Source of the DNA: Betaproteobacteria bacterium RIFCSPLOWO2_02_FULL_63_19
GTDB lineage: Bacteria > Pseudomonadota > Gammaproteobacteria > Burkholderiales > SG8-39
DNA: 64,000 nucleotides
Assembly (NCBI GenBank): GCA_001770415.1
Contig: MEQX01000028.1
Location: forward strand, 62,001-126,000
Reading direction: 5' to 3'
Positions 1 to 64,000 of the stretch are shown here, one piece after another; within the stretch, counting starts at the first letter, position 1; the number at the start of each line of letters is the position of its first letter. The position numbers were made by a program, and so were the translations under genes. Below the pieces are notes generated by a model. The model searched no databases. It was not told the origin of the DNA and saw only the letters and a list, made by a program, of their open reading frames with translations.

Positions 1-49
1 TGGGAGCACTCGGGCTCCGGCTCGGAAATGCCAATGATCTTCGGGCGCT
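1..49. other. Window edge downstream of rbfA
   Basis: These bases follow the rbfA stop on the minus strand. In this neighbourhood truB usually comes next, but too little sequence is present to recognise it: no convincing start codon or TruB motif is visible. Nothing is called. Confidence 0.3.
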
Positions 50-415
50 TTACTCCTGATCCTTGGACCTGTCTGCGACAGCGGAGTCGATCAACTGGGT
101 CAATCGTACGCCACGCTCGACGGACGCGTCATATTCGAAGCGAAGCTCGGGCGTATTGTGTATGTTGATCCTGTGACCGAGGCTCGAGCGCAGAAACCCG
201 GCAGCGCGCCGGAGTCCGGCCTGGGACCGCTCAAGCGCTTGTGAGTCTCCAAGCGTCGTGAAGTAGACCTTGGCATGGGCGAGGTCAGGAGAAACCTCCA
301 CGTCGGTTAGGGTTATTATGCCGACGCCGGGGTCCTTCAATTCCGTGCGAAGTATCTCCGAGAGTTCCCTTCGGATCTGTTCGGCGATACGTCGGAGGCG
401 CGCTGGATTGGCCAT
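50..415 (-). CDS. rbfA: Ribosome-binding factor A
   Basis: RbfA is a small KH-like protein that binds the 30S subunit and helps mature the 5' end of 16S rRNA. The 121 residues match the usual length. The N-terminus (MANPARLRRIAEQIRREL) and the central block around residues 20-60, with LKDPGVGIITLTDVEVSPDL, are typical of the family. The ATG is preceded by AAGGA at a suitable distance. It is the last complete gene of the rimP-nusA-infB-rbfA series, 167 bp after infB, as in most proteobacteria. Confidence 0.96.
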   Translation of the reverse strand: MANPARLRRIAEQIRRELSEILRTELKDPGVGIITLTDVEVSPDLAHAKVYFTTLGDSQALERSQAGLRRAAGFLRSSLGHRINIHNTPELRFEYDASVERGVRLTQLIDSAVADRSKDQE

Positions 416-582
416 AGCATCCTTACTTTCCGCAGACTGGAAGCGCCTTGGTCAATCCGGCCTGCCGGAGCGTCACTGCGCTGGGAACATTGGCCCATCG
501 CAACCGCGCAACCAATCGGAATCGAAAACTGCGCACAAAACAAACTGTTCCGCCGGGTTCATCAACTCGGTCATGTAAGCGC

Positions 583-3159
583 CTAAAGCGTCCGCGCCAC
601 TTCCTGTACCTCGTATATCTCCAGCTGGTCGCCTTCCTTGATGTCGTTGTAATTCTTAAGCGACAAGCCGCATTCGAATCCAGCTTTGACCTCACGCGCA
701 TCGTCCTTGAACCGCTTCAGTGACTCGAGCTCTCCGTCATGAATTACCACGTTGTCACGAATCAGCCGCGCTCTGGAACCACGTCTGGCCACGCCTTCTA
801 CGACCATGCACCCGGCAATCGTGCCAACCGACGAGATCTTGTAGATCTGCCGGATCTGCACCAGTCCAAGTACCGACTCCTTCTTCTCCGGTGAAAGCAT
901 GCCTGAGAGTGCGGCCTTCACTTCGTCGACGGCTTCATAGATGATGTTGTAGTAGCGAATGTCGACACCGGAGTTTTCCGCGAGTTTGCGCGCCATACTG
1001 TCCGCGCGAGTGTTGAAACCGATAATGACAGCCTTCGAGGCTAGCGCGAGATTTACGTCGGATTCGGTAATGCCACCCACGGCGCTATGGACGACGTTCA
1101 CTTTCACCTCGTCGGTGGAAAGTTTCTCGAGCGCATGCACGAGTGCTTCCTGCGATCCCTGCACGTCGGCTTTTATCAACAGAGAAAGCAGCTTCGCCTC
1201 ATCTTCACCCATATTTTCCAAAATGTTTTCGAGCTTGGCAGCCTGCTTCTTCGCCAGCTTGACGTCGCGGAACTTGCCCTGACGGAAAAGCGCGATCTCC
1301 CTTGCTTTTTTTTCGTCGGCGAGAGCCACGGCCTCTTCCCCTGCCGCCGGAACGTCCGACAAGCCCTGAATCTCGACCGGAATCGACGGTCCGGCTTCCT
1401 GGACGTTCTTGCCGGTTTCGTCGGTCATCGCGCGCACGCGACCGAACGCTGATCCGACGAGCAGCACGTCTCCCCGTTTGAGCGTGCCGGATTGGACCAG
1501 TATCGTCGCCACCGGTCCGCGCCCCTTGTCGAGACGCGCCTCGATCACTATGCCTCGGGCATGCGCATCAACGGGTGCCTTCAGTTCGAGAATCTCAGCC
1601 TGAAGAAGTACCTGCTCGAGCATTTCATCGATGCCGACCCCCGTCTTCGCCGATAACTGCATGAACGGCGAATCGCCACCGTATTCCTCGGGGATGACGC
1701 CTTGCGCTACGAGTTCCTGCTTTACGCGGTCGGGATTGGCCTCCGGCTTGTCGATCTTGTTGATCGCCACGACGATGGGCACGTTAGCCGCTTTTGCGTG
1801 GCGGATCGCCTCGACCGTCTGCGGCATTACCCCATCATCCGCAGCAACGACGAGGATGACAATGTCGGTCGCCTTTGCACCGCGCGCGCGCATGGCCGTA
1901 AACGCCTCATGGCCGGGGGTGTCCAAGAACGTGACCATTCCGCGCGGCGTACGAACGTGGTAAGCGCCTATATGCTGAGTTATTCCACCTGCCTCGCCGG
2001 CCGCCACTTTCGCGCGCCGAATATAATCAAGCAACGAGGTCTTGCCGTGATCGACATGGCCCATCACGGTCACGACGGGAGCTCGCGGACTTAGTTCTGA
2101 TTCCTGATGTTCGGGCGTGTCCTCCAGATACGCATCGGGCTCGTCGAGCCGGGCGGCGACCGCCTTGTGTCCCATTTCCTCGACCACGATCATGGCGCTT
2201 TCCTGGTCCAGGACTTGGTTGATGGTAACCATCTGGCCAAGCTTCATCAGTACCTTGATGACCTCGGCCGCCTTGACGGCCATCTTATGTGCAAGGTCCG
2301 CAACGGTGATGGTTTCCGGAACGTGCACTTCGCGCGTCACCGGCTCGATCGGAGCCGAAAACTGGTGCGCCATTTCCGCGCCCGTGGTGCCTCCGCCCCC
2401 GGATGGCTTGTGCCGCGTACCCTTGGGGCTGTGCCAGCCCGAAGCGCCCTGGACGTCGCCGCGCGTCTTTATCGTGCGCCGCTTGGCACTCTCATCCTTC
2501 CAGACCGTAACTTCCTTCTTCTTGGCCTTCTTGTCGCCCGCAGCCTCGGCGACTTTCGGTTTGTGTAATGTGGTATCGGTTCCGGGCGGCTGGGCTGCCG
2601 GCTGACTCGGGACCTGACCGGCGGCTGGACTCTGCACAGTCGCCTGCTGTTCTTCAACAGCTTTCTTCTGCTCGGCCTCACGTTGCTCGGCCAGCTGGCG
2701 TTCGCGCTCCTGCTTTTCGGCGATCTCGGCGGCTTGCCGCGCCGCAAGTTCCGCGTGCCGGCGTTCCTCCTCCCGGCGCAGTTCGGCCTGGACCGCGGCA
2801 TCGGACTCGGCGACTGACGGAGCCGCCTCGACGGCGCCCAGCGCAGACGCCTCGGGCGCTTCGCGCTTGACGAAAACGCGCTTCTTCTTGACCTCGACCT
2901 GTATGGTGCGCGCTTTGCCGCGCGCGTCCGACTTCTTGATGATCTCGGAAGTATGCTTTCGCGTGAGGGTGATCTTGGTCTTCGGTTCGACTGTACCGTG
3001 AGCCTTGCGCAGATATTCGAGCAGCTTGGACTTGTCGTTCTCCGAAAGGACGTCCTCGGCGAGCTGCTTGTCGACGCCGGCCGCACGAAGCTGTTCAAGC
3101 AGCACCCGCGGCGGGACTTTCAGTTCACCGGCAAATTGGGCAACGCTAGTCTGTGCCAT
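583..3159 (-). CDS. infB: Translation initiation factor IF-2
   Basis: IF-2 is the GTPase that brings fMet-tRNA to the 30S subunit and promotes subunit joining. An N-terminal IF2_N module (about residues 1-50) is followed by a long charged, low-complexity linker rich in Glu, Lys, Arg, Ala and Gln (about 100-220). A second IF2_N-like region (about 285-335) comes next, then the G domain with P-loop GHVDHGKT near residue 367, DTPGHE and NKID, and the C-terminal beta-barrel domains. I chose the ATG giving MAQTSVAQF; a TTG three codons upstream (3168), directly abutting the nusA stop, is less likely. It lies 9 bp after nusA in the same operon. Confidence 0.97.
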
Positions 3160-3168
3160 GTGTGTCAA

Positions 3169-4647
3169 TCAACCTTCCGCGAACCAATGGGCACGCGCGT
3201 TCATGATCAGCGTCTTAGCACGCTCCGGATCGATGCTGGCCAGTTCCAGCAGATCGTCCACGGCGAGGTCCGCCAGATCGTCTCGAGTCTTGACCCCGGA
3301 CTCCGCGAGCTTTGCGGCAAGTTCGGCGTCCATGCCCTCAAGGCTGAGCAGATCCGCATCGACGTTCTCCGCGAGTTCCTCGCTCGCTATGGCCTGCACC
3401 AGCAGCGCGTCGCGAGCGCGGCTCCGAAGCTCGTTTACGGTGGCCTCGTCGAAAGATGCGATCTCGAGCATCTCCTGGATTGGCACGTATGCGACTTCTT
3501 CCAACGTAGAAAAACCCTCTTGGATCAGTATGTTAGCTACCTCTTCGTCGATGTCGAGCTTGTCCATGAAGAGCTGACGCACGGTTGCGGTCTCTTCGTC
3601 AGTCTTCTTCTGGGACTCGTCCTCGGTCATCAGATTAATGGTCCAACCGGTCAGTTCCGACGCAAGCCGAACGTTTTGCCCTGCTCGCCCGATCGCGATG
3701 GCAAGATTTTCCTCGTCCACGACAACGTCCATCCCGTGCTTTTCTTCGTCAACAAGAATGCTCGAGACTTCCGCAGGAGCGAGCGCGCCGATCACGAATT
3801 GCGCAGGGTCAGGCGACCAAAGCACGATATCCACGCGCTCCCCGGCCAGTTCCTGGGTAACCGCCTGCACACGGGAACCTCGCATTCCCACACAGGTTCC
3901 GATCGGATCAATGCGTCTGTCATTCGTAAATACGGCAATCTTGGCGCGCACTCCCGGGTCGCGTGCTGCGGACTTGATTTGCAACAGCCCTTCCTCGATC
4001 TCGGGCACCTCGAGGCGGAACAATTCGGTAATGAATTCTGGCGCCGTGCGCGACAGAATGAGCTGTGGTCCGCGAACACCGCGATCGATGCGTATCAGGC
4101 AGGCTCGGACGCGATCACCCACTCGCAGGTTTTCCTTCGGGATAATCTGGTCTCTCGGCAGACGCGCCTCGAGCCGGCCCACCTCGATGATTCCGTCCCC
4201 GCGCTCCATGCGTTTGATGGCGCCGGTGACAAGTTTCTCGTCCCGCGCGAGAAAATCGGCCAGCATTTGCTCTCGTTCGGCGTCCCGGATCCGCTGCAGT
4301 ATCACCTGCTTCGCCGCCTGCGCGCCGATCCTGCCGAACTCGATCGGCTCCAGTTGCTCCTCGATGTACTCGTCGATTTGAATGTCGGCATATTGCTTTT
4401 GCGCCTCGATGAGGCCGATCTGGTAGGCGGGATATTCGACCGCGTCATCCGCTACCACCTGCCAGCGGCGGAAAGATTCGAAATCGCCGGTATCCCGGTC
4501 TACCGTGACCCGTACTTCGACGTCCTCGCTGAAGCGCTTCTTGGTCGCCGAGGCGATCGCCATCTCCAGCGCACCGAACACTGTTTCTTTGTGGACGTTC
4601 TTCTCGCGCGCCAGCGCGTCAACCAGTAACAACAATTCGCGACTCAC
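3169..4647 (-). CDS. nusA: Transcription termination/antitermination factor NusA
   Basis: NusA binds RNA polymerase and modulates pausing, intrinsic termination and antitermination. The 492 residues fit the gamma/betaproteobacterial form. The N-terminal polymerase-binding domain (about 1-130) is followed by an S1 domain, two KH domains ([13 protein letters not shown] and [14 protein letters not shown]) and two C-terminal helix-hairpin-helix acidic repeats ([18 protein letters not shown] is in the second). The start overlaps the rimP stop in an ATGA, so the two are probably translationally coupled. Confidence 0.97.
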
Positions 4648-5174
4648 CCTGACCTCCTGCGCTGCATATGGTACTTGGGAACCAGACGTGCCTTGTCCAA
4701 GTTTGCCAGCGCGAGCAATATCGGCGCGCCGTCTACTTCGATTTCGATCTGCTCCCCGATCACTTGATGAAGCACGCCGACGAACCTCCGCCGCCCGTTG
4801 ATCGGCACGCGAAGCTGAACCTCCGCCTCCTGGCCCGAAAACCGTACGAAATCGGCAGGTTTCCTGAGCTTTCTATCCAGGCCCGGGGAGGACACTTCCA
4901 ATCGATCGTAGTCGATCCTCTCCACCTCCAGCACGCGTTGCAGCTGCCGGGTTACCGCCTCGCAATCAGCAAGCGTGATGCTCGCGCCGCTGTCGCTGAG
5001 GCGGGCATCAGGCTGCGTCGACGAACAATGTTCATCTAACTTATCAATAAACACTCGTAACATCCTACCACGATTAGATAAATTAAAATCTGCAAGCTCG
5101 TAGCCAAGGCCGGTGACTGTTCGTTCCAGCAACTGTTCCAGCGCGTTTAGACGAGTATCCGTAACCAACCCCAT
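4644..5174 (-). CDS. rimP: Ribosome maturation factor RimP
   Basis: RimP acts in early assembly of the 30S subunit. The 176 residues contain the family signature [21 protein letters not shown] in the middle and a C-terminal Sm-like region ending [13 protein letters not shown]. There is an insertion of polar residues near position 50, between RVFIDK and the conserved DCEAV block. The assigned ATG has no Shine-Dalgarno sequence: it directly follows the T-tract of a terminator-like hairpin (5179-5200), which suggests leader control. It is the first gene of the nusA operon. Confidence 0.93.
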
Positions 5175-5176
5175 AA

Positions 5177-5205
5177 ATAAAAAAAGGGCCCGAACAGCCC
5201 ATTTA
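5177..5205 (-). terminator. Terminator-like hairpin just before rimP
   Basis: On the minus strand a GGGC/GCCC stem with a seven-base loop (5186-5200), extended by a few A-U pairs after one mismatch, is followed by seven T residues ending five bases before the rimP ATG. It may end the rluB transcript. Because a good promoter lies upstream of it (5256-5284), it may also act as an attenuator of the nusA operon. The stem is short, so its strength is uncertain. Confidence 0.5.
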
Positions 5206-5255
5206 CAAAAACCTCAAACTAGTTCCCGCACCCGTGCATCTGCTAAAGCAGCCGG

Positions 5256-5284
5256 ATTGTAGCAAAAAAGAGACGCTTAAACAA
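5256..5284 (-). promoter_or_regulatory. Sigma-70-like promoter for rimP-nusA-infB-rbfA
   Basis: On the minus strand TTGTTT (5279-5284) and TACAAT (5256-5261) are separated by exactly 17 bp, close to the TTGACA-17-TATAAT consensus. The predicted start near 5249 gives a leader of about 75 nt before rimP. This leader includes the terminator-like hairpin and a possible six-codon ORF (MHGCGN). Confidence 0.6.
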
Positions 5285-5329
5285 TGGCAAACGCGCCATC
5301 ATTGATGTGGCAATCCGTCTCGCCGCCCC

Positions 5330-6190
5330 CTATCGGGTTTGTTTGCCGGCATCGAGGCCCCTGAGCAGGGTCGCAACGGCGCTGGGCCTCAGTTCGACCC
5401 ACTTGCCGCGATGCAACGTACTGGGTAGCGCGAGTGGGCCGAATCGGGTTCGAATCAGTCGGCTTACGCCCAGGCCCAAGGCCTCGAACATCCGCCGTAC
5501 TTCCCGGTTGCGCCCTTCAGTGATCATAACCTGGTACCAGCGGTTCGCCCCTCGACCTCCGCGCGCTTCGATAACTTCGAATTTCGCCGACCCGTCGTCG
5601 AGCATTATGCCGCGTCGCAGTCTTTCTGTCTGTTCGGGCGACAGTTCGCCAAGTACCCGAACCGCATACTCGCGTTCGATGCCGCCACTGGGGTGCATGA
5701 GGCGGTTGGCGAGTTCCCCGGAGGTGGTAAAGACCAGCAATCCGCTGGTGTTGAAATCGAGACGACCGATCTGGATCCAGCGTCCGTTACGTACTGCGGG
5801 AAGCCGATCGAAGACCGTGGGACGCCCGTGCGGATCGCGCAGCGTCGATATCTCGCCCGCCGGCTTGTAGTAGATCAGCACCCGGGGAAGACGCTCGGGA
5901 CTCCTGACGACCCTAATTGGAAGACCATCCAGTGCAATGCGATCAATGCTGCTAACGCGCTCTCCAAGCGTGGCAACGCGACCGTTTACCGTTACGCGCC
6001 TCGCGGCAACGGCCGCGTCCATGAGGCGACGCGAGCCCATGCCGGCCCGCGCAAGCACCTTGTGCAGCTTTTCCGGCGCGGCAACGAGCCGCGCGGCATC
6101 AGGCCTTTTCCGGGGCCGTCTCAGCGGGACGTTCGGCGGGCTCGCCGGCCCGCGCTTCCGGGAAGACCTCTTCGTTGCTGGGGGCGGCAT
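5330..6190 (-). CDS. rluB: 23S rRNA pseudouridine(2605) synthase RluB
   Basis: This is a pseudouridine synthase of the RsuA/RluB/RluE type, modifying helix 89/90 of 23S rRNA. A basic N-terminal tail (about 1-40) precedes an S4 RNA-binding domain ([15 protein letters not shown], about 41-100). The catalytic domain follows, with [11 protein letters not shown] carrying the catalytic Asp145. [14 protein letters not shown] is also characteristic. The assigned ATG lies 92 bp inside scpB; no later in-frame ATG precedes the S4 domain, so the overlap seems real unless a rare start is used. It is the last gene of the scpA-scpB-rluB group. Confidence 0.93.
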
Positions 6191-6728
6191 TCAAATCCAA
6201 TGTTCGGGCAATATCCTCAAGCGGCGGCAGCTCCTGCAGCGAGCGCAGTCCCAGATCATTGAGAAAGTCCTTGGTGGTGGCATACAGCGCCGGACGTCCG
6301 GGCACATCTCGGTGTCCCACGACATCAATCCAACCTCGCTGTTCCAGTGTGCGCATGATACCTGGGGACACGGTAACCCCGCGGATGTCTTCGATATCCC
6401 CGCGTGACACCGGCTGTCGGTAGGCTATGATCGCAAGGGTCTCAAGCACCGCGCGTGAGTATCTTGGGGGCCTTTCCGGGTTGATTCGTTCGAGATATTT
6501 CTGGAAAGACGGGCGCGTCTGAAACCGCCACCCGGTTGCCAAATTGACCAGTTCCACCCCGCGCTCTCTCCAGTCGTCGCGCAACTCGTCGAGTAGTCGG
6601 CGGAGTGTATCAGCGCCTATATCCTCGTCGAACATGCGTCTGAGTTCGGCTATCGACAGCGGCGACTGGTTGGCAAGCAACGCCGTCTCGAGAACGGTCT
6701 TTACCTCATTCGGATTGAGCATAGGCAA
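6099..6728 (-). CDS. scpB: Segregation and condensation protein B
   Basis: ScpB is the dimeric winged-helix (kite) subunit of the Smc-ScpAB condensin. The region [24 protein letters not shown] in the middle of the protein is the best-conserved part of the family, followed by [15 protein letters not shown]. The 209 residues are of normal size; the C-terminal 40 or so are polar and probably flexible. It overlaps the end of scpA by 23 bp and the start of rluB by 92 bp, giving a compressed three-gene operon. Confidence 0.95.
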
Positions 6729-7533
6729 GCTTCACATAGATTGGTGCATAGGGCATGGCCTGCGTGAATTCGATCAGGCTCTCGCGGGCCATTTCCAGCA
6801 CGGCGAGAAAACTCACGATAAGCACCGCGACACCGCGACCGGGATCGAACAGTGTGGTGAACTCGACAAATCCGGCCCCGGAAAGTCGTCGCAAAATGGC
6901 GCTCATGTGTTCGCGCACGGAAAGTTCTTCACGAGTGATGCGGTGATGCTGCGTGACGCGCGCTCGCGTAAGCAGTGATCGCCATGCGGATTCAAGATCC
7001 GCAGCGCAGACGTTCGGGACCCGTTCCGTCAGAGTCTGTTCGATCCACACCTCGACGCAGAAATAGTCGCGCCCCACCTGGGGCAGCTCGTCGAGTTTGC
7101 GCGCCGCCTGCTTGACTTTTTCGTATTCGATCAACCGGCGAACCAGTTCGGCGCGCGGATCTTCTTCGCCCTGCTCCAGTGCCCTCGGTCGCGGCAGCAG
7201 CATTCGCGACTTGATCTCCATGAGCATAGCCGCCATGACAAGGTACTCAGCGGCGAGCTCCAGGTTCTTGCGCCGCATTACCTCGACATACTCGAGGTAC
7301 TGCTCGGTGAGCCGTGCCATCGGGATATCGAGAATATCGACGTTGGCCTTGCGAATAAGATACAACAGCAGGTCAAGCGGGCCTTCGAAGGTTTCAAAGA
7401 ACACCTCCAGAGCGTCCGGGGGGATATACAGATCCGACGGCAGCTCGGTAAGTAGCTGGCCGTGGATCTTGGCCGTCGCGACCGGCGTCGGAATCGTCGC
7501 CTGCACGCCGTGTTGCTGGAGAGCCTGGCTCAT
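6706..7533 (-). CDS. scpA: Segregation and condensation protein A
   Basis: ScpA is the kleisin subunit that bridges Smc heads. The conserved N-terminal motif [23 protein letters not shown] (about residues 51-73) and the following [40 protein letters not shown] block are diagnostic. The N-terminus carries about 45 extra residues before the domain; a later start is possible but no better one is evident. It lies ten bases after trpS. Confidence 0.95.
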
Positions 7534-7543
7534 GAACGGCCAG

Positions 7544-8746
7544 TCAGGTGTAACTCAGGCCCATCGCATCGCGCACTTCGCGCATGGTCTCGTGCGCCAG
7601 GCGACGGGCCTTCTCGCAGCCATCGGCGACAATGTTTCGCACCAACGTCGGGTCATCTAGATAACGCTGCGCACGCGCGCGCATGGGCGCCTGTTCGGCG
7701 AGGACGGCATCGATTACCGGCTGCTTGCACTCCAGGCAACCAATCCCCGCGGACCGGCAGCCCTGCTCGACCCAGGCTCGAGTGTCGTCGGTGGAATAGA
7801 CAAGGTGAAATTGCCAGACCGGGCACTTGGCGGGGTCGCCGGGGTCGTTGCGTTTTACGCGCGCGGGATCCGTAGGCATGGTTCGAATCTTCCTTGTCAC
7901 CGATTGCTCGTCCTCGCGCAGCCCGATCGTGTTGTCGTAGGACTTGGACATTTTCGCACCGTCCAGCCCAGGGAGTTTAGACGACTCGGTGAGCAGTACG
8001 CCCGGCTCCACCAGAATAAGGCGACCTCCGCCTTCGACATAACCGAAGAGCCGCTCGCGATCCGCCACGGAAAGGTTCTGCTGCTCCACCAACAGCGCCC
8101 TCGCAGCCGCCAGCGCTTCCTCGTCCCCTTGCTCCTGGTAGCGGGTACGCAGCTTCTCGTAGAGTTTGGCTTTTCTGCTTCCCATCTTCTTGGCCGCGGC
8201 CCGTGCTTTGTCATCGAAGCCGGGCTCGCGCCCGTAGACATGGTTGAACCTCCGGGCGATTTCGCGCATCAACTCGATGTGCGGTACCTGATCTTCGCCC
8301 ACGGGAACGAACTTGGCCCGGTAAATGAGGACGTCGGCCGCCTGCAGCAAGGGATAGCCGAGAAAACCATAGGTGGACAGGTCGCGATTGGACAACTTCT
8401 CCTGTTGCTCCTTGTAGGTCGGAACTCGCTCCAGCCATCCAAGCGGCGTGATCATCGACAGCAGCGTGTGCAATTCGGCATGCTCCGGAATTCGCGACTG
8501 AATGAACAGTACGGCCTGCGCCGGATCGATTCCCGCGGCCAGCCAGTCGACGACCATATCCCAGATGTGCTGCTCGATCACATCCGGTGTGTCGTAATGA
8601 GTGGTGAGTGCGTGCCAATCGGCGACGAAAAACAAGCATGGGTACTCGCTCTGCAGACGCGCCCAGTTCTTGATTGCGCCGTGGTAATGCCCCAGATGAA
8701 GGGTACCCGTAGGGCGCATTCCGGAGACGACTCGTTCTTCGTACAT
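7544..8746 (-). CDS. trpS: Tryptophanyl-tRNA synthetase
   Basis: This class I aminoacyl-tRNA synthetase charges tRNA-Trp in the cytoplasm. HLGH at residues 17-20 is the HIGH motif and KMSKS lies at 265-269. The protein has 400 residues against about 334 in E. coli. The extra 65 or so lie at about 180-250, between the nucleotide-binding halves, a form I recall from other betaproteobacteria. It sits between the metalloprotease gene (9 bp upstream) and scpA. Confidence 0.97.
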   Translation of the reverse strand: MYEERVVSGMRPTGTLHLGHYHGAIKNWARLQSEYPCLFFVADWHALTTHYDTPDVIEQHIWDMVVDWLAAGIDPAQAVLFIQSRIPEHAELHTLLSMITPLGWLERVPTYKEQQEKLSNRDLSTYGFLGYPLLQAADVLIYRAKFVPVGEDQVPHIELMREIARRFNHVYGREPGFDDKARAAAKKMGSRKAKLYEKLRTRYQEQGDEEALAAARALLVEQQNLSVADRERLFGYVEGGGRLILVEPGVLLTESSKLPGLDGAKMSKSYDNTIGLREDEQSVTRKIRTMPTDPARVKRNDPGDPAKCPVWQFHLVYSTDDTRAWVEQGCRSAGIGCLECKQPVIDAVLAEQAPMRARAQRYLDDPTLVRNIVADGCEKARRLAHETMREVRDAMGLSYT

Positions 8747-8755
8747 TCTCTTCCT

Positions 8756-9415
8756 TCAAAGCTGGAAAAGGGCCGCGATGAGTCCAATGGAGAATTGGAT
8801 CATCGGACTCAGAATCAGGCCAAGCACATTCGTAAAAATCAGCAACAACAGGATCGGCAGCCCAAAGCGCTCAAGGCCGGCATACTTGCTGGCGAGACTA
8901 TCCGGCAGCAGGCTGAACGCGATGCGCCCGCCGTCCAGCGGCAGGATCGGCAGGAGATTGAGGACCATCAGCACGATGTTCACGGTAACACCCGCCTCGG
9001 CCATTAGACTCGCCGGAAGCGTGAAGATATTCGGAGGCAAAGATACGGCAAGTTTGAGTACGATCGCCCATGCCAATGCCATCAGGAGATTCGCCGCCGG
9101 TCCCGCCGCCGCAACCCAAAGCATGTCCCGTTTCGGGTTGCGAAGGGCGTGAAAGTTGACCGGTACCGGTTTTGCCCATCCGAAAAGAAATCCACCGCCG
9201 AAGAGTTTGCTGGTCACCAGGATCACAAGTGGCACTATTATCGTGCCCACCATGTCGATATGTCGCACCGGGTTCAGACTGATACGTCCCAGCCGCCACG
9301 CCGTGAGGTCTCCGAAGTAGCGCGCAACGTAACCATGGGCGGCTTCGTGAAGGGTGATGGCAAAAATGACGGGAATGGCGTAGATCGCAATCGTCTGGAC
9401 GAGATTGAATTCCAT
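8756..9415 (-). CDS. Site-2 protease family (M50) membrane metalloprotease
   Basis: An intramembrane zinc protease of the M50 family (YwhC/Rv-type short form) without PDZ domain. HEAAH at residues 23-27 in the first membrane segment provides two zinc ligands and the catalytic Glu, and LPLDGGR in the third segment supplies the third ligand. About five hydrophobic segments fill 219 residues. The substrate is unknown. It lies next to trpS and the YciO-type gene, an arrangement common in betaproteobacteria. Confidence 0.9.
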   Translation of the reverse strand: MEFNLVQTIAIYAIPVIFAITLHEAAHGYVARYFGDLTAWRLGRISLNPVRHIDMVGTIIVPLVILVTSKLFGGGFLFGWAKPVPVNFHALRNPKRDMLWVAAAGPAANLLMALAWAIVLKLAVSLPPNIFTLPASLMAEAGVTVNIVLMVLNLLPILPLDGGRIAFSLLPDSLASKYAGLERFGLPILLLLIFTNVLGLILSPMIQFSIGLIAALFQL

Positions 9416-9524
9416 AGGCAGGCCCGAATCGAGGCCAAAATGGCAGGGGTGGACGCGGAATGATTCATTTTAGCAGAGGCGGTTCGCGATGCAGCTCCGT
9501 ACCCCACGTCTTGCGTTGTCCTGT

Positions 9525-10154
9525 TCAGTTGGTCGAGCCCAGCAGCGACAGGTCTCCCTTGCCCTGACGTACGATCACCGCGTCTTCTCCGGTAAGATCA
9601 ATAATGGTCGTCGGTTCGATGCCGCAGGGTCCACCATCAATGACTAGATCGAGGTCACGCTCCAAGTGCTCGCGAATCTCCTCGGCATCATTCGGCGGCA
9701 GTGTTCGCCCCGACAGCATCAGCGTCGCCGATAACAGCGGCGCGTCCAGTTCCTCGAGCAGCGCGCTTGCGACAGGATGGTCGGGAACACGCAGACCAAT
9801 GGTCTTGCGCCGCGCGTGCAAAATCCGCCTTGGCAGTTCGCGCGTGCCCTCAAGGATGAAGGTGTAGCTCCCTGGGGTAAGCGCTTTAAGCAATCGAAAG
9901 CGCGCGTTGTCCACCCGAGCGTAAGTTGCGATTTCAGACAAGTCGCGGCACATGAGAGTCAGATGATGGCGCTCGTCGAAATTACGCAGACGCCTCAGGC
10001 GAGCCAGCGCATCGGTGTCTCCCGTCTTGCATCCGAACGCGTAGCAAGAATCCGTCGGATAGGCGATTACCCCGCCGTCGCGAAGGATCCGCGCCGCCTG
10101 GACAATCAGCCGGCGCTGGGGGTGAGTCGGGTGGATGACAAAGTATTGGGCCAT
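9525..10154 (-). CDS. YciO/TsaC-family threonylcarbamoyl-AMP synthase-like protein
   Basis: A member of the Sua5/YciO/YrdC fold, which in TsaC makes threonylcarbamoyl-AMP for tRNA t6A formation. Conserved segments are GGVIAYPTDSCYAFGC (about residues 27-42), LTPGSYTFIL (near 90-100) and LRVPDHP. The length (209) and the PTDSCYAFGC form fit the YciO branch better than TsaC proper, so activity in t6A synthesis is not certain. The operon neighbours are the M50 protease and the PHP protein. Confidence 0.85.
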   Translation of the reverse strand: MAQYFVIHPTHPQRRLIVQAARILRDGGVIAYPTDSCYAFGCKTGDTDALARLRRLRNFDERHHLTLMCRDLSEIATYARVDNARFRLLKALTPGSYTFILEGTRELPRRILHARRKTIGLRVPDHPVASALLEELDAPLLSATLMLSGRTLPPNDAEEIREHLERDLDLVIDGGPCGIEPTTIIDLTGEDAVIVRQGKGDLSLLGSTN

Positions 10155-10199
10155 AGCGATGCCGTGCTGCGAATCAGGAGCCCGGCCCCGCAGTGCGTA

Positions 10200-11030
10200 C
10201 TACAAGGCTTTCCATACGGGTTTCAGATCCTCAGGAAGCTGCGCAATCGCGCCGAGTTCGATTCGGCTCTCGCCAGGTCCGTGAAAATCCGAACCCCGCG
10301 AGGCGAACATGCCGAATTTCCGCGCCAGGTTGGCGTACAAAACGCATTCCTGGAAAGTGTGGTTGGGCGTGATAACTTCGATGCCGAGACCGCCAAGATC
10401 CGAGAATTCTTTCATGAAGCGGTGTAATTCATCGCGCGTGAACCGGTAGCGAGCAGGATGTGCAAGCACCGCAACTCCGCCGGCCTTTCGAATCCATGTG
10501 ATCGCATTCTCGAGGCTCGCCCACTGGTGCGGTACGAAGCCCGGTTTGCCCCGTACAAGGTAGCGCTTGAATACGCTGCCCACGTCGCGTGCGCAGCCCA
10601 TTTCCACAAGACAGCGCGCAAAGTGAGATCGACCGATGAGATCGGGGTTCCGCGCGTGGCGCGTCGCGCCTTCAAGCGTTCCAGGAATTCCTGCATCAGC
10701 GAGCGATCTGGCCATCTGGGCTGCGCGCCGTGGACGCCCGCCGCGTACCCATTGCAACCCTTGTTCCAGCGTCTCATCCTCTGTGCTTATCCCGAGCCCC
10801 ACAATGTGAATCGAAGTTTCGTTCCACGTCACGGAGATCTCGACACCGGGCACGAAGCGCAGGTCTGCATCATGGGCGGCTGCTGACGCCTCCCGAAGTC
10901 CATCGGTAACGTCGTGATCGGTCAACGCCAGTGTAGTGACACCCTTGGCGTGTGCCCTCAGCACCAGTTCGGCTGGCGCAAGCAGACCGTCAGAGGCTCG
11001 CGAGTGGCAGTGCAGGTCGACATTCTCCAT
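10200..11030 (-). CDS. PHP-domain phosphoesterase (TrpH/YciV, RNase AM-like)
   Basis: A metal-dependent PHP phosphoesterase; characterised relatives hydrolyse 3',5'-nucleoside bisphosphates and trim 5' ends of rRNA. Metal-binding motifs are DLHCHSRASDG at the N-terminus, LTDHD near residue 37, AHPARY in the middle and RGSDFHGPGE near the C-terminus. I chose MENVDLHCH; an ATG 11 codons upstream adds residues not expected for the family. It is upstream of and co-oriented with the YciO-type gene. Confidence 0.88.
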   Translation of the reverse strand: MENVDLHCHSRASDGLLAPAELVLRAHAKGVTTLALTDHDVTDGLREASAAAHDADLRFVPGVEISVTWNETSIHIVGLGISTEDETLEQGLQWVRGGRPRRAAQMARSLADAGIPGTLEGATRHARNPDLIGRSHFARCLVEMGCARDVGSVFKRYLVRGKPGFVPHQWASLENAITWIRKAGGVAVLAHPARYRFTRDELHRFMKEFSDLGGLGIEVITPNHTFQECVLYANLARKFGMFASRGSDFHGPGESRIELGAIAQLPEDLKPVWKAL

Positions 11031-11092
11031 CGGGCGTGGATCATAGCATGCACCCAACCCCAATCCGCTCTGATCCGGACGCAGTCGGACAC

Positions 11093-11971
11093 TCAGTTCA
11101 AAGCACCGAGCAGAAAATCCTCGATGATTGCGGCCGCGAGCTCGGGCTGATCATGGTGAATTGCGTGTCCCGAGGCCGGAATGACCCTGTCCATGAGACT
11201 AGAAAAACAAGCCTTCCGACTGTCGCGATCCGACACCGACATTCGCAGCGCGCTCGCATTCTGTGATGACTCGCCTTGCATCCACAGGACCGGTGCGGTC
11301 ACCGCACGCCAGCACGCTTTGGCTTCTTCCAGCCGGTAAAGCACCGGATTAATCAGCTTATGACCAGGGTCGGCGCGAAGCTCGATTCGTCCCGTTTCCG
11401 TGGCTGCCCCCCAGTGCCTGGCAAGAAACAGCGCCCGCTCGTGCGTCAGCCGATCGTTGTTTGCGCGCAGTTTTTCCGCGAGTTCCTCGAAGGAACCGTA
11501 GTCGCGCAAACGAGCGCCGCTTCGGATCTGATCGAGCCAGCGGGCATAGCGCCGCGGTGCGTCCTCCGGACGTGAATCCACGAGTCCGAAACCTTCCATA
11601 TTGGCCAGGCGCGCAACGCGCTGGGGCCGGATGCCGGCGTACATCGTGGCGACATTGCCGCCCATGCTATGACCGGCGAGCAGCACCGGTTCGGTCGGCT
11701 GGAAATGTTCCAATATCGCATCAAGATCCGCGAGGAAATCCGGGATCCAGTAGCAGTCACCGCCTCCTCTACTGGACAATCCGTAACCTCGCCAGTCCGG
11801 GGCTATCACATGCCAGGGGTGTCTGAACGCATCGACCATGAACTGGAACGACGCGGACACGTCCATCCAGCCGTGCAGCAGAAACAACTTGGCCTGTCCG
11901 GGCGCACCCCAGCAGCGGCAGTGGTACGTAAGTCCGCGAATGGCGAGATAGACGGAATCGCTTGATTTCAT
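11093..11971 (-). CDS. Alpha/beta hydrolase
   Basis: An alpha/beta-fold hydrolase of about 292 residues. An oxyanion-type HGWMD near the N-terminus, the nucleophile elbow GHSMGGN in the middle and a C-terminal GHAIHHDQP with the likely catalytic His are all visible. The substrate cannot be told. I chose the start giving MKSSDSVYLA. An upstream extension to 12061 would run past the start of the divergent carbonic-anhydrase-like gene's leader and has no family support. No signal peptide is seen. Confidence 0.82.
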   Translation of the reverse strand: MKSSDSVYLAIRGLTYHCRCWGAPGQAKLFLLHGWMDVSASFQFMVDAFRHPWHVIAPDWRGYGLSSRGGGDCYWIPDFLADLDAILEHFQPTEPVLLAGHSMGGNVATMYAGIRPQRVARLANMEGFGLVDSRPEDAPRRYARWLDQIRSGARLRDYGSFEELAEKLRANNDRLTHERALFLARHWGAATETGRIELRADPGHKLINPVLYRLEEAKACWRAVTAPVLWMQGESSQNASALRMSVSDRDSRKACFSSLMDRVIPASGHAIHHDQPELAAAIIEDFLLGALN

Positions 11972-12095
11972 CTGCAGTCTCAGTGAATTTGGAGCCGCAG
12001 ATGGTAGCAGGAGACGAGCGGATCGCGTGCCCGGGTTTAGTTTTGGCTCTGCTATCATCACCGCTTCGCGTCGAACGCCGTGTTGCAGGAACAGT

Positions 12096-12626
12096 ATGGC
12101 CGTCTACTCGCTTGGCGAAAGAAAGGTCACGTTTCAGGGCGGGCAGTGGTACATCGCCGACAATGCGGCTGTGATCGGTTCGGTCGTCATCGGCAATCAA
12201 GCCAGCGTCTGGTTCAGCGTAGTGATCCGCGGCGATGCTGAACTGATCACGGTCGGAGAGCGCAGTAATATCCAGGATGGCTCCGTACTCCACGCCGATC
12301 AAGGCACGCCTGCGACGCTCGGGCGCAACGTGTCGGTCGGCCACAACGCGATGCTGCACGGCTGCGTTATCGGTGATGGAAGCCTGATCGGAATCAATAG
12401 CGTCGTACTGAACCGCGCCGTCGTAGGACGATCGACCATCATAGGCGCCAACACGCTCATTCCCGAGGGCAAGTCGATTCCCGATGGGGTCCTGGTTCTG
12501 GGATCCCCCGCGAAGATCGTCCGCCAACTCACGCTTGAAGAGAAGGACAGTCTGCTGGTAATCGCGGAAGGATACGTGCAGCGCGCCCGCCTTTTCCGCG
12601 AACGGTTGCAACGCCAGCAAATCTGA
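12096..12626 (+). CDS. Gamma carbonic anhydrase family protein (left-handed beta-helix)
   Basis: A hexapeptide-repeat trimer related to gamma-type carbonic anhydrases (YrdA/CaiE group). Isoleucine/valine-spaced repeats run through about residues 20-140. Histidines in SVLHADQ and in VGHNAMLHGC are in the places of the metal ligands. The 176-residue product starts at ATG 12096, preceded by AGGA; the longer reading frame from 12027 lacks a ribosome binding site. Whether it is a carbonic anhydrase or an acyl-transfer relative is not settled by sequence. Confidence 0.88.
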   Translation: MAVYSLGERKVTFQGGQWYIADNAAVIGSVVIGNQASVWFSVVIRGDAELITVGERSNIQDGSVLHADQGTPATLGRNVSVGHNAMLHGCVIGDGSLIGINSVVLNRAVVGRSTIIGANTLIPEGKSIPDGVLVLGSPAKIVRQLTLEEKDSLLVIAEGYVQRARLFRERLQRQQI

Positions 12627-12629
12627 CCG

Positions 12630-12899
12630 AAACGCAACCAGCGCTTACGGTGCGGTCGGGTTCCCACTTGGGCGCGAGGCGGATGCCTCCGTCGAGTCGG
12701 ATGGTCTCGCCGTTGAGCATCACATTCTATAAGTCGCCTGGCCGATTTGGCCGTCGAGGGCGGCGACGGACGCTGTGTTGACTATCACCCCGCGCTCGCC
12801 CGCAGGGTTCGGCTGCCCCTTCGCCATGGCCGCTGCCGCGAGCCGGATCATGTTGAAGCTGCCTATCAGATTGACGATCACGCAGCGCGGAGACCATCA
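12630..12899 (-). pseudogene. Remnant of a short-chain dehydrogenase (3-hydroxyacyl-CoA dehydrogenase type)
   Basis: Read on the minus strand, an internal segment [19 protein letters not shown] followed by [21 protein letters not shown] matches the middle of HSD17B10-type SDR dehydrogenases, including the N-T-A-S active-site region. It is then joined almost directly to a C-terminal piece, MLNGETIRLDGGIRLAPK. The Rossmann N-terminus and the stretch with the catalytic YxxxK are missing. It lies between the stop of the DUF4340 gene and the end of the carbonic-anhydrase-like gene. I read it as a decayed gene with a large internal deletion. Confidence 0.8.
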
Positions 12900-14048
12900 G
12901 CGCTTCTTGGCGTCGCCCTTCTTCTTCTCCGGCAGCAGTTGCGCGCGTTCGTGCAGCAGGGGTTCGACGGTCGACTTGGAAACTAGATAAGTCCAGCGCT
13001 CGAGCTGCTTTTCCCACTCAAGCTTTTTCAGGAGCCTCGAGCGACTATCGGCAAATGTCTTGTCCTGCTTCTTCTTTTCTTCAGCCGTTTCGCCTTTCTT
13101 CGCTTTGCGCTCGGATGGGGGCCCGCCGGTGACCGATAACGCAATGAATACGCGGTTCGCCGCCGCCTTGCCGCCGATCCGCAACGTATAGTTCAAACCA
13201 TCAAAGGTTTCGGCCCTGACAGTGACAGGTCGGGTCATTCCCGCAGCGGCAGCGCTTGGATCCGTCACCACGTCATCGAGAGTCATCCCCTGCAGTGCGC
13301 CGACCGCGTCCTGCGCCTTCTGTAAATCCGGTTTTGCGCCACCCGCCAGCTTCCAGTCCTGGGACTCACTTTCGCGCGACAGGGTAAATCGCCTGCTGCC
13401 ATCGGCCCCCGTGACCGCAACCGACTTGACCCGTTCGGCGCGGATCAGGTTCTTGGAAAGCCACGCCTCGGGTTTCGCATCGGCCGTTCCCAAGGAATCG
13501 GAAACAAGCGCAACGCTCCCCGTTTCCTTCCCCTGCATTACGTAACGGCCCGTCGGTATCGCCTGGTCCGCCGATGGGCCTGAGGCGGCAGTCTGCGTCG
13601 CTACCTGTTTGCCAAGTAACAGTTTGGCGATCACCTTCCCTGCACGGTCCTTCAATTCCAAACTCGTGCCCGCACCCGTCGCTGGCATCGAGTCGGGGTC
13701 CAACAGGTCCAGACGCGCCCGTTGCGCCGGCGCCACGGGCTCTGTCTGCACAATCTTCAGTTCTATGAGTTTGAGCAATAACTCGCGTACGCGCTCAATG
13801 TCAGCCGGGAAATCGGCACGCTCTTCGATCGCCCACACATCGTCACGCCGCACCAGAGTGAGCCTGCCAGATGCGTTGCGGAGCGCAAACCCGACAACAT
13901 CCTCGAGCTTGACTCCGGGCAGGAGCTTCTGACCAATACGCGTGTCGGTTTTCTTCCACGCCGTTCGCTGCGTGTCCGCGAGCCAAGCGCCTCCGCCCGC
14001 CAGCACGACCAGTGCGACGACGAGAATGAGCAGCTGTTTTCGGGTCAT
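12897..14048 (-). CDS. DUF4340 domain-containing protein
   Basis: A 383-residue protein with one N-terminal membrane anchor (about residues 5-24) and a large predicted periplasmic region of repeated DUF4340 type (segments such as [11 protein letters not shown] and [15 protein letters not shown]). A low-complexity Lys/Glu stretch (about 325-345) lies near the C-terminus. It is the last gene of a four-gene set with a GldG-like protein, an ABC permease and an ATPase, overlapping the GldG gene by 4 bp. The family usually accompanies such ABC modules; its biochemical role is unknown. Confidence 0.85.
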
Positions 14049-15934
14049 CGGGCCACCCGTCTGCTTTTGCGCGCAAAGCCGAAAATCAGCCCTGCCAGAG
14101 CTATCAGAATAGGCATCAGCGCGATATTCGCGACCTTGGTCCAGAGTTCCAGCGCCTCGCTGTCCGCACGCAGCTCTTTGCGGACCTCCTTGAGCTCACG
14201 CCGTGTCTTCACCGCCTTGGCGCGGAAGCTTTCAAGTTCTGCCTGCTGAGCGGTCGAAAGTATGGCGGTCTGCCCTGGAGCCTTCTGCTTCTGCAGTGCT
14301 TCGAGCTTTCCTTGCGCTTGTGCCAGGCTTTCCTCGAGTTCCTTGATCTTGCCGACGTAGCGCTGCTGAGCACGCGCCTCCATTTCGCGGATCACTGTAA
14401 GTGGCCGCGACGCGGTTGCGCGGGTGCGCAAACTGATGAGGCTTGCGTCGCCGGCCACCTGCTCGACCAGGGCCTGGCCGAAGGCGAGATTGCCGTTTTG
14501 TGGCACCACGATTCGTTGTCCAAAAACCTGCTGTACGGTCACCGACGCGGCATCATTGAGGAAATCACTGTCGCCGATCAACACCACTGCATTTTCGTCC
14601 CTCGATGCACTCAGATGAGGCGAAGGCGCCGCCGTGTCGGCGTTCGTCTTGACTGGCTTCGGCGTGTCCTTGTCCGATGTCGTCTTGGGACGGGCTGGGG
14701 GACCATCTGGAAATGCCGTCTTGAACTTGCCTGTCAACCTCACGGCGATCGGGTACGCCTTGCCCGAGGGCTTGAAGTCTTTGACGGCGGCGTCCCCCTG
14801 CGTCATAGCAGCAGACGAATCCGTAAGCTTGGCAAAGGTAGATGACTGCAAAAGCACCGTCTCTTTGAGTCCAGCCGTCGGCGTGCCACTGAACGCTCCC
14901 GCGAACGGGAACAACATGAAGCCAAGCCCATTCGTTGTGACGTCATCGTGGTTGAAAGCACTGCCCGAAAGCGCCAGGAGCGTAGGCATGGACCTGGTTC
15001 CAAATCCCGAAATGAACTGCATATCGCTCACTATCTTTGTGGCATCGAAGCCAAGACCCCATCCCTTGAGCAACCGGTCGAGCGTCGAGGAAGTGCCCCC
15101 TTCGGGGCCCCTCACGCCCGGCATTCGATCAAAATAGGCATAGGCGTCAAGCAGGGCGATCAACCTTCCTCCGCGCAGCACAAACTGATCGACGGCGTAT
15201 TGCGTCGACTCGGTAATGCCGCGCGGGTTGATAACGAGCAGCGCGCCGATGTCATCGGGAATCTTTTCCACATCCAGTTCGACTTGCTTGACGTCGTAGT
15301 CCCGCTTGAGTTCCGATATGAACACCCACTGCTCCTGCGGGGGCATCCCCATCATCGGGTAGCCACCTGTGCCGAACACCGGCATTGGCGTCATGACCCC
15401 GATAACAGGTTTTTTGGCTGTCGTCGTTCGGCTAATCGCACGCGTAAGGTCGTATTCGAGAAGCCGCTCGCGGTCCAGCGTCAGGACGGGTAACGCAAAC
15501 TTATGATCCAACTGGCTGACTGATAAACCGAGGTAAAACCTGTCGCCAGCCGCGGTGACCTGGGCCTCGACCCCGTCCAGCGCGGCCGAGTCCTCGGCGT
15601 CGGAATCCGGTTGCGGATCGAACTTTTCGATGATGATCTTTCCGCCCGATATCTGCCTGAATTCGCCGAGCATGTCCTCGACCCGGCGACCGAAAGCCTT
15701 CAACGCCAGCGGCACGGTTGCGTCGCTTTGACTGAAATAGAGTCGAATTTTCACCGGCGATTCGAGCTTCGAAATTACGCGCCGTGTACCTTCGGAAAGC
15801 GTGTAAATCTTTCCCTCGGTCAGGTCGATCCGCTGCTTGAATGCGCCGAGGATGAAGTTCGCCAGCACCAGGATCACGAATAGAAGCAGTACCCCACCTG
15901 CGGAGTACAGAGCTGTCCGGTTGTCTTTCAGCAT
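14045..15934 (-). CDS. GldG-like ABC transporter auxiliary protein
   Basis: A 629-residue membrane-anchored protein of the GldG/uncharacterised ABC auxiliary family. It has an N-terminal membrane segment (about 8-30) and a large extracytoplasmic part beginning with QRIDLTEGKIYTLSEGTRRV. A coiled-coil stretch (about 525-595) precedes a C-terminal membrane helix (about 602-622). In Bacteroidetes, GldG works with GldF and GldA; here the neighbours are also an ABC-2 permease and ATPase. The gene is 60 bp after the permease gene and overlaps the DUF4340 gene. Confidence 0.85.
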   Translation of the reverse strand: MLKDNRTALYSAGGVLLLFVILVLANFILGAFKQRIDLTEGKIYTLSEGTRRVISKLESPVKIRLYFSQSDATVPLALKAFGRRVEDMLGEFRQISGGKIIIEKFDPQPDSDAEDSAALDGVEAQVTAAGDRFYLGLSVSQLDHKFALPVLTLDRERLLEYDLTRAISRTTTAKKPVIGVMTPMPVFGTGGYPMMGMPPQEQWVFISELKRDYDVKQVELDVEKIPDDIGALLVINPRGITESTQYAVDQFVLRGGRLIALLDAYAYFDRMPGVRGPEGGTSSTLDRLLKGWGLGFDATKIVSDMQFISGFGTRSMPTLLALSGSAFNHDDVTTNGLGFMLFPFAGAFSGTPTAGLKETVLLQSSTFAKLTDSSAAMTQGDAAVKDFKPSGKAYPIAVRLTGKFKTAFPDGPPARPKTTSDKDTPKPVKTNADTAAPSPHLSASRDENAVVLIGDSDFLNDAASVTVQQVFGQRIVVPQNGNLAFGQALVEQVAGDASLISLRTRATASRPLTVIREMEARAQQRYVGKIKELEESLAQAQGKLEALQKQKAPGQTAILSTAQQAELESFRAKAVKTRRELKEVRKELRADSEALELWTKVANIALMPILIALAGLIFGFARKSRRVAR

Positions 15935-15994
15935 GTTTTCCTCTTCAACTGCGAACGCGGCGGGCGAAGCATCGGGGCAGAGAGCGTGGCTTCC

Positions 15995-16738
15995 TCATCC
16001 GGCCCGGTGGCTGCGGATGATGACGTCGGTTGTAAACAGCGCGAACACCATCAGCGACACGAAATAGAGCACATCCCGCGTATCGATGACGCCCTTTTGC
16101 AGGCCGTCAAAGTGGGTGAGAACCGAAAATCCCGCAATCGCCTCGACAACCGCCGGGCTGGCCCAGCGCGCGAGAATGTCCGTCACCGGGTTGAACCCCA
16201 CCAGAATGAGGATGAGGCCGAGCATGACGGCTATGATGAAGCTCACTACCTGGCTGCGCGCCAGCGCGGAGGTCATGCAACTCAACGCGAGATAGGCGCC
16301 GGCCAACAGCAGACTGCCGAGGTAACCGCAAGCGATCACGCCGTTGTCGGGCTCTCCAAGTACATTGACCGTAATCACCACCGGGAAGGTAAAAGCCAGC
16401 GCAATGGCGAGAAACAGCCAGGATGCAAGAAACTTCCCCAGTATCGCCTGCGCAGTCGTCACCGGAAGGGTCAGCAGCAACTCGATTGTTCCGAGTCGCC
16501 GCTCGTCAGCCCAGAGGCGCATGCCAACGGCGGGCACCAAGAACAGGAACAGCCACGGCATCCAACCAAAGAACGAACCAAGCGACGCTTCGCTGCGTTC
16601 GAAAAAACCACCGAATACGAAGGTAAAGACGCCAGCCAGCAGCAGATAGATCACAAGAAACACGTATGCGAGCGGCGACTCGAAATAGGCGGCGATTTCG
16701 CGGCGGGTAATGGTACATATTACGGCCCAGGAGTTCAT
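15995..16738 (-). CDS. ABC-2 type transporter permease (GldF-like)
   Basis: A 247-residue integral membrane protein with about six hydrophobic segments, beginning with TREIAAYFESPLAYVFLVIYLLL, typical of the GldF/NosY-type ABC-2 permeases. It overlaps the ATPase gene start region by 4 bp (ATGA). It should form the membrane channel of the exporter with the ATPase encoded upstream. The exported substrate is unknown. Confidence 0.88.
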   Translation of the reverse strand: MNSWAVICTITRREIAAYFESPLAYVFLVIYLLLAGVFTFVFGGFFERSEASLGSFFGWMPWLFLFLVPAVGMRLWADERRLGTIELLLTLPVTTAQAILGKFLASWLFLAIALAFTFPVVITVNVLGEPDNGVIACGYLGSLLLAGAYLALSCMTSALARSQVVSFIIAVMLGLILILVGFNPVTDILARWASPAVVEAIAGFSVLTHFDGLQKGVIDTRDVLYFVSLMVFALFTTDVIIRSHRAG

Positions 16739-17487
16739 GCGACCTCCTTCGCCGAATTGGCGGCGCCTGCAGTATCGGACAACGTTATCGCCCGGAAGAA
16801 ATCGTCCAACCTTCCAGTTTCCGAGCGGGCTTTCAACTCATCGGGGGTGCCGTTCGCGACAATCCGGCCGCGGTCGATGATGATCGCGCGGGTGCATACG
16901 GCTTCGACCTCCTCGAGAATGTGGGTCGAAAAGATGATGGCCTTGCTTTCCCCCATGCGCCGGATGAGCGTGCGCGCCTCATGCTTCTGGTTCGGGTCGA
17001 GTCCATCGGTCGGTTCATCCATAACGAGCACTTCGGGGTCATGGATGATCGCCTGCGCGAAACAGGTGCGATGTCGGAATCCCTTGGACAGCGTTTCGAT
17101 CGACTGATTGATAACGGACTCCAAAGAACAGGTCTCGACGGCACGCCATACCGCACGCGTGCGCTCATCGCCGCGCAGTCCCCGGATCTCGGCTGCGAAA
17201 TTAAGGAATGAGCGCACGGTCATCTCCTGATAGGATGGTGCCGCCTCGGGGAGATAGCCTATCCTTCGCTTTCCGGGGAGCGGATCTTCTGCCATGTCGA
17301 ATCCGCAGACGCTCACCTTGCCGGAAGTCGGCGGAATGAAGCCAGTGATCATACGCATGGTCGTCGACTTGCCTGCGCCGTTCGGTCCCAGGAAGCCGAG
17401 CACTTCGCCCTTGCTTACTTCGAAAGAAACATCGTCTACGGCGCGCTTCGCGCCGAATACCTTGGTCAGGTTTTCAACCTTGATCAC
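16735..17487 (-). CDS. ABC transporter ATP-binding protein (GldA-like)
   Basis: A 250-residue ABC ATPase with Walker A GPNGAGKST, a signature region reading LSKGFRHR in place of LSGGQ, and Walker B VLVMDEPTDGLDP. The LSKGFRQR-type signature is usual for GldA/CcmA-like exporters. It is the first gene of the module ATPase-permease-GldG-DUF4340. A 235-bp gap separates it from the next minus-strand operon, in which I see no gene. Confidence 0.93.
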   Translation of the reverse strand: MIKVENLTKVFGAKRAVDDVSFEVSKGEVLGFLGPNGAGKSTTMRMITGFIPPTSGKVSVCGFDMAEDPLPGKRRIGYLPEAAPSYQEMTVRSFLNFAAEIRGLRGDERTRAVWRAVETCSLESVINQSIETLSKGFRHRTCFAQAIIHDPEVLVMDEPTDGLDPNQKHEARTLIRRMGESKAIIFSTHILEEVEAVCTRAIIIDRGRIVANGTPDELKARSETGRLDDFFRAITLSDTAGAANSAKEVA

Positions 17488-17722
17488 CGCGGTTCTCCAT
17501 TCAGGTCTCCGTCTCGCGAGGCCGCTTCGGCATCACTGATCCACTCCCCGGCCGCAAGGTCTGGCCCCCCTTGGGTTTGTTGCGCGCATCTTCGGCAACG
17601 GCCTTCTGTGGTTCGGACGCAATATTTTTCGACCCGCAAGTATAAGGACCTGCCCCACGATTGCAAGTCCGGGGCGAGTCCGATGCTCACCAGACCCTGC
17701 CCATGGGAGAAAGTTCCCGAGG

Positions 17723-18439
17723 CTATAACGCGAGGCAGGCGCTGCGCACCGAATCGTTGTCTCTCAGCTCTGAAACGCCGCCGCAAAAACGAATGCTGCC
17801 TTTCTCGATGATGTACGCCCGGTCAGCCACGTCCTCGGCGAAATGCAGATTCTGCTCTGACAGCAGCACTGCGAGCCCTTGGGACTTCATTTCCTTAATC
17901 GCCGCGACCATAGCATCGACGATGACCGGCGCCAGTCCCTCAGAGGGCTCATCCAGCAGGACGCACGCCGGATTGCCCATCAGCGTGCGTGCGATGGTCA
18001 GCATCTGCTGCTCGCCGCCTGACATCTGGGAGGCGGGCCGCGCAGACATTTCTGCCAGATTGGGAAACAACTTGTACAGTTGCTTCACGGTCCAGGCTGG
18101 AAGTCCTTTCCTCGCGGGCTGACGCCCTACCTCGAGATTTTCCGAAACCGTGAGGTCGGTGAAAATCCGCCGGTCCTCGGGAACGTAGCCCAGGCCGCGC
18201 TGGGCAATCTGGTACGGTCTCAGTCCATCGATGCGCTCACCGCGAAACACCACTTCGCCTCCCGCCATCGGCACCAGGCCGATCAGTGTCTTCAGCGTGG
18301 TCGACTTGCCGGCTCCGTTGCGGCCGAGCAACAGCGCCACTTCACCCGATGCCACATCGAGGCTGACATCGGAGAGGATCTGCGCCTGTCCATAATAGGC
18401 TATAAGGCGCCTCGCAGAGAGCATCGCAGCCATGCTCAT
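17723..18439 (-). CDS. livF: Branched-chain amino acid-type ABC importer ATPase (LivF family)
   Basis: A 238-residue ABC ATPase of the LivF group, with Walker A GRNGAGKST, signature MSGGEQQML and Walker B CVLLDEPSEGLAP. GYVPEDRRIF is characteristic of LivF. It is the last gene of the operon binding protein-LivHM fusion-LivG-LivF and overlaps livG by 4 bp. The family imports branched-chain amino acids, amides, urea or aromatic acids; the substrate here is unknown. Confidence 0.93.
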   Translation of the reverse strand: MSMAAMLSARRLIAYYGQAQILSDVSLDVASGEVALLLGRNGAGKSTTLKTLIGLVPMAGGEVVFRGERIDGLRPYQIAQRGLGYVPEDRRIFTDLTVSENLEVGRQPARKGLPAWTVKQLYKLFPNLAEMSARPASQMSGGEQQMLTIARTLMGNPACVLLDEPSEGLAPVIVDAMVAAIKEMKSQGLAVLLSEQNLHFAEDVADRAYIIEKGSIRFCGGVSELRDNDSVRSACLAL

Positions 18440-19179
18440 CGCCGTGATCCGAGGTACACATCGCGCACCTGAGCATCGACGCGTACGTCCTCGGGACTCC
18501 CTTCGGCAATAAGCAAACCGCGGTTGAGGACGACGATACGGTCTGCATGCGCGAAGACAACGTCCATGTCATGCTCGGTAAACAGCGCGGCAATGCGCCG
18601 CTCACGCACGATTTCAGCCGTCAGAGCCATTAGCTCGATTCGTTCTGCGGCGGCCATACCAGCCGTCGGCTCGTCCATGAGGAGCAAGCGCGGCCTGTTG
18701 GCAAGCGCCATGGCCAGTTCGACCCGTTTCAGATCGCCATAGGCAAGCAGCGCGCACTGCCGGTGCGCCTGCTCGGACATGCCTAACCGGCGGAGCAACT
18801 CGTCGGCTTCCTCCCGGTATAGGTTCATCACTCGCGGCCACCAGCTGGCAAGCCGATGGTGGTATGAAAGCAGTGCCATCTGGACATTTTCTCGCACCGT
18901 CATCGAAGCGAAGGTCGCCGTAATCTGGAAGGTGCGGCCCACGCCAAGCCGCCATATTTCCCGAGGCGTCTTGCCGCTGACCTCGACTCCCCCGATGGTG
19001 ACACTACCCGAGTCGGGCCTGATCTGCCCGTTAACCATGTTGAAGCAGGTGGATTTCCCGGCGCCATTCGGTCCGATGATGGCCAGCAACTGTCCCGCCT
19101 CGACGTTGAAGCTAACCGCACGCACTGCCTGCACCCCACCGAACGACTTGCTCAGGGCCGATACGCTCAGAATGTTCAT
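18436..19179 (-). CDS. livG: Branched-chain amino acid-type ABC importer ATPase (LivG family)
   Basis: A 247-residue ABC ATPase of the LivG group with Walker A GPNGAGKST, FNMVNGQIRPDSG, GVGRTFQITATF and Walker B LLLMDEPTAGM. I start it at the ATG overlapping the stop of the permease fusion (ATGA). The open frame continues upstream to 19806 only as an out-of-frame shadow of the permease. In this family the C-terminal helix normally follows EGSPEDVR, as seen here. Confidence 0.94.
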   Translation of the reverse strand: MNILSVSALSKSFGGVQAVRAVSFNVEAGQLLAIIGPNGAGKSTCFNMVNGQIRPDSGSVTIGGVEVSGKTPREIWRLGVGRTFQITATFASMTVRENVQMALLSYHHRLASWWPRVMNLYREEADELLRRLGMSEQAHRQCALLAYGDLKRVELAMALANRPRLLLMDEPTAGMAAAERIELMALTAEIVRERRIAALFTEHDMDVVFAHADRIVVLNRGLLIAEGSPEDVRVDAQVRDVYLGSRR

Positions 19180-21056
19180 AGCGACCCCGAGCGCCCGAAT
19201 CGCTGACGGATAAATCCGACGATTCCCTGCGGGAAGAGCAATACCAAGGCGATGATGATGCCACCCAGCAACGCGCGCCAGTAGTCGGTGTTTCGAGCGA
19301 CCGTGTCCTGAAGCCACGTAAACAAGGCGGCACCGACGACGGGTCCGGAGGCAGTCTGCACGCCGCCAAGCAGCACCATGACAAGTCCATCCACCGAAAG
19401 GGGAATGGACAAGGTCTCCGGTGAAATGCTGCCTTTCGAAAAAGCGTAGATCGCTCCCGCCAGGCCGGCGCACGTCCCGGCGACGATAAACGCCACCCAT
19501 TGCATCCTCACCAAATCGATGCCTATCGCGTCGCAGCGCAACGGCGAGTCGCGCCCAGCCCTGAGAGCAAAGCCGTACGGGGAGAGCACAATCCGCCGCA
19601 GCAGCCAGATACCGCACCCGCATAGCGTGAGCGCAACGTAGTAGTACGCAGAACCGGACGCTAACCACGGTGAGGGCCAGACGCCGACGATCCCGTTGGA
19701 CCCGCCGGTGAACGTGTCCCACTGAAACACAACCGACCACGCGATCTGGGCGAACGCGAGTGTCAGCATTGCAAGGTACACGCCGGAAAGCCGTACGCAG
19801 AACCATCCGAACAGCGCAGCCCCCGCTGCTGCCACGAACGGTGCGGAAAGCAGAGCTGTCTCCATCGGGAATCCGGCGGCCTTGACCAGTAGTGCCGCGC
19901 CGTAGGCACCCAGCCCGAAGTACGCGGCATGGCCGAAAGATGCCATTCCGGCGGGTCCCATGAGAAAGTGTAGGCTCGCGGCAAACAGCGCGAACACCAG
20001 AATGTCGATCAGAAGGACGACCGTGTATCCATTAGCGATGAACGGCACGGCTGCGAGCAGAGCCAGGATCGCGAGCAGCGCCGAGCGAACTGCGGGCTGC
20101 AATGGCTGCTCATGTCCCCCTGCGAAGACTCTCTGCGGCCCCGGCGCTCTTCCTAACAGCCCCCACGGGCGCGCGACCAGTACGATCGCCATGACGATGA
20201 ACTCGACAACCAGCGTAAGCTTGGGAAGGGAGACGGTGAAGCCGAGAACGTCGAGCTGTCCGATACCGACGCAGAACGACTTGATCTCTGCGATGATCAA
20301 TGCGGCCAGCGCAGCGCCGGGAACGCTGCCCATGCCCCCGACAACCACCACAACGAAAGCGTCGGCAATCACGCTGAGGTCGAGAAGGAGTTGCGCGGGC
20401 TCCCTGGGAATTTGCAGCGCACCGCCCAGCCCGGCGAGTGCCGACCCAAGTGCGAATACCGCCGTGAACAGCCACTTCTGATTTACACCCAGTGCCCCGA
20501 CCATTTCGCGGTCCTGCGTTGCCGCCCGCACGAGCATGCCCCACCGCGTACGTCTGAGCAGCAGCCATAGCGCGCAGAGCACCGAGGCTCCGATAGCGAT
20601 CAGCACCAGGTCGTACGTCGGAAATGCTTGCCCGAGAATGGCCACCGAGCCTTGCAGACCGGGGGCCCTCGGACCCAGCAGATCCTCGGGACCCCACACC
20701 CAGAGCGCGAAATCTTTGAGCACCAGCACGACGCCGAACGTGGCAAGCAGTTGAAATAACTCGGGCGCGCCGTAGATACGCCTCAGCAGCAGCATTTCCG
20801 TCAACGCACCTGTCGCGCCGACAGCAATTGCGGAAACGAGAACTCCCCCCCAGAATCCCATCGGCCCCGGCCCATCGCTTCCCGACGCCCAGCCGATCGC
20901 GCTGTAAGCGATATAGATCCCCAGCATGTAAAGCGAGCCATGCGCAAAATTGACGATGCGCGTGACCCCGAATATGAGAGACAATCCCGCCGCCACCAGG
21001 AACAGTGCGGACGCGCCAGCGAGACCGTTCAGGAACTGAATGACAATGCTGGACAC
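19176..21056 (-). CDS. Fused LivH-LivM ABC importer permease
   Basis: A 626-residue protein containing both membrane subunits of a branched-chain amino acid-type importer. Residues about 1-290 are LivH-like (LNGLAGASALFLVAAGLSLIFG, then VNFAHGSLYMLG). Residues about 320-620 are LivM-like (GPAGMASFGHAAYFGLGAYG, then the GRDSPLRCDAIGID cytoplasmic loop). About 18 membrane segments are expected. In most operons the two are separate genes. The reading frame is continuous, so this is a true fusion or a very tight linker of about 30 residues, not a frameshift artefact I can see. Confidence 0.92.
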   Translation of the reverse strand: MSSIVIQFLNGLAGASALFLVAAGLSLIFGVTRIVNFAHGSLYMLGIYIAYSAIGWASGSDGPGPMGFWGGVLVSAIAVGATGALTEMLLLRRIYGAPELFQLLATFGVVLVLKDFALWVWGPEDLLGPRAPGLQGSVAILGQAFPTYDLVLIAIGASVLCALWLLLRRTRWGMLVRAATQDREMVGALGVNQKWLFTAVFALGSALAGLGGALQIPREPAQLLLDLSVIADAFVVVVVGGMGSVPGAALAALIIAEIKSFCVGIGQLDVLGFTVSLPKLTLVVEFIVMAIVLVARPWGLLGRAPGPQRVFAGGHEQPLQPAVRSALLAILALLAAVPFIANGYTVVLLIDILVFALFAASLHFLMGPAGMASFGHAAYFGLGAYGAALLVKAAGFPMETALLSAPFVAAAGAALFGWFCVRLSGVYLAMLTLAFAQIAWSVVFQWDTFTGGSNGIVGVWPSPWLASGSAYYYVALTLCGCGIWLLRRIVLSPYGFALRAGRDSPLRCDAIGIDLVRMQWVAFIVAGTCAGLAGAIYAFSKGSISPETLSIPLSVDGLVMVLLGGVQTASGPVVGAALFTWLQDTVARNTDYWRALLGGIIIALVLLFPQGIVGFIRQRFGRSGSL

Positions 21057-21194
21057 GGCGGTTCCAGATTATTCCGACCGGGACGATTTGGCGCGGGAGT
21101 GCGGCGGACTATTTGTCTTCGGCGCGCGCCAGAGCATTTGGCTTCGCAGCGCCCACCCGTTCGCAGGCGATCACACTGCGCCGACCCGACGCGC

Positions 21195-22400
21195 CTAGTC
21201 CCGAGGCCGCATGCTGCGGACTTCAGCGTCCGATGGCATGAATTTGGCCCCATCAGCATAGTGAAACTGATCCATCACACCGCGTCCATTTCTCGAGGCC
21301 GTTCTGCCAACATATGCGCCCATCGTGGATTGGTGATCCTGCGCGCGGTACGTGATCTTTCCAAAAGGCGTATCGACCTGCAGCCCCTCCATGGCGGCCA
21401 CCAGTTTTTCCGAATCGAGGCTGCCTGCGCGTTTCATCGCCGCAACCGCGCTCATCACCGTAGCATAGCCTACGACTGATCCAAGGCGCGGGTAGTCGCC
21501 GTATCGCTTCTGGTATGCGTTCAGAAAGCGGTTGTGCTCGGGCGTATCGATTGCATACCATGGGTAACCGGTGACGTACCAGCCCTTCGGCGTCTCATCC
21601 TTGAGCGGATCCAGGTATTCGGGTTCGCCGCCCAGGAGATTGAACACCGCACGTCCCTTGAACAAACCTCGTGTGTTGCCCTCGCGCACGAAACGAGCCA
21701 GATCCGCACCGAACAGCGAGGAGAAGATCGCGTCGGGCCTCGCTTCGGCAAGGGCCTGAGTAACCGCGCCGGCGTCGATCTTGCCGAGCGGCGTCGCCTG
21801 CTCCGTGACAAACTCCACGCCTGGCTGATTCTTCTTCAGCAATGCTTTGAAAGCCGCGCTGGCCGACTGACCGTATTCATAGTTCGGATACACGATCGCC
21901 CAACGCTTCTTGTTCAACTTGGCCGCATCGGGAATCAACATCGCCGTCTGCATATACGTCGACGCCCGCAATCTGAACGTATAACGATTGCCGTTCTGCC
22001 AGGTTATCTTGTCGGTTAGCGGTTCGGCGGCGATGAAAAGCACTTTTTTTTGCTTGGCGAAATCCGCTACCGCCAGCCCGACATGCGAGGCAAATGTCCC
22101 CACCAAGAAACTGACGTTTTCCCTTGATAACAGTTCTTCCGCGGCCCGCACCGCATCGCCAGGATTACCGTTGTCGTCGCGCGAGACGATCGCGAGTTTG
22201 CGGCCTAAGACACCGCCTTCCGCGTTCACCTCCTCCAGCGCAAGCTCCCACCCCTTTTTGTAAGGCTGGAGAAATGCTGCAAAGACCTTGTAGCTGTTCA
22301 ACTCGCCGATCTTGATCGTTCCTTGCGCAACAGCGGGCGCAGCGTGTACTTGGAGCCATACCAGCCCCACGGAGAAAAGGATGCTTCCCAATGTTTTCAT
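21195..22400 (-). CDS. Branched-chain amino acid-type ABC transporter substrate-binding protein
   Basis: A periplasmic binding protein (Peripla_BP_6) of 401 residues with a signal peptide (about 1-23, ending VAQ). The mature start is GTIKIGELNSYKVF. I chose the ATG at 22400 because it is preceded by AGGAG; the open frame reaches further upstream without a signal. It heads the operon with the LivHM fusion, LivG and LivF, from which it is separated by 138 bp. The substrate cannot be predicted with confidence; family members bind amino acids, amides or aromatic acids. Confidence 0.92.
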   Translation of the reverse strand: MKTLGSILFSVGLVWLQVHAAPAVAQGTIKIGELNSYKVFAAFLQPYKKGWELALEEVNAEGGVLGRKLAIVSRDDNGNPGDAVRAAEELLSRENVSFLVGTFASHVGLAVADFAKQKKVLFIAAEPLTDKITWQNGNRYTFRLRASTYMQTAMLIPDAAKLNKKRWAIVYPNYEYGQSASAAFKALLKKNQPGVEFVTEQATPLGKIDAGAVTQALAEARPDAIFSSLFGADLARFVREGNTRGLFKGRAVFNLLGGEPEYLDPLKDETPKGWYVTGYPWYAIDTPEHNRFLNAYQKRYGDYPRLGSVVGYATVMSAVAAMKRAGSLDSEKLVAAMEGLQVDTPFGKITYRAQDHQSTMGAYVGRTASRNGRGVMDQFHYADGAKFMPSDAEVRSMRPRD

Positions 22401-22533
22401 TGAACTCCTACCCAAATTCGTGGAACCGTAGCTTCCGACCTGCGGCCGTTCGAGGGCGTAAATATACCACCATGCGTTGCGCCAGCCTGTATTGCCTGCA
22501 ATGATGGCGCCTTGCCAAACGTAGGAGACATCG

Positions 22534-23283
22534 ATGTCCACTGATCCCGAATTCGATCGCCGTCAGCGCTACGACGCGCTCATGGACGTGGTCCGCGGCC
22601 GCATGACTACGCGCCAGTTTGACCCAAACTACGTAGTGCCGAAGGAGCACTACGAACTCATACTCGAGGCCGCTCGCCACGCGCCGTCAGGCGCGAACGC
22701 ACAGCCGTGGCACTATATCGTCGTCACCAAACCCGAGCTGAAGAAGGCGATCGCTGACTACTTCGTCGATGAGGCACGCGCCCGCGCCAAGCTTAGGATG
22801 AAATTCCCGACGCCCAATTACCGCGGCCTCGAGACCGCGCCTGGAATGATCGTCGTCGCGTCGGATTTTCGTTGGACGCGGGCTTTCCCAGTGCTTCTGG
22901 ACGACTCTGAACTCGACCGGAAGTATCGCGAGAACGCCGAACGTATCCTACTGCAGTCCGTCGCGGCCTCGACCATGTCGGCGCATCTCGCGGCAGCGGC
23001 TCTCGGGTACAACGTGTGGTGGGTGACGGCCATCGGCCAGGACGACGCGCAAAAAGCTCTCAAGCCGCTGCTCGGAGTACCGGAAGAAATCTCCGTCATC
23101 GACATCTTCTGTTTCGGTCCGGCTGCCAAGCCACCGTACAAGCGCTGGAAGAAGGAACTCCACCAGATCATGAATTGGGACCGCTTCGACATGGAAAACT
23201 ACATGAGTGTTGAGCAGATCGATGCCTGGATCAGGGAAAAACGTAGCCAAGTGATGTACCGTGACGAATCCAAAGTCGACTGA
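22534..23283 (+). CDS. Nitroreductase family protein
   Basis: A 249-residue FMN-dependent nitroreductase-fold protein. MTTRQFDPNYVVPKE and ARHAPSGANAQPWHYIVV (residues about 50-70) hold the usual FMN contacts; GLETAPGMIVVAS follows. The natural substrate is unknown. It runs opposite to the adjacent binding-protein gene with a 133-bp intergenic region between their starts. It is followed after 166 bp by fdxA, a possible electron source, though no direct link is shown. Confidence 0.88.
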   Translation: MSTDPEFDRRQRYDALMDVVRGRMTTRQFDPNYVVPKEHYELILEAARHAPSGANAQPWHYIVVTKPELKKAIADYFVDEARARAKLRMKFPTPNYRGLETAPGMIVVASDFRWTRAFPVLLDDSELDRKYRENAERILLQSVAASTMSAHLAAAALGYNVWWVTAIGQDDAQKALKPLLGVPEEISVIDIFCFGPAAKPPYKRWKKELHQIMNWDRFDMENYMSVEQIDAWIREKRSQVMYRDESKVD

Positions 23284-23449
23284 TCATCACGGAGCCTCAG
23301 CGACATTCGGCTTCAATTTGGTGCTGAGACGTGCCGAGCAATACGCGGAAAACGCGACCCAGGCAGCTTGACGCTTAGGGGAATTTGTTGGAATATCAAA
23401 CGAATATTTTCGACTGATTCGCCCCTGGGGCTGCAACTGTGAGGAAAGC

Positions 23450-23773
23450 ATGACCCACGTCGTTACCGAGAACTGCATCAAGTGCAAATACACCGACTGC
23501 GTCGACGTTTGTCCGGTCGACTGCTTCAAAGAAGGGCCGAATATGCTGGTCATCGACCCCGACGAATGCATCGACTGTGCGGTGTGCATTCCTGAATGTC
23601 CGGTCAATGCGATCTATTCCGAAGAAGACCTGCCGCAGGATCAGAAGGAATTCCTGGACATCAACGCGGAACTGGCGAAGAAGTGGCCCACCATCACTGA
23701 TACGAAGGATCCAATGCCCGACGCGGAGGCGAACAAGGATCTCAAGGGCAAGGCGAAGGATCTTCAGCGCTGA
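23450..23773 (+). CDS. fdxA: Ferredoxin FdxA (7Fe type)
   Basis: A 107-residue ferredoxin with the seven-iron arrangement: [17 protein letters not shown] at residues about 9-25 carries the 3Fe-4S and one 4Fe-4S ligand, and [15 protein letters not shown] at about 40-54 carries the rest. A C-terminal extension of about 50 residues is usual for FdxA. A GAGGAAAG ribosome binding site precedes the ATG. It serves as a soluble electron carrier; the partner is not known here. Confidence 0.97.
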
Positions 23774-23925
23774 GAGGTGCTGTCAGAGCGACCGAAACAG
23801 AATTTGCTTCGTGAAACGTGCCGCTGGCGCGGTACCCGCGTCGCGTGGCGAATCTCAAGTAAGCGGGGTCTGCTCGAAGTGTGGATAGCTATGGCCCGAC
23901 CTCTGTTCGGACGAGGTCGCGGTTT

Positions 23926-24363
23926 TTAATGCCAGTCGCTCTGAGGCGGTATTGGCAACGCCATCACCGGGATCCCCTCTTCGAGCAATTCCTCGGTTTC
24001 CCGGCGGGAAGCCGTACCTCTGATGTTACGGTAGGGAGTTTCGTGGTGATGGATACGGCGCGCTTCGCTCGCGAACTCCCTGCCCACGTTCTCGGTGTTC
24101 ATGAGAACGTACTCGATGAGTTCCTGAAGGTCGCCCGACTCCTGCGTATTATCCTGCGCCGCACCCTGCTCGTCGCGGACCGCCGGCAGCAAGTCGGGAC
24201 CCGACGTCCTGATCTTGGCGGTCAGCAGCTTCTCGATATCGTGACGCCCGCATGACGGGCACGACAGCAATCCGCCGTCCTTCTGACCATCGAAGTCCTC
24301 GGCCGATGAAAACCACCCCTCGAAACGGTGACGCTTGGGGCAAATCAGTTCATAAATAATCAC
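23926..24363 (-). CDS. DUF1178 family protein
   Basis: A 145-residue protein beginning MIIYELICPKRHRFEGWF, with a CPKxH at residues 8-12 and CPSCG near residue 35 that together form a probable zinc ribbon. This matches DUF1178, a proteobacterial family of unknown function. The C-terminal half has the usual NTENVGREFASEARRIHH block. It stands alone, convergent with fdxA. Confidence 0.9.
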   Translation of the reverse strand: MIIYELICPKRHRFEGWFSSAEDFDGQKDGGLLSCPSCGRHDIEKLLTAKIRTSGPDLLPAVRDEQGAAQDNTQESGDLQELIEYVLMNTENVGREFASEARRIHHHETPYRNIRGTASRRETEELLEEGIPVMALPIPPQSDWH

Positions 24364-24638
24364 TTATGCACCTCACTTGTAGTGAGTCTACTCCGCCCCG
24401 GCCAAACTGTCTTGCGCCCGCGCCAGAGCGCTCCGGCGATGGCGCCTGTTTTCCGTTCAACGGATACGCGGCGCAAAAGATGAAGCCCCATTTGAGAATA
24501 TTGCGCCGGAACTGCGGATATCAATCGGCGTCATCGCGCCCGGACGCGATCACCGCAAGAGCCGCCCGGCTGCAGCGCGCGCCTTGGGCCACCTGCACCG
24601 ATCCCGTGGCGCGCGACTGCGTTCATATAAGCTACTGA

Positions 24639-25075
24639 TTATACGTGCGATACGTCGGGAACACGACTGGCGACGTTCCCCCGCGCCACCTCTGCGGCTG
24701 ACGCCTGTTCGGGCTCGCGCAGGTTGAAGACGCGGCGCGCATTGTCGTAAAGAATCTTGTGGCGGTCTTCATGTGACAGTTCCAATTCGTTGAATACGCG
24801 AAGCGCGCTCTCCGGATTCCAGCACGGGTAATCGTCTCCGTAGAGCACGTGATCCGCTCCGTAGAAGTCAACCGGGAATTTCACGCCCATCGCATGCGGC
24901 GACACGGTATCGGTAAACATCCGCCTCAATTAAGAACTCGGCATCGTCGGCAATTTCGCCGCTTTCGAATTCTCGTCCATGCGCTCAAGTTCGTCGATGG
25001 CCATCGTCGTGTCCCGCTCGGGAACGGCGAATGCAAAGCGATCGTAGCTCCCGACCCGTTCAAGTATCAATAATC
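24639..25075 (-). pseudogene. Amidohydrolase-2 family pseudogene
   Basis: The minus strand carries a C-terminal piece (MFTDTVSPHAMGVKF, FYGADHVLYGDDYPCW, ending with KILYDNARRVFNL) that matches the end of TIM-barrel metal-dependent amidohydrolases. In the same frame, directly upstream of a TAA stop, is a short piece (SYDRFAFAVPERDTTMAID) that resembles the N-terminal third of the same family. The central barrel with the metal-binding histidines is missing. It ends 10 bp from tRNA-Leu. The remaining C-terminal ORF (96 codons from a TTG) could be misread as a real gene. Confidence 0.75.
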
Positions 25076-25085
25076 ACGCGTCCAA

Positions 25086-25174
25086 TGGTGCCCGGAGCCG
25101 GAATCGAACCGGCATGACCGGTTAAGGTCGAGGGATTTTAAGTCCCTTGTGTCTACCAGTTTCACCATCCGGGC
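25086..25174 (-). tRNA. tRNA-Leu(UAA)
   Basis: The minus strand folds as a class II tRNA with acceptor GCCCGGA/TCCGGGC, an encoded CCA end, a long variable arm (CGACCTTAACCGGTCATG) and the T-loop GGTTCGATTCC. The anticodon loop CTTAAAA gives TAA. Length is 89 nt with CCA. The gene stands alone, 10 bp from the amidohydrolase remnant. Confidence 0.96.
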
Positions 25175-25417
25175 GGATGCAGAAGGTCAGCTTGTCTCAA
25201 ACCTGGTACGCATGCCGCGATGGTAGCGGAGTCGATTGTGTCTGTCGACGATGTCACAGCATCCCTATTCAGCGATTCTTCAACGCGATCGGCGGTCACT
25301 ACCAACATGCCCTGCTGGACAAGTGTCCCCCGGGGCAGGTACTCTCGTCCAGGGGTTGAACTGCGCCAGGCATATCCACCGGCGCGATCGTTGAACTTTT
25401 TGTAGGGGGGATGAGGA

Positions 25418-26413
25418 ATGAACATGACGAAAGGCATGTGGCAACGGCTCGCACTGGGGGCGGCGGCCGCATTGTTGGCCGGCTCGGTCAACGCGCAGAC
25501 AGCGACGCTTGCAACGGATGCCGCGGGAACCACGTATAACGCAGTCGGTTCAGGAATGGCCAAGGTGATTACGGCCGGTTCGAAGCTGCGAGTGATCGTG
25601 CGGCCGTTCGGCGGGCCGGACGCCTACCTTGATCAGTTGAACAACAACGAATTGAATTTCGCAGCGCTTTCCGGTTCGACAGCCTACCTGTCCTATAACG
25701 GCAAGAATCGAGCCAAGAAGGCATACAAGAATCTGCGCCTGCTGCGCTCGGGTGCGGGAGGCCTGAAAGTCGGCTTCATCGCCCTCAAGGATTCGAGCAT
25801 CACTAAGGTGAGCGACCTGAGAGGCAAGCGCGTCGCCAGCGACTACGGCGGCCACGCTGTGATCGGCCGCTCGATCGCCGCGGCACTCGCCAGCGCCGGT
25901 CTGACCTGGAAGGATGTCAAACCCGTTCCGGTGACCGGCGCCAACGACGGCGTCACGGCGCTCGACGCCGGTCGCGTTGACGCCTGTTGGGCGTCGCTCG
26001 GCCAGCCGGTGATCCGGCAATTGAACGCGGCAAAGGGGGTGCGCTATCTGAGTTTTGTGAAGACCGACCAGTCGCTTGCAATGCTGCGAAAGATGATCTT
26101 TCCCGGCGTCAAGCTGGAAACGGTGAAGAAGAATCCTTCAATAGGTGTCCAGGACGACATCTATATGATCACGTATGACGCGTACATGGTGACGAACAAG
26201 GACGTGCCGGACGCTGTCGTCGGTCAGGCGCTCGAGGGCTTGTGGGCCAAGACCGACGAACTGGTCAAGATCCACCGCGGTCTGAGCGGGTTTACACACG
26301 AATCCGCCGTGACGGAAATTCCCATGGTCCCCTATCACCCCGCCGCGATCGCGTTTTACAAAGCGAAGGGGCTCTGGACCAAAGAAGCTGAAATGGCGAA
26401 CAACAAATTCTAG
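25418..26413 (+). CDS. TAXI family TRAP transporter substrate-binding protein (first copy)
   Basis: A 331-residue periplasmic binding protein of the TAXI type (TRAP-associated extracytoplasmic immunogenic). It has a signal peptide of about 26 residues ending in NAQ, then TATLATDAAGTTYNAVGSG, the usual TAXI start. Ligands of studied members include glutamate and other small carboxylates; the ligand here is unknown. ATGAGGA precedes the ATG. The gene converges on a TRAP permease gene (26597-28543) that is probably its partner although on the other strand. Confidence 0.88.
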   Translation: MNMTKGMWQRLALGAAAALLAGSVNAQTATLATDAAGTTYNAVGSGMAKVITAGSKLRVIVRPFGGPDAYLDQLNNNELNFAALSGSTAYLSYNGKNRAKKAYKNLRLLRSGAGGLKVGFIALKDSSITKVSDLRGKRVASDYGGHAVIGRSIAAALASAGLTWKDVKPVPVTGANDGVTALDAGRVDACWASLGQPVIRQLNAAKGVRYLSFVKTDQSLAMLRKMIFPGVKLETVKKNPSIGVQDDIYMITYDAYMVTNKDVPDAVVGQALEGLWAKTDELVKIHRGLSGFTHESAVTEIPMVPYHPAAIAFYKAKGLWTKEAEMANNKF

Positions 26414-26452
26414 ACAGGCGACGGCGGCCGGACTGCCCGGACTGCCCTATAT

Positions 26453-26487
26453 GATCGAACCGGTCGGCGGTGCCGCCCGGTTCGATC
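26453..26487. terminator. Strong hairpin between convergent genes
   Basis: An 11-bp perfect stem (GATCGAACCGG/CCGGTTCGATC) continues after one mismatch as CGGC/GCCG with a GGT loop, so it is about 15 bp in all. It lies between the convergent TAXI and TRAP permease genes. There is no T-tract on either side, so it may be a bidirectional terminator of imperfect type or an mRNA 3' stabilising structure. Confidence 0.55.
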
Positions 26488-26596
26488 GTGCAGCCCCCCG
26501 CCAGAGTCTCTCTTTGCCGCCCGCCGCGGCCCCGGCGGCATCCGCGACACACGACGCGCGCAAGCTTTGAACCGGCGCCGCGCGCGCGTATTGACG

Positions 26597-28543
26597 CTAG
26601 GCGACTACCCCTCTGTGGCGCCATTCCCAAGTGCAGAGCGCCAATGCGGCGACCAGCGATACCCCGAGCAGAACGCCTGCAAATGCTCCGCCGAACGGCG
26701 TCAGCATCAACAGCAATCCAAGCGCGCCCATCGCTACGCGGGCGATCCCGTGTATCGGTCTGAACAAATAGCCCACCATGCCGATGGTCATGACCAAGAT
26801 GCCCAACGTCGTCTTGGCCGTGACCAGCACGATGCCGACCGCCGAACCGGCGAACACGAGTTCCGGTTGATAGACCATGATGAATGGAACCACGTACGCG
26901 ACAACGGCAAGCCGCATGCCCGACCAACCGGAGCGCCAGAAGTCTGCCTTGGCGATGCTGGCCGCGGCGAAAGTGGCAAAGCATACCGGCGGAGTGACCA
27001 TCGACATCAGGCCGAAATAGAACAGGAACAAATGCGCAGCGATGGGAACCACGCCCATCTTTTCCAGCGCTGGTGCGACCAGCACCGCCAGCATCACGTA
27101 AATGATGCCCGTCGGCATGCCCATGCCCAGGATGATGCAGATGACAGCCGTCATCAACAGCAAGACGAGCGTACTTTCTCCGGCAAACGAAATCAGCACC
27201 AGCGAGAAGTTGAAACTCAGCCCTGACACCTGCAGCGCACCAATGACGATGCCGGCAACCAATGTGATCACCACGAGGTCAAGGATGCTGCGGCCCGTTT
27301 CCTCGATCGCCGACAATAGGCCGCGAAAGCTGGGCCGCGTGCTCGGCTGTATCGGGGCAACGATCAGGGTCGCGATCACCCCCGCCATCGCCGCCCGGCC
27401 CGGTTGCCAGTTCTCGGCAAACAAGGTATAGATCAGCGCCCCTATCGGAATGACGAAAACGAGGCCACGCAAGCTTATACGTGAAAGTCGGGGAAGATCC
27501 TCACGGCGAAGGCCGGCAATTCCGAGCTTCGCCGCTTCAAGATCCACCTGGATGAACAGGGACACGTAGTACAGCACCGCCGGAATCACGGCCGCGAGAA
27601 CAACGTCGGCATACGGAACCGACATGAACTCCGCGATGAGAAATGCGGTGATGCCCATCACTGGCGGCATGATCTGGCCGCCGGTCGAAGCGACCGCCTC
27701 GATCCCGGCCGCCAGGTGGCCCGGATAACCGTTGCGCTTCATCATCGGAATGGTGATTGGGCCGTCCATCACCACATTTGAAACTGCGCTGCCTGAGATG
27801 GTCCCGAACAGACTCGATGCGATGACCGCGGTCTTTGCCGGACCGCCGCGGTAGCGACCCATGGTTGCCAGTGAAAAGTCGGTGAGAACCTTGTCGCCGT
27901 TGACGGCGTACAGCACGCGTCCGAACAATATGAAAGACACGATGATCGTCGTCGTTACCTGGATCGGCAGTCCGAGCATGCCATTACCATCCAGATACAG
28001 ATAAATCGCGAGGCGGCGCCAATCGGTGTCAGGGACATTCAGGACGCCTGGAAAGAGAGACGAGAACTTGGCATAGAAAATAAAGAGCAGTCCCAGTATG
28101 ACGAGGGTCCACCCCGTTGCTCTCCGCGTCGCTTCCAGGACCAGTACAACGGCGATGGCGCCGAGGATGTAGCGGTGCGTCACCAGCGAGCCAAGGTCAT
28201 AGACCAGATCGCGGTAGTTCACCAGCACATAACCACCTACGATCGCGCTGGCGACGGCGGCGACCCAGTCATACCATGGAACGCCAGCGCGCTGTTCCCC
28301 ACTACGGGCCTTGACGCGGATAAATACCCCAACGAGCGCAATGACGATCATTAGCGCCAGGTATTGCTCTTTGAATACCGCGAACGGCAAGTAGTGCTGC
28401 AATTCGAGGGCCCACGCGGCACCCAGCAGGGCCAGCGCAATGACCAGCGTGCGCTCGATAGCCGCCGGGAACGGCGTTAACGATCGATAGCGCGCGCTTG
28501 AATCGCCCGGTTCTGTTGTTTCAATGGCGTGCTCCGAAGACAT
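26597..28543 (-). CDS. TRAP transporter fused permease (DctQM type, first copy)
   Basis: A 648-residue integral membrane protein that joins the small (DctQ-like) and large (DctM-like) TRAP subunits, as is usual in TAXI systems. Conserved large-subunit motifs are SSLFGTISGSAVSNVVMDGPITIPMM and EAVASTGGQIMPPVMG in the middle, and GMGMPTGIIYVMLAVLVAPAL further on. I start at ATG 28543, preceded by AGGAGG; ATGs upstream (28570, 28597) lack a site. The gene converges on the first TAXI gene. Confidence 0.9.
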   Translation of the reverse strand: MSSEHAIETTEPGDSSARYRSLTPFPAAIERTLVIALALLGAAWALELQHYLPFAVFKEQYLALMIVIALVGVFIRVKARSGEQRAGVPWYDWVAAVASAIVGGYVLVNYRDLVYDLGSLVTHRYILGAIAVVLVLEATRRATGWTLVILGLLFIFYAKFSSLFPGVLNVPDTDWRRLAIYLYLDGNGMLGLPIQVTTTIIVSFILFGRVLYAVNGDKVLTDFSLATMGRYRGGPAKTAVIASSLFGTISGSAVSNVVMDGPITIPMMKRNGYPGHLAAGIEAVASTGGQIMPPVMGITAFLIAEFMSVPYADVVLAAVIPAVLYYVSLFIQVDLEAAKLGIAGLRREDLPRLSRISLRGLVFVIPIGALIYTLFAENWQPGRAAMAGVIATLIVAPIQPSTRPSFRGLLSAIEETGRSILDLVVITLVAGIVIGALQVSGLSFNFSLVLISFAGESTLVLLLMTAVICIILGMGMPTGIIYVMLAVLVAPALEKMGVVPIAAHLFLFYFGLMSMVTPPVCFATFAAASIAKADFWRSGWSGMRLAVVAYVVPFIMVYQPELVFAGSAVGIVLVTAKTTLGILVMTIGMVGYLFRPIHGIARVAMGALGLLLMLTPFGGAFAGVLLGVSLVAALALCTWEWRHRGVVA

Positions 28544-28856
28544 AGCGAATGCGCCTCCTCGCGTATTCATGCGACGTCGCGCAGTACCCTGCGGCATCTA
28601 CAAGGGCAGGAGTCTAAGGGAGATTCACGCCGGAGGGGCATGAATTTTCGCGGCTAAAAAGAGTGATCGGTCCGAAATCGCGGACCCTGGATGCGGCAGC
28701 ATCCTGGTCGATGTACGCGCGTGGATTTTGGTGTGTTCATGCGTGCAGTTTTGCGAAGTCCGGCTTCGCTTGACAGCGGGGGTTGCACCGCTCGCATGGT
28801 CTAGGCTACCGTACGTACTCCGCTCGAAAGGATGAGGCGGCGCTCCAGGGGGAGTC
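28544..28856. other. Divergent intergenic region
   Basis: This 313-bp region lies between the TRAP permease gene (minus) and the ABC ATPase gene (plus) and should carry both promoters. A TTGACA is present near 28768 on the plus strand, but I see no good -10 box at the right distance. No gene is apparent. Confidence 0.4.
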
Positions 28857-29651
28857 ATGACTGCGGGATACATCCAGGCGAAGAACGTCAATCTGACATT
28901 CACGCCGCCCAACCGGGCACCGGTTACTGCACTGCAGGAGTTCGACGTCGCGGTCGCCGAGCGCGAATTCGTATCCATCGTCGGACCCTCGGGCTGCGGC
29001 AAGAGTACTTTCCTCAACGTTCTTCTCGGACTCGTCAAGCCCGACTCGGGAGAAATGTCGATTCACGGCAAGCGGGTGGCCGGTCCGGGCCGCGACCGCG
29101 CGATGGTGTTTCAGGAATTCGGTCTCCTTCCGTGGCGTACGGTGGAAGATAACATCGGTCTGGGCCCGGAGTTGCAGGGCATTCCCAAAAAACAGCGACG
29201 CGAACGCGGCCGCCATTTTATCGACATGGTCGGACTCAGCGGGTTCGAGCACCATTTCCCGCACGAACTGTCCGGTGGCATGAAACAGCGGGTGGGCATC
29301 GCCCGGGCACTGGTGAGCGACCCGGATGTACTGCTGATGGACGAACCCTTCGCGGCGCTCGACGCCCAGACCCGCGACATCATGCAGGCGGAACTGCTGC
29401 GCATCTGGCAGGAGGCCAAGAAGACCGTCTTGTTCGTCACTCATCAGATCGAAGAGGCGGTATATCTGTCCGACCGTGTAATTATCATGACCAAGCGCCC
29501 GGGGCGCACCAAGTCAATCCTCAAGATACCGCTTGCTCGGCCACGCGGTTACGAAATGCGGGTGACACCCGAATTTAACGAACTCAAGCTGCGTATCTGG
29601 AACGAACTCAAGGACGAGATCGATTCCCAAGGCGGGCCGGTCCGGGATTAG
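28857..29651 (+). CDS. ABC transporter ATP-binding protein (TauB/SsuB/NrtD type)
   Basis: A 264-residue ABC ATPase of the nitrate/sulfonate/taurine group with Walker A GPSGCGKST (near residue 42), Q-loop MVFQEFGLLPW, signature LSGGMKQRVG and Walker B VLLMDEPFAALDAQT. Together with the two permeases downstream it forms an importer. The spacing to the first permease gene is 18 bp. The binding protein is probably the convergent gene at 31349-32362. The substrate is not known. Confidence 0.92.
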   Translation: MTAGYIQAKNVNLTFTPPNRAPVTALQEFDVAVAEREFVSIVGPSGCGKSTFLNVLLGLVKPDSGEMSIHGKRVAGPGRDRAMVFQEFGLLPWRTVEDNIGLGPELQGIPKKQRRERGRHFIDMVGLSGFEHHFPHELSGGMKQRVGIARALVSDPDVLLMDEPFAALDAQTRDIMQAELLRIWQEAKKTVLFVTHQIEEAVYLSDRVIIMTKRPGRTKSILKIPLARPRGYEMRVTPEFNELKLRIWNELKDEIDSQGGPVRD

Positions 29652-29669
29652 GCGGAACGGGCGAGGGAT

Positions 29670-30443
29670 ATGGATAAGTTCTTCGAAGACTGGCGCCGAC
29701 CGATCCTGGGATCGCTTGCCATTATCTGCTTCTTTCTCGCCTGGGAGGCCATCCTTACCTGGGGCATTCCGCTCAACAAATTCATCATATCGAAGCCGAG
29801 TCTCATTTTTGCCGGACTCTTCCAGGACATGAACAGCGGACTTCTCTGGCGGGATCTCCTGATCAGCGGACGGCCGCTTGTATTCGGCTACGTCGCCGCG
29901 GTTCTGGTGGGCATCCCACTGGGGGTGGTCATGGGCTGGCGGGTGCGCGTGGGCTACTCGCTGGACCCGCTGCTAACGGCGTTCTACGCCAGCCCGCTGG
30001 TCGCGGTCGCACCGCTGGTAATCATCTATTTCGGCGTCGGCGTGGCTGGCAAGGCGACCTTGATCTTCATCCTTTGCGTCTTTCCCTTCATCTTCAATTC
30101 TTTCGCCGGCGTGCGCTCGGTGGACCTGCTGTTGATCAATGCGGTGCGCTCCTTCGGCGGGCGAGAATGGGACCTCTACCGCATCGTCATCGTGCCCACT
30201 ATTCTTCCTTTCGTCGTCGCCGGCGCGCGCTTCGCCATCGGTCGCGGGTTGATCGCCGTATTAGTGGGCGAATTTTTCGCCGCCTCGGAAGGCGTCGGCT
30301 ATCGCATCGCTTTCTACAGTGACATGTACGTTCTTGACCGCATGTTCGGCTATATTCTGGTGATCATGGTGATCGCCGTGGCCTTCACCGAGGGCATCCG
30401 CTGGGCCGAGCGAACGGCGTTCCCTTGGCGTGTCGGCATGTGA
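29670..30443 (+). CDS. ABC transporter permease (TauC/SsuC type, first)
   Basis: A 257-residue BPD_transp_1 permease with about six membrane segments. The cytoplasmic coupling loop is seen as RSFGGREWDLYRIVIVPTILPFV (near residues 160-180), the EAA-like motif of this group. It is translated right after the ATPase gene and followed after 10 bp by a second permease gene, so the importer may use a heterodimeric channel. Confidence 0.9.
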   Translation: MDKFFEDWRRPILGSLAIICFFLAWEAILTWGIPLNKFIISKPSLIFAGLFQDMNSGLLWRDLLISGRPLVFGYVAAVLVGIPLGVVMGWRVRVGYSLDPLLTAFYASPLVAVAPLVIIYFGVGVAGKATLIFILCVFPFIFNSFAGVRSVDLLLINAVRSFGGREWDLYRIVIVPTILPFVVAGARFAIGRGLIAVLVGEFFAASEGVGYRIAFYSDMYVLDRMFGYILVIMVIAVAFTEGIRWAERTAFPWRVGM

Positions 30444-30453
30444 GGAAGCAGCC

Positions 30454-31290
30454 ATGTCCAACAGACACGCTAGCAATGAAACCACGGCTGTGACCCGGAA
30501 GACGTTCTGGGAGACGAACGAGCCGCTCATTCTCGGCGTCGGTTTTATTGTTCTGGTGATCGTCCTCTGGCAGATCGTGCCGTCATTCTTCACCATGTCG
30601 AAAGGGATGAAACTGTTTTTCGCCACGCCGACGATGGTATTCACCGCCATCGGTGATCTGATTGCCAGCGGCAAGCTCTGGCCCGCCTTGCGATTCAGCT
30701 CCAGCGCGTTCGCGGCCGGGCTCGCCCTGGCCATCGTCGCGGCCCTGCCACTTGGTGTGCTCATGGGGCGCTCGCGCCTGATGAACGAATTGTTCGACCC
30801 GTTCGTCACCGCCATAAACGCGACGCCGCGGCTGGTGTTCCTTCCGTTGATCATCATCTGGTTCGGGATCGGAATGACGTCGGTGATCGTCGTTGTCTTC
30901 ATCGGCGCGCTATTCCCGCTGCTGATCAACACCTACGAAGGCGTGAAGAACGCCGATCGGCTGTTGATCAACGTGGTCAGGTCCTACGGTGCCAGCGAGT
31001 GGGACATCAACAGGCTGGTGGTAATTCCCAATTCCCTGCCCTATATCATCTCCGGGCTGCGCCTCGCCATCGGGCGCGCCGTGCTGGGCGTGGTTGTCGC
31101 AGAGTTTTTCGGCGGCTCCGCCAAGGGTATCGGCGTGATCATGGTCCAGGCTTCGAGTTCCTTCCAGGTGGACCTGGTGTTCGCCGGACTGATCATTTTC
31201 ATGGCACTGTCGCTGGTCCTGACCGGCATCGTGCGCGCCATCGAGACTCGCTTCAATCGCTGGCGCCCCGAGAAAGCCAAGACCTTCTGA
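30454..31290 (+). CDS. ABC transporter permease (TauC/SsuC type, second)
   Basis: A 278-residue permease related to the gene before it, with the coupling loop RSYGASEWDINRLVVIPNSLPYI. I start at ATG 30454, preceded by GAGGAAG; an ATG at 30430 would overlap the previous gene but has no ribosome binding site. The operon ends at a strong hairpin terminator directly after the stop. Confidence 0.9.
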   Translation: MSNRHASNETTAVTRKTFWETNEPLILGVGFIVLVIVLWQIVPSFFTMSKGMKLFFATPTMVFTAIGDLIASGKLWPALRFSSSAFAAGLALAIVAALPLGVLMGRSRLMNELFDPFVTAINATPRLVFLPLIIIWFGIGMTSVIVVVFIGALFPLLINTYEGVKNADRLLINVVRSYGASEWDINRLVVIPNSLPYIISGLRLAIGRAVLGVVVAEFFGGSAKGIGVIMVQASSSFQVDLVFAGLIIFMALSLVLTGIVRAIETRFNRWRPEKAKTF

Positions 31291-31320
31291 AAAAAAGCCC
31301 GGGGCTGCCCGGGCTTTGAT
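31290..31320. terminator. Bidirectional intrinsic terminator
   Basis: A ten-bp perfect stem (AAAGCCCGGG/CCCGGGCTTT) with a four-base loop sits at 31294-31317. On the minus strand it is followed by seven T residues, a strong terminator for the binding-protein gene there were it read through from that side; on the plus strand the T-run is only within the stem. It separates the convergent permease and binding-protein genes. Confidence 0.85.
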
Positions 31321-31348
31321 TCCACAAATTACAGAGATTGCTCTGTGC

Positions 31349-32362
31349 TCAGCTCGCGCTCGGAGTCTTAATCGGCTGCATCTTGTAGCCGATTTCGTTC
31401 AAGGTTTCGGTCAGCAGATCGCGCGCAATGAATTTGCTCACGTCAGGCATCGGCTTGTCCTTGGGCCATAGACCGCGTTTCACCATTCCTCTGTAGCGAC
31501 CGACAAACAACTTTTTGAACAGGTCGGCGGGAAGATCCGGCGAATATTGGTCATGAATCTCGTTCCAGACGATTTCCGCTTGCTTGCGATCCTTGATGCC
31601 GAATTCCTTCATGATGACGTCCACCGAACCGTCCTTCTCGTCGCGAAAATATTGGATGGACCTGGCGATAGCACGGATGAACTTCTTCACGGTTTCCGGG
31701 TTCTTCTCGACGAACTCGGCCCGGGTCCAGATGCATCCGCCGACGCGCGGCAAATACTGCCCGGTCTTGAGGAGCATCTTGAACCCGACGGCCTGGGCGC
31801 GTGAGGCGGTGGGGAAGGACATGAGCGCCGCCGTGACGGTGCCGTTGATCAGCGCGGCGACACGGTCGGACTCCGCCTGGAAGCTGATCACCTTGTAATC
31901 CTTCCCCGCGACCATATCAAAGTGACGCCTGAGCACGATTTCGCCTTCATCGTAGTCGGCGCCGCCGGCGCGGCCGTAGGCGATAGTCTTGCCGCGCAGT
32001 TCCTTGACCGACTTGATCTTGGGATCGGTGATGATCGCCCATTGCGAAATCAACGATTCACCGACCACATACTTGAGATCCGCTCCCTGCAGCGAGGCCT
32101 GCGACCCGGCGCCCGGAACCGGCACAAAGTCGACATTGCCGGCGATTCCGGCAGTGGTCAGCGCCTTGGCAGTCATCTGCACCCGTTCGGCGTCCAGGCC
32201 TTCTTTCTTGAAGAACCCCTTGGCGAAGGCGACGTAGACGGGAATGTGAAAGCCAGACCCGCTGAGCGTCGTGCCCACTTTGACCTTCGTCTGCGCCTCG
32301 GCAGTGCCACCAACGGCGAATGCCGCAATCGCGGCGGCGGCCAACCATTTCATCATCGACAT
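31349..32362 (-). CDS. ABC transporter substrate-binding protein (NMT1/SsuA/TauA type)
   Basis: A 337-residue periplasmic binding protein with a signal peptide (about 1-23, ending AEA) and the NMT1/THI5-like fold (VGTTLSGSGFHIPVYVAFAKGFFKKEGLD near the N-terminus). Relatives bind sulfonates, nitrate/bicarbonate or thiamine precursors; the specificity is unknown. It is most probably the binding protein of the convergent importer at 28857-31290. Confidence 0.88.
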   Translation of the reverse strand: MSMMKWLAAAAIAAFAVGGTAEAQTKVKVGTTLSGSGFHIPVYVAFAKGFFKKEGLDAERVQMTAKALTTAGIAGNVDFVPVPGAGSQASLQGADLKYVVGESLISQWAIITDPKIKSVKELRGKTIAYGRAGGADYDEGEIVLRRHFDMVAGKDYKVISFQAESDRVAALINGTVTAALMSFPTASRAQAVGFKMLLKTGQYLPRVGGCIWTRAEFVEKNPETVKKFIRAIARSIQYFRDEKDGSVDVIMKEFGIKDRKQAEIVWNEIHDQYSPDLPADLFKKLFVGRYRGMVKRGLWPKDKPMPDVSKFIARDLLTETLNEIGYKMQPIKTPSAS

Positions 32363-32988
32363 GACTTAACCTCCTTCCCGAATTGAAAATGCATGGTTGA
32401 TTATTGCCTTCCCGTTGGGAGGGCTACCAACATACTAGCCTCGTTGGTGTTCAATGATAAAGCGAAATCTTTGCAAGGCGGGGCGCACGGGCCGGTCGAT
32501 TCAACGGTACTGCCGGTCGGTCGATCATATGGGGCAATACATGGGCGATTTCACGTGGATGATGCGTTCACCCTGCTGGGTGTACGCACAAAAAAGCGAT
32601 GGCCTCCCGCGACGAGGTCAGTGAAATTGGAGCCTGGGCGATACCTTCAACGACGGCGTTGACGACGTGGGTGAAGCCCACGGGCAAAGCGCATCTTGAA
32701 ACACAGCCGCAATGCGAATGTGTATCCTTTCGATTGAATTACAGAACAAATAGGTCCCAGGCGATTCTCGAATCTTCCGATTAGGCGCGCGCGATTTCGA
32801 GCACCGCGCGCGCTGGACGCGAAATGCGGTCATCGCACCCCTGGTCCTTCATGAATTGAGTGCCATTTCGGATTGCGCAGGATCGGAGCGAAGAGTACGC
32901 TCCGTGCAGTTCGCTCCGCCCGCGGAGAAATTGCGGTGCGACGGCAGGCTCGTCAGAACCTGCGACCATCTCATCAAGGAGAAGAGAC
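32363..32988. other. Long divergent intergenic region
   Basis: About 626 bp between the minus-strand binding protein and the plus-strand second TAXI gene. Short open frames exist but none has family likeness and a ribosome binding site. An inverted repeat of alternating G/C (32783-32812, GCGCGCG arms) is present. It should hold the promoters of both genes; I could not assign them. Confidence 0.4.
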
Positions 32989-33993
32989 ATGATACGAACC
33001 GAACAATTCAGACAGCTTGCATTCACGGCTGCATTGGTTTCAACGCTGGTCACAGGGAATTCCGCGCGCGCGCAGGAAGCCCTCAATTTCGGTACCGCGA
33101 GCGTCGGCAGCACCTATTATGTTCTCAGCATTGGCCTGTCCAAGCTGATCGGCAAGTACGCCGGCGTCAACGTGAACGTGCAGCCGGTAGGTGGCTCTTA
33201 CCCGAATCTGTTCGCCCTCGCCTCGAAGAAGGTCGACATCGTGATGGCGAATTCGCTGTCGCAGTACGACCGCTATTACGGCAACAAGCCGTTCAAGAAC
33301 CCCTACGAGATCCGCATGTTGGCACAGGGTATGCCCAACTACCGGGTGATCCTGGTGCGCCGCGGGGCGAACATCAAGAACGTCGCCGACCTGGTGGGCA
33401 AGACCATCATTGGCAAGAGGCGCGCCCTGCCTGAACTCGAAAAGATCACGTCGGCACTTTTGCGCGTACATGGCATTGCCCCGGACAAGGTCAATATCGT
33501 CGGCACGGTCAACACCGGCCAGGTCGACAAAGCGCTGCGGGCGGGCACGGTCGACGCCGCGGCGTATCCCTCGGCACGGCGCCAACCGTTGCTGACGGCG
33601 CTGTTCCAGGACGGAATTGTCGACTTCCTAGACCTGAGCCGGGAAAAGCGAAACGAAATGCTGAAGCTGTTGCCCGGTGCCTTCTACGAAGATGTCTTCA
33701 AGGCTGGCACTTTCCCCGACCAGAAAAAGGGCGCCTACGTCTTCGGACTGGCGACGTCCCTGGTGGCACGCGCGGATATGTCCGACGACCTGGCCTACAA
33801 GATTGTCAAGGCTACGCTCAGTCACACCGACGAGTTCGCCAAGTACCACGCGGCGGGCCGCCAGTGGACCGTCAAGCAGAGCCTGTCAAGTCCGAGTGTA
33901 CCGTTCCACAATGGCGCTATCCGTTACTACAAGGATGTCGGTGCCTGGACGCCGGCAATGGACGCGCTGCAGGCCAAGTTGTTGAAACGGTAA
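32989..33993 (+). CDS. TAXI family TRAP transporter substrate-binding protein (second copy)
   Basis: A 334-residue TAXI-type binding protein: a signal peptide of about 27 residues ending RAQ is followed by EALNFGTASVGSTYYVLSIG. I start at ATG 32989, preceded by AAGGAG; the open frame reaches 32860 without a site. The first TAXI protein in this window is clearly different in sequence, so the two systems probably take different solutes. The partner permease gene follows after 47 bp. Confidence 0.88.
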   Translation: MIRTEQFRQLAFTAALVSTLVTGNSARAQEALNFGTASVGSTYYVLSIGLSKLIGKYAGVNVNVQPVGGSYPNLFALASKKVDIVMANSLSQYDRYYGNKPFKNPYEIRMLAQGMPNYRVILVRRGANIKNVADLVGKTIIGKRRALPELEKITSALLRVHGIAPDKVNIVGTVNTGQVDKALRAGTVDAAAYPSARRQPLLTALFQDGIVDFLDLSREKRNEMLKLLPGAFYEDVFKAGTFPDQKKGAYVFGLATSLVARADMSDDLAYKIVKATLSHTDEFAKYHAAGRQWTVKQSLSSPSVPFHNGAIRYYKDVGAWTPAMDALQAKLLKR

Positions 33994-34040
33994 ACATAGG
34001 TTAGCCACTACACGCGCCCGCTGGTCCGGGCGCGCTTCGC

Positions 34041-35948
34041 ATGAGAAGCCTGAGCCCGATTACCTGGGTGGCGTCGGTCGTCGCCATATATCACCTCGCA
34101 GTCCTGAGCGAGATGCCGGCATTCTTGGGGTTCTTCCTTCCAAACGAAATCCATCTGGCGATCAGCATTTCCTGCGCGCTGCTGATCATCTTTACTTTGC
34201 GCCGGGCGGGTGTGGCTCATGACGCGGCTGCCGAAGACGTCGCCGCCGGCGCAAGGCGTGTGCCATGGTACGACATGCTGCTGATGGTTTCGGTAGTGGC
34301 CGGTGCCGGCTACGTACTCGCGTTCTTCGAGAAATACCACGACTACGGAATGTACGGGGAACTCGACGCGCTGGGCATCGTCGTAACCCTCTGCCTTGCG
34401 CTGCCACTGCTGGAAGGCATCCGGCGCACCACCGGCTGGGCGCTGCCGATCATCATCCTGACGTTCGTATTCGGAACAATCTTGCAGCGCTTCCTTCCAG
34501 GATTGCTGTATGGCAAAGGTTATCCTCTCGAGCGGCTGCTTTATAGCGCTTACGTCGGCGAGAGCGGCATTTTTGGGCTGCCGCTCAATGTGGCGGCCAA
34601 CATCGTCATCGTGTTCCTGATCTTCGGCGCGATCATGCAGGGTGCAGGCGCCGGCAAATGGTTCATTGACGTCGCGCTGGCGCTCACCGGCTGGAGTCGC
34701 GGCGGTCCGGCCAAGGCGGCGGTCCTTTCGAGTGCCCTGTTCGGTTCAATATCGGGCTCACCTTCGTCGAACGCGGCCACTACCGGGGTATTCACGATTC
34801 CGATGATGGTCAAGATCGGCTACCGACCCGCCTTCGCGGCGGCGGTCGAGGCGGTGGCGTCCACCGGCGGCCAGATCCTGCCCCCGGTCATGGGGTCCAT
34901 CGCCTTCGTCATGGCCGAATGGATCGAAGTATCCTACGCCGAGGTCGCGCTCGCGGCGCTGGTCCCCGCGCTGCTCTATTTCCTGATCGTCTTCGTATCG
35001 GTGCACCTGCAAGCGCACAAGGATGACGTCCCGGCGCTCGCACGCGCCGACCTTCCCCGCCTGGGGCCGGCAATGCGACAGGGCTGGCACTTCTTGCTGC
35101 CGATCGCGGTGCTGATCTGGATGCTGATTGTCGAGCGGTATCCCCCGGGAATGTCCGCCATGTATTCGTCGATAGTCGCCATCGGCGCAAGCTTCTTGTC
35201 GAATAACCGGGACAACTGGCTGACGCCGACGCGTATTCTCCTTTCGTTTGAGGACGGAGTCCGGCGCTGGGTCGTGGTGGCCGCGATTACGGGATCGGTC
35301 GGCATTATGATCGGCGCCCTCGAACTCTCGGGTGTCGGTATCAAACTCTCGTCGTTCATCGTCGACTTGTCCGCCGGCAACCTCTATCTCGCGCTGTTCC
35401 TGATTGGCGGCTCCAGTCTCATTGTCGGCATGGGGCTGGACGCCATTCCGGCCTATATCACTCTCGCGACGCTGATGGCGCCGGCGCTGGTCGATCTGGG
35501 GGTGCCGTTGATGGCGGCCCACCTGTTCGTCATCTACTGGGGTCTCGCGTCGTTCTATACGCCACCCATGTGCATCGTCGTCTACGTAACCATCGGCATC
35601 GCCGGCAGCAAAGTCTGGGACACCGGCTGGGAAGCCGTACGGATCGGGATTGCCGCTTTCCTGATTCCGTTTGCCTTCGCGATCAATCCGGGACTGCTGC
35701 TCCAGGGCGGCATCGATAAGATTGCACTGGCGACGGGCACAGCCGCCATCGGTGCCGTCCTCGTCGCCTGTGGCGTACGCGCCTTTCTTCTTCGCAATCT
35801 GAATGTCTTCGAAAGCCTGGTGATATTCGCTGCCGGGGTATTGCTGATCCTCCCGGGCGTCAAACTGCCGCTTGTCGGACTGGCAATCACCGCGGCTATG
35901 GTGATCATGCAGGTTATTCAATCACGCGTCTTGAGGAGACGCGGTTGA
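34041..35948 (+). CDS. TRAP transporter fused permease (DctQM type, second copy)
   Basis: A 635-residue membrane protein of the fused TRAP type with motifs parallel to the first copy: SSALFGSISGSPSSNAATTG and EAVASTGGQILPPVMGS in the middle and VGMGLDAIPAYITLATLMAPAL further on. It probably forms a complex with the TAXI protein encoded just upstream and uses a sodium or proton gradient. A stretch of 192 bp without a visible gene separates it from the thiamine-diphosphate enzyme genes. Confidence 0.9.
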   Translation: MRSLSPITWVASVVAIYHLAVLSEMPAFLGFFLPNEIHLAISISCALLIIFTLRRAGVAHDAAAEDVAAGARRVPWYDMLLMVSVVAGAGYVLAFFEKYHDYGMYGELDALGIVVTLCLALPLLEGIRRTTGWALPIIILTFVFGTILQRFLPGLLYGKGYPLERLLYSAYVGESGIFGLPLNVAANIVIVFLIFGAIMQGAGAGKWFIDVALALTGWSRGGPAKAAVLSSALFGSISGSPSSNAATTGVFTIPMMVKIGYRPAFAAAVEAVASTGGQILPPVMGSIAFVMAEWIEVSYAEVALAALVPALLYFLIVFVSVHLQAHKDDVPALARADLPRLGPAMRQGWHFLLPIAVLIWMLIVERYPPGMSAMYSSIVAIGASFLSNNRDNWLTPTRILLSFEDGVRRWVVVAAITGSVGIMIGALELSGVGIKLSSFIVDLSAGNLYLALFLIGGSSLIVGMGLDAIPAYITLATLMAPALVDLGVPLMAAHLFVIYWGLASFYTPPMCIVVYVTIGIAGSKVWDTGWEAVRIGIAAFLIPFAFAINPGLLLQGGIDKIALATGTAAIGAVLVACGVRAFLLRNLNVFESLVIFAAGVLLILPGVKLPLVGLAITAAMVIMQVIQSRVLRRRG

Positions 35949-36140
35949 GCATTCGAGGGCGTTTGCGATGTCCACAGCGGACAGCAATGCATCGTTGCAT
36001 TCGGAATTCGCCTCCCGCTTTCAGAAGCAAGTGGTAGGCTGCCGATCTCTTGCGGTGCGATTGGTTCGGGATGCGGCGACTTCACTCAGCTTTGCATTCC
36101 ACGGCGGCCGGCGCGAGGCGTCACGACATTGGAGACGAGC

Positions 36141-37832
36141 TTGAAGAGTTACCAGGACGGCGGCGAAGCGATTCTCGAGGCAATCCGCAATCTCGGCATT
36201 GAATACATCATGTCCTCCCCCGGATCGGAATGGAGTCCGGTGTGGGAAGCAATGGCCCGGCAGACGGATTCGGGCGCAGCGGGGCCGCAGTTCATCGAGT
36301 GCTGGCACGAAAACGTGGCGGTCGACATGGCCATCGGATATACCGCCGTTACCGGTCGGCCGCAGGCCGTGCTCGTGCACGCCGGCGTTGGTCTGATGCA
36401 TGGTGCGATGGCGGTACTTTCGGCGTCCCAAGGGGAGATTCCGATGCTCCTCATGTCGGGCGAGTCGACCAGCTTCGGCGCCGATCCGTCTCGACAAACC
36501 GAAGCACAATGGTACGGCGGTGTCAGCGTCGGCGGCGCGGACCGCTATATCGGCCCGTTGGTCAAATGGTCGCGCCACGTTTCGCATCCGTCGGTAATCT
36601 ACGAAAGCGTCACACGTGCCGGCGAAATGGCCGAACGCCAGCCGAAGGGCCCGGTCTACCTCAATGTTTCGCTCGAGGCCATGCTGCACCCCTGGACGAG
36701 ACCTGAGCTGCCGCGCCGCATCCGCCCGGCGCCGAAATTGCAGCCATTGTCCGAGGACATAGCCGAAATCGGGGTTTTGCTCGCAAACGCCCAGCGACCG
36801 TTGATCGTTACCGAAACCGCCGGCCGCGATGTGGCGGCGTTCGATGCGATGATCGAGTTGGCACAGCGCTACGCGATCCCAGTTATCAACGGTCGGGCCA
36901 GCCACTACACCAATTTCCCCAAAGATCATCCGATGTGGCTCGGCTACACGGACTTCGGGCAACTCGAAGATTCCGATCTGATCCTGATCGTCAACGGCCG
37001 CACCCCATGGTATCCGCCGTGGAAGCGTCCGGGGGTCGGTCACATCGTCGCGATCAGCGAGTACCCGCTGAAGGACCGGCTGGCATACCAGTGCCTGCAC
37101 GCCGATCGCTATCTCGAGGGCGATGTGGCGACTTCTCTCAGCCTGCTTGCCGGGGCTGCCGCCTCGGCGGACAAGGCGACGGTCGCCAAGCGCCGCGCAT
37201 ACTGGGCCGGTGAACACGATGCGCTGATGGCGCGTTTGAAGGCCGCCGGTGAAAAGGCGCTGGCCGGGTCCGGCATCGACGCCGTAGCGCTTGCCCGCGT
37301 CGCGGCAGAGGAACTACCTGACAATACCATCGTCGTCGACGAAACGATTACGCACATGCAACTGATGCGCCCGCATCTTCCGCTTAATCGCGCACAGAGT
37401 TTCTTTCGCGTCGCGGCCGGAGCCTTGGGCCAGGGCATGGGGTGCGCGCTGGGCGTCAAGCTCGCTGCCCGCAAACAGCCGGTCGTGCTGTTCGTCGGCG
37501 ATGGCTCGTTCATGTATAACCCGATCGTGCAGTCGCTCGGCGCCTCCAACGCGTACCAGCTTCCGATTCTGATCGTCGTGTGCAATAACGGCGGGTATGA
37601 AGCCATGCGCAAAGGTCACTTACTTCATTATCCGGGCGGCGTGTCCGATACCAAGGAACTCTATTACGGCGTCAACCTCGACGGGCCCGAGTATCACGAA
37701 CTCGGATCGCCATTCGGTTGTTTCGGTGCCAAAGCGGGCGATCTGAACGCTTTGCGCAGAGGTTTCAGGGACGCATTGGCGGCCGTCGAAAGTGGACGAT
37801 CGGCGATTGTGAACGTCGTAATGACCCAATAG
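36141..37832 (+). CDS. Thiamine-diphosphate-dependent enzyme (acetolactate synthase superfamily), first
   Basis: A protein of about 563 residues with the three-domain layout of POX/AHAS-type ThDP enzymes. The N-terminal Pyr domain has the catalytic Glu in CWHENVAVDMA (about Glu57); a central domain follows. The C-terminal PP domain holds the cofactor/magnesium motif from GDGSF (about 453) to NNG (about 483). I start at TTG 36141, six bases after GGAG; a TTG at 36129 has no site. No FAD or regulatory-subunit gene is nearby, so a decarboxylase or lyase is as likely as acetolactate synthase. Substrate unknown. Confidence 0.85.
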   Translation: MKSYQDGGEAILEAIRNLGIEYIMSSPGSEWSPVWEAMARQTDSGAAGPQFIECWHENVAVDMAIGYTAVTGRPQAVLVHAGVGLMHGAMAVLSASQGEIPMLLMSGESTSFGADPSRQTEAQWYGGVSVGGADRYIGPLVKWSRHVSHPSVIYESVTRAGEMAERQPKGPVYLNVSLEAMLHPWTRPELPRRIRPAPKLQPLSEDIAEIGVLLANAQRPLIVTETAGRDVAAFDAMIELAQRYAIPVINGRASHYTNFPKDHPMWLGYTDFGQLEDSDLILIVNGRTPWYPPWKRPGVGHIVAISEYPLKDRLAYQCLHADRYLEGDVATSLSLLAGAAASADKATVAKRRAYWAGEHDALMARLKAAGEKALAGSGIDAVALARVAAEELPDNTIVVDETITHMQLMRPHLPLNRAQSFFRVAAGALGQGMGCALGVKLAARKQPVVLFVGDGSFMYNPIVQSLGASNAYQLPILIVVCNNGGYEAMRKGHLLHYPGGVSDTKELYYGVNLDGPEYHELGSPFGCFGAKAGDLNALRRGFRDALAAVESGRSAIVNVVMTQ

Positions 37833-38071
37833 CTGCACACGGGCATGTCCGTTCGAACCGGCTGTGAAATTCGAACGGCCCCTGGCGCGCCGGAATCCAG
37901 CGCATGACTTCGCTGCTGCCGCACACCGAATCTTGTGTTACTTTCGCAAAGATTTTTGATCGACCAACATGCGCAAGCAGCCCAGCTGACCGGCCGAACC
38001 CATTTCTCGGCGGGGGGCAATAAGGGTCAGCGCCGCTGTTGCCGTGTTTGTTTTGTAAACGAGGAAAGGGA

Positions 38072-39832
38072 ATGAGCAAACCACAAGTCAAACCAAACAA
38101 CGCTATAGGCCGCGAAGAGCCGCAGGGTCCGCTTGCCACCCGCGCCGGCTTCGGCAGCGATATCGTCGCCGAAACACTTAATGCGCTCGAGCTGCCGTAC
38201 ATCGCCCTCAATCCGGGTGCAAGCTATCGTGGACTCCACGACAGCATCGTGAATTATCTGGGCAACAGACAGCCCCAGATGCTGCTATGTCTGCATGAAG
38301 AGCACGCAATACATATTGCCCAGGGCTATGCCAAGGTCACCGGCAAGCCGATGGCCGCCGCCGTTCATTCAAATGTCGGGCTGATGCACGCGTCGATGGC
38401 AATCTTCAATGCCTGGTGCGATCGCATGCCCATGGTCATCATGGGAGCCACCGGCCCGGTCGACGCAGCGGTGCGCCGTCCATGGATTGACTGGATCCAT
38501 ACCTCGCGCGATCAAGCCTCGATGATCCGGCACTATGTAAAGTTCGATGACCTGCCGGGTTCCCCTGCAGCGGCGCGCGAGGCGCTCACGCGGGCAAAAT
38601 GGATCGCGGAAACCGCGCCGAAGGGACCGGTCTACATCAATCTCGACGTGACGCTGCAGGAATCGCCACTAAAAGCCGATCTGCCGCCGTTCGACATCAG
38701 CCGTTTTGCACCCGAAATACAGGTCGGCCCGACGCCGCAACAAGTCGATGCAATTGCGAAACTAGTACGGGAGGCGAAGAAACCACTCGTATTGTATGGC
38801 CGGCTTTCCCGTTCGGAAAAAGGGTGGGCCGAACGCATCGTGCTCGCCGAAAAGCTGGGGGCCGGTGTCCTGACGGATCTCAAAGTCGGCGGCAGCTTTC
38901 CCACGGACCATCCGCTTCATGTTGGCGCACCCCGAATGGGACCTGACAAGGCGGTGCAGGATGCGGTTGAAGGCGCCGATCTGATACTTGCCTTTGACGT
39001 TGTCGACCTTGGCGGGCTGTTCAAGGTCAGTCTCGGCGGTAAGCCGCCGGCCGCCAAGGTAATTCATGTTTCGATGGATCACCGGATTCACAACGGCTGG
39101 ACGATGGATCATCAGATCCTTCCTCCTGTCGATTATTTTGTTTCCGCCGATCCCGATGCCGTCGTTTCGGCGCTCGTCGGCGCCCTTGGCGACCTGAAGG
39201 CAAAGGCACCAAGACCGCGTCAACAAGAAGCGCAGGAAATTCGCCCGCCCGGTGAGCGTCCGCTGGTGCGGGATTTGGCCTTGTCGTTGCACAAGTCGCT
39301 GGGCAAGCGTGATGTATGCCTCCTTTCCACGACCATCGCCTGGCACGAAGACTGGTGGCCCATTCGCCACCCGCTGGATTACGTCGGCGGCGCAGGTGGC
39401 GGCGGGCTAGCGGCCGGTCCGGGCATTTCAGTTGGCGGTGCGCTGGCGCTTAAGGGCACCGACCGCATGGCGGTCGGCATTATCGGAGACGGCGACTTCT
39501 TGATGGGCGCTACATCCGTCTGGACTGCTGTACGCTACAAATTGCCGCTGCTGATTGTCGTGGGAAACAATTCTTCCTTCTATAACGACGAATTGCACCA
39601 AGAACGAGTCGCCAAGGGGCGTAGTCGGCCCGTCGAAAATAAATGGATCGGTCAGAAAATGATCGAGCCGGACGTCAACCTCGCCAAGATTGCCGAAGGA
39701 CAGGGTGCCGTCGGAATAGGCCCAATCAATACGATCGGCGAATTGGCCGATGCGTTTGCCAAGGCCATCGCAGTGGTCGAGGCTGGCGGAGTCGCCGTCG
39801 TTGATGTGCGCGTCGTTCCCGGATATGCCTGA
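38072..39832 (+). CDS. Thiamine-diphosphate-dependent enzyme (acetolactate synthase superfamily), second
   Basis: A 586-residue relative of the preceding enzyme. The Pyr-domain motif is CLHEEHAIHIA (about Glu76); the PP-domain motif runs from GDGDF (about 472) to GNNSS (about 500). ATG 38072 has GAGGAAAGGG just upstream; the open frame from 38039 lacks one. Conservation with the first enzyme is limited, so they are not a recent duplication. Side by side in an island of uptake systems, they could act in one pathway or as a heteromer. Substrate unknown. Confidence 0.85.
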   Translation: MSKPQVKPNNAIGREEPQGPLATRAGFGSDIVAETLNALELPYIALNPGASYRGLHDSIVNYLGNRQPQMLLCLHEEHAIHIAQGYAKVTGKPMAAAVHSNVGLMHASMAIFNAWCDRMPMVIMGATGPVDAAVRRPWIDWIHTSRDQASMIRHYVKFDDLPGSPAAAREALTRAKWIAETAPKGPVYINLDVTLQESPLKADLPPFDISRFAPEIQVGPTPQQVDAIAKLVREAKKPLVLYGRLSRSEKGWAERIVLAEKLGAGVLTDLKVGGSFPTDHPLHVGAPRMGPDKAVQDAVEGADLILAFDVVDLGGLFKVSLGGKPPAAKVIHVSMDHRIHNGWTMDHQILPPVDYFVSADPDAVVSALVGALGDLKAKAPRPRQQEAQEIRPPGERPLVRDLALSLHKSLGKRDVCLLSTTIAWHEDWWPIRHPLDYVGGAGGGGLAAGPGISVGGALALKGTDRMAVGIIGDGDFLMGATSVWTAVRYKLPLLIVVGNNSSFYNDELHQERVAKGRSRPVENKWIGQKMIEPDVNLAKIAEGQGAVGIGPINTIGELADAFAKAIAVVEAGGVAVVDVRVVPGYA

Positions 39833-39954
39833 GGGCGATGCTGGCTGAGAACCCGCCTAGAACCTATTCTTGGAGTTCAGTCGCCGCGCGGATGCACGTT
39901 CCCATTGCTCGCGCTGACTGTTGCATCACCCCAAGCGAACCGTGCTGCCAGATG

Positions 39955-40050
39955 CTACATGCCTCGATACGCAGCTTTTTGCCATGCGAGGTGCCAGGAA
40001 TATTTCAGCCGCGTATAGAAGCGCCAAGCCAGATAAAGTCTTCGAAACAT
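39955..40050 (-). CDS. Very small basic-aromatic protein, 31 residues
   Basis: An ORF too short for ordinary gene finding: ATG at 40050, TAG at 39955. It has a near-perfect GGAGGT four bases before the start. The product, MFRRLYLAWRFYTRLKYS and on to AYRGM, is rich in Tyr, Trp, Arg and Lys and looks like a small amphipathic or membrane-surface peptide. It lies 35 bp after the 72-residue gene and could be co-transcribed with it. Function unknown. Confidence 0.55.
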   Translation of the reverse strand: MFRRLYLAWRFYTRLKYSWHLAWQKAAYRGM

Positions 40051-40085
40051 CGGCACCTCCTTTTCGCAAATGTCGGCCCGCTCTC

Positions 40086-40304
40086 CTAGCCGTTCTCGGG
40101 CGGATCCGCAATTTCGTGCACCTGCAGAACAGCCATAGGCGAGAGGGATGACCCCTGCTCTCTCAATATCCGGGCTGTGTAACTGGGGTCGACTAGCGTG
40201 AGAAAAGGATTGCCACGCCCGTCCATGGGTGGCCAGAATCGAACGAACCAATCATCTCTGTCGGCACTATCTGACGCGTCGGGCTCCAACGCTTGTGCAT
40301 TCAT
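40086..40304 (-). CDS. Small hypothetical protein, 72 residues
   Basis: Starts at ATG 40304, nine bases after GGAAGGA; an ATG three codons upstream (40313) sits too close to that site. The product is acidic at the N-terminus (EPDASDSADRDDW) with a middle part FVRFWPPMDGRGNPFLTLVDPSY. I do not recognise a family. A pair of 16-bp palindromes lies 90-129 bp upstream of the start (40394-40433), also found before the ferritin-like gene. It is followed by the 31-codon gene. Confidence 0.55.
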   Translation of the reverse strand: MNAQALEPDASDSADRDDWFVRFWPPMDGRGNPFLTLVDPSYTARILREQGSSLSPMAVLQVHEIADPPENG

Positions 40305-40393
40305 ACAACGCATTCCTTCCGAAAACGCGGTAAGGCGGACTCTTCCATATCGTCTATGAATGACATTTAAAGCGCTTCGCGCGAATAAAGATA

Positions 40394-40433
40394 TCCCCGG
40401 AGCCGGGTAATTCCTGATACCGGGAAGCAGGTA
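40394..40433 (-). promoter_or_regulatory. Tandem 16-bp operator-like palindromes, copy 1
   Basis: Two imperfect palindromes, 40418-40433 (TACCGGGAAGCAGGTA) and 40394-40409 (TCCCCGGAGCCGGGTA), lie 24 bp centre to centre, right after the fnr stop and upstream of the small gene starting at 40304. Their form (TACC-N8-GGTA, 16 bp) resembles the 7-2-7 sites of NarL-type regulators. The same arrangement occurs at 42840-42878. Confidence 0.55.
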
Positions 40434-40436
40434 GCG

Positions 40437-41252
40437 TCAAGCGCCGAGCGCTGAAACCTTGGACGCCGCCCGCTTGGTGTCTTGATGGGCCGGAAGCGAT
40501 ACAGCCAACAACGCTTTCGCGGTGGTCGCCGGCTGAGCTTCACCCATGGAGCCGGCTACATGCCTGAGCCCCGGCGCATTCAGAATCCGAATGTACTTCT
40601 GCATGACGGCGACAAGATTGTCCCGGTGGAACTGTGAAAGCACCCGGCTGACGGTTTCGAGCTGAATTCCGAGAAAACTGCCGATATCCTCGCGGTTCAT
40701 GCGCAGAATGAATTCGGACGCCGAATAGCCTCTCTCTTCGAAGCGGCGCGACAGAGTGAGCAGAAAAGCCGCCACGCGCTCACCCGCTCGAGCTCCCCCG
40801 AGAAGCATCTTGACCGCCTGATGACGCACCATTTCGCGGCCCATAACCCGGTGAAACTGGTGCTGTAGCCCGCGCACCTCGCGCGATATCGCCTCCAATC
40901 TGACAAACGGGATAACACAAACCACGCTATCCTCCAAAGCAACCGCATTGCAGCTATAACGATCCGTGCCGATGCCATCCATGCCCAAGACATCGCCCGA
41001 CATAAGAAAATCGATCACTTGCTGGCGACCATCTTCGAGGGCCACCTCTTTCTTGAAAGAACCGCTTCGGATCGAGTAAATCGCACCGAATTGGTCCCCC
41101 GCCCTGTACAGTTCTTCGCCGCGGCAGAGTTTGCGACGGGCATATACGAGTTGGTCGAGACGCTTGAGGTCATCGGCCGACAGATCCGTCGGTATGCATA
41201 ACTCGTGCAGCCCGCAGTTCGAACAAGACGACAATGGCTGAGTCATATTCAT
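40437..41252 (-). CDS. fnr: FNR-type oxygen-sensing transcription regulator
   Basis: A Crp/Fnr-family protein of 271 residues. The N-terminal cysteines 10, 13 and 19 (CSNCGLHELC) and Cys112 (DSVVCVIPF) match the four ligands of the oxygen-labile 4Fe-4S cluster of FNR. The recognition helix has ETVSR, the FNR form that reads TTGAT-N4-ATCAA. A tail of about 30 residues after the HTH region is longer than in E. coli FNR. It should activate genes under low oxygen. It is 36 bp after the conserved hypothetical gene. Confidence 0.92.
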   Translation of the reverse strand: MNMTQPLSSCSNCGLHELCIPTDLSADDLKRLDQLVYARRKLCRGEELYRAGDQFGAIYSIRSGSFKKEVALEDGRQQVIDFLMSGDVLGMDGIGTDRYSCNAVALEDSVVCVIPFVRLEAISREVRGLQHQFHRVMGREMVRHQAVKMLLGGARAGERVAAFLLTLSRRFEERGYSASEFILRMNREDIGSFLGIQLETVSRVLSQFHRDNLVAVMQKYIRILNAPGLRHVAGSMGEAQPATTAKALLAVSLPAHQDTKRAASKVSALGA

Positions 41253-41288
41253 GGATATGGTGGCGTTTCCCAGGCGCAGACACTCTTC

Positions 41289-41891
41289 CTATCGCGCAGG
41301 AACGAAACCCGCGTTCGTCGGCTGTCGGTGCACGGGCTGCCCTGCTGTTGGCCGCCTGTTCCGAACGGATGGAACAAGACGGGTCACCAGGATATCCGCA
41401 TCGAGCAGTGGCTCGACGCAGTGGTTCCCCCCCAAGAACAGCAACCCGATTTCGGCCGTTGGCAATGTTGCATTGATGCGGGCTGCGATAAAGCGATCCC
41501 GCTCGACAAGCAGCTCTTGTTTTCGGTTCGCATTCCGGTCGTCATCGTCCTGCCTCTGTCCGCCCAAAACGTCCTGAAGCAACCGGTATTCATGAAGAAG
41601 AAGGCTGGCGTCTTCGGTGCCCACCAGCCGAGCACCTTCGTCAACCAACTTCAGCAGCAACTCATGATTGTCGCTTCCGCTCTCGGCAATGCGCCTGACG
41701 ACCTCATATTCCTTTTCACAGCAAGGTAACGCGTCCTGGTACAGATGAACGTTCGTGTACGGCAGTTCCAATTCCGCAACCGTCTTGCGAATCCCGGGCC
41801 AGTCCGTTTCCCCAAACGCATGTTCTCCGCCGACCGAAGACGCGGCATTTCCTTCCGGAGAAGCGATTGGAATCCAAATCAGCGTGCGCAT
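41289..41891 (-). CDS. Conserved hypothetical protein upstream of fnr
   Basis: A 200-residue cytoplasmic protein starting MRTLIWIPIAS. The segments LPYTNVHLYQDALPCCEKEYEVV (about 43-65), ARLVGTEDASLLLHEY (about 87-102) and RDRFIAARINATL with GLLFLGGNHCVEPLL (about 130-165) look conserved rather than random, and I recall unnamed homologues in other bacteria. No catalytic motif is recognised. It lies just upstream of fnr on the same strand and downstream of the ferritin-like gene. Function unknown. Confidence 0.65.
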   Translation of the reverse strand: MRTLIWIPIASPEGNAASSVGGEHAFGETDWPGIRKTVAELELPYTNVHLYQDALPCCEKEYEVVRRIAESGSDNHELLLKLVDEGARLVGTEDASLLLHEYRLLQDVLGGQRQDDDDRNANRKQELLVERDRFIAARINATLPTAEIGLLFLGGNHCVEPLLDADILVTRLVPSVRNRRPTAGQPVHRQPTNAGFVPAR

Positions 41892-41985
41892 CGAGCAGCT
41901 CTGGCGATGAAATGCGGCCTCAATCGCGAATCAGCCATACCTCGCTTCACCCTGCTTGCCACCAACGCTGAAAGCACATTCGCAC

Positions 41986-42597
41986 TTAAAGAGCTTGCGG
42001 CGTCGCCGGGTCGCCGGGACAGTCCTCGCCCGGTTGAAAGGGCATCGGTACCCGCGAGAGCGAATCCCGCAACCATGCGACATGGGATTCCTTTTCGCGC
42101 CCGAGGTCGATCGCGAGTTCACGGACCCCGGGGTCCTTCGACGTGGTACGCACTTTTTCAAAAAACATCATTGCGCGCGTCTCTGCACCGAGCGCGATTT
42201 CCAAAGCGAGGCGCGGCGTCAACATCCGGAACAGGAAATCGTCGCCTTCCGGGGCCGGAACGTCGCTGTAGAGCCAGGAATGCTCACCGGCACTGAACTT
42301 CGGCGGCACCATGCTGCGGGTAGCCTTCGCGAGGTGGCAGGCCTGCTCCCCGCTCAATTCGGATAGTCGGCCGAATAAATCGGCGACCTCGTCGTTGCCC
42401 TTGTCGGCCGCGTGTATGGCAAATCCTCCATATCGCGCGATCGCCTCCTGTGCCATCGCCAGCGCATGGCGATAGAGTGTGTCCAGCGTGCTAATTTCTG
42501 ACCCTGTTCTTCTCTTTGCCGACCTGATATCCCGCTTCAGCGCGCCCGCGGTTGAATGATCACGGCGCTGCGCTGCTTCGGCGTGTACCAGGGACAT
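41986..42597 (-). CDS. Ferritin-like (rubrerythrin-type) protein
   Basis: A four-helix-bundle protein of 203 residues with two spaced sets of possible diiron ligands: Glu residues in AQEAIARYGGFA and SGEQACHLAK, then EIALGAETRAMMFFE and GREKESHVAWL. I start at ATG 42597, preceded by AAGGAG; the open frame runs to 42711. No rubredoxin domain is present. Such proteins act in peroxide or iron handling. A pair of 16-bp palindromes lies about 240 bp upstream. Confidence 0.75.
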   Translation of the reverse strand: MSLVHAEAAQRRDHSTAGALKRDIRSAKRRTGSEISTLDTLYRHALAMAQEAIARYGGFAIHAADKGNDEVADLFGRLSELSGEQACHLAKATRSMVPPKFSAGEHSWLYSDVPAPEGDDFLFRMLTPRLALEIALGAETRAMMFFEKVRTTSKDPGVRELAIDLGREKESHVAWLRDSLSRVPMPFQPGEDCPGDPATPQAL

Positions 42598-42957
42598 GTC
42601 TTCTGCTCCTTCTTGCCTAGCGACATTCGGCTCGGAATGCGGTGGCACAAGCGTCATGTAGTAATAGGGCGATTGTTCGACCTTAAAATGTGCGACTCGA
42701 TCGGTCATCAAACCATTCCCGCATCAACGAAGCACGCGGTGTCGCGTGCGGGCACCATACTCAAGCGATTGTCGGATCAATTCACGTGGTATTTCTTAAA
42801 CGTGAGATTCAATGTAGGCGATTTCGTGCTGCACGAATATTCCGGGCAACAGGTAATCGCAATACCGGGAAACGGGTAGTCGGGAGCGTTACAGGACGCC
42901 TTCGCCAAGCAAGCCGAACCAATCGCCTCCCATGGCCCTGGGGCCGTGGCGCTTTTC
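42598..42957. other. Intergenic region before the ferritin-like gene
   Basis: About 360 bp between the response regulator stop and the ferritin-like start. It carries the second tandem palindrome pair (42840-42878). A partial reading frame continues upstream from the ferritin-like ATG to 42711 but has no ribosome binding site there. No other gene is apparent. Confidence 0.5.
42840..42878 (-). promoter_or_regulatory. Tandem 16-bp operator-like palindromes, copy 2
   Basis: Two palindromes, 42863-42878 (TACCGGGAAACGGGTA) and 42840-42855 (TTCCGGGCAACAGGTA), lie 23 bp centre to centre. The first differs from its counterpart in copy 1 at only two of 16 positions. This pair lies 80 bp after the NarL-type regulator stop and upstream of the ferritin-like gene. 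Confidence 0.55.
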
Positions 42958-43602
42958 CTAAGGAGAAGTCAAACCTTCGCGGATGGCGTACTTGGTCAGT
43001 TCGGCGATGCCGTGCAAGTTGAGCTTGCGCATGATGTTGCGCCGATGGACTTCGACCGTGCTCACCGATATGTGCAACTGTGCGCCGATTTCAGATGAAC
43101 TGTTCCCATCGGCGAGCAACGTCAACACTTGACGTTCACGCGGTCCCAGTTTCGCCGGTGCATGACCAGCGATTGAACCGTGACCTCGAGCCTCATCAAC
43201 CACGGCGCCGGCGACTTCCGGGGACAAGTAGGTTTGCCCTTGCGCAATCGTACGGATTGCGCGCGGCAGTTCCTCCCCCGCTGAGGCTTTGACGAGGTAT
43301 CCCCTGGCGCCGGCCTCCATCATTTCGAGCACAAAGCGTTTATCGGTATAAGCCGACAGCGCGATTACTTTCAACAGTGGCCGTGCGGCAAGCAAACGCC
43401 GCGTCGCCTCAATGCCGTTGATACCGGGCATGCCGATGTCCACCACGGCGATATCGGGGGCCGTCCTCTCGACAAGTTCAAGAAGCGCTGTACCGTCGGC
43501 TGCATCTCCGACTACGGCGATGTCGTTTTCCTTTTCAAGCAGCGAGCGTAGCGCCGCCAGGATCATCTTGTGGTCATCGGCTAGCACGATTCGAATACTC
43601 AT
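42958..43602 (-). CDS. NarL/FixJ-type response regulator
   Basis: A 214-residue two-component regulator. The receiver domain has the acidic pair Asp9-Asp10, phospho-acceptor Asp55 (VVDIGMPG) and Lys near 104 (LVKAS). The C-terminal LuxR-type HTH starts LGPRERQVLTLLADG and has VSTVEVHRRNIMRKL. Its gene is the third in the operon binding protein-kinase-regulator, 30 bp after the kinase. I infer that it binds the TACC-N8-GGTA sites found next to it and before the small gene. Confidence 0.92.
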   Translation of the reverse strand: MSIRIVLADDHKMILAALRSLLEKENDIAVVGDAADGTALLELVERTAPDIAVVDIGMPGINGIEATRRLLAARPLLKVIALSAYTDKRFVLEMMEAGARGYLVKASAGEELPRAIRTIAQGQTYLSPEVAGAVVDEARGHGSIAGHAPAKLGPRERQVLTLLADGNSSSEIGAQLHISVSTVEVHRRNIMRKLNLHGIAELTKYAIREGLTSP

Positions 43603-43632
43603 GGACGGACCTCTCTCGGTGCCATCTTGATT

Positions 43633-45645
43633 CTACGGGATAACAATCTCAATCAAGGTGCCTGCCCCCGACCGGCTGTGAACTCTTAGCTCCCCGCCCA
43701 GCATCGCAGCGCGTTCGCGCATCCCCATTAGACCGAACGAACCTCGCCCGGGCCGGTCCTCGTCGGAAACACCTTTTCCATTGTCGCTTATGCTCAAGGT
43801 GAGCATTCCCGATCCGTCACGATGGAGCGACACTGTGGTTTCGCTCGCTTCAGCATGCCGTGCGACGTTGGTCAGGGACTCCTGAACCATCCTGTAAAGC
43901 GGCATTGCAAGTTTGTCATCGATAGACAGGTCCGGCGGGTGAACGCTGAATTCGCATTCGATTTTTGTACGTTCCGAAAATCGCTCCACCAAATCGCGCA
44001 AGGCCACCACCAAGCCCAACTCGTCCAGTACGACCGGCCGTAGATTGGTTGCAATCTGACTGACCGAGTGCATGGTCTCGGTCAGCAGCGAATCTATGTC
44101 CTTCAGCTGCCGGTTCAAGTCGGAGTCCCCCTGGGCAAACGTTGACAGCGCGAGCGCAGTTTGCAGTTTGAGTACTGTAAGCTTCTGCGACAACTCATCG
44201 TGCAGTTCCCGCGCGATCCGCTTGCGCTCTTCCTCCTGGACCGATTCTTGAACGGCAGTCAGCGCCTGCAGCAGTTGGTGCGATCGCTCCAATTCGGCGG
44301 TGCGCGCCTGAAGCAGTTCCGCGCTGCGCCGGCGTTCTTCCTCGACGCGTCTGCGTTCAGTGATATCGCGCAGAAAGCACAGAAACTGGCCCTTGCGGTC
44401 CAATCGATGTCTCACCGTGACCTCAACCGGCCATGTTACGCCGCCTTTGGTTCGGTGCAACGTGTCAAAAACGTCCGCCCCTTTGTCCCGGATGGCTTCT
44501 ATATGCGATGCGATATCTGCTGCCGACTCCTTCGCGTCCAGGTCGACAATATGCATTCCGACCAGTTCGTCGCGAGTGAAGCCGGAGCGACGTACATATG
44601 CCTCGTTTACATCCAACAGCCGTCCGTCCTGGTCCACGGCCCAAAATCCATCGCTGCTCATTTCGACCACCGCGCGATAGCGTGAATCGCGCTCGGCCAG
44701 CGCCTCCTCGGCCTGCTTTCGTTCGCTGATATCGCGAATAATGCCGGCGAAATAGTTCTCGTCCGGTGTCTCCCATGCCGAAAGCGAAAGCTCGATCGGG
44801 AATTCCCTTCGTGCCTTGGTCAGCCCATGCAGTTCAACGGACTTGCCGAATACGTTCCACGAACTGCCGGTTTGTACTCTTCGAATACCTTCAAGATGTC
44901 TTTGGTGATACCGCTGCGGTAATACCAGCGTCAGCGGTTGGCCGATGAGTTCGGCTTGCGAATAGCCGAACATCCGCTCGGCCGCCGGATTCCATCCCAC
45001 GATCGCCCCCGATCCGTCGGCAATAACAATGGCGTCGTTCGCGGTTTCGGTCACCGCACGTGACAGCGCGGCGGCCGCGTTTCGCGCTTCGGTTTCCTTG
45101 TTGAGTGCGGCGGTCACACGCCGCAGTGCCCGCATGGGCAGGACAAGCAACGTCGCGTATACCAAGCCGCCCAGCAGCACGCCCAGAAGTCCCGCGGCCA
45201 CGGTGCCGTAAATTACATTGCGATACGAGTGCGCGACCTCGACGTGCCCCACTGTCCGTCCCGAGTCATAGATCGGGAACGTGCGCATTATGATCGGTGC
45301 TTCCGAAGGTGCACCCACGGCCAAAATGACCTCGCCGGCAGCGTCGCTGACCGTTACACGCTCGTTGCGCCTTAGCACGCGGTCGCTCTGCAGCAACTCT
45401 TCGATGCGCAGAACCTGGTACATCCACAGGTCCGGGTTAACCCTGGCAAGTCTATTGATCGCCTCGACTTTGACCTGGGCCACCGTCTCGAGATGTTGTA
45501 CCCCGTTCGAATACTCAAGGCTGAAATATCCACCGGGCAGCGCGATCGTTGCCGAAAGCGCGAACAGCAGGGCCAGCCGTTTTACTATCTTGACAATAGT
45601 GTCCTCGGTTAACGCGGTCACTGCACCGGCTCTCAGGGAATCCAT
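43633..45645 (-). CDS. PAS-PAS membrane sensor histidine kinase (HisKA_3 type)
   Basis: A 670-residue sensor kinase. A membrane segment (about 22-42), a short extracytoplasmic part (about 45-142) and a second membrane segment (about 146-169) precede two PAS domains (about 195-310 and 320-432). A coiled linker, the dimerisation/phosphoacceptor region with His482 (ARELHDELSQ) and a HATPase domain (about 575-668, with NGKGV and FGLMGMRERA) follow. The start overlaps the binding-protein stop by 13 bp. It should phosphorylate the regulator encoded next. Confidence 0.92.
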   Translation of the reverse strand: MDSLRAGAVTALTEDTIVKIVKRLALLFALSATIALPGGYFSLEYSNGVQHLETVAQVKVEAINRLARVNPDLWMYQVLRIEELLQSDRVLRRNERVTVSDAAGEVILAVGAPSEAPIIMRTFPIYDSGRTVGHVEVAHSYRNVIYGTVAAGLLGVLLGGLVYATLLVLPMRALRRVTAALNKETEARNAAAALSRAVTETANDAIVIADGSGAIVGWNPAAERMFGYSQAELIGQPLTLVLPQRYHQRHLEGIRRVQTGSSWNVFGKSVELHGLTKARREFPIELSLSAWETPDENYFAGIIRDISERKQAEEALAERDSRYRAVVEMSSDGFWAVDQDGRLLDVNEAYVRRSGFTRDELVGMHIVDLDAKESAADIASHIEAIRDKGADVFDTLHRTKGGVTWPVEVTVRHRLDRKGQFLCFLRDITERRRVEEERRRSAELLQARTAELERSHQLLQALTAVQESVQEEERKRIARELHDELSQKLTVLKLQTALALSTFAQGDSDLNRQLKDIDSLLTETMHSVSQIATNLRPVVLDELGLVVALRDLVERFSERTKIECEFSVHPPDLSIDDKLAMPLYRMVQESLTNVARHAEASETTVSLHRDGSGMLTLSISDNGKGVSDEDRPGRGSFGLMGMRERAAMLGGELRVHSRSGAGTLIEIVIP

Positions 45646-46454
45646 TGCCCGTTTCCTTCGATAAGCTTGCGACCGGCGGGAGACTTCACAAAGGCAACGA
45701 AACGACGGACGGCCGACGGACTCTTTGTTCCGGTCACCATGAACAGGCGCTTATGATGGGGATAGATACCCGAGACCGCGTTCCGGGGGGTGGGTTCCTT
45801 GCCGTCGAGCGCGAGGGCACGAAGCGCTCGCCGCTCGGATACTATCAAAGCGAGCGAACTCGGTCCGATCGCACCGCGTATCCTCTCCAGATCGTCTGCA
45901 GCGTCCTGATCGTTCACCGAAAACTGTACTCCTGGGCGCTCCGACGCCGCCTCAAGCGCCTTTGCAATCGCAGAGGACATGTTCCTTATGATGCGTGAAT
46001 CGGTGTCACTGTTCGGTCGCAGCACGATGCGAACGGGGGTGCCATCAGCCCAGGTCACCCGGGTGCCTGCATAAATCTCGACCAGTTCCTCAGAGGTGAT
46101 CGCCAGCACCTTGGACCGAGTGGAGACCGCGAATACAAATGGCGTTCGGGGAAAGTCGGTCTGCACGGCCCCGCGGCCGCGCTCGCTTTCGTTCATCGGA
46201 CGCGAAGTCACGGCGAGACCGATCGCGCCGGCAACGACCGCCTTGATGCCCCCGGTGCTGCCAAGGCTGGGCACCGCGATTATCCGAATATAGGGATTCC
46301 TTGCCATGAATTCGTCGGCAAGACGCTGCATGGTGCCCAGCCCCGCTCCAGTGCCGCCAATTTTGAATTGTTCGACCGCGGCAGCGACGCGGGAGCACGC
46401 CAGTATCAGGGCGAACGCGATTGCCCAAGCGTACCCAAGGGTTTTATGGCGCAT
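45633..46454 (-). CDS. PstS-like periplasmic phosphate/oxyanion-binding protein
   Basis: A 273-residue solute-binding protein with a hydrophobic N-terminal signal (MRHKTLGYAWAIAFALILAC; a lipoprotein cysteine is possible but the box is weak). EQFKIGGTGAGLGTMQRLADEF is the mature start, and LGSTGGIKAVVAGAIGLAVTSRP has the PBP-like (PstS/ModA) form. The start is ATG 46454; the frame extends upstream without support. It overlaps the kinase gene, so I infer a sensory rather than transport role, with no transporter genes nearby. Confidence 0.85.
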   Translation of the reverse strand: MRHKTLGYAWAIAFALILACSRVAAAVEQFKIGGTGAGLGTMQRLADEFMARNPYIRIIAVPSLGSTGGIKAVVAGAIGLAVTSRPMNESERGRGAVQTDFPRTPFVFAVSTRSKVLAITSEELVEIYAGTRVTWADGTPVRIVLRPNSDTDSRIIRNMSSAIAKALEAASERPGVQFSVNDQDAADDLERIRGAIGPSSLALIVSERRALRALALDGKEPTPRNAVSGIYPHHKRLFMVTGTKSPSAVRRFVAFVKSPAGRKLIEGNGQWIP

Positions 46455-46566
46455 AGCCTTGTTGGCGATCGCTGAATTTCCGCACCCTGCCAGGGGCAGG
46501 CCTTCCTGCCGTGCGCAAATACGTGCGTTCGGTGCGCGTATCGTGGAGCCTCGAACTTCGTTGCCG

Positions 46567-46597
46567 TTGGAATTGAATATCATCACTCTGCTATTAT
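46567..46597 (+). promoter_or_regulatory. Possible promoter of the gene at 46629
   Basis: TTGGAA (46567-46572) and TATTAT (46592-46597) are 19 bp apart, a little wider than ideal. They lie in the divergent region between the binding-protein gene and the hypothetical gene, giving a leader of about 25 nt. The call is weak. Confidence 0.3.
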
Positions 46598-46628
46598 CCG
46601 CGACTGCGTCCTTTGATCGGGTAGCGCT

Positions 46629-47330
46629 TTGAGCAAGAAGATTGTCTATATTTTCCGGCTCGAGTCCGGGATCGGGCACCGCTTTGATGTGGACTTCGAC
46701 CGTCCTTCCGCGGCCGGCGACCTCCCCGCGTGGACGCTGCTCAAGGAGGATAAGTGTCCGCATTGTCCGTTGCCCGATGCGCCCGGCGCACGTTGCCCCG
46801 CTGCCGCCGATCTGGTGCCGATTGTGGAGAAGTTTTCCGAGCTGTCTTCGATAGACCGGATTGACGTGCACGTGCTGAGCCAGGAGTGCGAATCGCGCAA
46901 GCGCACCGATACGCAAACCGCCCTCCGCGCCTTGATGGGGCTGATCCTTGCAACCAGCGCGTGCCCGATCCTCAGTCGAATGCGGCCGCTGGCGCATATG
47001 CATATGCCATTCGCCACCGGAACGGAGATGGTGTATCGAATCGTCTCAATGCACGTTTTCGGCCGTTTCCTGCGCGGCGAGCCGGCCGGATTGGACGGGC
47101 TGCGGGATTTCTTCGCCGACATTGATAAACTCAACCGCGCATTTGCCGGCCGACTGAATCGCGCGGCGCAGCGCGACGCCAGCATCAACGCCCTGCTCGC
47201 GCTGCACTCACACAGTATGTTGGCCAGTATGAGCATTGAACCCGAGATGGAAAACATCAGGGTCTGGTTTCAGCCAGCGTCGGACGGCGCTCAGAGCGAA
47301 GTCGAAACGAAGCCGGAAACTCGCGCTTGA
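46629..47330 (+). CDS. Conserved hypothetical protein (possibly DUF6901)
   Basis: A 233-residue protein starting MSKKIVYIFRLESGIGHRF from a TTG. Features are a probable CPHCPLPD-type cysteine cluster (about residues 43-56, cysteines also in ARC) and the later segments RALMGLILATSACPILSRMRPLAHMHMPFATGTE. I recall this layout from the proteobacterial family called DUF6901, but cannot confirm it. It diverges from the sensory operon, with 174 bp between them. Confidence 0.65.
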   Translation: MSKKIVYIFRLESGIGHRFDVDFDRPSAAGDLPAWTLLKEDKCPHCPLPDAPGARCPAAADLVPIVEKFSELSSIDRIDVHVLSQECESRKRTDTQTALRALMGLILATSACPILSRMRPLAHMHMPFATGTEMVYRIVSMHVFGRFLRGEPAGLDGLRDFFADIDKLNRAFAGRLNRAAQRDASINALLALHSHSMLASMSIEPEMENIRVWFQPASDGAQSEVETKPETRA

Positions 47331-47487
47331 CGCTGTTCACGCACGGGACCGGAGCTCTCAAGAGAAGATTTCGGGACCGGGACGCACATCGTTCGCGCGT
47401 ATCGAAGCTTGCAACGCCATTGGCGCAAACGCGTCGCTTACCAAAGTAATTCGACCGCCTGGAATTCTCCGGTCGTGCGTGTGGCCC

Positions 47488-47781
47488 TTATCGGAGCCGG
47501 CGGTCGACAGCCAGCTTGGCGTTCACCGCTTCGACGATGGCATCAGCTTCGGTCTGTATCACCTCGCCAAAGCGCCCTATATCGGAAGCGTCGCTCGAAT
47601 CCCAATCATCGACAACCAATCGGGTACCGCGCGGACGGACGTGCACCCAGCCACGGGCGACCCGGTCGTCGGCTTGCGCGACGCGAACCGTGACGGATGC
47701 ATACCAGCCATCACCGGCCACGGTCCGCAAAACCTTGACTCCGATGATTTCGAGGGTTGCGTCGGTCGTTCGATTGTCCAA
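47488..47781 (-). CDS. Hypothetical protein, 97 residues
   Basis: TTG start with GAGG about ten bases upstream and an in-frame TAG just before it. The product has an even, protein-like composition: ATLEIIGVKVLRTVAGDGWYASVTVRVA, then WVHVRPRGTRLVVDDWDSS, suggesting a small beta-rich domain followed by a helix (EVIQTEADAIVEAVNAKL). No family is recognised. A longer open frame on the plus strand across the same bases looks like a shadow. Confidence 0.45.
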   Translation of the reverse strand: MDNRTTDATLEIIGVKVLRTVAGDGWYASVTVRVAQADDRVARGWVHVRPRGTRLVVDDWDSSDASDIGRFGEVIQTEADAIVEAVNAKLAVDRRLR

Positions 47782-48807
47782 GTTCTACATCCTCAAAGCG
47801 ATTTGATCAAGTCGAGTACGTCAGCGCACGGCAGTGCCGGCACAAGATTTATCGACACCACTGAGGCCGGCTTCAACGGGAACACTGCGCCAATCGATAC
47901 AGTCCGCACTGGAAACACATCCAAGACGCTCGAAACCGCACTGCCCAAACGTTCCTTCGTCGCACGCCTACGCTTTCGCACAATTCACGCTGACGGCTCT
48001 GCTGCCTTCGAAAAGTTGACCCGGATTCTGTCGGCCGCCAAGCGCGTCTCCTTTGTGCGACAACCGGATCGACTCCGAAGTTCCATTGCCGATTTCCCTC
48101 GGATGAAAGACCTCGGCTTCCGTTTCTTGCCACAAGCGAATGCCCGACCCCGTTCGCGTCGAGGGTCTGCCCGCTCGCGGTCCGTCACGGCGCCACGAGC
48201 GCGGGCCCAGGGTCACTTTGGAACCTCTACTGTGACGCGCCTCACAGTATTTGCCGTGTCGCGCGTCTATGATGCGCCGCGCTTCCTCGTATAGCCTCCG
48301 AAGGAATTACACCATGGTGCCGTGCACATACGCAAAACAAGCTTTTCGCGCAGTGGAATCGTTTCCATGAGAGCCCGACTGATGTGGCGTTCCAAAGCCG
48401 CAGTCCATTCATTCGCGCCGCGGCTATCGGAGGCACCAGTCGAACTTGACTGCAAAATCGCTGTGCTGATGGAGATGCCGGCGGTCGTTTCTGCCGAGGA
48501 CAGTTATTATCCGCGACGAAGTGTCGATCGCGGCATAGTGCCGGCCGCCGCAATGCCGCGTGCTCTGGACAAACATCAACAGCGCTCATTCTGGATTGAA
48601 ACGGTTTCGCAATGTCCGCATTGGCCGGGGATTTCGTGGATGTATTGAGTCGTGCGCCCTTTGTCGATACGGTCGGCGCCACTCCAGCGCAGCGAGCCGC
48701 AAAGACAGCGCGGTGGGAAGCTGCCAAAGCGTGGCTTCGGCGCGCCCGATCTGTTGGCATGCTTGGGTCCCGCCTATCGATTTTCGTTAGACTCGTGAGG
48801 TCTTGAC
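47782..48807. other. Region without a convincing gene
   Basis: About 1 kb between the hypothetical gene and tRNA-Cys. Open frames on both strands are short or compositionally poor, rich in Arg and Ser, and lack ribosome binding sites. A plus-strand frame at 48612-48806 and a minus-strand frame at 47793-47981 are the most protein-like but unsupported. I see no repeats or mobile element ends. Confidence 0.4.
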
Positions 48808-48881
48808 TGGAGGCGGGGGTCGGAATCGAACCGGCGTCCACGGCTTTGCAGGCCGCTGCATAACCACTCTGCCACCCCGCC
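48808..48881 (-). tRNA. tRNA-Cys(GCA)
   Basis: The minus strand folds as a tRNA with acceptor GGCGGGG/CCCCGCC, an encoded CCA, anticodon loop CTGCAAA (GCA) and T-loop GGTTCGATTCC. Length is 74 nt with CCA. It lies 83 bp after tRNA-Gly, as in the glyW-cysT order downstream of pgsA in other proteobacteria. Confidence 0.96.
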
Positions 48882-48964
48882 GGATGCGGCAACCGTCTGA
48901 CGGACGACGGCCGCCCGATACAGCGCCAAATCGCCCGGATCGGGTCGCGCTGTTTCTCGGGATT

Positions 48965-49040
48965 TGGAGCGGGAAACGAGTCTCGAACTCGCGACCTCAA
49001 CCTTGGCAAGGTTGCGCTCTACCAACTGAGCTATTCCCGC
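48965..49040 (-). tRNA. tRNA-Gly(GCC)
   Basis: The minus strand gives acceptor GCGGGAA/TTCCCGC, D-loop AGCTCAGTTGGTAGAGC, anticodon loop TTGCCAA (GCC), T-loop GAGTTCGAGACTC and an encoded CCA. Length is 76 nt with CCA. It follows pgsA and precedes tRNA-Cys. Confidence 0.96.
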
Positions 49041-49372
49041 TTTGTCCTCAATATCAACTATTTAGCCGCCCCTATTTCTGCTTGTCCGCCCGCTGGACCA
49101 GCTCGGTCACCTGATCCACCTGCGCCAACTCATTGGTCTTGCTGCAATTTCCAGACAAAGGCACAAGCTCGTCCGGGTCGGGTGCGAACGCAGTGAATCG
49201 GGCCGGATTATATGTGCTTCGACGACGCTAAGTCAAAGATCCATGGACGTCGATCGATCCCTTGTGGGGGCCGATTTCAAAACGACGCATTTCAGCGATA
49301 TCGGCATCCATGGTCCGTCGCCGACGGCCCCCCGCGGAATTGCCAGCAGATACTGCCGGTCGGCGGCGCGAA
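49041..49372. other. pgsA to tRNA-Gly intergenic region
   Basis: About 330 bp containing a good promoter (49207-49236, minus). Downstream of it a short minus-strand frame ends TNELAQVDQVTELVQRADKQK before a TAG near 49072. It has no clear start, so it may be a gene remnant or chance. Nothing else is seen. Confidence 0.4.
49207..49236 (-). promoter_or_regulatory. Sigma-70-like promoter before tRNA-Gly/tRNA-Cys
   Basis: On the minus strand TTGACT (49231-49236) and a perfect TATAAT (49207-49212) are 18 bp apart. It is positioned to transcribe the tRNA-Gly and tRNA-Cys genes, with about 160 nt of leader to the first tRNA. Confidence 0.65.
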
Positions 49373-49942
49373 TTACCCGAGGCGCGTTGCGCTCGGTCGG
49401 GCGAGTTGCATATAGTGGACCATCGAAATGAGAGTCAATGCCGCGGCCAGGTAGATCAGCCAGGTGCCAACCACGCGCGGATTGAATATCGGTATGCGGT
49501 CGTGATAGAGCAGCATTGGAATCGCGACCATCTGCGCAATGGTCTTGATCTTGCCGAGCAAATTGACTGCCACGCTTTTCGCGTCACCGACTTTCGCCAT
49601 CCATTCGCGGAGCGCCGAAATCGCGATCTCCCGCCCGATGATGATCACGGCTATCAACGCGTCGACTCGGCCAAGCTGCACCAGTATGATAAGCGCCGCG
49701 GCAACCATCAGCTTGTCGGCGACAGGATCGAGGAAGGCGCCGAAGGACGACATTTGATTCAGTCGCCGCGCAAGATAGCCATCCAGTATGTCAGTGATCG
49801 CAGCCGCCGTGAACACGGAGCAGGCGATCAGGTTTTGCTCATGCGCCGAAATCAGACCGCGCGGAAGATAGAATACGCCCACCACGACCGGAATCATCAG
49901 AATCCGGAACAACGTGAGAATGTTGGGCCAGTTAAGCGGCAT
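49373..49942 (-). CDS. pgsA: CDP-diacylglycerol-glycerol-3-phosphate 3-phosphatidyltransferase
   Basis: PgsA makes phosphatidylglycerophosphate in the inner membrane, the committed step to phosphatidylglycerol and cardiolipin. The CDP-alcohol phosphotransferase motif DG-X2-AR-X8-G-X3-D-X3-D is complete (DGYLARRL to FLDPVAD). About five membrane segments are visible in 189 residues. The start overlaps the uvrC stop by 11 bp; uvrC-pgsA-tRNA-Gly-tRNA-Cys is a widely kept order. Confidence 0.96.
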   Translation of the reverse strand: MPLNWPNILTLFRILMIPVVVGVFYLPRGLISAHEQNLIACSVFTAAAITDILDGYLARRLNQMSSFGAFLDPVADKLMVAAALIILVQLGRVDALIAVIIIGREIAISALREWMAKVGDAKSVAVNLLGKIKTIAQMVAIPMLLYHDRIPIFNPRVVGTWLIYLAAALTLISMVHYMQLARPSATRLG

Positions 49943-51809
49943 GCAGTTCCTGGTAAATCTTCTCGGCCAGGCTTCGGCTTACGCCTTGCACCTGCGCGAG
50001 ATCCTCGACGCTTGCACCCATCACCCCTTTCAGACCTCCGAAACGCGCCAGCAGTTCGCGGCGCCGTTTTGCCCCGACACCGCCTATTCCCTCGAGCGTC
50101 GAGGTGACTCGGGTCTTCGCACGGCGCGCCCGGTGGCCTGCAATCGCAAAGCGGTGCGCTTCATCGCGAATGGATTGGATCAGGTGCAGTCCTGGGTGGT
50201 CCGATGCCAGATGTACTGACTGCGGGTTGTCCGGGCTCCACAGTTCCTCCAGTCCGGCTTTTCGCTCAGGTCCTTTGGACACCCCGATCAGCGCCACGTC
50301 GATCAGACCCAGTTCGGTAAGCATGTCTGCGGCTGTACCGACCTGCCCTTTGCCGCCGTCGATCAGAATGAGGTCGGGCATCACACCCTCTCCGCCCGCC
50401 ACCTTGCTGTATCGGCGCGACAGGGCCTGTCTGAGGGCAGCATAATCGTCGCCGGGCGTCACGTCCGCGATGTTATAGCGGCGGTATTCCGAGCGGCGCA
50501 TCTCATGTCGATCGTACACCACGCAGGCGGCCACTGCCGCCTCGCCATGCGTGTGGCTGACATCGAAACATTCTATGCGCTGCACGGTATCGGGAAGGCT
50601 CAGTCCTTCCCGCAGGGCTGCCAACCGCGTCTCCCGCGTGCTCTGCGTGGACAGTCGCTGTTTGAGAGCGTGCGCGGCGTTCTTTTGCGCCATTTGCAGC
50701 CATGCTCGCCGCTCGCCTATCGGGCGTGTTGCCACGTGTATCCTGCGCCCCGCATGTCCGCCGAGAAAGGTTTCGGCTTCCGTTGCGTCGAGTTCACTGC
50801 CTGTAACTATCAGCTCGGGAACCGGTTTGTCCAGGTAGTGCTGTGCAATAAATGCCTGTAAGACCTCGCCCGGATCGCGGTCCCCCGCGTTCTGCGGGAA
50901 GAAACTGCGATCGCCCAAATGCCGCCCGCCACGTACCATCACCAGATTCACGCACGCGAGGCCTTGTCCTGACACAATTCCGATGACATCGGCATCCCGG
51001 TCCGAACCCGTGTCAGCGTATTGTCGCTGCGCCATCTTGGAAAGCGACTGGATCTGGTCCCGGTAAAGTGCCGCCTCCTCGAAACGCAGGCCATCGGCCG
51101 CCGTCTGCATGCGTTCGGCCAGGCGGTTGATAACGTCGTTGCTGCGTCCTTCGAGAAACAGCCGAGCGTTTCTCACGTCCTCCGCATAGAGCTGTGGCGC
51201 GATCAGACCGACGCAGGGTCCGGAGCAGCGTCGGATCTGGTGCAACAGGCAAGGGCGCGAGCGATTGGCGAACACCGTATCCTCGCAAGTACGCAACCGA
51301 AACACCCGCTGCAACAGCTGGATGCTCTCGCGCACGGCCCCGGCGTGCGGAAACGGCCCGAAATACCGGCTGTCCCGGTCCATCGCGCCACGGTGAAACC
51401 CCAGGCGTGGAAACTCGCCGCCGCCCATTGTCAGGTAAGGATAGGATTTGTCGTCGCGAAACAGAATGTTGTAGCGGGGGCCAAGCGACTTGATGAGATT
51501 GTTCTCCAGGATCAGCGCTTCGCTCTCCGAACGCGTCACCGTGACCTCCATAGACGCGACCTGCGACACCATCATCGCAATCCGGGGGCTTGCAAGCGTC
51601 TTCTGAAAATAGGAGCCAACGCGTCGCTTCAGGTCACGGGCCTTTCCCACGTAGAGCACTTCACCAGGTGCATTGAGCATCCGGTAGACGCCCGGAAGAT
51701 TGGGCAAACCCGCGACGAACGCGCGGTGGTCGAATGCGACACCGACGTCTTCACTGTGGGCGGCCCGCCGCGATAGTCGTGCTGGCCGAGTCTGCTGTTC
51801 GCGTCTCAT
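49932..51809 (-). CDS. uvrC: Excinuclease ABC subunit C
   Basis: UvrC makes both incisions in nucleotide excision repair. The N-terminal GIY-YIG nuclease (LPGVYRML, VLYVGKARDL near residues 40-65), a UVR motif, the RNase H-like half (IECFDVSHTHGEAAVAACVV) and C-terminal tandem helix-hairpin-helix (LEGIGGVGAKRRRELLARFG) are all present. I start at ATG 51809, which overlaps the glycosylase stop in an ATGA; the open frame goes up to 51929 but that part is not UvrC-like. The length is 625 residues, normal for the family. Confidence 0.96.
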   Translation of the reverse strand: MRREQQTRPARLSRRAAHSEDVGVAFDHRAFVAGLPNLPGVYRMLNAPGEVLYVGKARDLKRRVGSYFQKTLASPRIAMMVSQVASMEVTVTRSESEALILENNLIKSLGPRYNILFRDDKSYPYLTMGGGEFPRLGFHRGAMDRDSRYFGPFPHAGAVRESIQLLQRVFRLRTCEDTVFANRSRPCLLHQIRRCSGPCVGLIAPQLYAEDVRNARLFLEGRSNDVINRLAERMQTAADGLRFEEAALYRDQIQSLSKMAQRQYADTGSDRDADVIGIVSGQGLACVNLVMVRGGRHLGDRSFFPQNAGDRDPGEVLQAFIAQHYLDKPVPELIVTGSELDATEAETFLGGHAGRRIHVATRPIGERRAWLQMAQKNAAHALKQRLSTQSTRETRLAALREGLSLPDTVQRIECFDVSHTHGEAAVAACVVYDRHEMRRSEYRRYNIADVTPGDDYAALRQALSRRYSKVAGGEGVMPDLILIDGGKGQVGTAADMLTELGLIDVALIGVSKGPERKAGLEELWSPDNPQSVHLASDHPGLHLIQSIRDEAHRFAIAGHRARRAKTRVTSTLEGIGGVGAKRRRELLARFGGLKGVMGASVEDLAQVQGVSRSLAEKIYQELHAA

Positions 51810-52516
51810 CGGGAAGATTGGAGAAACGCCTTGATATCCGCAAATACGGCTTCGAACATCGCTGCGGTGAGCCGCTTGGTCTGCGTATTGTAGCGGCTGC
51901 AGTGATAGCTGTTGAACAGGCGCGGACAATCGGGCAAACCGGCAACGGCAGGCAGATCATACGCCGCACGGTGTTTGAACGGATACGCGCCGATCGCACA
52001 CCCGAACGCCATCAATACCGCGCGGTGAGCAACTCCGCCAAGCGCAAGCACTGCCCGCGGTTTTTCCGTAGCAAGCTCCGCGACGAGGAAACCGTTGCAG
52101 CGCCGTACCTCGGCCGGCTCGGGTTTGTTCTGCGGAGGCAGGCATTTGACCGCGTTCGTGACTCGGCAACCGTTCAATTCGAGTCCGTCACCCGGGTCAT
52201 CGGACCCGTTATGGCTGGCAAAGCCGAACCTGTGCAACGTGCGATACAGCAAAATACCCGCGTAATCCCCGGTAAAGGGGCGTCCGGTGCGATTCGCACC
52301 GTGCATGCCCGGCGCGAGCCCCACCACGAGCAGCCCGCCGAGCGCGTTGCCAAAGGGCGCGACCGGGCGCGCATGATAAGTGGGGTGGGCGTCGCGCACG
52401 TCCGCCAGAAACTGCGCCAGTCGCGGGCACGCAGTGCAACGAATATCAAAACTCGCCGGCAGGGCGGCGCCTCCATCGCGACCCGAAGAGGGATCTGCGC
52501 GAACGTGGCGCTTCAT
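51806..52516 (-). CDS. Uracil-DNA glycosylase, family 5 (UDGb-like)
   Basis: A 236-residue base-excision enzyme of the iron-sulfur UDG superfamily. Cysteines in CTACPRL near the N-terminus and further ones downstream are likely 4Fe-4S ligands. The motif GLAPGMHGANRTGRPFTGD is typical of family 5 (UDGb). The second motif reads YHCSRYNTQT, with Cys where many relatives have Pro. The start is uncertain: ATG 52516 fits the family, while a TTG at 52591 directly after nagZ is also open. It is coupled to uvrC, so the two repair genes are expressed together. Confidence 0.85.
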   Translation of the reverse strand: MKRHVRADPSSGRDGGAALPASFDIRCTACPRLAQFLADVRDAHPTYHARPVAPFGNALGGLLVVGLAPGMHGANRTGRPFTGDYAGILLYRTLHRFGFASHNGSDDPGDGLELNGCRVTNAVKCLPPQNKPEPAEVRRCNGFLVAELATEKPRAVLALGGVAHRAVLMAFGCAIGAYPFKHRAAYDLPAVAGLPDCPRLFNSYHCSRYNTQTKRLTAAMFEAVFADIKAFLQSSR

Positions 52517-52593
52517 CTCAAACCGAGACTGATCCAGCGCGCAATCGCGCAAGCGAAGCGGCGCGAAAAAGGTCGCTGCACACGACGGCAACT

Positions 52594-53613
52594 CTACGCG
52601 AAAGCGTCCTGCAAGGTCTTGAGCGCCGCGGCGTAACGCAGGTCAATCTCAGAGCTCACCTTCCGCTGACCCCGCATACGCTCCGAGCGCAGCTCGTGCA
52701 GCGGCGCTGCCTCCAGCCCGTCGAGCAGACTTACCGCATCGTTCGGTGCATTGCAGACCAGGACCATGTCGCAGCCCGCGTCAAGCGCAGCCTTTGCACG
52801 GGCGATCATGTCGCCCGCCACGCTGGCTCCCTTCATCGACAGGTCATCGCTGAAGATCATGCCGTCGAATTCAAGCTGTTCTCTCAGAATACGCATCAGC
52901 CAAATCTCCGAAAACCCGGCCGGCCGCGAATCGACTTTCGGATAGATCACGTGCGCAGGCATTACGCCCGCCAAACCCCTCGGAATCAGCATGCGATAGG
53001 GAACCATGTCCTCCGCATCGATACGCGCCAGCTCACGTTCATCGATGGGCACAGCCACATGAGAATCGGCTCGCACGTGCCCGTGCCCAGGGAAATGCTT
53101 GCCGACGCCGGCCATTCCCGCCTGCCCCATTCCGTGAAGCAATGCACCGGCCAACTCGCCGACGCGCGTCGGGTTGGAGTCGAATGCGCGGTCACCGATC
53201 ACGCTGCTTGCGCCGAAATCGACGTCGAGCACCGGCGTAAAACTGAAATCAACCCCCCGCGACAGCAGTTCGGCAGCAAGAACGCAACCGGCCGCCTCGG
53301 CGGTCGCGAGAGCCAAGGCCCGGTCCCGATCGGCGAGGATGCCCAGGCGGCGCATCGCGGGAATATGGGTAAACCCCTGCTTGAAGCGCTGTACCCTGCC
53401 GCCCTCGTGATCGACGGAAATCAGGAGTTTAGGATCGCGCAACGCGCGGATTTCGGAAGTCAGCCGGCGCAACTGTTCCGGCGATTCAAAGTTTCGCGCA
53501 AAGAGAATAACGCCTCCAACAAGTGGATGCGTCAGTATGTCGCGCTCGACAGCGTCCAAGGCCGCGCCCGCGAGATCAATCATGACCGGGCCGAGATGAA
53601 ACCGTGCGCGCAT
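52594..53613 (-). CDS. nagZ: Beta-N-acetylhexosaminidase
   Basis: NagZ removes GlcNAc from muropeptides during cytoplasmic cell-wall recycling. The 339 residues carry VDHEGGRVQRF, the family-3 signature KHFPGHGHVRADSHV with the catalytic His, and the nucleophile Asp in FSDDLSMKGA. The start is GTG or ATG at the acpS stop (the two genes touch). It is part of the long rnc-era-recO-pdxJ-acpS-nagZ run. Confidence 0.96.
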   Translation of the reverse strand: MRARFHLGPVMIDLAGAALDAVERDILTHPLVGGVILFARNFESPEQLRRLTSEIRALRDPKLLISVDHEGGRVQRFKQGFTHIPAMRRLGILADRDRALALATAEAAGCVLAAELLSRGVDFSFTPVLDVDFGASSVIGDRAFDSNPTRVGELAGALLHGMGQAGMAGVGKHFPGHGHVRADSHVAVPIDERELARIDAEDMVPYRMLIPRGLAGVMPAHVIYPKVDSRPAGFSEIWLMRILREQLEFDGMIFSDDLSMKGASVAGDMIARAKAALDAGCDMVLVCNAPNDAVSLLDGLEAAPLHELRSERMRGQRKVSSEIDLRYAAALKTLQDAFA

Positions 53614-53993
53614 CAGTCTCCCTCAAGCACGACGAACGCGCAGGCCATGCCCGTTTCGTCGCTAAGGCTCAGGTGCGCAGCCGTGATGCCTCGCTCGCGT
53701 AACAGGGCCCGCAGCGGTTCCGAAAATCGCAACATTGGTCGGCCCGATGGTCCATTCTCGACGCTGACGTTGTGCCAGTTGACCGGAAAATGGATCCCGG
53801 TCCCCATCGCTTTGGAGAAAGCTTCCTTCGCGGCGAAGCGCTTGGCCAGATACGCGGCCGGCTTGCGATGCCTGCCATACCGTAGGAGTTCCGATTCGAC
53901 GAGGATCTTCCGCGCAAAGCGCTCGCCATGGCGTTCCAGCGCCTTCTGTACCCGCCCGATCTCGCAGAGGTCCGTACCGATACCGACGATCAC
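53613..53993 (-). CDS. acpS: Holo-[acyl-carrier-protein] synthase
   Basis: AcpS transfers 4'-phosphopantetheine from CoA to acyl carrier protein. [15 protein letters not shown] at the N-terminus has the magnesium-binding Asp, and [15 protein letters not shown] (about residues 53-67) has the conserved Glu and Lys. The 126 residues are normal. The start overlaps the pdxJ stop by 4 bp. Confidence 0.96.
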
Positions 53994-54721
53994 AGCACGG
54001 TCTTCCTCGCTTCAAGCATCAGTTTTTTCATTTCTTTCACCGCAGCCTGCCAGCCCGTGAATACCGCTTGGGCGACTATCGCGTGGCCGATGTTCAGTTC
54101 AGATATCTTCGGAATCGCGGCGATAGGCCGTACGTTATCGTAGTTGAGTCCGTGCCCGGCATTAACCTTCAGTCCGAGCGAGGTCGCGTAGTCGACTGCA
54201 CCCAGAATGCGCTGGAATTCCGCCGCCCGCACGGCGCCCTGCGAGTCGGCATAGTGGCCAGTGTGGATTTCGATCACGCGCGCGCCGGCCTCCCTGGCCG
54301 CGTCGATCTGCTTGTTGTCTGCATCGATGAATAGAGAAACGCGTACTCCGACCGCGTCCAGCCAGGCGCACGCATCCTTGATGCGCCCGAGTTGCGCTAC
54401 GACATCGAGTCCTCCTTCGGTCGTGAGTTCCTGGCGCCGCTCCGGAACTAGGCATATGTCGTGCGGGCGCACCTTGATGGCGATGCCGATCATCTCTCCG
54501 GTCACCGCCGCCTCCAGGTTCATTCGGGTGCGCAACTTTTCGCGGATCCTGGTGACATCGCTCTCCTGGATATGCCGCCGGTCCTCGCGCAGATGCAGGG
54601 TTATCGCGTCGGCGCCCGCCTCCTCGGCAAGCAGCGCCGCCTGAAGCGGGTCAGGATAAGTCGTCCCGCGCACCTGACGCAGCGTGGCAACGTGGTCGAT
54701 ATTCACTCCCAGTTCGATCAC
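53990..54721 (-). CDS. pdxJ: Pyridoxine 5'-phosphate synthase
   Basis: PdxJ condenses 1-deoxyxylulose 5-phosphate with 3-amino-2-oxopropyl phosphate in vitamin B6 synthesis. The N-terminal [17 protein letters not shown], the [15 protein letters not shown] segment and [14 protein letters not shown] near the C-terminus are characteristic. The 243 residues are usual. It overlaps the recO stop and the acpS start by 4 bp each. Confidence 0.97.
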
Positions 54722-55446
54722 AATTCCATCAACTCCTGGAAAATCCGGCGGCTCTTGAGCGGTTGATACTCCAGCCGGTGGTTGATCAGCAGGCGCATCA
54801 ACAGCTTCGCCTGCTGCTGGGTCACGGCGCTGCTGAAATCGTCACGTGCAATATCGAGCAGTGTCTGCCCTGCCAACTTCATTCCTGCTGAAGCGACCGC
54901 ACTCACCTCCAAGGGCCCTTTCTCGGGGTCGTAAGTATAGGTCTTCGCCGGATCAATGCCGCAATCACCGGCCACGTCCCGTTCAAGCACCATCGCATAC
55001 CCGATCTCCCGCAGCAGCGACTTTTCGAAGGAACGCAAGATGGGACCCGTAACGGCCTCCGACGCCAGACCTCGCATCGCCTCTCCATAACGATCGAACA
55101 GTTTCTCGTGCGGGTCTTCACGTGGCAGTAGACGGAGCAACAATTCGTTGAGATAGAAGCCGCACAACAATGCCGCCCCTTGGAGCAGCGGCTGACCACC
55201 AATCCACTCGGCACGGATCAGCGTGCGAACTTCGCCACTCCCATACCAGCTGAGCTGCAGCGGTTGAAACGCGATCAGAACACCGCGCATCGCCGAGCGC
55301 GGCCTGCGCGCGCCGCGCGCCACCAAGGTCATTCTGCCGGCTCCCCGCGCATAAATCTCCACCAGCAGGCTGGTCTCGCGATACGGATAGGTGTGCAGCA
55401 CATAGCCCTCATCCACCGCGCGGTCGCGCGCCCGTCTCTCACTCAT
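54718..55446 (-). CDS. recO: DNA repair protein RecO
   Basis: RecO helps load RecA on SSB-coated DNA in recombinational repair. The 242 residues begin [22 protein letters not shown] with the OB-fold region ([17 protein letters not shown] near 50), and then [16 protein letters not shown] in the helical part. I start at ATG 55446, which overlaps the era stop by 8 bp; the longer frame to 55641 is an era shadow. No zinc-ribbon cysteines are seen, as in other proteobacteria. Confidence 0.93.
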
Positions 55447-56368
55447 AGCCGAGATTCTTGAGCGATCGGGCGTCGTCGGTCCATCCGCCTCGCACCTTAA
55501 CCCAGACTTCGAGATGAACCTTGCCGCCAAACAGCCGTTGCATGTCCATGCGGGCCTCGGTGGCGACGCGCTTGAGCTTTTCGCCGCGGGCACCGATGAC
55601 CATCGGCTTATGCCCCTCTTTGGCCACCACGATGGCGGCATGAATCCGGCGCAAGCGTGGACCTTCCTCGAACTTTTCGATTGTCACGCTGCTGGCGTAC
55701 GGAACTTCGTCTCCCATCAGACGGAACAGCTTTTCACGTATCGATTCCGCGGCCAGAAACCGCTCGTCTCGGTCGGTAAGCTCATCCGCGGCGAACATCG
55801 GGGCCTGCTCGGGCAGGTACGTTCTAATGCTGCGCAGAAGTTCTTTCAGACCCCGGCGGCGCTCTGCGCTTATCGGAACAATCTCTGCAAAGTCTGCCAT
55901 GCCGCCTGCTCGGTGCAGAAACGGCAGCAGCCGCTCGCGGCTGCTGCGGTCGACCTTGTTGACCGCCAAGAGCAGCGGAATTCCGGCTGGAACCAGCCCA
56001 AGGAGACGCCGGTCCGACTCAAGCAAACGCCCTGCCTCAATCAACAGCAGCACGCAGTCGACTTCGCCGATCGTTCGCCCGACGCCTCGGTTCAGCAACT
56101 GGTTAAGTGCGTTTCTGTGCTCGATTTGGTAGCCCGGCGTATCGACGAAGACGAACTGTGCATCGGAATCCGTCAACACGCCACGAATGCGGTGGCGGGT
56201 GGTCTGAGGCTTTCTGGACGTAATGCTGATGTGCGCCCCGACAAGCGCGTTAAGCAGGGTCGATTTACCGACATTCGGCCTGCCGATAATCGCGATGGAG
56301 CCACATCGAAAGGCTTCCTCTTGGGTCCCGCCCGCGCGCTGCACCAGGTGCTCGCGCCTACCGTTCAC
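55439..56368 (-). CDS. era: GTPase Era
   Basis: Era is a GTPase that binds 16S rRNA and the 30S subunit during assembly. The G domain has IIGRPNVGKSTLLN, DTPGYQ and NKVD, and the C-terminal KH domain has VIGARGEKLKRVATEAR. I start at GTG 56368, which overlaps the rnc stop (GTGA) and gives 309 residues; an extended frame to 56470 is rnc shadow. The rnc-era-recO order is typical. Confidence 0.95.
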   Translation of the reverse strand: MNGRREHLVQRAGGTQEEAFRCGSIAIIGRPNVGKSTLLNALVGAHISITSRKPQTTRHRIRGVLTDSDAQFVFVDTPGYQIEHRNALNQLLNRGVGRTIGEVDCVLLLIEAGRLLESDRRLLGLVPAGIPLLLAVNKVDRSSRERLLPFLHRAGGMADFAEIVPISAERRRGLKELLRSIRTYLPEQAPMFAADELTDRDERFLAAESIREKLFRLMGDEVPYASSVTIEKFEEGPRLRRIHAAIVVAKEGHKPMVIGARGEKLKRVATEARMDMQRLFGGKVHLEVWVKVRGGWTDDARSLKNLGYE

Positions 56369-57033
56369 TTTCTGACCTGCTCGCAGGCACGCTGCGCCGC
56401 CTGCTGTTCGGCCACACGTCTGCTGCTTCCGCTGCCAGTGGTCCGGACCGACAGTTCGGGAATCAGACATTCGACCACGAACCTCTGGTCATGCGCCGCG
56501 CCGCTAGTGGAGACGACGGCGTATTTGGGTAATGCGATGTGGCGCGCCTGGAGCAACTCCTGCAGCATCGTCTTGGGATCCTTGCCGCTCGCCTTGGCGT
56601 CAACATCGTGCAACGCGTTTGCATAAAGTCGGACGATGATCTGTCGCGCGGCCTCGAAACCGCCGTCCAGGTAGATCGCCCCGAAGAGAGCCTCCAGTGC
56701 GTCGGCGAGGATTGACGGCCGCGTATGGCCACCGCTCTTGAGTTCGCCCTCGCCCAGCCGAAGCTGCTCGCCGAGACAAAGCGATTGAGCGATACGATGC
56801 AGCGTCTCCTGCCGCACCAGACTTGCCCTCAATCGCGACAGTTCACCTTCCCTGGCATCGGCGAACCGGTCATAGAGTTCGGTCGCGATCACGCAGTTGA
56901 GGATGCTGTCACCGAGAAACTCGAGGCGCTCGTTGTGGGCCGCGCCATAACTGCGGTGCGTAAGCGCCTGCGCAAGCAACCCTGACTGCGCAAAACGGTA
57001 GCCGATGACCTGCTGCAGCCGTCCCCGGTCCAT
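56365..57033 (-). CDS. rnc: Ribonuclease III
   Basis: RNase III cuts double-stranded RNA in rRNA maturation and mRNA decay. The catalytic signature NERLEFLGDSIL lies near residue 35, ADALEALFGAIYLDGG near 110, and a double-stranded-RNA-binding domain fills about residues 150-222. The 222 residues are normal for the class. It follows the DUF4845 gene and overlaps era. Confidence 0.97.
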   Translation of the reverse strand: MDRGRLQQVIGYRFAQSGLLAQALTHRSYGAAHNERLEFLGDSILNCVIATELYDRFADAREGELSRLRASLVRQETLHRIAQSLCLGEQLRLGEGELKSGGHTRPSILADALEALFGAIYLDGGFEAARQIIVRLYANALHDVDAKASGKDPKTMLQELLQARHIALPKYAVVSTSGAAHDQRFVVECLIPELSVRTTGSGSSRRVAEQQAAQRACEQVRK

Positions 57034-57056
57034 GCCCTACCGTGCAGGCGCGAACT

Positions 57057-57431
57057 TCACTGGTTGCTGGCTCCTGCAAATTCGATCACCAGGCTGACGT
57101 TGCGGAACAGCGGCAGTTTCTTTGTATAGGCAAACGAAATTACCACCTCGCCGCTCTCCTTGCTGATTTCCAGGTCCCGCGCGCCTATGACGTCGATACT
57201 GTCTATCGCTGCCTGCGCATCGAAGCCTTTGCGCACGTCCGCGACGCTCCCGGTGCGATGTTCGGAAGCGACGCGAGTCACCGTTTTCTTCAACGTGGCG
57301 TACTCCATATAGGCGGGACCGATCTTCATGCCACCGATCGCGACAAAAATCAGGACTACGGCCACCGCCAAGAAGGTAACCATGCTCAGTCCGCGCTGCC
57401 TGTAGCAAATCGGACGCTGGCTGCAGTTCAT
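57057..57431 (-). CDS. DUF4845 domain-containing membrane protein
   Basis: A 124-residue protein with one N-terminal membrane helix (about residues 14-36) after a basic, Cys-containing start (MNCSQRPICYRQRGLSM). The following KIGPAYMEYATLKKTV and DARDLEISKESG-like region (VIGARDLEI) match DUF4845, found between lepB and rnc in betaproteobacteria. GGAGGT lies seven bases before the ATG. Function unknown; a pilin-like N-terminus is suggested by its form. Confidence 0.88.
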   Translation of the reverse strand: MNCSQRPICYRQRGLSMVTFLAVAVVLIFVAIGGMKIGPAYMEYATLKKTVTRVASEHRTGSVADVRKGFDAQAAIDSIDVIGARDLEISKESGEVVISFAYTKKLPLFRNVSLVIEFAGASNQ

Positions 57432-57526
57432 AGCAACACCTCCCAGATTGGATGGCAATACGCTCGGATTTACTTTGTTACGCGCCCATGAAACCGGGGC
57501 CGCGCTGTATGACGCACTAGCGGAAT

Positions 57527-58315
57527 TCATTTGAAGCTGCCGAAACGGCTCGGCTCGCTGAAATTGAACCAGATAAAAAACGCCTTGCCCACAATGTTCT
57601 CTTCCGGCACGAACCCCCAAAACCTGCTGTCCGCCGAGTTGTCGCGGTTGTCGCCCATCATATAGTAGTGACCGGGCGGTACCGTACACTGGACGCCGCT
57701 ACTATTGTAATTGCAATTTTCGCGAAACGGGAACGGCTTGATGAACGGAATCGCGGCCGGCGCACCGTCCTCAATAAGAATCGAGTGCGCGACATCACCG
57801 GTCTTTTCCAGGAACTGCTTGGAATAATTCATCCGCTCTGGATGCAGGTAATCCGGCATTGGCTGGCGCGGCGCCACGACGCCATTTATGAGCAATCGCT
57901 TGCCTATCCAGGCGATTCTGTCCCCGGGTATGCCGACCACGCGCTTGATGTAATCAAGAGAGGGGTCCTCCGGATAACGGAACACCATCACGTCACCGCG
58001 TCTCGGCTCATTGATACCCAGAATCTTCCTGTTGATGATCGGGATACGGATTCCATAGGTATATTTGTTCACCAGTATAAAGTCGCCGACGAGCAGCGTC
58101 GGAATCATCGAGCCCGAGGGGATCTTGAACGGCTCGACGAGAAAAGATCTCAGAAAGAATACGATCAGAATCACCGGGAAAAAGCTCTTCCCGTATTCGA
58201 CCCACCACGGTTCCTTCTCTCCGTCGGCGCGCCGGCGGGCGAGCCAGAAACGATCGGCGAGCGCAACGGCGCCGGTCACGAGCAGCAGCGCAAACAGCAA
58301 TAAAGCGAAGTTCAT
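57527..58315 (-). CDS. lepB: Signal peptidase I
   Basis: LepB removes signal peptides at the inner membrane. Two N-terminal membrane segments (about 2-22 and 43-62) precede the catalytic Ser in IPSGSMIPTLLVGD and the general-base Lys in DYIKRVVGIPGD. GDNRDNSADSRFWGFV is the last conserved box. I start at ATG 58315, two bases after the lepA stop; the longer open frame to 58456 is lepA shadow. The length is 262 residues. Confidence 0.96.
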   Translation of the reverse strand: MNFALLLFALLLVTGAVALADRFWLARRRADGEKEPWWVEYGKSFFPVILIVFFLRSFLVEPFKIPSGSMIPTLLVGDFILVNKYTYGIRIPIINRKILGINEPRRGDVMVFRYPEDPSLDYIKRVVGIPGDRIAWIGKRLLINGVVAPRQPMPDYLHPERMNYSKQFLEKTGDVAHSILIEDGAPAAIPFIKPFPFRENCNYNSSGVQCTVPPGHYYMMGDNRDNSADSRFWGFVPEENIVGKAFFIWFNFSEPSRFGSFK

Positions 58316-58317
58316 CA

Positions 58318-60141
<1,824 letters not shown>

Positions 60142-60186
60142 TGCACCCTCGACGATTCCCCAAAGTTGAGCGAGTAATCTGGCCTA

Positions 60187-60216
60187 TGAAAAAAGGGTGC
60201 TCCGGCGCACCCTTTG
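60187..60216 (-). terminator. Intrinsic terminator between glutaredoxin gene and lepA
   Basis: On the minus strand a nine-bp stem (AAAGGGTGC/GCACCCTTT) with a six-base loop is followed by further T residues. It should end the rpoE-rseA-rseB-degP-glutaredoxin transcript 20 bp after the glutaredoxin stop. Confidence 0.85.
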
Positions 60217-60235
60217 TCGTCAAACGTGCTGAATC

Positions 60236-60499
60236 TTAACCGAAATCACGCAAATACGCACGGACGAGCGAAGAATCGAGCCGCCCGCGTGCGAGTTCGC
60301 GCTCGCCATGCATCAGCACCGGGACGAACTCGCCAAAGCGGCTCTCGAGTACGGGATCTGCATCCACGTCGACCGCCTCGAAGTCGAAGCCGGCCTCGCC
60401 CCTCAATGCTTCGAGGGCCTCAAGCATGTCATCGCAAAGATGGCAGTAGGCGCGGCTGTAGACGGTGAATCGCGGTCGCGCCCGGGACGATTCAGCCAT
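60236..60499 (-). CDS. Glutaredoxin family protein
   Basis: An 87-residue thioredoxin-fold protein with the redox motif CHLC (FTVYSRAYCHLCDDM, about residues 11-25) and a cis-Pro in FVPVLMHG. It overlaps the degP stop by 8 bp and so belongs to the envelope-stress operon. This DUF836-like glutaredoxin often lies between degP and lepA in betaproteobacteria. The target is unknown. Confidence 0.88.
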   Translation of the reverse strand: MAESSRARPRFTVYSRAYCHLCDDMLEALEALRGEAGFDFEAVDVDADPVLESRFGEFVPVLMHGERELARGRLDSSLVRAYLRDFG

Positions 60500-61919
60500 T
60501 CCCCGTTTCGCCCTTTACTGTGACGAATAGGTTGCCCTCGCCACGGCGCACATGCAGTGTTAGCGTGGCATTACGGTCCATCTGCGAGATTAGTCTGCTG
60601 AACTGCGCGGCTGTCCTGACCTCCGTGGTCTGCCCTTTGCTCGTAAGTGCGGTAATCACGTCCCCCGGCCTAACCGCTGCGCGCGCGTTCGAGCGTACGT
60701 CTTCCACCAGCACGCCGTGGTCGATTTTGATGTCGCGCTTTTGCTCTGCAGTGAGATTGCTCACGGTGAAACCCAAGCGATTGGCCGTTTTCTCGGTCGG
60801 ACGGTCGCCGCGGGGCCCGCTTGCCACGCGATCCTCGACCATCTCGCCCAAGGTGACGCCGATTTCGCGGCTCGCGCCTTTGCGCCAGATCTCCATGCTC
60901 GACCGATTGCCGGGCTTCGTGTTTCCGACCAAACGCGGAAGATCGGACGAACTGCGTACCGGCCTTCCATCAAATTTGAGAATGATGTCGCCGACCTCTA
61001 CGCCGGCCTTGTCCGCCGGCCCGCCTTTTTCGACTGCATTGACCAGCGCGCCCGAAGGTTTGGGCAGTCCAAACGATTCGGCCAATTCCTTCGAGACCTC
61101 CTGGATTACGACGCCAATTCGTCCTCGGCTGACGCGTCCGTGCTGCCGGAGCTGCTCCTGTACCTCCATCGCGACGTCGATCGGGATGGCGAATGACAGT
61201 CCCATGAATCCACCGGTGCGGCTGTAGATTTGCGAATTGATGCCCACGACCTCGCCTTGCATGTTGAACAGCGGCCCGCCGGAATTGCCCGGGTTGATCG
61301 CGGCGTCTGTCTGGATAAAGGGCACGAAGTTTTCTTGCGGCAGGCTGCGCCCCTTTGCGCTGACGATGCCCGAAGTAACGCTGCTCTCGAAACCGAACGG
61401 TGACCCTATCGCTGCCACCCACTCGCCTACCTTAAGTTTGTTGGGATCGCCCAGGCGCACCGAAGGCAGTCCGTCCGCCTCGATCTTGAGCAGTGCGATA
61501 TCGGTACGCTTGTCGGCACCTATCGCCCGTGCTTTGTATTCGCGCTTGTCGGTAAGCCTGACGGTGATTTCGGCCGCATTGTCGACTACATGTGCATTGG
61601 TAAGTATGTAGCCATCGCTGCTTATGATGAATCCCGAACCAAGCGAGCGGCTCTGAAATTCGCGTGGTCCGGTGCCCGGACCCGGCTGGCGCGGAATAAA
61701 GCGGCGGAAGAACTCGAACATCGGATCATCCTCGTCGATGTTCGGAAACTGCGGAAAGTTACGCCGCGCCGATTGCGCAGTGCTGATGTTGACCACGGCA
61801 GGCCCCTGTCTTTCCGCCAACTCCGTGAAATCCGGAAGATTTCGGCCTTGCGCTCCTGCGCTTCCCGGTGAACCGAGTGCAACCAGTGCGAATACAAGTG
61901 TCAGTATTGCTCTTGCCAT
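60492..61919 (-). CDS. degP: DegP/MucD-type periplasmic serine protease
   Basis: A DegQ/HtrA serine protease of 475 residues that degrades misfolded periplasmic proteins. A signal peptide (about 1-24, ending AGA) is followed by the trypsin-like domain with His in TNAHVV, Asp in RTDIALLKI and Ser in GNSGGP. Two PDZ domains follow (about 265-350 and 375-475). I start at ATG 61919; the open frame upstream (to 61985) lacks a signal. It lies downstream of rseB in the sigma-E operon, as mucD does. Confidence 0.95.
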   Translation of the reverse strand: MARAILTLVFALVALGSPGSAGAQGRNLPDFTELAERQGPAVVNISTAQSARRNFPQFPNIDEDDPMFEFFRRFIPRQPGPGTGPREFQSRSLGSGFIISSDGYILTNAHVVDNAAEITVRLTDKREYKARAIGADKRTDIALLKIEADGLPSVRLGDPNKLKVGEWVAAIGSPFGFESSVTSGIVSAKGRSLPQENFVPFIQTDAAINPGNSGGPLFNMQGEVVGINSQIYSRTGGFMGLSFAIPIDVAMEVQEQLRQHGRVSRGRIGVVIQEVSKELAESFGLPKPSGALVNAVEKGGPADKAGVEVGDIILKFDGRPVRSSSDLPRLVGNTKPGNRSSMEIWRKGASREIGVTLGEMVEDRVASGPRGDRPTEKTANRLGFTVSNLTAEQKRDIKIDHGVLVEDVRSNARAAVRPGDVITALTSKGQTTEVRTAAQFSRLISQMDRNATLTLHVRRGEGNLFVTVKGETGNG

Positions 61920-62135
61920 GTCGGCATCCTCGTCGAAGATCGTTTCGTCATTGCGTAAGTTTGCGCCGACGGGCCCGGCGGTCATCGGACACGAAGGCAG
62001 ATATAGTACGGTTCCTGATCATTCAAAAGCCAAAACCATAAAGTACCGCTGAGGGATTTTCGTTCTCCGATGATCCCCGGCGTCGGGGACACAGACGATA
62101 CCGGAGACGGCGTCCTTGCGCCCCAACTTCCGGGC
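61920..62135. other. rseB-degP intergenic region
   Basis: This 216-bp region could hold a degP promoter. A GGAACC (near 62016) on the minus strand resembles the start of a sigma-E -35 box, but the spacing to a -10 box is not right, so I do not call it. No terminator is seen. Confidence 0.35.
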
Positions 62136-63110
62136 TCAGGGCCTTCGGTGCTCCACCGCGTTGGCGATCAGCTTGACGCTCCGCGGTGGTGCTTCGCCGA
62201 CCACGGTAACCCAGTGGCGGTCGACTTGCCGCGCAAATACGTTGATCGCCCCCTGCCTCGACAGCCCAGCGTGCCGCGTCGCATTGGTCGCGACACTGGG
62301 TTCAATGAACACCGACACCGCTGCGAAACCGTCGGAGAAAACTATGTGACCGACCCCGGCCGCTCCGTTAAGCGTACGGGTTACCTCGGTTACCTTCCGG
62401 AACCCCGGCAATGGCGACCTCACGGTCCACCCCGCCTGCGTGAGATCGGCATTGCTGGCTCCCGAGATCTCGACGCGCCAGCCCTTTGACATCGTTACGA
62501 AACCGGATTCCACCTGCTCACGAGCAATAGGGCCGCCGATCTTGATCTCGGTAAATGCGAACGTTTCCAGCACCTTATTCTTATCGTTCACCGTCTTTGT
62601 CTTCAACAGCATTCCCGTGGCCAGATCCGCGCAAAGCTTTTGGCCATAACGCAAATTATCCTTGGGTTCCAGCACAATCACCTGGCAATCATAGCCGGCA
62701 ACGCGCTCCACGCCACCCTTTCGCACGACGTAGCTATGCGCCAGGTCCTTGACCTGATCTGGAAGCACGAACGGAAACGGACGTCGACCGCCTCCCTTGT
62801 CGATCTTGACGGTCATGATAGAAGGCAGATAGCACACGACTTGATCCGTGCTGCGGATGATCTCTCGCGGAACCCCGTCGAGTATCTCCAACTTCTCGAT
62901 GGGCCCTGGCGCGTCGGCCAATCGTGTCACCCGCGAAGTCTCCATCTGATCGTCGTAGCGATAGACGAAGGTCCCCGTGTACGAAAGTTGTTGCATCGCC
63001 GAATAGATGCGCTGCAGCCACTGCTCCGCCGCCGGTTCGCTCTGAGCGAACGCCGCGCAGTACGGAACCAGCAACGACGCGATCAGCAGCGGCAGGCGAT
63101 ACAGTTTCAC
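62136..63110 (-). CDS. rseB: Sigma-E regulator RseB/MucB
   Basis: RseB is the periplasmic protein that binds RseA and protects it from DegS until mislocalised lipoproteins or LPS release it. The 324 residues have a signal peptide (about 1-22, ending AFA), then QWLQRIYSAMQQLSYTGTFVYRYDDQMETSRV, the usual start of the LolA-like domain. A second domain starts near residue 215. It overlaps the rseA stop by 4 bp. Confidence 0.93.
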   Translation of the reverse strand: MKLYRLPLLIASLLVPYCAAFAQSEPAAEQWLQRIYSAMQQLSYTGTFVYRYDDQMETSRVTRLADAPGPIEKLEILDGVPREIIRSTDQVVCYLPSIMTVKIDKGGGRRPFPFVLPDQVKDLAHSYVVRKGGVERVAGYDCQVIVLEPKDNLRYGQKLCADLATGMLLKTKTVNDKNKVLETFAFTEIKIGGPIAREQVESGFVTMSKGWRVEISGASNADLTQAGWTVRSPLPGFRKVTEVTRTLNGAAGVGHIVFSDGFAAVSVFIEPSVATNATRHAGLSRQGAINVFARQVDRHWVTVVGEAPPRSVKLIANAVEHRRP

Positions 63111-63610
63111 TTGCTCTGGACTCCGTGTTCGTCAGCCACCGTACGCAGGTACGACGCTACACCCTGAATGGCGCCCACCGGCGAATAGTTCTGGTGTGCA
63201 AAAAGATAATTCTCCACACCTACGGCAACCGGCGTGGTCACCGCCATAACAGAGGTCGCCGGCGGTGTCGATCCGGCGATCTGCTGGGGTTCTGGATCGA
63301 GTCCCGGGAGGGCCAGCCATGCGACCAGTGCGATCCCGGCAACGGCGGCTGCGGCGCGAAACGCCAGCCGCGCAACGCGTGTCCGAGGGACTCTGCGTTG
63401 AGGGGCAAGAATCGTGGGTTCCGCGGCAAGCTGGCGCGACACCTTCTCTGCCAGTGCCGGAGCAACATGACCGCGGATGGAGTCGCCGATCAGGTGGTAG
63501 GTGTCCCAAATGCGACGCAAATCGGCATCGGTCTTAAGGCCGCTGAGCGCGTGGCCCACTTCCGAGTCACTCGCTTCGCCGTCCATCAGTGCAGAAATCC
63601 GTTCTTTCAT
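63107..63610 (-). CDS. rseA: Anti-sigma-E factor RseA
   Basis: A 167-residue inner-membrane protein. The cytoplasmic N-terminus (MKERISALMDGEASDSEVGHAL) binds sigma E; a membrane segment lies near residues 86-104 and the rest is periplasmic. I start at ATG 63610, eight bases after AGGAGG; a GTG at 63619 is less likely. It lies two bases after rpoE and is expected to be cleaved by DegS and RseP during envelope stress. Confidence 0.92.
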   Translation of the reverse strand: MKERISALMDGEASDSEVGHALSGLKTDADLRRIWDTYHLIGDSIRGHVAPALAEKVSRQLAAEPTILAPQRRVPRTRVARLAFRAAAAVAGIALVAWLALPGLDPEPQQIAGSTPPATSVMAVTTPVAVGVENYLFAHQNYSPVGAIQGVASYLRTVADEHGVQSK

Positions 63611-63612
63611 CG

Positions 63613-64000
63613 CTACCACCTCCTGTCGCCCTGCGTTTCAAGCAGCGGCTTCAGCCGTTCAGCAATTTCCTCCCGCGCGCGGAAAATCCGCGAGCGGACC
63701 GTCCCAATCGGGCAGTTCATCGCCACGGCAATCTCCTCGTAGCTCAGTCCTTCAATCTCCCTCAACTGTATGGCCGAGCGCAACTCGTCGGGAAGCCGAT
63801 CCATAGCGTCGTTCACGGTGCGGGCGATCTGCTTGCTCATGAGCTGATTCTCAGGCGTATTGTTGTCCCTTAACCGGTCGCCAGCGTCGAATTCCTCTGC
63901 CTCTTCCGAATCAAATTCGCTCATGGTTGGGGCCCTTCGGCCCAGCGCCATCAGATAATTCTTTGCGGTATTGATGCCGATGCGGTACAGCCATGTATAA
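63613..64000 (-). CDS. rpoE: RNA polymerase sigma factor RpoE (5' end outside the window)
   Basis: The C-terminal part of an extracytoplasmic-function sigma factor. Reading from the edge, YTWLYRIGINTAKNYLMALGRR is the end of region 2 with the -10-contacting helix. LPDELRSAIQLREIEGLSYEEIAVAMNCPIGTVRSRIFRAREEI is region 4. An ATG at 63951 lies within the gene and is not its start. The gene heads the rpoE-rseA-rseB-degP operon. Confidence 0.95.
   Translation of the reverse strand, partial: YTWLYRIGINTAKNYLMALGRRAPTMSEFDSEEAEEFDAGDRLRDNNTPENQLMSKQIARTVNDAMDRLPDELRSAIQLREIEGLSYEEIAVAMNCPIGTVRSRIFRAREEIAERLKPLLETQGDRRW

Follow-up and report, generated by a model that had tools for sequence, protein, structure and literature searches.

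Benzoylformate decarboxylase (BFDC) is encoded with a transporter and an aldehyde dehydrogenase in the bzf cluster, beside van genes (PMC7760541). In Pseudomonas sp. LLC-1, a strain without prior mandelate oxidation, bzf is described as comprising genes for BFDC, a BenK-like MFS transporter, a benzaldehyde dehydrogenase and an OprD porin (PMC7760541). Phthalate uptake systems include MFS, TTT, ABC and TAXI-TRAP importers, and in denitrifying bacteria the genes of a TAXI-TRAP importer for o-phthalate adjoin aromatic-acid catabolic genes (PMC13040137). Substrates are known for few TAXI-TRAP importers.

The island described here spans positions 25418-39832 of a 64-kb window (the whole stretch of DNA that was analysed) and probably represents an aromatic-acid pathway of known type whose parts are combined in a new way. 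Our tentative reading, to which we give somewhat less than an even chance, is that TAXI2, TRAP2, ThDP_A and ThDP_B form, in this order, an aromatic 2-oxo acid transport-plus-decarboxylation module, beside which an ABC importer and TAXI1/TRAP1 would provide extra uptake.

Gene content of the island

Profile searches of the window placed ten genes and their domains within the island, which is bounded on its left edge by a tRNA-Leu (TAA) gene (25086..25174, minus strand). These searches bore out a preliminary description of two TAXI/TRAP pairs, a two-permease ABC importer and two unlike thiamine-diphosphate (ThDP) enzymes. Its statements that the interval holds neither a transcription regulator nor an acetolactate synthase small subunit also stand: the small subunit was not found among the island genes by profile search, and a Crp-family regulator (40437-41252, minus strand) follows as the next called gene outside the island. 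Genes for an aldehyde dehydrogenase, an oxidase or ring cleavage are absent from the island. Gene orientations are mixed, promoter and terminator scans gave signals not above those of shuffled sequence, GC content is uniform, and no direct repeat of at least 20 nt joins the tRNA-Leu edge to the right edge.

The first importer comprises the TAXI-family TRAP receptor TAXI1 (25418..26413, plus strand, 331 aa), which matches PF16868 and scores 141.7 bits on TIGR02122 (cut-off 84.35), and the adjacent fused TRAP permease TRAP1 (26597..28543, minus strand, 648 aa), which scores 594 on TIGR02123 (cut-off 320.65). The TRAP1 start at 28543 is that of a coding-score caller, the frame of the preliminary description opening at 28597. 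The ABC importer consists of a 264-aa ATPase (28857..29651, plus strand, PF00005), two BPD_transp_1 (PF00528) permeases (29670..30443 and 30454..31290, both plus strand), and an NMT1/SsuA-like substrate-binding protein (31349..32362, minus strand; 68.1 bits on PF09084). The start of the second permease is put at the ATG at 30454, inside a GTG frame listed earlier at 30430. Because TAXI1 and TRAP1 are convergent, as are the ABC receptor and its permeases, it is likely, and no more, that TAXI1 pairs with TRAP1 and likewise that the ABC receptor belongs with the ABC permeases. The second TAXI receptor, TAXI2 (32989..33993, plus strand), has a signal-peptide-like N-terminus and scores 168.1 on TIGR02122; its start at 32989 is inferred, the earlier frame being 32860. 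It is adjacent to and on the same strand as its partner TRAP2 (34041..35948, plus strand), a fused permease scoring 566.2 on TIGR02123. With ThDP_A (36129..37832, plus strand) and ThDP_B (38072..39832, plus strand, 586 aa), this pair makes a single co-directional block, with intergenic gaps of 180 nt between TRAP2 and ThDP_A and 239 nt between the two enzyme genes.

The two ThDP enzymes and the plasmid relatives of ThDP_B

Alignment confirmed that both enzymes possess the catalytic Glu and the GDG...NN motif, as had been noted from the sequence. By sequence domains both show the three-domain ThDP architecture of BFDC; their N and C domains are above Pfam cut-offs, and the central domain of ThDP_A lies 0.1 bit under its own. 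Every named ThDP model scores below cut-off on both proteins. The nearest NCBIfam model to ThDP_A is PRK08327 (NF006203, cut-off 456), on which it scores 379.1 bits and ThDP_B 229, while another ThDP enzyme of the same genome reaches 673.9; on PRK07092 (BFDC, cut-off 493) the scores are 184.5 and 149.6, respectively. An identity as acetolactate synthase large subunit is not supported for either (97.9 for ThDP_A and 123.3 for ThDP_B on TIGR00118, cut-off 538.35; small subunit absent). Structure models, each built from nine sequences (pLDDT 66.5 for ThDP_A and 57 for ThDP_B), were too weak for fold searches.

ThDP_B more likely starts at the ATG at 38072, preceded by AGGAAAGG, than at the TTG at 38039. 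It is best read as a BFDC-like ThDP enzyme. Aligned to 4q9d, it has its catalytic Glu at Glu47 and conserves the equivalent of BFDC His70, whereas Ser26 is replaced by Ala; ThDP_A has equivalents of both. We take Ser26 and His70 to be active-site residues of BFDC. His70 occurs in every aligned row of the ThDP_B-type (B-type) enzymes, and the catalytic Glu in every row except L094 and L109, which have Asp-Glu at this position. His70 is not specific, since further ThDP enzymes encoded in this genome have it as well. The His281 stretch of ThDP_B has no His, and 4q9d also lacks it.

In a tree from which four rows were excluded (three ThDP sequences from the genome under study whose frame or length was poor, and one truncated B-type sequence), ThDP_B clustered with enzymes of four alphaproteobacterial plasmids, Agrobacterium pAt2, Pacificitalea pDY25-E, Novosphingobium pCAR3 and Antarctobacter pSMS3-3 (99/97), and not with copies from its own taxonomic family. 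A second tree gave the same grouping (93/94) with the pAt2 enzyme, 58% identical to ThDP_B over 580 columns, as sister (98/90), and grouping ThDP_B with the own-family clade was rejected (p-AU 0.0116). An aldehyde dehydrogenase gene is adjacent or two genes away in all four plasmid neighbourhoods, which also contain a class II aldolase-type gene (3/4; nearest solved relative of the protein Mlr6791, 2z7b), TAXI-TRAP (2/4) and ABC (1/4) genes. On pAt2 the order, on one strand and in an apparent operon, is class II aldolase, aldehyde dehydrogenase, ThDP enzyme, ABC importer and FAD monooxygenase. This monooxygenase is similar to 3-hydroxybenzoate hydroxylase 2dkh (E 4.3e-284; 638 of 642 aa matched). 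The pSMS3-3 locus encodes a 3-hydroxybenzoate 6-monooxygenase and a gentisate 1,2-dioxygenase, both above cut-off. The gene context of its nearest relatives points to aromatic acids as putative substrates of ThDP_B, a direction absent from the preliminary description.

Neighbourhoods of B-type enzymes and competing explanations

B-type genes were found in 41 plasmid records, 20 of which were examined, 18 of these being annotated; such enzymes are mostly labelled 'thiamine pyrophosphate-binding protein'. In 8 of the 20 named-plasmid records a TAXI receptor is encoded no more than 10 kb from the B-type gene, against 1.97 expected (permutation, p 5e-5); with a near-duplicate removed the count is 7 of 19 (p 3.5e-4). 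The linkage of B-type enzymes to TAXI receptors on other replicons is above chance. Solute-binding proteins account for 18 of 47 genes adjacent to B-type enzymes and 20 of 209 distant genes, in a count covering 25 B-type and 13 A-type loci that are not all independent (L100 and L107, like L105 and L106, are close) and a receptor class of four BLAST clusters, two verified through window members, one through a single Pfam-scanned member and one (DctP-like) by context only. No receptor enrichment was detected among the neighbours of the 13 A-type loci (p = 0.77), and a plasmid search with ThDP_A returned one weak match. The earlier proposal that the island imports organic acids and converts them through one or both enzymes consequently holds in part: receptor linkage supports a common organic-acid theme for the importers and at least ThDP_B, while for ThDP_A no such enrichment is seen. 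Comparison of neighbourhoods could have revealed that these enzymes never occur with such transporters; B-type enzymes instead recur with them.

The island might alternatively have grown by accretion, three independent importers and two independent enzymes, each with its own substrate, having gathered at the tRNA-Leu gene. The 4.65-Mb genome encodes 28 full-length TAXI-type fused permeases (selected by hand from rows of at least 218 bits, excluding a split copy on contig C110 and weaker DctM matches), so that an importer near any given gene is unremarkable. Two TAXI-TRAP systems are also packed together on three other contigs (C63, C50 and C24), and the genes flanking its TAXI-TRAP pairs vary widely, no Pfam family exceeding four matches among the 88 of 100 neighbours scanned. 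Mixed gene orientations fit accretion as well, and so does the failure to find the complete island in any of 60 relatives. In the search of these relatives, from which the TAXI1 and TAXI2 receptors were left out, the best match outside the own genome was 48% for TRAP1 and 59%, in a single relative, for TRAP2, and the ABC receptor had no match at 1e-40. Against accretion, an ABC importer, a TAXI-TRAP system and a B-type enzyme are found together again on contig C40 of this genome and in one relative (G012:C107), three of the genome's four B-type genes have a fused permease no more than 10 kb away where about 0.14 would be expected for each, and the plasmid linkage to TAXI receptors exceeds permutation. 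We regard accretion as plausible and yet unlikely. Five TAXI2/TRAP2-like pairs occur elsewhere, four in the same genome and one in relative G001; in the own genome such pairs adjoin, on C15, a gene for a UbiD decarboxylase, on C63 an amidohydrolase-2 decarboxylase-like gene, and on C26 genes of carboxyltransferase-like type. A general rule of transporter-decarboxylase modules was nevertheless dropped, as the genome has 33 UbiD matches and two adjoin TAXI-TRAP genes against an estimated one or so by chance.

ThDP_B, and ThDP_A, could also be a decarboxylase, lyase or carboligase whose substrates are aliphatic or CoA-linked, the plasmid aromatic genes being incidental or derived. Own-family B-type genes adjoin genes for TctC receptors, MFS transporters, dienelactone hydrolase and class II aldolase, and the absence of any named ThDP model above cut-off would suit this explanation too. 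An aldehyde dehydrogenase lies within 10 kb of the B-type gene in 17 of 18 annotated plasmid loci and in 1 of 26 loci of the own genome, family and order, where an FMN 2-hydroxy acid oxidase was found in 0 of 26, so the aromatic context is limited to the plasmid set. ThDP_B however falls outside the resident clade, and the aldehyde dehydrogenase accompanies all its plasmid partners, of which two also have a 3-hydroxybenzoate hydroxylase in the vicinity; an aliphatic or CoA-linked role is rather improbable. Far less credible still is a sulfonate module, in which sulfonated acids would be imported and then handled by enzymes resembling Xsc or sulfopyruvate decarboxylase. By family the ABC importer belongs to the nitrate/taurine/sulfonate type, but its receptor scores 75.3 on SsuA_fam (cut-off 163.5) and its ATPase, nearest to the SaoA and TauB models and below cut-off on all, 246.8 on TauB (cut-off 357); a taurine or aliphatic sulfonate importer was thus rejected. 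So was Xsc identity, ThDP_A and ThDP_B scoring 103.7 and 110.2 on TIGR03457 (cut-off 676.4). Among the 18 annotated plasmid loci of B-type enzymes, no gene labelled as belonging to sulfonate metabolism was noticed, and the suggestion of sulfonated substrates in the preliminary description is left unsupported.

Proposed function and comparison with known systems

In the proposed aromatic-acid module, TAXI2 would be the periplasmic receptor for a (hydroxy)aryl 2-oxo or 2-hydroxy acid and TRAP2, judging from its family, would bring this acid into the cell. ThDP_B, as its active-site residues and the gene clusters of its nearest relatives suggest, may then decarboxylate the 2-oxo acid to an aryl aldehyde, which an aldehyde dehydrogenase encoded elsewhere would convert to a (hydroxy)benzoate. 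A homologue of the pAt2 aldehyde dehydrogenase, 57% identical, is present on contig C16 of the same genome, unlinked to the island. Since the pAt2 and pSMS3-3 clusters end in two different 3-hydroxybenzoate-consuming enzymes, the pAt2 one being MobA-like, the B-clade might, with rather low probability, consist of unrecognised meta-hydroxyaryl 2-oxo acid decarboxylases. If so, 3-hydroxybenzoylformate or a related ring-carboxylated acid would be the natural substrate, TAXI-TRAP, TTT and ABC systems dedicated to such acids would replace one another as importers, and the class II aldolase-type protein encoded near three of the four clade members would be an aromatic decarboxylase partnering the ThDP_B-type enzyme. 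The ThDP clade is linked to TAXI receptors, with permutation support, where aromatic-pathway genes abound; this suggests hydroxylated or methoxylated benzoylformates and mandelates as candidate ligands and substrates; we recognised no earlier description of this link in the limited selection of papers searched.

The o-phthalate TAXI-TRAP system resembles the island in importer type and differs in substrate and enzymes (PMC13040137). The bzf cluster of LLC-1, like the island, has a BFDC-kind ThDP decarboxylase adjoining an acid importer (PMC7760541). Its importers are an MFS transporter and a porin whereas those of the island are receptor-dependent (TAXI-TRAP, ABC); unlike bzf, moreover, the island has no linked aldehyde dehydrogenase, and ThDP_B is far from BFDC by its PRK07092 score. 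The pAt2 operon of Agrobacterium tumefaciens cl001 resembles the island in its ThDP enzyme, the sister of ThDP_B, and in the broad type of its ABC importer, although the two ABC receptors are dissimilar (no match at 1e-5). It has the aldolase, aldehyde dehydrogenase and 3-hydroxybenzoate-hydroxylase-like genes, all three absent from the window, and no TAXI match, whereas the island has two TAXI-TRAP systems. Finally, five clusters on Roseobacter-type plasmids (Phaeobacter pP75_b, Salipiger pTPRO7, Thioclava pLX02, and those of Sulfitobacter and Roseivivax) differ from the island in carrying aldehyde dehydrogenase, Rieske and VanB-type oxygenase genes, with pca genes in three of the five. Although their transporters are not close in sequence to those of the island, and sequence comparison found none close among the importers beside plasmid B-type enzymes, all five, like the island, encode both a TAXI receptor and a fused TRAP permease no more than 10 kb from the B-type enzyme.

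Gene content and setting of the island

Profile searches recovered all ten genes of the island (window 25418-39832) with the domains assigned in the preliminary description. Both TAXI-family TRAP receptors (TAXI1, TAXI2) and both fused TRAP permeases (TRAP1, TRAP2) passed curated cut-offs. Family assignment places the ABC importer in the nitrate/taurine type; the taurine, sulfonate and nitrate models all fell below their cut-offs, the first two leaving the sulfonated substrate suggested earlier unsupported. The two thiamine-diphosphate enzymes, ThDP_A and ThDP_B, are 27% identical, and the catalytic Glu and the GDG...NN motif are present in both.

TAXI2, TRAP2, ThDP_A and ThDP_B form one co-directional block, with gaps of 180 nt before ThDP_A and 239 nt before ThDP_B, while TAXI1 and TRAP1 are convergent, as are the ABC receptor and permeases. 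Base composition is even. A Crp-family regulator is the next called gene on the right, and a tRNA-Leu (TAA) gene (window 25086-25174) lies at the left edge. Transfer RNA genes are usual sites of inserted DNA; no direct repeat of at least 20 nt matching the tRNA-Leu edge was found at the island's right edge. At window 12897-22541, transporter genes of the ABC-2 type, together with those for DUF4340 and ABC_transp_aux proteins, adjoin a branched-chain amino-acid type ABC importer.

Linkage in relatives and genomic background

Of 61 genomes, own genome included, 20 have homologues of ThDP_B (B-type, E <= 1e-80) and 12 have homologues of ThDP_A (A-type). A receptor gene directly adjoins 15 of 25 own and relative B loci, where receptors make up 18 of 47 adjacent genes versus 20 of 209 genes at least four away (Fisher p = 6e-6), whereas at 13 A loci they make up 5 of 25 adjacent and 15 of 89 far genes (p = 0.77); because the loci are non-independent, these p-values serve as a guide. 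In one relative (G014:C213), A-type and B-type genes lie 6.2 kb apart, together with two class II aldolases, a dienelactone hydrolase, an MFS protein and TctC receptors. An A-type enzyme sharing 46% identity with ThDP_A occurs in seven Chloroflexota assemblies (L025-L031); the called gene immediately preceding it belongs to one BLAST cluster (c10), whose single scanned member is an MFS protein.

The own assembly (4.65 Mb, 116 contigs, in which no 16S gene was found) contains 18 stretches matching ThDP_B, 28 full-length TAXI-type fused permeases, as selected by us from the permease search matches, and 33 UbiD-family decarboxylase matches over cut-off. It looks like the genome of a carboxylic- or aromatic-acid specialist, judging from the UbiD and permease counts. 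TAXI-TRAP pairs are co-directional with a UbiD gene at L127:5500-9982 and L180:5571-9998, an association not above chance because of the high UbiD copy number, and with an amidohydrolase-2 gene, related to gamma-resorcylate and 5-carboxyvanillate decarboxylases, at L126:7035-10994.

With so many permeases, neighbouring importers are not rare and linkage claims need outside evidence. The main rival explanation, that unrelated systems accreted side by side, seems somewhat less likely than the function proposed below. The island as a whole unit was found in none of 60 relatives, and A-type genes lack receptor enrichment. A tie to importers is supported for the B type: the combination of ABC importer, TAXI-TRAP and B-type gene recurs on own contig C40 and in a relative (G012:C107), and that of ABC importer and B-type gene in G028:C442, Agrobacterium pAt2 and Rhizobium WYJ-E13.

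Plasmid relatives of ThDP_B

A tree of 72 rows resolves the B-type and the A-type enzymes as two distinct clades (100/100 each). ThDP_B groups with enzymes of Antarctobacter pSMS3-3, Novosphingobium pCAR3, Pacificitalea pDY25-E and Agrobacterium pAt2 (99/97), outside the 17-row B-type clade of its own family and order; other own-genome copies (C50, C40, C102) are placed elsewhere. In a second tree of 32 rows the pAt2 enzyme is its sister (98/90), the five-row plasmid and ThDP_B clade receives 93/94 (not starred), and placement with ten resident rows is rejected (p-AU 0.0116). The simplest reading of these trees would be transfer of ThDP_B between lineages.

B-type genes of <60% identity were found by tblastn on 41 plasmid records, of which 20 regions were opened, 18 of them annotated. 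By raw counts, without background control, 17 of the 18 annotated loci have an aldehyde dehydrogenase (ALDH) gene within 10 kb (directly adjacent in 8, at most two genes away in 12); a Rieske-annotated protein is present at 10 loci, a PDR/VanB reductase at 9, and an annotated 2-hydroxy acid oxidase and genes of ring-cleavage pathways (pca or gentisate) at 5 each. A TIGR02122 search placed TAXI receptors within 10 kb in 8 of 20 records versus 1.97 expected from random placement of the B-type gene along the record that carries it (p = 5e-5), and in 7 of 19 versus 1.76 (p = 3.5e-4) once a near-duplicate Salipiger record was removed. A nadC-annotated gene (quinolinate phosphoribosyltransferase) lies beside or near the B-type gene in 4 of the 18 annotated loci (L116, L119, L120, L136).

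In all four nearest relatives ALDH is adjacent or two genes off. On a single strand, pAt2 encodes a class II aldolase, ALDH, the ThDP enzyme, an ABC ATPase, two permeases, two receptors and an FAD monooxygenase, the last matching 3-hydroxybenzoate hydroxylase 2dkh over almost its full length (E = 4.3e-284) and assigned by NCBIfam to a phenol 2-monooxygenase subfamily. The pSMS3-3 order is ALDH, ThDP enzyme, class II aldolase, TRAP, TAXI and, past two regulators, gentisate 1,2-dioxygenase and 3-hydroxybenzoate 6-monooxygenase, each over cut-off. The nearest PDB relative of the class II aldolase-type protein is Mlr6791 (2z7b), which we take to be a pyridine-dicarboxylate decarboxylase.

Predicted function and comparison with known clusters

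As the likeliest function of the island we tentatively propose that it takes up aromatic 2-oxo or 2-hydroxy acids, which ThDP_B would decarboxylate. In kind, the earlier interpretation, import of organic acids and their ThDP-dependent conversion, was probably right. ALDH lies near 1 of 26 B loci of the own genome, family and order, and a 2-hydroxy acid oxidase near none of these 26; the aromatic reading therefore draws its support from the plasmid clade. No ALDH is encoded within the island, and its transporters have no close match among those of the plasmid clusters. Elsewhere in the genome are two full-length FMN 2-hydroxy acid dehydrogenase matches and, on contig C16 near hydantoinase and Rieske genes, an ALDH 57% identical to that of pAt2; its 494-residue frame is intact, an apparent internal stop seeming to be the frame's own. 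As to active-site residues of benzoylformate decarboxylase, His70 is common to other ThDP enzymes of the genome and the Ser26 position is Ala in ThDP_B. Predicted structure models of both enzymes were too weak for use.

Uptake of aromatic acids has precedent in the phthalates, for which PMC13040137 describes TAXI-TRAP, TTT, ABC and MFS systems. On the function proposed here, the island would be a known kind of catabolic module in changed form. The nearest-relative clusters fit a route from 2-oxo acid through aldehyde and benzoate to ring cleavage, the same outline as that of the bzf and mdl benzoylformate/mandelate pathways (PMC7760541).

Follow-up and report, generated by a model that had tools for sequence, protein, structure and literature searches.

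The two pairs of 16-bp palindromes at 40394-40433 and 42840-42878 of the window (the whole stretch of 64,000 nucleotides analysed here) very probably mark a small, hitherto undescribed set of genes that is turned on by the linked NarL/FixJ-family response regulator (RR), whose gene lies beside one of the pairs; an oxygen-sensing Fnr-type regulator would be among these genes. Taken as a whole, the sequence data are best explained, with high confidence, by tandem boxes that would be bound by the RR and would form part of activator-dependent sigma-70 promoters, by a regulon of three such promoters in this genome, and by a cascade leading to Fnr.

Both pairs have the minus strand as their functional orientation and consist of TACC-N8-GGTA-like 16-mers in tandem, with a spacer of 7 or 8 bp. 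The first pair (P1) is located between the gene of an Fnr-type regulator and a small ORF. Its distal box 1, TACCTGCTTCCCGGTA, occupies 40418-40433 (plus-strand letters TACCGGGAAGCAGGTA) and its proximal box 2, TACCCGGCTCCGGGGA, occupies 40394-40409 (plus-strand letters TCCCCGGAGCCGGGTA); read on the minus strand from 40433 to 40394, the order is TACCTGCTTCCCGGTA-TCAGGAAT-TACCCGGCTCCGGGGA, with a spacer of 8 bp and a centre-to-centre distance of 24 bp. The second pair (P2) is located between the RR gene and the gene of a ferritin-like protein, with box 1, TACCCGTTTCCCGGTA, at 42863-42878 (plus-strand letters TACCGGGAAACGGGTA) and box 2, TACCTGTTGCCCGGAA, at 42840-42855 (plus-strand letters TTCCGGGCAACAGGTA), both on the minus strand; from 42878 to 42840 the order is TACCCGTTTCCCGGTA-TTGCGAT-TACCTGTTGCCCGGAA, with a spacer of 7 bp and a centre-to-centre distance of 23 bp. 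The coordinates, sequences and spacings given for the two pairs in an earlier note on this DNA were found to be correct when the window was read again; the note had missed a third site in the genome and the polarity of the pairs as promoters, and had not recognised that the Fnr gene is among the targets. Box 1 reads TACC-N8-GGTA at all three sites of the genome, and box 2 of these sites ends in GGGA or GGAA.

The two palindrome pairs are confirmed as real and lie far above chance. A scoring matrix trained on other genomes only, with the three own copies left out, gave 37.6 and 32.8 bits for the sites in the window and 41.2 bits for the third genomic copy, whereas the maximum in 6 Mb of first-order Markov sequence was 10.4 bits. 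In a relaxed scan of the loci of 80 relatives of the RR, tandem pairs with spacers of 7-8 bp and at most three mismatches were found 46 times, as against 3 times in reversed sequence; the enrichment was confined to 7-8 bp, being slight at 6 bp, and all other spacers stayed at the control level. The single box (TACCGG-N6-GGTA) was at background in the own genome (7 vs. 7 in the control), which makes the pair the unit. A sequence-only Infernal model built from 33 sites retrieved exactly three elements from the genome (E values 2.7e-6, 9e-6 and 1e-4), no other independent match being better than 0.48. The genome-wide search for further pairs that had been proposed earlier thus yielded one more copy, which lies outside the window, upstream of the gene of a GlgC-like nucleotidyltransferase and divergent from a double-Usp gene.

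The RR (42958-43602, minus strand) is the presumed binder of the boxes. It combines a receiver domain (Pfam Response_reg, 7.3e-26) with a GerE domain (5.5e-20), as members of the NarL/FixJ family do, and keeps Asp9, Asp10 and Asp55. Upstream of it are the genes of a histidine kinase with the domain order PAS-PAS-HisKA_3-HATPase_c, i.e., with two PAS domains (43633-45645, minus strand), and of a PstS-like periplasmic binding protein (PF12849; 45633-46454, longer ORF to 47003, minus strand), the latter overlapping the kinase start by a few bases. A DUF6901 protein (PF21842, E value 5e-46) is encoded at 46629-47330, divergently from the binding-protein, kinase and RR genes.

Downstream of P1 is the small ORF (40086-40313, minus strand), which has no family match and no homologue in the RR loci; it comprises 75 codons from its first ATG, and the 72 codons reported earlier are counted only from the ATG at 40304. 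Downstream of P2 the genes follow one another on the same strand in the order ferritin-like protein, 200-codon ORF and Fnr-type regulator. The ferritin-like protein (41986-42711, minus strand) matched PDB 2oh3 (COG1633) with an E value of 1.9e-11, and its identity rests on this sequence match, the Pfam matches to Ferritin and Rubrerythrin being weak and the predicted structure too poor (mean pLDDT 48); a homologue sits after the Fnr gene in locus L009. The 200-codon ORF (41289-41891, minus strand) has no match in the RR loci. The Fnr-type regulator (40437-41252, minus strand) carries Pfam HTH_Crp_2 and cNMP_binding domains, scored 213.5 bits with the NCBIfam Fnr model (cut-off 228), and has a C-x2-C-x5-C motif near the N-terminus plus another Cys in the sensor domain. 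Further along, two adjacent genes on one strand (36129-37832 and 38039-39832) apparently encode thiamin-diphosphate-dependent (acetolactate-synthase-like) enzymes and are unmatched in the RR loci.

The element is shared by many betaproteobacteria and is linked to the RR across genomes. It occurs within 400 bp past the RR stop codon in 51 of the 80 relatives of the RR (matrix score >12), a count in which some loci had also trained the matrix and others, among them Aromatoleum, had not and scored 20-40; the peptide EVHRRNIM of the recognition helix was among the search patterns that fetched the RR loci. The conservation of the palindromes in relatives, which the earlier note had named as a check, is thereby established. 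A variant element, in which box 1 and the -10 hexamer are kept and box 2 reads TCAG-N8-GATA, lies about 20-100 bp past the RR stop codon in four related loci (L015, L018 and L055, which are additional to the 51, and L029), all with an fnr-type gene downstream. All six genomes with the nearest RRs contain elements (1-7 model matches each), and fifteen more genomes, picked for a linked element, have 1-8 elements each. The highest numbers, about 8-11 elements each, were seen in two Rhodocyclaceae/Rhodocyclales bins (G306 and G308; L160-L174), mainly before unannotated small ORFs. On the RR tree, presence of the element is clustered, with 16 changes vs. a mean of 22 after shuffling, and none of 500 shuffles was as low. 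Among 21 genomes picked for having no or only a weak element beside the RR, 16 had none at E 0.01 and five had elements elsewhere, up to eleven. As about one third of the RR homologues also have no nearby element, the coupling, though strong, is not universal in the RR family. Forty taxonomic relatives yielded no element apart from one weak partial match in one of them, and a shallow scan of 231 sampled genomes of the class (28 candidates scored per genome) yielded none at E 0.001.

Another NarL-type regulator, or several of them, might bind the boxes, the RR gene being a chance neighbour of such promoters. This is judged unlikely: linkage to one RR subfamily persists over Zoogloeaceae, Rhodocyclaceae, Comamonadaceae, Gallionellaceae and Methylococcaceae bins despite differing downstream genes; in L008, L009 and L067 the kinase or kinase-RR genes have an element ahead of them; and relatives without the 76%-type RR show no clear elements, although the genome encodes at least nine GerE-domain proteins, so that another NarL-type regulator could bind, and RR homologues without elements exist. 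The earlier suggestion that the pairs belong to a regulon of the linked RR is strongly supported by the comparison (51 of 80 loci; six of six genomes with the nearest RRs). The accompanying suggestion, that the kinase senses together with its binding protein, is not supported, as none of the 80 RR loci yielded a relative of the PstS-like gene. In several kin the sensor part of the kinase differs and the catalytic core is conserved, and in L008 and L009 only the core of the kinase is matched. Since the PstS-like gene is without a match and the kinase match is limited to the core, the signal probably differs between lineages.

A hexamer resembling a -10 element is found at a fixed distance past box 2, which identifies the elements as promoters. 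The predicted -10 hexamer of P1, TTAAAT (40365-40370, minus strand; second base T, not A), begins 23 bp past box 2, a position that is constant across sites, and the start would be at about 40358. That of P2 is TACATT (42811-42816, minus strand), with a probable start at about 42804, and the third own site, upstream of the GlgC-like gene, has TACATT at the same offset. The pattern TANNNT starting 23 bp past box 2 was present at 26 of the 33 sites used for training and at 32 of 52 others (mean 0.3-0.4 at other offsets), and the hexamer matched TATAAT at an average of 3.7 of 6 positions, vs. 1.4 elsewhere. The -35 is of poor quality, with at least four matches to TTGACA at a 17-bp spacer in only 14% of the sites. 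Conservation is limited to the boxes and the -10 hexamer, and the sequence between them varies. The -10 hexamer and its usual distance to the start would put the centre of box 2 near -43.5 and that of box 1 near -66.5 or -67.5. Neither box covers the -10 hexamer or the start at any site, the two being placed upstream of the -35 region. Boxes near -43.5 and -67, combined with a -10 hexamer at 23 bp and a poor -35, correspond to the layout of an activator-dependent promoter; a conserved -10 at a fixed distance, a poor -35 and a site centred near -41 to -45 are the features of sigma-70 promoters of this kind.

This layout also bears on the possibility that the RR is a repressor and the pair an operator blocking the promoter, which is considered quite improbable: box 2 abuts the -35 region, a place that repressors can use, but a conserved -10 goes with a poor -35 at nearly every site, the boxes stay clear of the -10 and the start, and the arrangement matches that of the NarL-activated ogt promoter of E. 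coli (PMC7419079). Dispersed palindromic repeats or weak terminators past regulator genes, without a role in activation, are scarcely credible as an explanation for sequences which, although palindromic, intergenic, located after the RR and followed by a T-run past box 2 in the nearest kin, number only three in the genome, are conserved only in the boxes and a -10 at fixed spacing, stand in many copies elsewhere than behind an RR gene, and lie in a region where terminator-like patterns are at the shuffled level, with none on the pairs.

Regarding the genes downstream, an fnr-type gene follows the RR in eight relatives (L009, L010, L011, L012, L015, L018, L029 and L055), and in the kin genomes L107 and L108 the element immediately precedes fnr. 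The GlgC-like gene is the downstream gene of an element both in the own genome and in genome G043, where a Usp gene and a pair of DksA-zinc-finger and hemerythrin-like genes are likewise preceded by elements. At the third element, an apparent cation-transporting P-type ATPase gene lies past the GlgC-like gene (L096:9608-12286). Elements elsewhere precede genes for phasin (Thauera, Aromatoleum), hemerythrin (Rhodoferax), a BON protein, CheW and an Rrf2-type or Crp-type regulator, as well as the kinase-RR genes themselves; outside the own genome, many downstream genes lack annotation or are difficult to assign. In two cases (L051:1129 and L053:5035) the element stands before an apparent gene of an Rrf2-type (IscR/NsrR-like) regulator, with the RR gene next to it in L053. 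The targets form a small and mixed set that includes the kinase; the names of the others (Fnr, ferritin-like protein, phasin, hemerythrin, Usp and GlgC) suggest a theme of oxygen limitation or of energy-storage stress.

NarL-type operators are 16-bp inverted heptamers (7-2-7) with outer TAC...GTA, and the heptamer of E. coli is TACYYMT. The boxes share the 7-2-7 arrangement and the outer TAC...GTA; compared with the E. coli heptamer, the box 1 consensus (TACCGGTATACCGGTA-like) agrees in the outer bases and not in the inner ones. The RR scored below the NCBIfam cut-offs for NarL (128.4 bits, cut-off 250), FixJ (85.6 bits, cut-off 255), ErdR (77 bits, cut-off 390), MctR, MadR and UvrY, and the kinase scored below that for FixL (92 bits, cut-off 850). 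At the ogt promoter of E. coli, NarL activates from -44.5 and -77.5, and a single site engineered at -67.5 is functional as well (PMC7419079). The element resembles this promoter in having tandem 16-bp 7-2-7 palindromes, one of them abutting the -35 region (-44.5 in ogt, near -43.5 here), together with an RR of the NarL family (PMC7419079), and differs in the distance to the upstream site (23-24 bp here vs. 33 bp), in the half-site (TACC(T/G)GT here vs. TACYYMT), and in its RR, which is no orthologue of NarL. With FixLJ-FixK of rhizobia and FixLJ-fixK of Burkholderia dolosa (PMC5234846) the system shares a NarL/FixJ-type RR and a presumed target of the Fnr/FixK type; at P2, as in L107 and L108, an fnr/fixK-type gene has a site of the RR type upstream of it. 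Unlike FixLJ-FixK, the RR is not FixJ and the kinase is not FixL according to NCBIfam, and the Fnr protein keeps its Fe-S cysteines.

The DevR/DosR regulon includes Usp genes. DevR promoters of Mycobacterium tuberculosis have closely packed boxes, the proximal one overlapping the -35 region (PMC3029386). Common to this dormancy regulon and the present system are an RR of the NarL family and several tightly packed boxes, whereas box sequence, phylum and regulon size differ, and a low-oxygen likeness is suggested by the kinds of targets. The CrbR/ErdR acetate switch, in which a LuxR/NarL-type RR activates via an imperfect palindrome in the promoter (e.g., TACTACCATCGTCGAAT, 17 bp) and the targets are acs and actP (PMC5715377), was rejected as the identity of the boxes, as motif and targets differ from those of the element. 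A description of the element was not found in the open-access literature searched, most subscription papers lying outside this scope, which is weak evidence that it was previously undescribed.

Phosphorylated dimers of the linked RR would bind box 1 and box 2, which would stand about 2.2 helical turns apart on the same face of the DNA, with box 2 adjoining the poor -35, and the bound RR would recruit RNA polymerase to the -10 hexamer. The own regulon would comprise P1 with the small ORF, P2 with the ferritin-like gene, the 200-codon ORF and the fnr-type gene, and the promoter of the GlgC-like gene outside the window, fnr presumably being co-transcribed with the ferritin-like gene from P2. The position of P2 upstream of fnr makes it probable that the system is a cascade from the kinase via the RR to Fnr, comparable to the action of FixLJ on fixK. 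A broader reading is put forward tentatively, as plausible and just short of an even chance: the RR may head a widespread, undescribed low-oxygen or dormancy regulon of betaproteobacteria, in which exchangeable sensors would feed into a conserved kinase core, the RR and the tandem-box promoter, and which would switch on Fnr, storage genes (phasin, GlgC), iron- or oxygen-binding proteins (ferritin-like protein, hemerythrin) and universal-stress genes from one to about eleven promoters per genome.

The analysis provides a rule for the operator and promoter, precise enough to be tested, of a so far uncharacterised two-component regulator that occurs in Thauera, Aromatoleum, Rhodoferax, Gallionella and genera related to them, many of which matter for denitrification, the degradation of aromatic compounds and wastewater treatment. 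With this rule the regulon may be read straight from genomes, and the regulator's links with fnr and with phasin, hemerythrin and stress genes would make a layer of control above Fnr in betaproteobacteria open to testing.
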